From a virus, in the IMG/VR virus record IMGVR_UViG_3300007363_000119, positions 1 to 22,351 of that record: 22,351 nucleotides of DNA; one strand, 5' to 3'. Shown in pieces: positions 1-22,351 of this stretch; the first letter of the stretch is position 1, and every line of letters starts with the position of its first letter. A program made the translations under genes and the position numbers. The notes under the pieces are model-generated. The model did no database searches. It saw nothing but the letters and a program-made list of their open reading frames with translations, and was not told the origin of the DNA.

Positions 1-7
1 GAAAAAA

Positions 8-307
8 ATGACAGCATACAGCGAAATAGAAAAGATGATCATTGATTTTAACACACAAGTTTTATCCTTAGCGCAGCAGAATCAGGATTTGAAGATTGAA
101 AACGCAGATCTTAAGAGCAGAGCTTACGCAGTAGAAAACAATAAGTTAAGAGAAGAAAACAAACGACTTAACAAGCTACTAGAAGCATACAAAGCAAAAG
201 CGGATTTATTGATTGAGCGAGTAAGGCCGCATGATTCTGACATGTGGCCGGGGGATGATGAGATTTTAAAAGCTGAAGAAGCCAAAACATTAAGGGTGAT
301 AAAGTAA
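8..307 (+). CDS. Small coiled-coil protein, function unknown
   Basis: This 99-residue protein is dominated by a coiled coil from about residue 20 to 72, rich in Leu, Lys, Glu and Asn with regular heptad spacing (LREENKRLNKLLEAY at 47-61). An acidic tail follows. No enzyme motif is visible. The sequence resembles a leucine zipper, but there is no basic DNA-contact region directly before it, so a transcription-factor call is not supported. It probably self-associates or binds another phage protein. Its TAA overlaps the ATG of the next gene by one base (TAATG), so the two are likely translationally coupled. It starts only 7 bases into the window, so a longer upstream start cannot be excluded. 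Confidence 0.7.
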   Translation: MTAYSEIEKMIIDFNTQVLSLAQQNQDLKIENADLKSRAYAVENNKLREENKRLNKLLEAYKAKADLLIERVRPHDSDMWPGDDEILKAEEAKTLRVIK

Positions 308-771
308 TGAGAAAATCGCCGCTAAAAAGAGTAAGCAACAAGCGAAAGGCAGAACTGCAGACAGGAGTTAGGCGTATTAGTCCAGCAAAGGAGGTTTCAA
401 CTTTCTTGAATAAGGGAAAGAAGCGAATCCAAAGCCGTAAAGTCTGGGTAGGTGATGTTCTCTGTGACTCGCAGTGGGAAGCAGATAAATATATAGAGCT
501 TTTATGGTTAGAGAAAGCAGGAAGGGTAACTAACTTACAAGATCATAAAATTATAACTTTTAGAATTTTCAACGAAGCTGGAAACCATAAGCAATATCAG
601 ATCAATATAGATTTTGAATTCTTTGATAAAGATCTTAATCGATGGGTGCGGCATGACAGGAAATCCACAAAGAAATTAGTTAAAAGGAATCAAGCCGAAT
701 GGCTAGCGAGATGGGAGCTTCTGAAATTTGCAGAGCCAGATTTTCAATATGAATTGGAGTATATGAGATGA
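307..771 (+). CDS. DUF1064-like predicted PD-(D/E)XK endonuclease
   Basis: This 154-residue protein starts with a very basic stretch (residues 1-45). It then shows the pattern I associate with the DUF1064 phage family: a DSxWEADKY motif at 54-62, a helix LLWLEKAGRVTNLQ at 65-78, a strand ending in IDFEFFD at 101-107, and DRK at 117-119. The Glu of the WEAD motif, D102, D117 and K119 could form a PD-(D/E)XK-type metal centre. Known members are small phage proteins thought to be nucleases or resolvase-like enzymes of phage DNA metabolism. Function is inferred from the pattern only. It is coupled to both neighbours: its ATG overlaps the upstream TAA, and its TGA overlaps the next ATG (ATGA). Confidence 0.6.
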   Translation: MRKSPLKRVSNKRKAELQTGVRRISPAKEVSTFLNKGKKRIQSRKVWVGDVLCDSQWEADKYIELLWLEKAGRVTNLQDHKIITFRIFNEAGNHKQYQINIDFEFFDKDLNRWVRHDRKSTKKLVKRNQAEWLARWELLKFAEPDFQYELEYMR

Positions 772-1037
772 AAAACAAAATTGATTTTGATTTAAGCCTC
801 AATGGTGATGCGCTTTATTATGAAAATATTCGCAAATGGTTTGAGCATCACGAATCAGCCGACAGTATAAGATTCGATAATGAACAGAGGCCGATATCGG
901 CAACCTATAATGCCCCTTCAGCATGGGATTTTCAGCAAATGAAAAAAATAGATTCAGTTCTTAGGGAAGCTGGAAACAATCCCACCGCTGAAAACCTCAA
1001 GGCTATTACTGACATATTAACGGAGGTGGAACAATGA
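768..1037 (+). CDS. Small acidic hypothetical protein
   Basis: An 89-residue protein that I do not recognise. It is soluble-looking, with aromatic residues in the first half (YYENIRKWFEHH at 17-28) and a helical second half (AWDFQQMKKIDSVLREAG). There are no cysteine pairs, membrane segments or nucleotide-binding motifs. The start is supported by GGAG at 756-759, eight bases upstream, and by the ATGA overlap with the preceding gene. The stop overlaps the next start in the same way. Its position in a run of short overlapping genes suggests an accessory early gene. Confidence 0.6.
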   Translation: MKNKIDFDLSLNGDALYYENIRKWFEHHESADSIRFDNEQRPISATYNAPSAWDFQQMKKIDSVLREAGNNPTAENLKAITDILTEVEQ

Positions 1038-1222
1038 ATCAAGTAAGAGTACTAGGCAATCTTGAAAGCGCAAGTGTGGAAGGTAAGCACTTTATAGCAG
1101 ACGTTGAGAAAGATTACTGCATAGTGAATTTAGAAAACTATACTTTTAAGTTTGACCGGACGCAGTTTGATAACATGGAAACTTTGATCGAACTTTGCCG
1201 GGGGATTTGGGAAATTGATTAA
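1034..1222 (+). CDS. Small hypothetical protein
   Basis: A 62-residue protein of unknown function, with alternating hydrophobic strands (VRVLGNL, YCIVNLENYTFKF) suggesting a small beta-rich fold, followed by a helix (METLIELCRGIWEI). It has a strong GGAGG at 1022-1026, eight bases before its ATG, inside the end of the upstream gene, and an ATGA overlap with that gene. The downstream gene starts within its last codons. Confidence 0.55.
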   Translation: MNQVRVLGNLESASVEGKHFIADVEKDYCIVNLENYTFKFDRTQFDNMETLIELCRGIWEID

Positions 1223-1412
1223 GAAGCGAAAAGGTTTCACCGTGAAATACAAGCCAACAAAGCTTAATGCTGATATGGAGCGAGCTATCTGTGATGAGCA
1301 AATCGATTACTACAGCAAAAAACTTTACTACTTAACAGAAGCTAGGCATGTAGCAAAAGCAAGGCAGCACTTAGATCACTGGATACGCAGAAGAAAGGCT
1401 TTGGATAAATGA
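1215..1412 (+). CDS. Small basic hypothetical protein (TTG start)
   Basis: A 65-residue, strongly basic helical protein (Lys/Arg-rich start MIKKRKGF and HWIRRRKALDK end), which could bind nucleic acid; no family is recognised. The TTG start at 1215 is chosen because GGGGG at 1200-1204 lies at good spacing and because it overlaps the preceding stop by eight bases. The next in-frame ATG is near 1275 and would remove a third of the protein. Its stop overlaps the next ATG. Confidence 0.5.
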   Translation: MIKKRKGFTVKYKPTKLNADMERAICDEQIDYYSKKLYYLTEARHVAKARQHLDHWIRRRKALDK

Positions 1413-1891
1413 TTAAGCTCAAAATAATATTACTTTTAAAACTAGCCTTGCAGCCTCAGCAAGTAGAAAGCTTTTTATTATCTCATGGAATCAAAGCCAG
1501 AGTTAAGATTGTTGATTTGTCTCAGCCGTTAGTTTTAGGGAATCAGTTGGACTATTTTTACACTTTAGAAACAGCATTTAGAAGCAAAAAAAGTACTTAC
1601 ATTCATGTTTTTACAGACCCATTTTTAGACAAAGAAAGCAAAGAGAACATGCTTGGGCTTGCAAAAAGTAAGACACGCTTTAGCCATTCCGTTTTCAATA
1701 ATGAAAATTCAGCGGGGTTGGCACGTACAATTCATTCCTGGGTTGCTTTTTTGCATGAATTAGGCCACAGCATTTTAAAATTAAAGCATACAAAAAACTG
1801 TGTAACCGTTATGGATGAAGCAGCTATGGCCTGCCCGAATATCGCAGAGCTAACTTTTACAAAACAGCAGTCAAGGATAATGAAAAAATGA
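1409..1891 (+). CDS. Putative metzincin/archaemetzincin-like zinc metalloprotease
   Basis: This 160-residue protein contains HELGH at 116-120, the classic HExxH zinc-protease motif, with E117 as likely general base. It is followed by H127, C131 and a Met-turn-like TVMD at 133-136. Upstream, the strand YIHVFTDPFLD (64-74) and GLAKSKTRFSHSVF (83-96) fit the edge-strand region of small metzincins. In canonical metzincins the third His is six residues after the second (HExxHxxGxxH). Here it is seven, and the usual Gly is absent. The Cys-rich end (CVTVMD, then MACPN) recalls archaemetzincins, but their full cysteine pattern is not present. The N-terminus is hydrophobic (IILLLKLAL) but is not a convincing signal peptide. 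A protease in this early block could act on host or phage proteins. The fold assignment is inference. Confidence 0.55.
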   Translation: MIKLKIILLLKLALQPQQVESFLLSHGIKARVKIVDLSQPLVLGNQLDYFYTLETAFRSKKSTYIHVFTDPFLDKESKENMLGLAKSKTRFSHSVFNNENSAGLARTIHSWVAFLHELGHSILKLKHTKNCVTVMDEAAMACPNIAELTFTKQQSRIMKK

Positions 1892-2463
1892 CTAAAAAAA
1901 CAGAACTAAAAATAGCTACTGAGATAGGCAGGAATGTTGCGGATTATATTTATGTGAAATGTCACGAAAAGATGTGGATGAATAGTTGTGGATGCTTAAG
2001 GCAGATAGAGCAAATCTGTCAAGTTCCAAGACCACATTTAGCAGCGGTGGAAGCAACAATTGATGAGGTAGGGAAAGAAGATAGCGGTAGTGAATTAACA
2101 GCTAAAGAACTAGTACAAAAGCTTGAAGAGTGGCAAGAGAACGAAGCTAAAGAGCATGGCTTGACTCATGAGGAAGCCACAATTCTTAAAAACCTTTTTG
2201 AAAAAGCCGAATCCCTAATCCAAGCACAGGGAGAAGTAGAAGATAGATGGATTCCGGTGAGTGAGAGATTGCCAGAGCTTAACAAAGATGTGCTTTGGTT
2301 AAATAAATACGGTGATATGGCGGTATCATGCTTAGAAAAAGGTTGGACAAATCTTTTACGTGTTCAATGGGGAGAGGCCGGAATGCTTGAGCTTGAATAC
2401 CTTACCCACTGGCAACCCTTACCTACCCCACCCCGCACAAAAGATAAAAAGGAAGGTGAATGA
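1888..2463 (+). CDS. DUF551 domain protein
   Basis: This 191-residue protein ends in a DUF551-type domain at about 121-182. It opens with WIPVSERLPE and closes with THWQPLPTPP, the two hallmark blocks of that family, common in phages and prophages of Gram-negative bacteria and of unknown biochemical role. The N-terminal part (1-118) is helical. It has cysteines at 25, 34, 36 and 44 and a coiled-coil-like stretch (AKELVQKLEEWQENEAKEH), which may mediate pairing. An ATGA overlap joins it to the metzincin-like gene upstream and another joins it to the gene downstream. Confidence 0.75.
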   Translation: MTKKTELKIATEIGRNVADYIYVKCHEKMWMNSCGCLRQIEQICQVPRPHLAAVEATIDEVGKEDSGSELTAKELVQKLEEWQENEAKEHGLTHEEATILKNLFEKAESLIQAQGEVEDRWIPVSERLPELNKDVLWLNKYGDMAVSCLEKGWTNLLRVQWGEAGMLELEYLTHWQPLPTPPRTKDKKEGE

Positions 2464-2894
2464 TGAATGAGAAGAGACATCTGATTTACGAGATAGCGGA
2501 AAAACTAAACTGGCAAGTGGAAGTTGATTTTGATGATTTAGAACTAGAATCTAAGGCATATAAGGCAGGGTTGTTATTTGACCAATACCACACGCTTATG
2601 TGGGATAAAGAGGGCAATGCAAGCGAAGCGGAAGCTTTAGACTCTCTACTCGCAAAGCTTCAATCGATTGTGTGCCCTGAACTCTCAGCCCTGAAACGCA
2701 AGCTAGAAATAACAGAATCAGTACTAGAGCAAGCACAAAAGGATTTTGAAAAGCAGGTAAAAGAAAAAGAAATAGCGGCGTTTGAGGCAGCGAGGGAAGT
2801 TAAGGGAAATAGACCGCCTTTTACTGAGATATTTTCTGACTATATTTACCCAACATACGAAGATTATATAAAGGAGAAAGAGAAAAATGATTAG
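2460..2894 (+). CDS. Coiled-coil hypothetical protein
   Basis: A 144-residue protein with an N-terminal helical and acidic region and a coiled coil at about 73-116 (ELSALKRKLEITESVLEQ). The C-terminus, EDYIKEKEKND, is encoded partly by a repeated ribosome-binding cassette that serves the next gene, so the last residues may be dictated by that signal more than by protein function. Start: ATG at 2460 (ATGATG, with GGAAGG upstream); the second ATG at 2463 is an equally possible start. The family is not recognised. Confidence 0.6.
   Translation: MMNEKRHLIYEIAEKLNWQVEVDFDDLELESKAYKAGLLFDQYHTLMWDKEGNASEAEALDSLLAKLQSIVCPELSALKRKLEITESVLEQAQKDFEKQVKEKEIAAFEAAREVKGNRPPFTEIFSDYIYPTYEDYIKEKEKND
2870..2886 (+). 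promoter_or_regulatory. Repeated RBS cassette, copy 1
   Basis: AAAGGAGAAAGAGA (2870-2883) followed by AAA lies directly before the ATG at 2887. The same 14 bases recur at 3075-3088 and 3298-3311. It sits inside the 3' coding end of the preceding gene, where it encodes IKEKEK. Confidence 0.75.
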
Positions 2895-3093
2895 CATAAA
2901 AGACGCTCTATATGAGCTAACCGTGAAATTAAGTAAACCGCCAAAGAGTATTACACTAAGGGAATACGATTTTAATAAGCTAAACTATGAACTGGCTCAA
3001 ATTCAAACAATTGGGCATCCCGGTTCAGGTACTATCGACCCTAACAGAATATGGGTTCATGACATTGAAGTAATAAAGGAGAAAGAGAAATGA
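2887..3093 (+). CDS. Small hypothetical protein
   Basis: A 68-residue protein of unknown function (ISIKDALYELTVKL, then GHPGSGTIDPNRIWV). It overlaps the preceding gene by eight bases and is preceded by RBS cassette copy 1. Its own C-terminus again reads IKEKEK, because RBS cassette copy 2 overlaps its last codons. The stop TGA overlaps the next ATG. Confidence 0.55.
   Translation: MISIKDALYELTVKLSKPPKSITLREYDFNKLNYELAQIQTIGHPGSGTIDPNRIWVHDIEVIKEKEK
3075..3089 (+). promoter_or_regulatory. Repeated RBS cassette, copy 2
   Basis: AAAGGAGAAAGAGAA immediately precedes the ATG at 3090. GGAG (3078-3081) is spaced eight bases from the start. It is identical over 14 bases to copies 1 and 3. Confidence 0.75.
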
Positions 3094-3299
3094 TTAAAGC
3101 AGTACATTCTAAAAAGTATCCTAAAAGATTCTCCAGAGCAAAGCGTAAAATCCTCAGAGCTAGAGATATTCGAATATGCAAGATAATCACGCAGGTGCTT
3201 AACACGCCATACTTGACAGTTGATTATGATGAAGCATTTAAGAATTACATAATTTATGGACAAGGAGTCGTAAAGATTCCTATGGACTATTCAATTTAA
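3090..3299 (+). CDS. Small basic hypothetical protein
   Basis: A 69-residue protein with a very basic N-terminal half (HSKKYPKRFSRAKRKILRARD at about 5-25) and a more hydrophobic, acidic C-terminal half. The basic part could contact nucleic acid, but no family is recognised. The start is fixed by RBS cassette copy 2 and the ATGA overlap. Its TAA stop falls inside RBS cassette copy 3. Confidence 0.55.
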   Translation: MIKAVHSKKYPKRFSRAKRKILRARDIRICKIITQVLNTPYLTVDYDEAFKNYIIYGQGVVKIPMDYSI

Positions 3300-3311
3300 A
3301 GGAGAAAGAGA
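3298..3311 (+). promoter_or_regulatory. Repeated RBS cassette, copy 3
   Basis: AAAGGAGAAAGAGA directly before the ATG at 3312, the start of a 14-codon minigene. The first three bases of the cassette overlap the preceding TAA (3297-3299). A related but shorter purine run (AAAAGGAGAGAGG, 3950-3962) precedes the ATG at 3966. Confidence 0.7.
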
Positions 3312-3356
3312 ATGAATAAACTATCAGACAAGCTAAAAGAGGCGGTGAAGAAGTGA
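3312..3356 (+). CDS. 14-codon minigene, likely translational coupler
   Basis: A short reading frame, MNKLSDKLKEAVKK, begins at an ATG with a strong SD from cassette copy 3. It ends in TGA at 3354-3356, overlapping the GTG start of the next gene (GTGA). The peptide is a basic amphipathic helix. It may be a leader that delivers ribosomes to the weak GTG start of the PLA2-like gene, or the remnant of a longer gene. No peptide function can be claimed. Confidence 0.4.
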   Translation: MNKLSDKLKEAVKK

Positions 3357-3706
3357 GATGCAAAGATTGCGGATGTCTTGAGAATGTACATGCAGCAACC
3401 GGACTCTGTTTTGATTGTGCTATTGGAAAGGTTAATGATGACCCCAACTACTGCGGATTAGGTAAAATAACTACAGATGAGCATGACCCCTTCTGGCAGT
3501 CTGCCTGCGTAGACCACGATTTAAACATGAGCCACAAGCGTAAATCAGCACTGGGCACAGCCTTAGAGTTCACAGTAGACGTACTTAACACAGCAGTTAT
3601 CAACACAGCTAAAGCAGCTTACTCAGTTGCGCTTGCACCAGTCTACATACTTATCGGCGGTGGTGGTGGATTGATTAGGGATATTTATAAGAGGTGGAAG
3701 AAATGA
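3353..3706 (+). CDS. Zinc-finger / phospholipase A2-like / membrane protein
   Basis: This 117-residue protein has three parts. Residues 3-22 hold two cysteine pairs (C3-x2-C6 and C19-x2-C22), a likely zinc knuckle. Residues 33-56 read YCGLGK, then DPFWQSACVDHD. This matches the two signature elements of secreted PLA2 enzymes: the YCGxG calcium loop and the CxxHD catalytic helix, with H55/D56 as candidate catalytic pair. Residues about 69-106 are hydrophobic and Ala/Val/Ile/Gly-rich, a likely membrane segment, and end in basic RDIYKRWKK. No signal peptide is seen. PLA2 function would mean calcium-dependent hydrolysis of phospholipids at the sn-2 position. The domain is short and the match rests on two motifs, so this is a hypothesis. 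The GTG start overlaps the minigene stop; the alternative starts are worse. Confidence 0.5.
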   Translation: MRCKDCGCLENVHAATGLCFDCAIGKVNDDPNYCGLGKITTDEHDPFWQSACVDHDLNMSHKRKSALGTALEFTVDVLNTAVINTAKAAYSVALAPVYILIGGGGGLIRDIYKRWKK

Positions 3707-3936
3707 TTAAAACACCAAATAGCTTAACAGATGAAATTGACAGGTTAATGAAAGAGGCTATCGACAGAGAGAATACGCTCTTAGGTGGTCTTATAGCTAG
3801 ATTCATGCGAGAGCATAATCTGACAATAGATGAGGTTTGTATTGTGAGACAAATGACCCCAGAAGGGTGCGCAGTTTACCCCGGTTTGCGGTCAGTTTAT
3901 GACAAGCTGCCAGTCATTACACCACCGGAGGATTGA
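3703..3936 (+). CDS. Small hypothetical protein
   Basis: A 77-residue, mostly helical acidic protein of unknown function (SLTDEIDRLMKEAIDRENTLL, then GLIARFMREHNLTIDEVC). The ATG at 3703 is preferred over the in-frame GTG at 3694: it makes the ATGA overlap with the preceding stop, and GAGGTGG at 3691-3697 is then a well-spaced SD. The stop TGA shares its last base with the ATG of a 9-codon minigene. Confidence 0.55.
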   Translation: MIKTPNSLTDEIDRLMKEAIDRENTLLGGLIARFMREHNLTIDEVCIVRQMTPEGCAVYPGLRSVYDKLPVITPPED

Positions 3937-3965
3937 TGATTACTAAACCAAAAGGAGAGAGGTAG
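3936..3965 (+). other. 9-codon minigene bridging two genes
   Basis: ATG at 3936 (overlapping the previous TGA by one base, with CGGAGGA at 3926-3932 upstream) encodes MITKPKGER and stops with TAG at 3963-3965. That stop directly abuts the ATG of the next gene. The minigene also contains the purine-rich SD of that gene. It is likely a coupling device or gene remnant; expression is unproven. Confidence 0.35.
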
Positions 3966-4178
3966 ATGAGCGAACCCATAGCATTAAGAACCTATGAAGC
4001 TCCCTATTACTGTCAAAATTGCCATGCAAGTCATAACTATAAGTTCCCCTTTGGTACAATAGCGGCAGCGAAAGATATGCGTTGTAAAAACTGCGGGGTT
4101 TCGAAAAAGGAAATAATGGATTTTATCGCAGAAGAACATAAAAATCACATGGGAGGGCAGCTCGCAAAGCCCTTATGA
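3966..4178 (+). CDS. Small zinc-ribbon protein
   Basis: This 70-residue protein has two CxxC knuckles, C16-x2-C19 (YYCQNCHAS) and C40-x2-C43 (MRCKNCG), about 20 residues apart. They would bind one zinc ion as a ribbon, and a helical acidic tail follows. Such proteins commonly bind nucleic acid or protein partners; the specific role is unknown. The start has AAGGAGAGAGG just upstream. The stop overlaps the ATG of the HNH gene (ATGA), so the pair is probably co-translated. Confidence 0.6.
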   Translation: MSEPIALRTYEAPYYCQNCHASHNYKFPFGTIAAAKDMRCKNCGVSKKEIMDFIAEEHKNHMGGQLAKPL

Positions 4179-4450
4179 GTGACTACGCCAGACGCAGAAA
4201 GAGGTTCAGGCGTAAGATTTGGGAATCGTCTGAAAAGAAATGTTTTTACTGTAGAATTGATTTGGTTTGGGGTGGAGATCCAAAGGCCGACAATGCTTTT
4301 ACGATAGAACATCTCAAAGCGAGAGTTTATGGAGGCAAAACGAACCGAGCTAATTGCAGGGCTGCTTGTAATAAATGTAACAGGGAAAAAGGTTGTAAAA
4401 ATATGCTTGAGTTTCTGGTGCAAAAGGACAAAGACCGAAAAGCTAGTTAA
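4175..4450 (+). CDS. HNH endonuclease
   Basis: A 91-residue compact HNH nuclease. After a basic leader (RRRKRFRRK), C23-x2-C26 (CFYC) and C65-x2-C68 (CNKC) form the structural zinc site. TIEHLKARVYGG at 43-54 gives the catalytic His (H46), and N60 with CNREKG (68-73) complete the motif. The size and the zinc pairs fit phage HNH proteins that nick or cut DNA. Many tailed phages carry an HNH gene just upstream of the terminases, where it can assist packaging, and this copy sits about 700 bases before the small terminase. It overlaps the zinc-ribbon gene by four bases. Confidence 0.85.
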   Translation: MSDYARRRKRFRRKIWESSEKKCFYCRIDLVWGGDPKADNAFTIEHLKARVYGGKTNRANCRAACNKCNREKGCKNMLEFLVQKDKDRKAS

Positions 4451-4472
4451 ATTTTAAGAAGTAAAAAACAAT

Positions 4473-4480
4473 AAGGAGGA
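4473..4480 (+). promoter_or_regulatory. Strong Shine-Dalgarno of the lipoprotein gene
   Basis: AAGGAGGA lies four bases before the ATG at 4485. It is the longest SD match in the early block and occurs in one of its few true intergenic gaps (4451-4484), implying independent and efficient initiation. Confidence 0.65.
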
Positions 4481-4484
4481 CTAA

Positions 4485-4706
4485 ATGAAATACACAATAA
4501 TACTAACTTTACTTTTATCAGGTTGTGTAAATACTTACTCTAAGCAGGAGGTGGATAAATATCTAACAGATATAAACCAAGAATTCATGCGCCATCAAGC
4601 ATACATAGCGCAACTAAATAACGAAGTATTCAAAGCAAACATAGAGAAGGGTAAGAAGTCAGGCTGTAAAAAAATAATCCTCACTACCGGGGAATGTACA
4701 GCATAA
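4485..4706 (+). CDS. Small lipoprotein
   Basis: This 73-residue protein begins with a short lipoprotein signal: MKYT, a hydrophobic run IILTLLL, then the lipobox LSGC with lipidated C14. The residue after the cysteine is Val, with no Asp retention signal, so outer-membrane sorting is plausible. The mature part is a helical coiled coil (about 19-50) with two further cysteines near the end (C61, C71). Phage lipoproteins of this size can be Rz1-type spanins or superinfection-exclusion proteins. No overlapping Rz partner and no proline-rich region are seen, so the role stays open. Confidence 0.65.
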   Translation: MKYTIILTLLLSGCVNTYSKQEVDKYLTDINQEFMRHQAYIAQLNNEVFKANIEKGKKSGCKKIILTTGECTA

Positions 4707-4709
4707 ATA

Positions 4710-5132
4710 ATGAAATTAAACATAATAAGCAAAAAGTTAATGATAGATAGCTTACTAACAGAGCAAGTACAGGGATCAACCCATTATCATAACTCAGTAA
4801 GCCCAGAGCACCGTCTACTCTGGGCCATGCTATCAAGAGCAATAGAGGACTCAATCGGTAACGTAGGGGCAAACATTAACGAATACGAAACCCCTACAAT
4901 CATAAGAGATGCTTACTGCTGGATTATGTATCCCAAATGGCTAAAGGACTATCACCTATTTTCATTCGAAAACGTATGCCAAGAGCTTGAAATAAACCCC
5001 TTAATAATCCGTAAATTCGTAGCAAACCAAAACAAAAAGCCGATTGATCAAAGGTCATACCGGGGCAGAATGAGAAACTATACTAAAGCACACAACAAAA
5101 AAGGCGCAGGCAGGCCAAAACAAATCGTTTAA
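4710..5132 (+). CDS. Conserved phage protein upstream of terminase
   Basis: This 140-residue protein resembles a widespread but uncharacterised phage family. Its helical core carries HRLLWAMLSRAIEDSIG (34-50), RDAYCWIM (66-73) and FSFENVCQELEINPLIIRKFV (84-104). The last block looks like a helix-turn-helix. The tail is very basic (RSYRGRMRNY) and ends in GAGRPK (132-137), an AT-hook-like element. DNA binding is therefore likely by inference. It starts three bases after the preceding stop with no SD, suggesting re-initiation. Immediately after its stop comes the 19-base repeat that precedes the small terminase gene. Confidence 0.55.
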   Translation: MKLNIISKKLMIDSLLTEQVQGSTHYHNSVSPEHRLLWAMLSRAIEDSIGNVGANINEYETPTIIRDAYCWIMYPKWLKDYHLFSFENVCQELEINPLIIRKFVANQNKKPIDQRSYRGRMRNYTKAHNKKGAGRPKQIV

Positions 5133-5146
5133 CCTATCCAAGAATT
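5128..5146 (+). repeat. 19-base leader repeat, copy A (upstream of terS)
   Basis: TTTAACCTATCCAAGAATT occurs here and, identical over all 19 bases, at 13595-13613. In both places it directly follows a gene end and begins 44 or 45 bases before a start codon without an SD. It is a candidate promoter or operator of the late genes. No clear -35/-10 pair of host type is shared downstream of both copies. Confidence 0.6.
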
Positions 5147-5157
5147 AATAAGGTATG

Positions 5158-5176
5158 CCCATTAATAATAAATGGG
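5158..5176 (+). promoter_or_regulatory. Inverted repeat enclosing the terS start codon
   Basis: CCCATT (5158-5163) and AATGGG (5171-5176) are perfect complements around a seven-base loop. The ATG at 5172-5174 lies within the right arm. No SD is visible upstream. The hairpin could hold translation of the small terminase down, or simply be chance in AT-rich DNA. Confidence 0.35.
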
Positions 5177-5648
5177 AAAAGGTGGACGACCTAGAATCTT
5201 CAATTCAAAAATAGAAGATAAAATACTAGAAAGATTAGAGAATGGAGAGTCAGCGAGATCAATCTGCTTAGATGAAGATATGCCTTGCTGGTCTACATTA
5301 TGCAAACACTTAAGAGAAAACCTAGAGTTTTCAAACCAATACGCACGTGCGAAGCAATACGGAATAGAGCACAGGTTGGATGAGGCTTATACAAGGGCAT
5401 TAGACGAAAGCCGGGATGTCATTGAGGACGTAGTTCACAAAGAAAATGAGGACGGCTCAATCACTGAATTTGTTAAGAAGAAATCAGATAACACGGCGGT
5501 ACAGCGTGACAAGCTAATAATAGACCTAATCAAATGGGAAGCCTCAAGACTTCATTCTAAGAAGTACGGCGACAAGATCCAGCAAGAAGTATCAGGACCT
5601 GAAGGAAAAGACTTAATACCAGTAATTAATATCAAAATAGAAAAGTGA
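5172..5648 (+). CDS. terS: Terminase small subunit (Sf6 gp1-like)
   Basis: This 158-residue protein has the layout of Sf6-type small terminases. A GGRPRIF start is followed by an N-terminal helix-turn-helix (IEDKILERLENGESARSICLDEDMPCWSTLCKHLREN, about 14-50), then EFSNQYARAKQYGIEHRLDEA (52-72), a central oligomerisation helix region, and the terminal block WEASRLHSKKYGDK (about 126-139). In the family it forms a ring that recognises the packaging site and recruits the large subunit. It lies directly upstream of the large terminase and overlaps it (GTGA). Recognition rests on sequence pattern and position. Confidence 0.85.
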   Translation: MGKGGRPRIFNSKIEDKILERLENGESARSICLDEDMPCWSTLCKHLRENLEFSNQYARAKQYGIEHRLDEAYTRALDESRDVIEDVVHKENEDGSITEFVKKKSDNTAVQRDKLIIDLIKWEASRLHSKKYGDKIQQEVSGPEGKDLIPVINIKIEK

Positions 5649-7084
5649 CAGCCCTTGATTTAAGCCTGCATAAAAAACAAGGACTAGCCTTACTATCAGA
5701 CGCAACTGAAATAGGGTATGGAGGGGCAGCAGGCGGCGGCAAATCGCATTTAGGAAGGGTATCAGCGATATTCTTTTGCGTATCAGTACCCGGCCTGCAG
5801 GTCTATCTCTTTAGGAGGCAATCAAACGAGCTAGTAAAGAACCACATGGAAGGACCTACTTCATTCCCTGCCATGCTTCATTCATGGGTAAAGGCTGGAC
5901 ATTGCCGCATAGTAAAGAATGAGATCAGATTCTGGAACGGCTCTAAAATATTCTTATGCCATTGTCAGCACGAAAAGGATGTATTTAACTGGCTTGGACC
6001 TGAAATGCATTACCTGATCATAGAACAGGCTGAACAGTTTACGCCGTTTATGCTTCAGATGTTAAGGGGTAGAAATCGAATACCTGAAGCACTTGAAATA
6101 CCTGAAGAATACAGAAAGCTATTCCCAAGAGTATTATATACCTTCAATCCGGGCGGTGTAGGCCATGCATATTTCAAATCTAAATTTGTTAAAGCCCTAA
6201 AGCGTGATAGTTCCGGAGTATCTGAGATAGTCCTTCAGCCTGATGAGGAAGGGGGAAAGCTAAGGCAATTCATACAAGCTAAACTTGACGATAATCCATC
6301 AGTAAATCCAATTGAGTACAGAAAGACATTAAGAGGCTTACCACCAAGAATGGCAAAAGCCCTTGAGGAAGGCGATTTTGATCAGGTAGTCGGCGCATTC
6401 TTTCCTGAAATTGATAGAAGAAAACACTTAATCAAGCCTTTTGTAATACCAGCACACTGGACACGCATCATGTCAATGGACTGGGGAGCGTGCGGAGAGG
6501 GTGATCCTTTTTCTGTTGGTTGGTGGGCTGTATCAGATGGCGTTAATACAACCTATCCAAGAAATTCTCTAATCTGCTATCGAGTATGGTACGGCGCAGG
6601 ACTGCCAAAAGTAACAGCTACTCAGGTAGCGCAAGGCATTCTGAAGCGAGAAGAACAGGAGATTAAACCCATAGTTAGGGTTGCAGGGGGTGACATTGAG
6701 CAGAAAAGGGGACACGGACCGAGCATCTTTGAAATCTTTGCACAGGAAGGGGTTCACTTCTCAAGAGCTGATCAGCGCAGACAGCCGGGACACTTACAGA
6801 TGCGTGAAAGGCTAGTTGGAAAGAACGATAAGCCAATGATCTACTGGTTTGAGCAGTATGAGGACATTTTAGAAACTATTATGAACTTACAGCACGATTT
6901 ACACGACCCAAATGACTGCACAGATAACGATGATCATAACGCTGAACAAACAAGATACATGTGTATGACAAGACCGTGGGTAAGGGATATAGATCCAGTC
7001 GATTTACCATTTGAAGAACAATTTAGACCACCAACATTAGATGAATTATGGAAGATAACCGAGCAGAACAGGAGCAGATTTTGA
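5645..7084 (+). CDS. terL: Terminase large subunit (packaging ATPase and nuclease)
   Basis: This 479-residue motor pumps DNA into the prohead and cuts it. The ATPase half has Walker A GGAAGGGKS (26-34), a Walker B region LIIEQAEQF (124-132) and the coupling motif TFNPGG (166-171). The RNase-H-like nuclease half has motif I MDWG with D279, motif II GGDIEQ with D350, and motif III DHNAEQTRY (430-438). The usual Walker B Asp-Glu reads E127-Q128, and the motif III Asp is E434 followed by Q435. Both are unusual. The GTG start at 5645 overlaps the stop of the small subunit; the next ATG would delete Walker A. Its start has no SD, so it likely depends on coupling. Confidence 0.93.
   Translation: MTALDLSLHKKQGLALLSDATEIGYGGAAGGGKSHLGRVSAIFFCVSVPGLQVYLFRRQSNELVKNHMEGPTSFPAMLHSWVKAGHCRIVKNEIRFWNGSKIFLCHCQHEKDVFNWLGPEMHYLIIEQAEQFTPFMLQMLRGRNRIPEALEIPEEYRKLFPRVLYTFNPGGVGHAYFKSKFVKALKRDSSGVSEIVLQPDEEGGKLRQFIQAKLDDNPSVNPIEYRKTLRGLPPRMAKALEEGDFDQVVGAFFPEIDRRKHLIKPFVIPAHWTRIMSMDWGACGEGDPFSVGWWAVSDGVNTTYPRNSLICYRVWYGAGLPKVTATQVAQGILKREEQEIKPIVRVAGGDIEQKRGHGPSIFEIFAQEGVHFSRADQRRQPGHLQMRERLVGKNDKPMIYWFEQYEDILETIMNLQHDLHDPNDCTDNDDHNAEQTRYMCMTRPWVRDIDPVDLPFEEQFRPPTLDELWKITEQNRSRF
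6550..6563 (+). repeat. 14-base core of the leader repeat, copy C (inside terL)
   Basis: AACCTATCCAAGAA here matches the core of the intergenic repeats at 5131-5144 and 13598-13611. It is coding sequence (TYPR). It may be an internal promoter or binding site, or a chance match, though a 14-base match is unlikely by chance in 22 kb. A weaker 12-base relative, GCCTATCCAAGA, lies at about 8393-8404 in the portal gene. Confidence 0.4.
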
Positions 7085-7236
7085 AAAAACCATCAGTAAA
7101 TAAGCAAGTTAAAGCATTCGGAATGAATCGGCTAAGAAAAATGGGTTACAAAGAGGCTGATTGCAGGGCAATTCTTGCTAAGTCATTTAGAGAGCTAAAA
7201 GAAGCTTGGATTAACCATTACGGGAAGATTCAGTAA
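7081..7236 (+). CDS. Small basic hypothetical protein between terL and portal
   Basis: A 51-residue basic helical protein (VNKQVKAFGMNRLRKMGYKEADCRAILAKSFREL). I choose the TTG at 7081: AGGAG at 7070-7074 is six bases upstream, and the start overlaps the terL stop as TTGA, the junction style used throughout. An in-frame ATG at 7048 would give 62 residues but lacks an SD and lies 37 bases inside terL. The protein is a compact helical bundle of unknown function. Its TAA overlaps the portal ATG (TAATG). Confidence 0.5.
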   Translation: MKKPSVNKQVKAFGMNRLRKMGYKEADCRAILAKSFRELKEAWINHYGKIQ

Positions 7237-9761
7237 TGGCAATTCCTAAAGCAGTAGGCAAAAGATACAAAGAGTCTTTAAAAAAGAAGAAAGCAGAGCC
7301 GTATGATAAGGACAGGGCATTAGTAGACCGCTGGCTTAAGGAAATATCGGTAGTTCAGCAGAATAGACGGCAGCAATCCTTCGAGAACATTGGCCAGAGA
7401 ATATTAGATAAATTCAGGAATAAATCGGATGTAGACACCGTAGGGACTGACCGCTGGCAGTCTAACGTGATGTTCAACGTTTTATGGTCTAACGTGCAGG
7501 TTTTAGAGCCAGCGTTATATTCAAGAATGCCAAAGGTAGTTGTAGAGAGAACCTTTAAAGACTCAGACCCGATTGGAAGGTTAGCCTGTGAAGCAGCGGA
7601 AAGGGCAACCCATTTTAATCTAATGAGGCAGCAGGATAAGTTTAACTACATCATGTCAGGAGTAGTTCAGGATAGATTGCTACCCGGCAGGGGCATTTGC
7701 AGACTTCAATACAATGCTGACTTTGTCCCAATGTTTGATATTACAGAAGATGATGACGAGGGCGACAACGAACCAGAACCAATCGTAGATGAGTCAGGCC
7801 ATCAGATAACCGAAGTAAAGCCTTATTCTGAGTCTGTAGACGTAGTTCCTGTTTACTGGCTTGATTACCTTGAATCACTATCAAGAAATCAACTAGAGGT
7901 ACGCTGGCGTGCTTTTAGGATATATAAAACGAGGGCTGAACTACTCCAAGACCCACAAATAGATCCAGAGTGTGCAAAGCATATCCAGCTGGGTACAGAG
8001 CCAAGTAAGCCTAGAAGGTTTTCTAATTACGATAACCAAGACGATCAGGAGTTTTCTAAGCAAGCAAGTATCTGGGTGATTGAGGACTTTACAACACGAA
8101 AAGTCTACTGGATATCAGAAGGATATAAAGATAAGCCGCTTAAAGTCTTAGAGGATCCAAATAAGATTAAAGACTTTTTCTCATGCCCTTACCCATTAAC
8201 CGCAACGACCACCACAGAATCAACGTATCCCACGGCTGATTATGTAATCTATCAGGGTTTAGCAGATGAGTTAAATTACACAGCCTCAAGAATTAAAGGA
8301 ATTGTTAATTGTATCCGCCTAGTAGGTGCTCACGCTGCATCGTTTAACAAGGAAATGAAGAATATCACCAGTTTAAAAGATGGTGAAACATGGCCTATCC
8401 AAGACTGGGGCGGTTTTGTAGAAAAGCAAGGCTTTAAAGGTATGCTTGATTGGGTTCCTTTTGATAGTTGCGTGGCAGCCCTTCCAGCCCTGCAGGAATA
8501 TCAAAGAAGCTTAAAAGAGCAGATTGATGAAATAACCTCAATGCCTGATATCGTAAGAGGCAGTTCAGATCCTAACGATCCAGTATACACACAGCAGCAG
8601 AAATCACACTGGACAGTAATTAAGCTAATCAAAAAGCAGCAGGATGTTCAAAGGTATTGCAGAGAGTTAATTTCTAAAATGGCGCAAATGATATTTGAGC
8701 CGGGATTTTTCACTGACGAAACCCTGTATCTTATGGCTGGAATAGGGCAGATGCCGCCTGAAAAACAGCAGCTATGGCCTGAAGCTTTAGCATTGTTACG
8801 AGATGACCGTCTAAATACTTTCAGAATTGATATTGAAACAGATTCTACAATAGCCATTGATGAAGCAGAAGCAGCATCACGCTGGGGGCAGTATATGGCT
8901 AATCTTAAGGGCATCATTGGTGATGTAGCGAATATATCAGAAACCACACCTGAATTTGTAAACCCAGTAATTGAGACAGCCCTTCAGTACGCAAGGTCTT
9001 TAAGAACAGGACGATCCGTTGAGGGTGCTTTAGAAAAATCAATGGAGGAATGGGATAGGAAAATCAAAGAAATGCAGGCTAATCCACCACAAACACCCCC
9101 AGATCCAGCCATAATTAAAGCTCAAGTGGATGGGGAAAAGAATCAGATGGACTTTCAAATCAAACAGCAGGAATTAGGGCTTAAGAATCAAGAATTTCAG
9201 TTTAAAACCTACATAGAACAGCAGCAATTAATGCTTGATAGTCAGAAAAATGAAGCTGATTTTATAGTTAAGAGCGAAAAGAACCAGATAGACGCAGGAG
9301 AGCAATTAACCAGAGGCCAGATTGATAAGATGCTGGCTGATATCGATATTTTCCAAGCTGAATTTAAGAATAAATTAGAAGAATTTAAGATAGCCACTCA
9401 AACACAGATTGAGCGTGAGAGATTAGACTTTGACAAGAAAGCCAAGATTTTAGAAGTCCAAGAAAAGATCATGGAAGAAAATCGCATGGCTAAAGATCAA
9501 GCTTTAGAGCATAAGCGCATGTTACTTGAGCATAAGCAGGCAATGCACGAAGTTAAGGAATCAACTAAAGCAGCTAAAGAAGGTAAGTCAGACGGTGAAA
9601 AGAAAGAGAAAAAATCCGATCCGGTAATAGTTAATACTGGCCCTGTTACAATGACAGCACCAGAAAAAGAACCACCACCTAAAAAGTCAGGAAAAAAGAA
9701 ATATAAGTTAAGAAAGAATAACGATGGCACCTATGAAGCCGAATCAGAGGAATTAGATTAA
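7236..9761 (+). CDS. Portal protein
   Basis: This 841-residue protein follows the terminase and has the length and organisation of P22-like portals, which form the dodecameric ring for DNA entry and exit. The N-terminal half carries NVLWSNVQVLEPALYSRMPKV (about 81-101), an acidic loop near 171-182 (EDDDEGDNEPEP), and a middle region with conserved aromatic blocks (CPYPLTATTTTESTYPTADY, near 312-331). From about residue 616 a Pro-rich hinge leads into a very long Gln/Lys/Glu-rich coiled coil (about 625-775), then a Lys/Pro-rich linker and KYKLRKNNDGTYEAE. The long C-terminal helix region is comparable to the P22 portal barrel. It is joined to its neighbours by TAATG overlaps. Confidence 0.85.
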   Translation: MAIPKAVGKRYKESLKKKKAEPYDKDRALVDRWLKEISVVQQNRRQQSFENIGQRILDKFRNKSDVDTVGTDRWQSNVMFNVLWSNVQVLEPALYSRMPKVVVERTFKDSDPIGRLACEAAERATHFNLMRQQDKFNYIMSGVVQDRLLPGRGICRLQYNADFVPMFDITEDDDEGDNEPEPIVDESGHQITEVKPYSESVDVVPVYWLDYLESLSRNQLEVRWRAFRIYKTRAELLQDPQIDPECAKHIQLGTEPSKPRRFSNYDNQDDQEFSKQASIWVIEDFTTRKVYWISEGYKDKPLKVLEDPNKIKDFFSCPYPLTATTTTESTYPTADYVIYQGLADELNYTASRIKGIVNCIRLVGAHAASFNKEMKNITSLKDGETWPIQDWGGFVEKQGFKGMLDWVPFDSCVAALPALQEYQRSLKEQIDEITSMPDIVRGSSDPNDPVYTQQQKSHWTVIKLIKKQQDVQRYCRELISKMAQMIFEPGFFTDETLYLMAGIGQMPPEKQQLWPEALALLRDDRLNTFRIDIETDSTIAIDEAEAASRWGQYMANLKGIIGDVANISETTPEFVNPVIETALQYARSLRTGRSVEGALEKSMEEWDRKIKEMQANPPQTPPDPAIIKAQVDGEKNQMDFQIKQQELGLKNQEFQFKTYIEQQQLMLDSQKNEADFIVKSEKNQIDAGEQLTRGQIDKMLADIDIFQAEFKNKLEEFKIATQTQIERERLDFDKKAKILEVQEKIMEENRMAKDQALEHKRMLLEHKQAMHEVKESTKAAKEGKSDGEKKEKKSDPVIVNTGPVTMTAPEKEPPPKKSGKKKYKLRKNNDGTYEAESEELD

Positions 9762-10087
9762 TGACAAGGAAGCTTTTATCTAACAACATGTGGGATAATA
9801 ACCCAGCTATTCCACTAGCTTTTGAGGGTGATGAGGTTACAGGATTATCTCAGGTTGTAACAATAGGCGGCGGCTCCGGCGTTAATCCGCTTAATTCATA
9901 TCAAATATCAGATTTAGATGAGGCTACATCTACAAAGTATTACGGCTTTTTAAATACTGATGGCGACTGGTACATATTAAAATTAACAAGTACAGAGGCG
10001 AGGTATGCAGCAGGCACTTCAAATTACGCTACTAACTGGACTGGCCGTGCTGGATTAACTTACGATTATTTTAATGCGGTATTCTAA
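9761..10087 (+). CDS. Small virion-associated protein
   Basis: A 108-residue protein that begins right after the portal stop (TAATG). Its C-terminal two thirds (YQISDLDEATSTKYYGFLNT, DGDWYILKL, then SNYATNWTGRAGLTYDYF) resemble small beta-rich proteins often found next to phage fibre genes. A flexible Gly-rich link (IGGGSGVNP) precedes this part. It may be a fibre adaptor or attachment module for the two large beta-helix proteins that follow; this is inferred from position and composition. Confidence 0.55.
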   Translation: MTRKLLSNNMWDNNPAIPLAFEGDEVTGLSQVVTIGGGSGVNPLNSYQISDLDEATSTKYYGFLNTDGDWYILKLTSTEARYAAGTSNYATNWTGRAGLTYDYFNAVF

Positions 10088-11805
10088 TGGCATTTGTATT
10101 TAATCCTATAACCGGAAAGCTTGATAAGGTTACGCAGATAGGAGATCCAACGGGCGGAACATGGGGATCTGTTTTATTTGTAGATTCAAGTGGCAATCTT
10201 AAACAGGATAATACCGGCAGCCCTAATTATTACGGGATAACAGCATTTAATAATACTTCCGATCCAGCAAATAGCTCTTTAAGAGTAGGTAATGCCGCTG
10301 GCGGCGGTTATTTGTATGTAGGACAAGCAACGATAGAGGGGAGCAATCCCGTTTCTCTTGTTGGAAATGGACAGGTAAACTCAAATTCAGGGGGGCTTTA
10401 TTATTTTGATTTTATCGAGGAAGGTTTTAAGAGACTAGCTGATTATAACTATTCAACAGAAACATTTTATTTCGGCCCTCATAGTTCCCAAACATCAACA
10501 ACACAAACAGAGCTTGGCACAATTTCAGTTATTAAAGATGACGGAACGGTAACACACTACAAGCCATCAACAGATTCAAATGCTAACAGGGGGGCGGCAT
10601 TAGTAACAGCAATGAGCGCAGCCGCTGCAGGCGATACGGTTAGAATCGGGGCAGGAACTTATCAGATAAACTCAACACTTACGCCGCTTGATAATATGTC
10701 TATAATCGGGATAGGTAATCCGATAATTGTCACAAATGCATTTAGTGACGGCACACCAGCTATCACACTTCAAAATGATAATATAACTATTCAAGGCATT
10801 ACAGTTCAATCAAATACTACTTGCTTAGGACTTCATTCAGCAACACCGACAACTATCAGCAATTTAATAATAAGAGATGTAGTAGCAACTGTAACAGATA
10901 CGGATGCAAACGCCTTAATGTTTTCACAGAGTCATGGCGGAGGAAATACAGAGCATTTAGTCACAGCAAATATTTATAATTCAAGATTTATAGGCGGTAC
11001 TTCTGCCGGATTCGGATCTTATGCATCTTTGCAAACAGGTTCATTAATGAACTTCTATGATTGCCATATTTACGGCGCTACAGATGGATATTTACATAAG
11101 AACAGCTCAGGAACTTCTACAGGCGTAACAAATATATTCGGCGGTCAGGCTTATTCAGTTCTAGATGCAGTTACTTCAGGCGGTACGGGTAACGTAATTA
11201 ATTGTTATGGAGTTTATGCAAGCGGCGATCAGGCTGATTTTTACGGAGATGATGGCACTGTAAATATTTATTGGTGTATAGCAGCGCACGGCTCAAGCTA
11301 CATAGTAGGTAACGGAATAAACAGGGCTATTATAAATACTGCAATCGGTGATATTGAAACGGTGGACGGGGATATATTATTTACAAGCTTTGGAGGTTCA
11401 CCAGATGCAGGGGTTCAAAGAGTAGGGGCAGCGCAATTAAAAATCACTGATGGAAGTACCGGGATCGGCGGCTTAAGATTTGCGCCGAGAGTAGGCAGCA
11501 CCACAAGCTCAGCAACTCCAACAATCAATACAGATAATGTTGATGCTTACTCAATTACGGCACTGGCAACGGCAATAACTTCATTTACAACTAATCTTTC
11601 GGGAACGCCGTCAAATTTTCAAAAGCTTACTATCAGGATTAAAGATAACGGAACTGCAAGGGCTATAACTTGGGGATCATCTTTTCAAGCAATGGGCGCT
11701 GCACTTCCTACAACTACAGTTATAAGCAAAGTGCTAACAGTAGGATTTATTTACGATACGGTGGCGGCTAAATGGGGATGTGTGGCAAGCGCACAGGAGG
11801 CGTAA
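10087..11805 (+). CDS. Tailspike/fibre-like right-handed beta-helix protein
   Basis: This 572-residue protein starts with MAFVFNPITGKLDKV, a short adaptor sequence found at the start of many phage fibre proteins. Residues about 165-240 (GAALVTAM, AAAGDTVRIGAGTYQI, LDNMSIIGIG, ITIQGITVQ) match the pectate-lyase-like parallel beta-helix that covers host polysaccharide. Short repeated rungs rich in Gly, Asn, Thr and Ser continue to about 430. The C-terminal ~95 residues (TINTDNVDAYSITALAT, then GTARAITWGSSF) match a common phage fibre end domain. No catalytic pair can be assigned by eye. It probably binds or degrades surface glycans, or decorates the capsid. Confidence 0.7.
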   Translation: MAFVFNPITGKLDKVTQIGDPTGGTWGSVLFVDSSGNLKQDNTGSPNYYGITAFNNTSDPANSSLRVGNAAGGGYLYVGQATIEGSNPVSLVGNGQVNSNSGGLYYFDFIEEGFKRLADYNYSTETFYFGPHSSQTSTTQTELGTISVIKDDGTVTHYKPSTDSNANRGAALVTAMSAAAAGDTVRIGAGTYQINSTLTPLDNMSIIGIGNPIIVTNAFSDGTPAITLQNDNITIQGITVQSNTTCLGLHSATPTTISNLIIRDVVATVTDTDANALMFSQSHGGGNTEHLVTANIYNSRFIGGTSAGFGSYASLQTGSLMNFYDCHIYGATDGYLHKNSSGTSTGVTNIFGGQAYSVLDAVTSGGTGNVINCYGVYASGDQADFYGDDGTVNIYWCIAAHGSSYIVGNGINRAIINTAIGDIETVDGDILFTSFGGSPDAGVQRVGAAQLKITDGSTGIGGLRFAPRVGSTTSSATPTINTDNVDAYSITALATAITSFTTNLSGTPSNFQKLTIRIKDNGTARAITWGSSFQAMGAALPTTTVISKVLTVGFIYDTVAAKWGCVASAQEA

Positions 11806-13212
11806 TTGGCAAATAGATACTGGGTAGCAGCAGCACAACAAAACTGGAATGACACAACATACTGGTCAGATACTTCAGGCGGTGCAGGCGGCTTTTCTGT
11901 TCCGGGTTCTAGTGATGACGTTACTTTTAACGGTAGCGGAGTAGGTAACTGCGTAATCAATGCAGCGGTCAATGTAAACTCTTTAAATATCGCATCCGGC
12001 TACACTGGTACTTTTAACAATGCGACTAACGATCAAAGCATAACAGTTGCGGGAAATTGCACATTAAACGCAGGAACGGTAACAGCAGGCGATGCGACTT
12101 GGACAATCGGCGGTAATTTTTCAAATGCTTCAACGGCATTCACGGCTAACCTTTCAACGGTTGTTTTAACTGGATCGGGGGTAACTCTTACATCAAGTAA
12201 CTCAGATGACTTTTATAATCTTACAATAGCGTCAGGGGCAACGGTTACTAATTCAGGTAATATTGATATTAACGGCAGCGGCGCTATTTTACAAATAGAT
12301 GGCACGCTTACAATGAACACAAGCACGCTAAGGTTGAATACCGGGGGGTGTTCATTAAGAGTATCATCAACAGGGATATTGCAAGGTACAGGAACGTTGC
12401 AGCTTTTAATTGACACAAGATGCACACAGCAAGACGGACAGATAACGATTGCAAATATGATTATGGAATCACGCCATGCAACGGCAAATAGCTTAGTTCC
12501 GGGAACTTATGAATCGCCTAGCGTATTATTCAGAAATGGCGACGCATTAACAAGAGTCTTTGAACTTCAATCGGGTACTTATATCTTTACTGGCGACGTC
12601 CAAATAGCAAATACTAATTCAGGAACTTACAATTTTAACTGCAACGTAAACAATCCTAATATTGAATTTCGGGGAAACGTAACACTTTCAGCAAGTGCAG
12701 GAACACTTAACTATAATAAGGGAACTGGCACAATCACACTTGCACCAGCTTCAGGAACTAAAACAATTAATTTCTTTGATAAATTTGTAGAGGACATAGA
12801 AATAGACGGAGCCGGAACGGTACAATTAACAGATGGCGTTATTACTGATTCTTTTACAGGCACTACAGGAACAATTGATTTTAACGGCCAGAGCATAGAG
12901 ACAAACAATAATTTCACATTAACATCAGGCTGTAACATTATCTCAGATGCCGATGCTATGAACGCATGCAGCATACTAGTAGGGGGTGACTTTTTAGCCG
13001 AGGGTTCAAACGGCGACTTGCTGGACTTAGGCGCTACAGCAAGCTGGACTTTATGGGTAGTAGGTTCAGCGAGTGCGGATTATGTAAATGTAGAGTATTC
13101 GGATGCATCTTCAGGCACGACAATTGATGCAACTAACTCAACAAACGGCGGTAACAACTTAAACTGGAACTTCATAACAGCAAGTTCTGGAAATATGTTT
13201 TTGGTGTTTTAA
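11806..13212 (+). CDS. Repetitive beta-helix virion/adhesin-like protein
   Basis: This 468-residue protein opens with a module common in phage surface proteins (RYWVAAAQQNWNDTTYWS, GGAGGFSVPGSSDDVTFNG). It continues as regular beta rungs with INAAVNVNSLNIASG, SNASTAFTAN and SGATVTNSGNIDINGSG-type repeats, and ends in TNSTNGGNNLNWNF. The composition is rich in Thr, Asn, Gly and Ser with few charges, as in extracellular beta-solenoids. It is probably a second fibre or capsid-surface protein working with the preceding spike-like protein. The TTG start at 11806 directly follows the upstream stop and has a full AGGAGG at 11795-11800; no nearer ATG fits. Confidence 0.65.
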   Translation: MANRYWVAAAQQNWNDTTYWSDTSGGAGGFSVPGSSDDVTFNGSGVGNCVINAAVNVNSLNIASGYTGTFNNATNDQSITVAGNCTLNAGTVTAGDATWTIGGNFSNASTAFTANLSTVVLTGSGVTLTSSNSDDFYNLTIASGATVTNSGNIDINGSGAILQIDGTLTMNTSTLRLNTGGCSLRVSSTGILQGTGTLQLLIDTRCTQQDGQITIANMIMESRHATANSLVPGTYESPSVLFRNGDALTRVFELQSGTYIFTGDVQIANTNSGTYNFNCNVNNPNIEFRGNVTLSASAGTLNYNKGTGTITLAPASGTKTINFFDKFVEDIEIDGAGTVQLTDGVITDSFTGTTGTIDFNGQSIETNNNFTLTSGCNIISDADAMNACSILVGGDFLAEGSNGDLLDLGATASWTLWVVGSASADYVNVEYSDASSGTTIDATNSTNGGNNLNWNFITASSGNMFLVF

Positions 13213-13592
13213 TGCCGATAGCAGCCCTAAGACCCTATCACTGGTTTGACATAGGCGGAATAAAGCTTAAGGAAACGCCTTTAGTTAAAGAAGAATCAAA
13301 AGAAGCTGACGAAATAACCCTTGAGCTTGAGGAATCACAGATTGTTGAAACTCCAAAACCAAGCCCTAAACCATTAACATTAAAAGAAATATATCCAAAA
13401 CCTCCTAAGCCTAAAATTGATTATGAGGCTATAAGGCTAAAACAAGCAAAAGAGAGAGAGGCTTTAAGGGCAATTAAAGAAAAATTAAGGCTTGAGGCTA
13501 AGGCGGCAGCAGAGCGACACGCTAAGAAACTGGAGGAAGAAGCAAGGGAGCATGAAGAAGTATTATCCCTAGTCATTTTCCTTGATGATTAA
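13212..13592 (+). CDS. Lys/Pro-rich, coiled-coil hypothetical protein
   Basis: A 126-residue protein with three zones: a short N-terminal globular piece (PIAALRPYHWFDIGGIKL), a Pro/Lys/Glu-rich extended linker (about 45-68, with PKPSPKP and PKPPKPK), and a charged helix (about 72-117) likely to form a coiled coil, ending in a hydrophobic tip (VLSLVIFLDD). It may tether or extend a virion structure. The family is not recognised. A TAATG overlap joins it to the preceding beta-solenoid gene. After its stop comes the second copy of the 19-base repeat. Confidence 0.55.
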   Translation: MPIAALRPYHWFDIGGIKLKETPLVKEESKEADEITLELEESQIVETPKPSPKPLTLKEIYPKPPKPKIDYEAIRLKQAKEREALRAIKEKLRLEAKAAAERHAKKLEEEAREHEEVLSLVIFLDD

Positions 13593-13594
13593 AA

Positions 13595-13613
13595 TTTAAC
13601 CTATCCAAGAATT
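13595..13613 (+). repeat. 19-base leader repeat, copy B (upstream of the scaffold block)
   Basis: TTTAACCTATCCAAGAATT, identical to 5128-5146, begins three bases after the stop of the upstream gene and 45 bases before the ATG at 13640. Like the terS leader, this leader has no SD. It is a candidate promoter for the scaffold and capsid genes. Confidence 0.6.
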
Positions 13614-13624
13614 TTTAATATCCC

Positions 13625-13634
13625 GTACTAGTAC
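13625..13634 (+). promoter_or_regulatory. Perfect 10-base palindrome in the leader
   Basis: GTACTAGTAC is its own reverse complement and is bracketed by CCC on both sides, six bases before the ATG at 13640. A CCC...GGG pairing (13634-13636 with 13642-13644) also encloses the start codon, echoing the terS leader. Possible operator; no binding protein is identified. Confidence 0.35.
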
Positions 13635-13639
13635 CCTTA

Positions 13640-14116
13640 ATGGGGAAGATAATCTCTAAAATTCATAATTACGGGCATGAGCACGAATCAGAATGGCCTC
13701 CACGCTTTGGGACACGTACTAATTTAATCACGCCTAAAGAAAAGAAGAAATACGAGTCAAAATCAGCATTTGTACATCAGGATTCTTTTAAAAGCCCACT
13801 AAGACACCCAAAAACAGGGGAAATGGTGGATTCAATGACCCGATGGAATGAAATCAATAAAGAGCACAAATTGGAATGCGTAGGAAATGACTTACTTTCT
13901 AAGTACAAACCTGACTTCAAAGACAAGATTACAGAGGAAAGATTCAACGATGCTTATGAGCAGGCATGGAGCATAGAAACTGACCCTTTCAAGCGCAGTC
14001 AGCAGAGAAATAAACAACGAGAAGAATTAGAAAAACACTATGACGCACAGGCTAAAACCATGCGTCCTTCAATGTCTAAAGCGGAAATGATGCAAATGCT
14101 GGGGTATGACAAATGA
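13640..14116 (+). CDS. Conserved phage protein upstream of scaffold
   Basis: A 158-residue protein matching a common but uncharacterised phage family located near portal and scaffold genes. The block AFVHQDSFKSPLRHPKTGEMVDSMTRWNEINKEHKLECVGND (about 43-84) carries the recurring features: a strand, KSP, a TGE turn, a helix with conserved charged residues, then CVGND. The remaining half is helical and ends in SKAEMMQMLGY. It is a likely minor morphogenesis factor. Start: ATG with no SD, following the 19-base repeat. Its stop overlaps the scaffold ATG. Confidence 0.6.
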   Translation: MGKIISKIHNYGHEHESEWPPRFGTRTNLITPKEKKKYESKSAFVHQDSFKSPLRHPKTGEMVDSMTRWNEINKEHKLECVGNDLLSKYKPDFKDKITEERFNDAYEQAWSIETDPFKRSQQRNKQREELEKHYDAQAKTMRPSMSKAEMMQMLGYDK

Positions 14117-15336
14117 ACGATCATAAATTTATGGATGGAATACTGGATCAGGCTCAGGAGCAAATCAGCTCAAATACTGAGGTAGAAGCACCAGTAACAG
14201 AACAGGTTGAAACACAGACCACAGATGAGCAGCATGAGGATATCGCTGTAAAAGAAGCCCTTGAATCAAAAGAAGAAAAGAAAAAGCCATCAATCAGGGA
14301 TATGGCTAAAAAGGCACTTAAGGCAGAAACAGGCCAAAAAGAAGTGCCAGAAAAAGAAGAAGAAACAGAACAAGTCACTGACCAAGAAGCTGATACAGAC
14401 GTTGAAATAGAAGAAGAAGCGCACGCCGCAGAGCCTGCCGCCGAACCTATTAAACCTCCCGTATTTTGGTCAGCCGAAAGAAAGAAACTGTTTGAGAAAG
14501 CAGCACCGGAATTGCAAAAAGTAATTGCGGACCGTGAGCTTGAACTTCAACAGCAGATTAGTCGGGCAGCTAGGGAAGGAAGTAACGGAAGCTATGAAAA
14601 GCGTTTTTATGAAGATTTTGAATCGCCAGAGGCAGCAAACCTTCATAAAGCGAAACTTAAAGCTCAGGGCATTAACGATCCTATAGCAGAATTACATCGC
14701 TATAGAGCATGGGACAGAGTAGTAGAGGCTGATCCTTTAGCAGTATGCGCTGACCTTCTAAGAAAAAATGGCTATTCACCGCATGACCTTCTAAACGAAG
14801 CAAGCGAGGTACAAAGAGAACCAAACCAGTATCAGGATCCAAGAGTTGATGAGGCTATTAAGCGTGCCGAAGCAGCTGAAAAGAGGATGCAGGAATGGGA
14901 AGCTAATCAAGAGATCGCCAGAAAGGCTCAGTTCGTCAATTCCTTTAAAGAGGGATTAGACTCAACAGGGCAAAAGAGGAAGGATTTCTGCGAGCTTTAT
15001 TCATTCCAGATTGATCAGGCTTTTCAGAATGCAAAGGCAGAATATCCAATGGCTACAGATGAGCAGCTATTAGATCATGCTTATGAAAGTGTAAAGGCAG
15101 CAGTGAGCCAGTTTCACGGAGCATCAGCAGCGCCAAAACCAGAAGTTAAACCACAGCCAACTAAAGAAGAAAGAATTGCTAATGCAAAGAAAGCTTCAGC
15201 AGCTGCAAGCAAATCTTTTGGCGGACCTAATACCGGAACAGTTTCTCAGAAACCTCGTTTAAAAGGAAAAAACTTTAGCGAGAAATTTGATAGCGCATTT
15301 GAAATAGCCGCAGCAAGGGTAAATTCAGCGCACTAA
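14113..15336 (+). CDS. Scaffolding protein
   Basis: This 407-residue protein lies just upstream of the major capsid gene, as scaffolds do. It has a long acidic, Glu/Thr-rich disordered N-terminus (1-112), then PPVFWSAERKKLFEKAAPELQKVIADRE (115-142), a block typical of scaffold proteins in many podoviruses. A helical, coiled-coil-rich middle (about 140-330) follows, then an Ala/Lys/Pro-rich tail and a short C-terminal helix (NFSEKFDSAFEIAAARVN), which may be the capsid-binding end. Scaffolds guide prohead assembly and then leave. No protease motif is visible. ATGA overlap with the preceding gene. Confidence 0.75.
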   Translation: MNDHKFMDGILDQAQEQISSNTEVEAPVTEQVETQTTDEQHEDIAVKEALESKEEKKKPSIRDMAKKALKAETGQKEVPEKEEETEQVTDQEADTDVEIEEEAHAAEPAAEPIKPPVFWSAERKKLFEKAAPELQKVIADRELELQQQISRAAREGSNGSYEKRFYEDFESPEAANLHKAKLKAQGINDPIAELHRYRAWDRVVEADPLAVCADLLRKNGYSPHDLLNEASEVQREPNQYQDPRVDEAIKRAEAAEKRMQEWEANQEIARKAQFVNSFKEGLDSTGQKRKDFCELYSFQIDQAFQNAKAEYPMATDEQLLDHAYESVKAAVSQFHGASAAPKPEVKPQPTKEERIANAKKASAAASKSFGGPNTGTVSQKPRLKGKNFSEKFDSAFEIAAARVNSAH

Positions 15337-15356
15337 TTTCTCATTACAATGAGGAA
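15337..15356 (+). promoter_or_regulatory. Hairpin overlapping the SD of the major capsid gene
   Basis: An inverted repeat of eight pairs (one T-G) with a four-base loop (TACA, 15345-15348) fills most of the 30-base gap between scaffold and capsid genes. Its right arm contains GAGGA (15351-15355), the only SD-like run before the ATG at 15367. It may stabilise the capsid mRNA end or modulate initiation. Confidence 0.45.
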
Positions 15357-15366
15357 TTTAATTTAA

Positions 15367-16341
15367 ATGACAAGTCCAAATGCAAATTTTGCTGGTGACC
15401 TGTTATCGACAACAGCACAGCTGTTACAAGATGACCTGTTTGACCAGATTTTAACTAAAAATGCTACTACCGCAGTACTAAAAGAAAATGGAATGGTGAC
15501 TGGTGGTGATTGGGGTATCTCAATCGCTATTCCAATCATGTATGCCGAAAACGGATCTTACTTCAGGTATTCAGGCTCTCAGCAGCTTAATACTAGTTCA
15601 AATGAAGTATTTAGCGTGTTTCAGTATGAACCAAAGCAGATTGCTTTGAACGTACAGGCAAACGGCAGGGAAATACACCAGAACAGAGGTCCGGGGCAGA
15701 ACAGAAATCTAGTTAAAGCTAGGTTTATGAATGCCAAAACTACCTTTGAAAATCAGTTCAATATCGATGTCCTATCAGCTGGTTTACTTTCAAATCAGAT
15801 TGGTGGACTTCAGCAGTTAATCTCTGCTGACGGTACAGGAACAGTAGGAGGTGTTTCACGCTCTGCTTATTCTTTCGCAAAGAATCAGTTCTACAGAGCT
15901 ACTACTGACGGCGGCGCTGCACTAAGTGCATCAAATATCATCACCTACATGGATAGGCTTGATATTCTATTGCAGTCTTACAAAGCGAACATTACAGCAA
16001 TCGTATCTGATAATGACAGTTATCAGTATTACGAAGCTACTGTACATCCGCTTCAGAGATTAGCACCAACAGAAGGAACACTAGGAAAACTAGGATTCAG
16101 AACTTATCAGTACAAACAGGCTGAAGTAGTTCTTGAGCCAACAGTATCCGGTATGCCTTCAAAAACTCAGTACTGGCTAGATCCAGAAGTGTTAGAGCTT
16201 TGCTTTTATAACGGAAGAAACCTAACAAGATTGGATACTCGCTATTCATTTAACCAAGACGCACAGATCGAATATCTGGCATGGATGGGTAACCTGACTG
16301 CTAAGAATTTCCGACGCCTTGGAACTTTAAACAACGACTAA
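15367..16341 (+). CDS. Major capsid protein
   Basis: This 324-residue protein, in the position after the scaffold, has features of HK97-fold coat proteins of podoviruses. An N-terminal helix (LLSTTAQLLQDDLFDQIL) is followed by the strand-rich stretch SVFQYEPKQIALNVQANGREIHQNRG (about 93-118). A long spine-helix candidate (NLVKARFMNAKTTFENQFNIDVL) leads into a loop with GTGTVGGVSRSAY, and the C-terminus ends in TRYSFNQDAQIEYLAWMGNLTAKNFRRLG. It would form the icosahedral shell. The leader has only a weakly spaced SD inside a hairpin, unusual for the most abundant virion protein. Confidence 0.8.
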   Translation: MTSPNANFAGDLLSTTAQLLQDDLFDQILTKNATTAVLKENGMVTGGDWGISIAIPIMYAENGSYFRYSGSQQLNTSSNEVFSVFQYEPKQIALNVQANGREIHQNRGPGQNRNLVKARFMNAKTTFENQFNIDVLSAGLLSNQIGGLQQLISADGTGTVGGVSRSAYSFAKNQFYRATTDGGAALSASNIITYMDRLDILLQSYKANITAIVSDNDSYQYYEATVHPLQRLAPTEGTLGKLGFRTYQYKQAEVVLEPTVSGMPSKTQYWLDPEVLELCFYNGRNLTRLDTRYSFNQDAQIEYLAWMGNLTAKNFRRLGTLNND

Positions 16342-16356
16342 GGGAGGAAATAGAAA

Positions 16357-16905
16357 ATGGCATTATCAGGAATTTTTCCAGTAACAATAGCTCAGGCACA
16401 GTTTGAGCAGACATACACAGCGATCAATGGGGATGACAAATCATTTCCCGGCTGGAAGCTAGGTGATGTTTGTATCGATAACTTGGGCGGTCAGTGGATT
16501 TTCGTCAAAGCAGGCGAACTTCTAACGCAGTATTCGCTATGTGTAGTTCTTAACTCATCACTTGAGGATGGAACTTACGTGGCAAACATGGTCGAAGCAG
16601 CAGACATAGCAACAGGACCTAAGATACTTGGTGTCAATCAGGTAGCTATAGCATCCGGTTCTTATGGCTGGTTACATCGTGGTCCCGGTGGACGTTACGG
16701 ATCTGGTCTTAAAATCAGAGCTGAAAACGCAACTAAGGGAGCACTTCTACATCCGCTGTCTGGTACAGCTGGTGCAGTAGACGATGCAAACGTGGATGAA
16801 GGCGTTATTGCAGGACTTCAGACTTTAGTAACTACAACTACTTTAACAGCAGTTGAGTACATAGCTACTACTATTCTGACTTGCAACCTAACAGAAGTCG
16901 ACTAA
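16357..16905 (+). CDS. Putative capsid decoration protein
   Basis: A 182-residue beta-rich, acidic protein directly after the major capsid gene, with a strong GGGAGG SD at 16342-16347. Repeated short strands and turns (GDVCIDNLGGQWIFVKAG, ILGVNQVAIASGSYGWLHRGP, then KGALLHPLSGTAGAV) fit the gpD/DUF2190-like decoration proteins that stabilise expanded capsids. The intrinsic terminator right after it implies high-level co-expression with the capsid protein. The function is inferred from position and composition. Confidence 0.6.
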   Translation: MALSGIFPVTIAQAQFEQTYTAINGDDKSFPGWKLGDVCIDNLGGQWIFVKAGELLTQYSLCVVLNSSLEDGTYVANMVEAADIATGPKILGVNQVAIASGSYGWLHRGPGGRYGSGLKIRAENATKGALLHPLSGTAGAVDDANVDEGVIAGLQTLVTTTTLTAVEYIATTILTCNLTEVD

Positions 16906-16920
16906 CAGCTAACTTTTAAA

Positions 16921-16949
16921 GGGGCTGTTAATTCAGCCCCGATTTTTTT
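16921..16949 (+). terminator. Rho-independent terminator after capsid and decoration genes
   Basis: GGGGCTG (16921-16927) pairs perfectly with CAGCCCC (16934-16940) around the loop TTAATT. A run of seven T (16943-16949) follows one GA step. It lies in the gap between the decoration gene and the next gene and is the only strong terminator I see in the window. Confidence 0.9.
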
Positions 16950-16959
16950 AGGGGAAAAT

Positions 16960-17676
16960 ATGGCAATTCAGAAACCGGGCATTAAAGGTCTTACCTATCA
17001 GGAAGATTATCAGCTAACAGACGACACACCGCCGACAGGCTGTCAGGTTCGTTTCTCAGTTGAGAAGGTCTACATGGTTGCAAAATCCAAAGAAGAAAAA
17101 AGGAGAGTCTATCAGGACTTTGTTTATATTAATTGGGTTAATGAACTAGGACGATCTACAGGCAGAGCCAGAATAAATGATGAAGTAAAATTCAACGAAG
17201 AAACTGGCAAATGGGACATTATCGCTCTGGATATACCTCAGAGAAGCCATATTACGCTTTTTCAGGATGAATGGAACATGTTCTATGACGGAATGCACTC
17301 AGAAGTTGCAGGCACTCCGCTGGCACTATTATTCCCATACAATCCTACAAGAGAGGACGTTTATAAAGCCTATCATATTACAACAATCGAGCAGCTTGAG
17401 AAATTAACTGATTCAGATTGTCAGCAGATTGGTATGGGGGCACTTGATGACCGCAATAAGGCCAGAAAATACATGAATAGTATTAACGGCAATATCGGCG
17501 CAATCGAGTTTAACGCTGCTTTAGCTGAAAAGGATTCAGAAATCAGTTCTTTGAAAGGTCAGTTAGCTGATCTATCTGAGAAGTTTGCAAAGTTCTTAGA
17601 AGCTCACAGCGAAAAGGAAGAAAAAGTTATTCCAGCTAAAAAATCAAAAGTTAAACAAGAAATAACAGGAGCATAA
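16960..17676 (+). CDS. Conserved virion protein with C-terminal coiled coil
   Basis: This 238-residue protein resembles a phage family often located after the capsid genes. Its beta-rich first half contains QDFVYINWVNELGRSTGRA. GTPLALLFPYNPTREDVYKAYHITTIEQLEKLTDSDCQQIGMGALDDRNKARKYM (118-172) forms a helix-hairpin-like module, with short helices arranged as in HhH-type elements. A coiled coil (about 187-215) and a Lys-rich tail follow. It may be a minor head or head-completion protein that contacts DNA. AGGGG before the ATG is the SD. It is the first gene after the terminator, so it needs readthrough or an unseen promoter. Confidence 0.6.
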   Translation: MAIQKPGIKGLTYQEDYQLTDDTPPTGCQVRFSVEKVYMVAKSKEEKRRVYQDFVYINWVNELGRSTGRARINDEVKFNEETGKWDIIALDIPQRSHITLFQDEWNMFYDGMHSEVAGTPLALLFPYNPTREDVYKAYHITTIEQLEKLTDSDCQQIGMGALDDRNKARKYMNSINGNIGAIEFNAALAEKDSEISSLKGQLADLSEKFAKFLEAHSEKEEKVIPAKKSKVKQEITGA

Positions 17677-17680
17677 GAAA

Positions 17681-18175
17681 ATGAAACAAGTATTACTATC
17701 ATTAATATTAATATTAGGACTTGCTACAGCTGCAAATGCACAGCCAACAGCACAGGATCTATCTAATGGATGCGGATTACCAGAAGTAAATTGTACATCC
17801 AAAATAATAGATTTAACTGATGGCAGTTCACCGGGTGAGTTTACAAGTTTAGAAGCAACAGAAAGCTTGCTTGCAAGTTCTGAAACAGTTGCAGGTGCAG
17901 GAACAACCGTAGCAGATGCAGCGCAGCTATCAGCTACAAAGATAGTTCATAGGATAACTGGAGCTAATGGCACAGTCGGCTGGAAGATGTCAGCTAGTAT
18001 GCCAGTGAATTCAGTTCAAATCTTACTGAATACTACAGCTGGTGTAGCAAAGATTTATGCAGAGTCAGGCGGCACTGTAAACGGTGGTTCAGCAGATGCG
18101 GCTTTTTCTGCCTTAACAGGCATTAAACCGATTATTTGCATAAAAACAGCAGCATTAACTTATTTGTGTGCATAA
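17681..18175 (+). CDS. Exported virion-region protein with Sec signal peptide
   Basis: This 164-residue protein has a textbook signal peptide: MKQ, the hydrophobic core VLLSLILILGLATA, then a signal peptidase I site ANA before Q21. The mature part is small, beta-rich and Ala/Thr/Gly-rich (GWKMSASMPVNSVQILLNTTAGVAKIYAESGGTVNGGSADAAF, about 100-142), like small phage structural beta-sandwich domains. It carries four cysteines (C31, C38, C153, C163) that could form two disulfides in the periplasm. An SD (AGGAG) is present upstream. Export is unusual for a gene in a head-morphogenesis cluster. It may act in the envelope or be a structural protein with a hydrophobic N-terminus. Confidence 0.6.
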   Translation: MKQVLLSLILILGLATAANAQPTAQDLSNGCGLPEVNCTSKIIDLTDGSSPGEFTSLEATESLLASSETVAGAGTTVADAAQLSATKIVHRITGANGTVGWKMSASMPVNSVQILLNTTAGVAKIYAESGGTVNGGSADAAFSALTGIKPIICIKTAALTYLCA

Positions 18176-18178
18176 AAC

Positions 18179-19249
18179 ATGAAAAAATTACTAATTGCCT
18201 TATCCTTACTTATACCGTCTATCGCTCTTGCTGAATTTCCGGGGATAGTTAATAGCTCACAAGCTACACTATACGGATCTCAGCAAGAGTCCGGCCCTTT
18301 AGCAATGGACACTAAGGGCAATCTTTACGCAAGAGTTATAGACGGAGGCTCCGGCCTGTCTCAGTCTGTTATTCCTGTTAGTAATAATACAAGCCTTAAT
18401 GGGCTTGGCACAGCGCCTATAGGATACGCAAGGGCTACTACTGATGCTGCGGAGGCTGGGTCAACTACTACGGTTATTAACGCCACAGCGCATAGCGCTA
18501 GGGTAGGAGATGTTATTCAGTTTACTTCGGGAACTGCTACAAATTTAGATGCATGGTCTCCAGTAAGTGCAGTAACAGCAAATACCATAACTGTCTCGCA
18601 TGCATTTCCCTCAACAGTAGCAGCCTCAGATGGTTTTTATATTTTACGACCGGGGCCACTTTATACATCAGATCCGAGATTGACAGGCACAGGGGCAGGG
18701 TTACAGGTTTCTATTGATTCTGGGTATCAGACCACAGCAAGTGGTATCCTTAAGTTAGAAGACGCAGCCCATACAACAGGGGATGCAGGGGTTTCAGCTT
18801 TAGCTGTTAATTTAGGAAGTGCAGCTTTTGCAGCAACCGGAGCAGCTAATGATTATGTACAGTTTATTCAAGATGCAGACGGCAGAACAGCGGTAAATCC
18901 ATTCGGTGCTAATACTTCTAACTTTTGGAATGGTTGCGGAACTGCAACAGCTACAACATCAGACGTAGCAATTAAAGCTTCTGGTGGTGGTGGTGTAAGA
19001 AACTATGTAACTTCTGTCACTTGTGCTAGTTCAGATGCAGATAACGCAACTAATATAAATTTCAAAGACGGCTCTACAGTCGTGGCAGTAGGCGGTGTTA
19101 ATCAGATGGCTACAACTTCAGCCGGAACATTCTCAGCAGTTTTTTCAACCCCGATTAGAGGCACAGCAGCAACAGCATTCAACTTCAATACAGCGGTATC
19201 AACATCAAGTGTTATTTGCTGTGCAACTGGATTTACAAGCTCAAACTAA
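18179..19249 (+). CDS. Exported phage structural-like protein with Sec signal peptide
   Basis: This 356-residue protein again starts with a signal peptide: MKK, LLIALSLLIPSIA, cleavage after ALA at residue 18. The mature chain has a module seen in phage structural proteins (STTTVINATAHSARVGDVIQFTSGTA, about 94-119, then ANTITVSHAFPSTVAASDGFYILRP). Its C-terminal beta domain (RNYVTSVTCASSDADNATNINFKDGSTVVAVGG, then TPIRGTAATAFNFNTA) includes cysteines. No enzyme motif is seen. It starts three bases after the previous stop with no SD, so it is coupled to the first exported protein. The two genes probably form a functional pair. Confidence 0.6.
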   Translation: MKKLLIALSLLIPSIALAEFPGIVNSSQATLYGSQQESGPLAMDTKGNLYARVIDGGSGLSQSVIPVSNNTSLNGLGTAPIGYARATTDAAEAGSTTTVINATAHSARVGDVIQFTSGTATNLDAWSPVSAVTANTITVSHAFPSTVAASDGFYILRPGPLYTSDPRLTGTGAGLQVSIDSGYQTTASGILKLEDAAHTTGDAGVSALAVNLGSAAFAATGAANDYVQFIQDADGRTAVNPFGANTSNFWNGCGTATATTSDVAIKASGGGGVRNYVTSVTCASSDADNATNINFKDGSTVVAVGGVNQMATTSAGTFSAVFSTPIRGTAATAFNFNTAVSTSSVICCATGFTSSN

Positions 19250-19252
19250 CCA

Positions 19253-19381
19253 ATGAAAACCCTAAGCTATATAACTGAAGGAATGTACATAGCAGGAGCT
19301 GGATTATTATTTCTTATATTAATAATCCCATTAATGGCAGGGGCTTTTCTTTATTCGATTGCGGAGAGTAGGTTTGAATGA
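19253..19381 (+). CDS. 42-residue single-pass membrane protein
   Basis: ATG at 19253, three bases after the upstream stop, opens a short frame ending at TGA 19379-19381, which overlaps the next gene's ATG (ATGA). The peptide has a short polar start (MKTLSYITEGMY), one long hydrophobic segment (about 13-36) and a charged end (AESRFE). It fits a small inner-membrane protein. It could be holin-like or a partner of the two exported proteins, but a single segment alone does not define a holin. Coupled start and stop at both ends make it a credible gene. Confidence 0.55.
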   Translation: MKTLSYITEGMYIAGAGLLFLILIIPLMAGAFLYSIAESRFE

Positions 19382-20631
19382 CAATACTTTCCATAGCTCA
19401 AAGATGCGCCGAACGATTACAGATAACTAATCCGGCTACTTTTGTAGGATCATCAAACAATAACTATATCCTTCTATTAGCAATGATTAGAAGGGCTATA
19501 GATGAGATATCAAACGAGTTTGAATGGCCTGAACTTACAAGCTTTTATGAGTTTAAACTAATCGATGGGCAGACAAATTATCCGCTTCCCTATGACTTTG
19601 ACAGAAGGATTAACGAAACTTTATGGAATAAGGATCAGCACTGGCCTTTAATCGGACCAGTAACAGCTCAAGTCTGGGAGCAGTACATTAATGGATTTAT
19701 TACCACACTTCCACGCCAAAGATTCAGAGTAGTAGGGGCATCAGATAATCAATTTTATATTAATCCAACTCCTGACGGTTTAGACGGCCAAAGAATAGTT
19801 TATGAGTACATTAATAGATCAAAAGTCAGGCCAGTAGCATGGGCGGCTAACACTGCTTATACGACTTCAAGCTATGTCTGGTTTAACGGCTTAATCCTTA
19901 AAGGTGCTGTAAATGGAACATCAAACGCAGATGCCGGGCAACCTCCAGTTTATGGAATTGACAACACTACAAGATGGGATCCAATCCCTGATTATGTAGC
20001 AAGCCAAGTTTATTATAAGGAGCAATTAGTATATGCGAATTCTAAGGTATATAAAGTTACTACTTCGGGTCTTTCGTCGGCGAGTTCTCCGTCCGTTACT
20101 TCGGGATCTGAGACGCTAGGAACGGCAGTATTTGAATATCAGGCAACACCTTCAGCATGGGCAGGCGGTACATCCTATTCAGACGGTGATTATGCTGTAG
20201 CTAATTCTCATGCCCTTAAATGCATTCAGGATGGAACTTCAGGAAGATTAGCACCTAAGTTTTACGCAGTTTACGGAGCAGTTACCACCTCAACAGGTCA
20301 ACTAGCACCTCCAACTATAACTAAAAAGATAGCTGACGGCGCAGGAACTTTAGTCTGGGATGTTTACGAAAATGAATACACAATTTCCGCTGATACAGAT
20401 GAAGTAAAAATCAATGAGCAGATAATTATAGACGGTGCGTGCTGGAGGTTCTTACAAGCCAGAGGCTTTGAGTATGCAGAAGATAAAAGAATTGCAGATA
20501 TTCAAAAAGAAGCGATTAAAGCGAATAAAATAGGAGCTTCTACAGTAGCAATGAACTATCAGGCTTATGCTTGGCCGTGGGCGATTGGCTGGTGGTCTTA
20601 TCCTAGTGGTGACTATAACCCGCCGAGTTAA
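19378..20631 (+). CDS. Head-tail adaptor-like protein with three inserted repeats
   Basis: This 417-residue protein resembles podoviral adaptor proteins. A helical N-terminus (TILSIAQRCAERLQI, then LLLAMIRRAIDEISNEFEWPEL, 31-53) and a C-terminal helical part (EVKINEQIIIDGACWRFLQARGFEYAEDKRIADIQKEAIKAN, about 342-383) would form the adaptor core. Between them, at about 153-201, 206-256 and 259-330, sit three related repeats with the pattern W-x(3)-T-x-Y ... YxVxxxG ... GTS, like small carbohydrate-binding modules. These could project from the tail and touch the host surface. It ends with YNPPS. The ATGA overlap with the membrane peptide gene fixes the start. Confidence 0.6.
   Translation: MTILSIAQRCAERLQITNPATFVGSSNNNYILLLAMIRRAIDEISNEFEWPELTSFYEFKLIDGQTNYPLPYDFDRRINETLWNKDQHWPLIGPVTAQVWEQYINGFITTLPRQRFRVVGASDNQFYINPTPDGLDGQRIVYEYINRSKVRPVAWAANTAYTTSSYVWFNGLILKGAVNGTSNADAGQPPVYGIDNTTRWDPIPDYVASQVYYKEQLVYANSKVYKVTTSGLSSASSPSVTSGSETLGTAVFEYQATPSAWAGGTSYSDGDYAVANSHALKCIQDGTSGRLAPKFYAVYGAVTTSTGQLAPPTITKKIADGAGTLVWDVYENEYTISADTDEVKINEQIIIDGACWRFLQARGFEYAEDKRIADIQKEAIKANKIGASTVAMNYQAYAWPWAIGWWSYPSGDYNPPS
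20614..20631 (+). repeat. 3' end repeat of the adaptor gene, left copy
   Basis: TATAACCCGCCGAGTTAA encodes the final NPPS and stop. From 20616 it matches 21148-21163 (TAACCCACCAAGTTAA) at 14 of 16 bases. The pair brackets the HNH gene. Confidence 0.5.
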
Positions 20632-20635
20632 GTTT

Positions 20636-21163
20636 ATGTTTAAGAAATATAACGAACAAAAAAGCAAAAAAGCATTCCTTGAAAAGATTGAACGAGACGA
20701 ATCAGGCTGCTGGAATTGGAGTGCCTCCATGAAAAAGTTTGGTTATGGGCGTGCTAGCTATATGGGAAAACACGATCTCATGGCACATAGGGTATCTTGG
20801 ATGATATTTCGAGGCGAGATTCCTAAAGGGCTATACGTCTGCCATAAATGTGACAATAGAAAATGCGTTAAGCCTTCACATCTTTTCTTAGGGACGCATG
20901 ATGACAACATGAGAGACGGAGTAATAAAGAAACGTTTTTTAAGTGGTGAAAAAAGAAAGTTAGCTAATAACCCTAGAAAGGGAGAGGCTCACCATAATTC
21001 AAAACTTTCAGCCGAACAAGCTTTAAAAATTATTGAACTAAAGAAGGAGGGAAAAAGTTATACCGAGATCACATCTTTGATTGGTACTAATAGAGGAACG
21101 GCCTGCGATGTTGTATGCGGGCGCACATGGAGCCATGTTACAAACATTAACCCACCAAGTTAA
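20636..21163 (+). CDS. Free-standing HNH homing endonuclease
   Basis: This 175-residue protein has an HNH_3-type nuclease domain: GCWNW at 24-28, GYGR at 36-39, AHRVSW at 50-55, and VCHKCDNRKCVKPSHLFLGTHDDNMRD (68-94), with H70 and H82 and zinc-type cysteines C69, C72 and C77. A C-terminal helix-turn-helix follows (SAEQALKIIELKKEGKSYTEITSLIG, 125-150). Such enzymes cut an allele lacking the insertion and spread by repair. I use the ATG at 20636, four bases after the adaptor stop. The same frame extends up to 20567 but only inside the adaptor gene. It ends in NPPS, the same four residues as its upstream neighbour. It is an insertion in the virion cluster and not a structural gene. Confidence 0.85.
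   Translation: MFKKYNEQKSKKAFLEKIERDESGCWNWSASMKKFGYGRASYMGKHDLMAHRVSWMIFRGEIPKGLYVCHKCDNRKCVKPSHLFLGTHDDNMRDGVIKKRFLSGEKRKLANNPRKGEAHHNSKLSAEQALKIIELKKEGKSYTEITSLIGTNRGTACDVVCGRTWSHVTNINPPS
21148..21163 (+). repeat. 3' end repeat, right copy, at the end of the HNH gene
   Basis: TAACCCACCAAGTTAA differs from 20616-20631 by two transitions and is followed by AC and the ATG of the next virion gene. It probably represents the original adaptor/next-gene junction duplicated or captured by the HNH insertion. Confidence 0.5.
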
Positions 21164-21165
21164 AC

Positions 21166-22173
21166 ATGGCACAAGTACAGTTAAATCCAACGATTGAGCT
21201 AACACCTTATCAGAAGTATCAGCAGGCTTTATTAAAGTATCAGGCTCAAAATCCGCAGCTTAATGCTCAGTATGAAACTTATGGAGTAGCACCGCCAGCA
21301 CCGACACAAACGGGGCCATTAGATCAAGGGGCAAAGATTGCAGCTACTTTAGCAGCAAAAAAAGCTGGCGCAGCACTTGCCTCACAATTTGGAGGGGCTT
21401 CAGCAGCTACTGCAGCAGGACAAACGGCAGGAACGGCAGGAGCAAGTATAGCTAATGCCGGGGCAGGGATAGGATTAAAAGGATCCGCAGCTGCAGCGCA
21501 AGCAGGAAGCACGCCGGGAATCACAACAGCAGGCACTTTAGGTGCTATGGCTCCTTTACTTGCAGCGGGCGTTGCAGCGTATACTGCTAAAGAGGGTTAT
21601 GACGCCTATAAAAATAGCAAAGGAGGTTTTAAAGGTGGTATACAAGGCTGGAAAGATAGTAGTCCACTCGTAAAATACAATCCCGTACTCGCTTGGGCTC
21701 CTTTTGCCGGGGGTCTTTTAGGTCATAAATCAACAAAACAATACCAGCGTGAAAAATGGGGAGAACTTGCCAACTCTGCAAGTATACCAACTCAAAATTA
21801 CGCTAACAGTTACCTTGATTATCTAAAATCAGATCAGGCAGGAATTGACGCACAATATCCAAACACATTTGAAGGAAAAAAAGAAGCTGGAACACTAAGG
21901 GCAGAGGATGTCTGGGGCGGTCATGGAATGTTTAAAACTTTCGGTGATGACTGGCTAGGAAAATACACAGAGGATCAAAGACGAGCAGTATCTAATGCCT
22001 TACTGGCTAACGATCTAATAAGAACTTCAAAAGGTGATCAGTACATAACAGATGAAGCAAAAGCAAAAGAACTTGCAGCTAATTCAATTCAAGCACTACT
22101 TGCAAAGCCAGTAAACAATCCTAACAGCCCCGGATTTAAGGACGGGAAAAGGATAAATCTTGGCACTAGATAA
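21166..22173 (+). CDS. Ala/Gly-rich internal virion (ejection-type) protein
   Basis: This 335-residue protein has an N-terminal polar region (YQKYQQALLKYQAQNPQLNAQYE). A long Ala/Gly-rich low-complexity stretch (about 56-150) includes hydrophobic segments (LGAMAPLLAAGVAAYTA). NPVLAWAPFAGGLLGHKSTKQYQREKW (about 172-198) and a helical C-terminal domain follow. Such composition is typical of podoviral internal or pilot proteins, which are ejected into the envelope with DNA. The place next to the gp10-like gene agrees. No lytic transglycosylase motif is visible. There is no clear SD; it follows the HNH stop by two bases. Confidence 0.55.
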   Translation: MAQVQLNPTIELTPYQKYQQALLKYQAQNPQLNAQYETYGVAPPAPTQTGPLDQGAKIAATLAAKKAGAALASQFGGASAATAAGQTAGTAGASIANAGAGIGLKGSAAAAQAGSTPGITTAGTLGAMAPLLAAGVAAYTAKEGYDAYKNSKGGFKGGIQGWKDSSPLVKYNPVLAWAPFAGGLLGHKSTKQYQREKWGELANSASIPTQNYANSYLDYLKSDQAGIDAQYPNTFEGKKEAGTLRAEDVWGGHGMFKTFGDDWLGKYTEDQRRAVSNALLANDLIRTSKGDQYITDEAKAKELAANSIQALLAKPVNNPNSPGFKDGKRINLGTR

Positions 22174-22351
22174 GACTTATTCTAAGACAATACCTCCGCC
22201 AGTGCTCGGATGGAACACGAAGGATCCGATATCTCAAATGGATCCGCTTTATGCTCCTGAAATAGTAAACTACTTTCCCGGTAATGGCGTAGTAAGCCTT
22301 AGAAATGGCTACACGCAGCATGTAAAGACAGCTAGCGGGGATGGATATTAT
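22160..22351 (+). CDS. P22 gp10-like tail accessory protein (partial, 3' end cut by window)
   Basis: The frame from TTG 22160 reads to the window end (64 residues). It contains PPPVLGWNTKDPISQMDPLYAPEIVNYFPGNGVVSLRNGYTQHV, a pattern seen at the start of podoviral tail accessory (P22 gp10-like) proteins, which close the portal channel after packaging. An in-frame TAA at 22154-22156 limits the start to this TTG or to internal codons, and AAGGA at 22149-22153 is six bases upstream, so the TTG is well supported. It overlaps the internal protein gene by 14 bases. Confidence 0.6.
   Translation, partial: MALDKTYSKTIPPPVLGWNTKDPISQMDPLYAPEIVNYFPGNGVVSLRNGYTQHVKTASGDGYY

Follow-up and report, generated by a model that had tools for sequence, protein, structure and literature searches.

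A short element repeated at late gene junctions of a distantly Mx8-like podovirus, a probable late promoter or activator site

The phage carries at least three intergenic copies of one short element, all on the coding strand and each lying between the end of a gene and the next block. This repeat is real, conserved and specific to one clade, and it is most likely a regulatory word of a familiar general type, a late promoter element. We put the probability at roughly two in three that it serves as a phage-specific late promoter, or as the binding site of a late activator, made up of one contiguous element of ~14–16 bp (AACCTATCCAAGAATT). A DNA element from which late transcripts start would explain where the copies lie and on which strand, why the core is conserved while the flanks vary, and why the neighbouring genes make no difference, as described below. 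At gene junctions, the element would start separate transcripts for the terminase–portal, scaffold–head and distal tail or virion blocks. It would be read as double-stranded DNA, with transcription beginning in or just after it, and its reader would be host RNA polymerase that a specificity factor or activator encoded by the phage directs to it, comparable to the arrangement in phiEco32.

Copies of the element and their gene setting

The window, meaning the whole stretch of DNA that was analysed, corresponds to a 22,351-base virus record that is classed as linear and is probably a fragment. The initial annotation had reported identical 19-base stretches at two places, and this is confirmed: the repeat (TTTAACCTATCCAAGAATT) lies on the + strand at 5128–5146 (site A) and 13595–13613 (site B), with its 14-base core (CCTATCCAAGAATT) at 5133–5146 and 13600–13613. 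In shuffled sequences, the 19-mer was matched 0 times when up to 3 mismatches were allowed (expectation 0.00). The repeat was also correctly described as beginning near gene ends, as site A overlaps the stop of the ORF at 4710–5132 and site B starts 2 nt past the stop of the ORF at 13212–13592. Downstream, the ATG of terS follows 25 nt past the core end at site A, and that of the first scaffold-block gene 26 nt past it at site B. Non-coding sequence makes up ~1.9% of the late region (4710 to 22173), and both intergenic copies within the window fall in it.

A third intergenic copy lies past the window end, in IMG/VR record 3300025732_000367 (L086), which is identical to window positions 5725–22351 and extends 2.6 kb more. 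Here, an exact 16-base core (AACCTATCCAAGAATT) sits on the coding strand at L086 17972–17987, equivalent to 23696–23711 on the ruler of the window. The stop of the ORF at L086 16436–17962 lies 9 nt ahead of it, and 39 nt separate the end of this copy from the ATG of the ORF at L086 18027–18407. This third site is seen again in L235, a further record of the phage. A scan for the 16-mer returned 33 stretches, with more than one copy only in records of this phage. Within one phage, the same element stands ahead of several late blocks, each time on the coding strand (site A, site B and the L086 copy).

Site A is followed first by terS, an Sf6-type small terminase (5172–5648, + strand; Pfam PF20901, E 5.8e-29; PHROG 1482). 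The nameable remainder of this block comprises terL, a small ORF and the portal gene (5645–9761, + strand; PHROGs 979, 2 and 12082). The site B block holds two scaffold-region ORFs, the major head protein (phrog_9953) and the next ORF (13640–16905, + strand), is closed by a terminator-like hairpin and T-run (GGGGCTGTTAATTCAGCCCC GATTTTTTTA; 16921–16950, + strand), and has the same gene order in the relative L006 described below. Immediately upstream of the major head protein gene is a short inverted repeat (CTCATTACAATGAG, 15337–15366). The portal and head proteins share ~22–37% identity with those of annotated phages, namely Mx8 and Mx9 (Myxococcus), BUCT555 (Stenotrophomonas), ppBjS10J-1 (Bradyrhizobium) and the uncultured MW202489. 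Two HNH-type frames also occur in the window, one among the pre-terminase genes (4175–4450), which matches Pfam HNH, and one among the late genes (20567–21163), which appears homing-type by eye only.

Two further copies proposed in the initial annotation do not belong to this set. The 14-base core does recur exactly within terL (AACCTATCCAAGAA, 6550–6563, + strand), where it encodes TYPRN in the terL frame at a place where relatives have IPRG with different codons. Its conservation in L006 is ordinary, as terL contains longer identical runs of 38, 27, 27 and 26 bases, and no gene start lies downstream; we judge this copy to be a coding coincidence. The weaker relative near 8393 in the portal gene (GGCCTATCCAAGAC, 3 mismatches) lies inside coding sequence and is one of several near-background matches, and was set aside as noise. 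Overall, a core scan allowing mismatches gave 8 matches where 2.8 were expected, and three of the eight are the exact copies.

Conservation across lineages

The closest other lineage found is record 3300032083_002108 (L006), whose TerL and head protein are 92% and 96% identical to those of this phage at the amino acid level. The core, as CCTATC(C/A)AAGAATT, is present at both corresponding junctions. At L006 site A (6794–6807), all 14 bases are identical to the window core (CCTATCCAAGAATT), and the stop of the ORF 4710–5132 homologue lies 2 nt upstream; at L006 site B (13585–13598), 13 of 14 are identical (CCTATCAAAGAATT), just past the portal stop. Matches as good as these best junction matches of 14 and 13 bases arose in 0 and 1 of 1000 shuffles, respectively. 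The element is conserved more strongly than its flanks: between window and L006, 27 of 28 core bases are identical, but only 19 of 49 bases of the downstream spacers. Coding DNA of the two is at ~75–80% identity, and in terL 44% of the codons for identical residues differ. The conserved set comprises five sites in two lineages, three in this phage and two in L006.

The neighbours of the element are not constant. At L006 site A, the spacing of 25 nt is kept but leads to a non-homologous gene (6833–7414) that the window lacks, and at site B the portal gene lies directly upstream in L006, whereas ORFs 9761–13592 stand between the portal gene and site B in the window. Because the neighbours differ downstream at A and upstream at B, the element belongs to the junction and not to a gene. 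The four ORFs of window 9761–13592 that are absent in L006 include two long, repetitive ones that look beta-helix or adhesin-like by eye. The TerL frames of L006, L011, L012, L013 and L015 are themselves broken by insertions at differing places. In the L006 TerL (8624–11059), the extra stretch after residue 431 starts in an intein-like manner (CLHGDTSIQT...) and overlaps a frame with HNH-like sequence (10186–10842).

Judged by its presence in relatives, the promoter proposal receives a mixed answer: the motif occurs at the corresponding junctions of L006, but relatives whose head protein is ≤77% identical lack it, so that just two lineages support the element. When viral contigs were scanned for the core with its ATG spacing, the matches listed and checked beyond this phage included no family relatives except L164, which has a weak TerL match (25% identity); most of those checked had tiny downstream frames. 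Comparable repeats were sought in the other relatives, with nothing convincing except in L008. A repeat in L009, whose second copy falls at a coding start, was rejected. L008 contains a different 19-base repeat (17/19), ATAA(T/A)TCGTTCCCAAT(G/C)TT, at 2689–2707 and 5341–5359. Its copies immediately follow the terL and portal stop codons, and the second is followed by a terminator-like hairpin (by eye) ahead of the scaffold-region gene. This would fit a lineage-specific replacement, as a single case among the eleven loci looked through. As a wider motif the L008 pattern was discarded, since it occurs in four other contigs that are unrelated and show no family match.

Possible readers and alternative roles

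From the core end to the ATG there are 25, 26, 25 and 24 nt at four sites and 39 nt at the third copy, where the 24 nt at L006 site B are counted to the second ATG of the ORF (13623) and not to the first (13605). The distance of 44–45 bases to the start codon proposed initially is as described at A and B, but it is not strict, as the third copy differs. Likewise, no Shine–Dalgarno sequence is detectable at 5172 (terS) or 13640 (the scaffold-block gene), in agreement with the initial annotation, but this is a weak feature because 14 of the 32 starts scored in the window also have none (10 of 28 in L006). At four of the five sites the spacer is short and has no Shine–Dalgarno sequence, as would suit mRNAs that are very short or leaderless, which we offer only as a suggestion.

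The same features raise the question of whether the element acts as RNA, as a translation, processing or antitermination signal placed at the 5′ end of late messages or at a junction within a longer one. Every copy is on the transcribed strand, just past a stop and ahead of a start, and the four sites with 24–26 nt to the ATG are those without a Shine–Dalgarno sequence. The third copy does not follow this pattern, being 39 nt from an ATG that is preceded by its own Shine–Dalgarno-like GAGGGG. Folding of the four leaders gave neither a common nor a stable structure (z-scores of −0.6, 0.8, 0.3 and −1.6 relative to shuffles), an Rfam search returned no match, and no tRNAs were found. We grant an RNA-level role a small chance.

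At the DNA level, no sigma-70-like promoter (−35/−10 with 16–18 nt spacing) was detected at A or B, and no −10-like hexamer is shared at a fixed offset. The element thus seems to be the whole conserved signal, and the missing fixed-distance −10 speaks against a simple host-polymerase-plus-activator layout. Models of sigma-70 region 2, sigma-70 region 4 and Ogr (PF04606) found nothing in the records of this phage or in L006, and nothing above the cut-off in more complete relatives. The distant L009 record gave one sub-threshold match to sigma region 4, and one gene of MW202489 is annotated as Ogr family by its depositors.

The ORF at 4710–5132 (+ strand), which ends on site A, encodes a small helical protein that may be a DNA-binding regulator reading the site, a guess from its position only. 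Divergent homologues occur in L006–L011 and L016, mostly close upstream of terS or terL; L010 has two copies. The protein has no family name in Pfam or PHROGs. Its predicted structure is helical at moderate confidence (pLDDT 74), no solved structure is similar, and only uncharacterised phage proteins resemble the model. A more far-reaching version of the promoter reading is that a novel type of phage transcription factor, perhaps this small helical protein by terS or an unrecognised sigma-like protein, reads the 14–16 bp element to give nearly leaderless late mRNAs, the element sequence being replaced lineage by lineage, with L008 having its own version. We regard this as unlikely.

The changing gene content beside the copies, with extra genes after site A in L006 and other genes before site B in the window, could also point to a recombination linker, a boundary sequence for module exchange that is kept since homology aids recombination. 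A length of 14–16 bp is short for homologous recombination, however, and a core kept at 27 of 28 bases with its flanks lost suggests binding. The same pattern would also be expected of a promoter placed at the edges of modules. We consider the linker quite improbable.

The initial annotation had raised a phage-encoded RNA polymerase as reader. A promoter for a single-subunit, T7-type enzyme would agree with one contiguous element that has no −10/−35 pair. The PF00940 polymerase model, which matched the T7 positive control at 1e-109, had no match in the complete genomes of four distant relatives (Mx8, MW202489, ppBjS10J-1 and BUCT555) or in fragments of closer relatives, and this makes such a reader unlikely. 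A chance repeat or a recent duplication without function would suit the distant relatives that have no motif, but is scarcely credible given zero shuffle matches, a third copy, and retention at the L006 junctions despite the divergence of the coding DNA.

A phage promoter or regulator site at the starts of late blocks is the best-supported reading, with five junction sites on the coding strand where the core is kept and the flanks are not. The terL copy, the portal match and the strict spacing do not form part of it.

Relation to known late control systems

Literature searches for a described motif returned nothing, and we came across no account of how late transcription is controlled in the distantly Mx8-like podoviruses, a broad group represented here mostly from metagenomes. 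The sequence of the element is new, while the kind of element is known. Late promoters of the T7, T3 and SP6 type consist of a single contiguous element repeated ahead of late blocks. The element described here shares that single contiguous form, but no polymerase gene turned up in any relative tested. Phage Mu C, P2 Ogr and T4 MotA act with the host polymerase at a conserved box that lies ahead of late or middle genes; in contrast to their promoters, our sites have no −10 at a fixed distance, and no Ogr member was found by PF04606. Lambdoid phages carry boundary sequences, short conserved words at module junctions where gene content changes, and the present element is likewise a short conserved word at junctions with changing gene content. 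To our knowledge, the same word at different junctions of one genome, as seen here, is not expected of a boundary sequence; a literature search on lambdoid boundary sequences returned nothing.

With sequence as the only input, the conserved site, a single element, marks out candidate late transcription units, and it offers bait for finding the regulator; its effect would be local to one lineage. In phiEco32, the middle and late promoters carry tAATGTAtA, which is read by the host RNA polymerase together with the phage sigma factor gp36 (PMC8948821). The phiEco32 relative 7-11 has late promoters at similar positions with a different sequence (PMC8948821). Our putative promoter element differs from that of phiEco32 in its sequence and in its length (14–16 versus 9 bp), and comes from a phage in whose available sequence no sigma factor was found. 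Like phiEco32, this phage has one contiguous element upstream of the late blocks of a podovirus.
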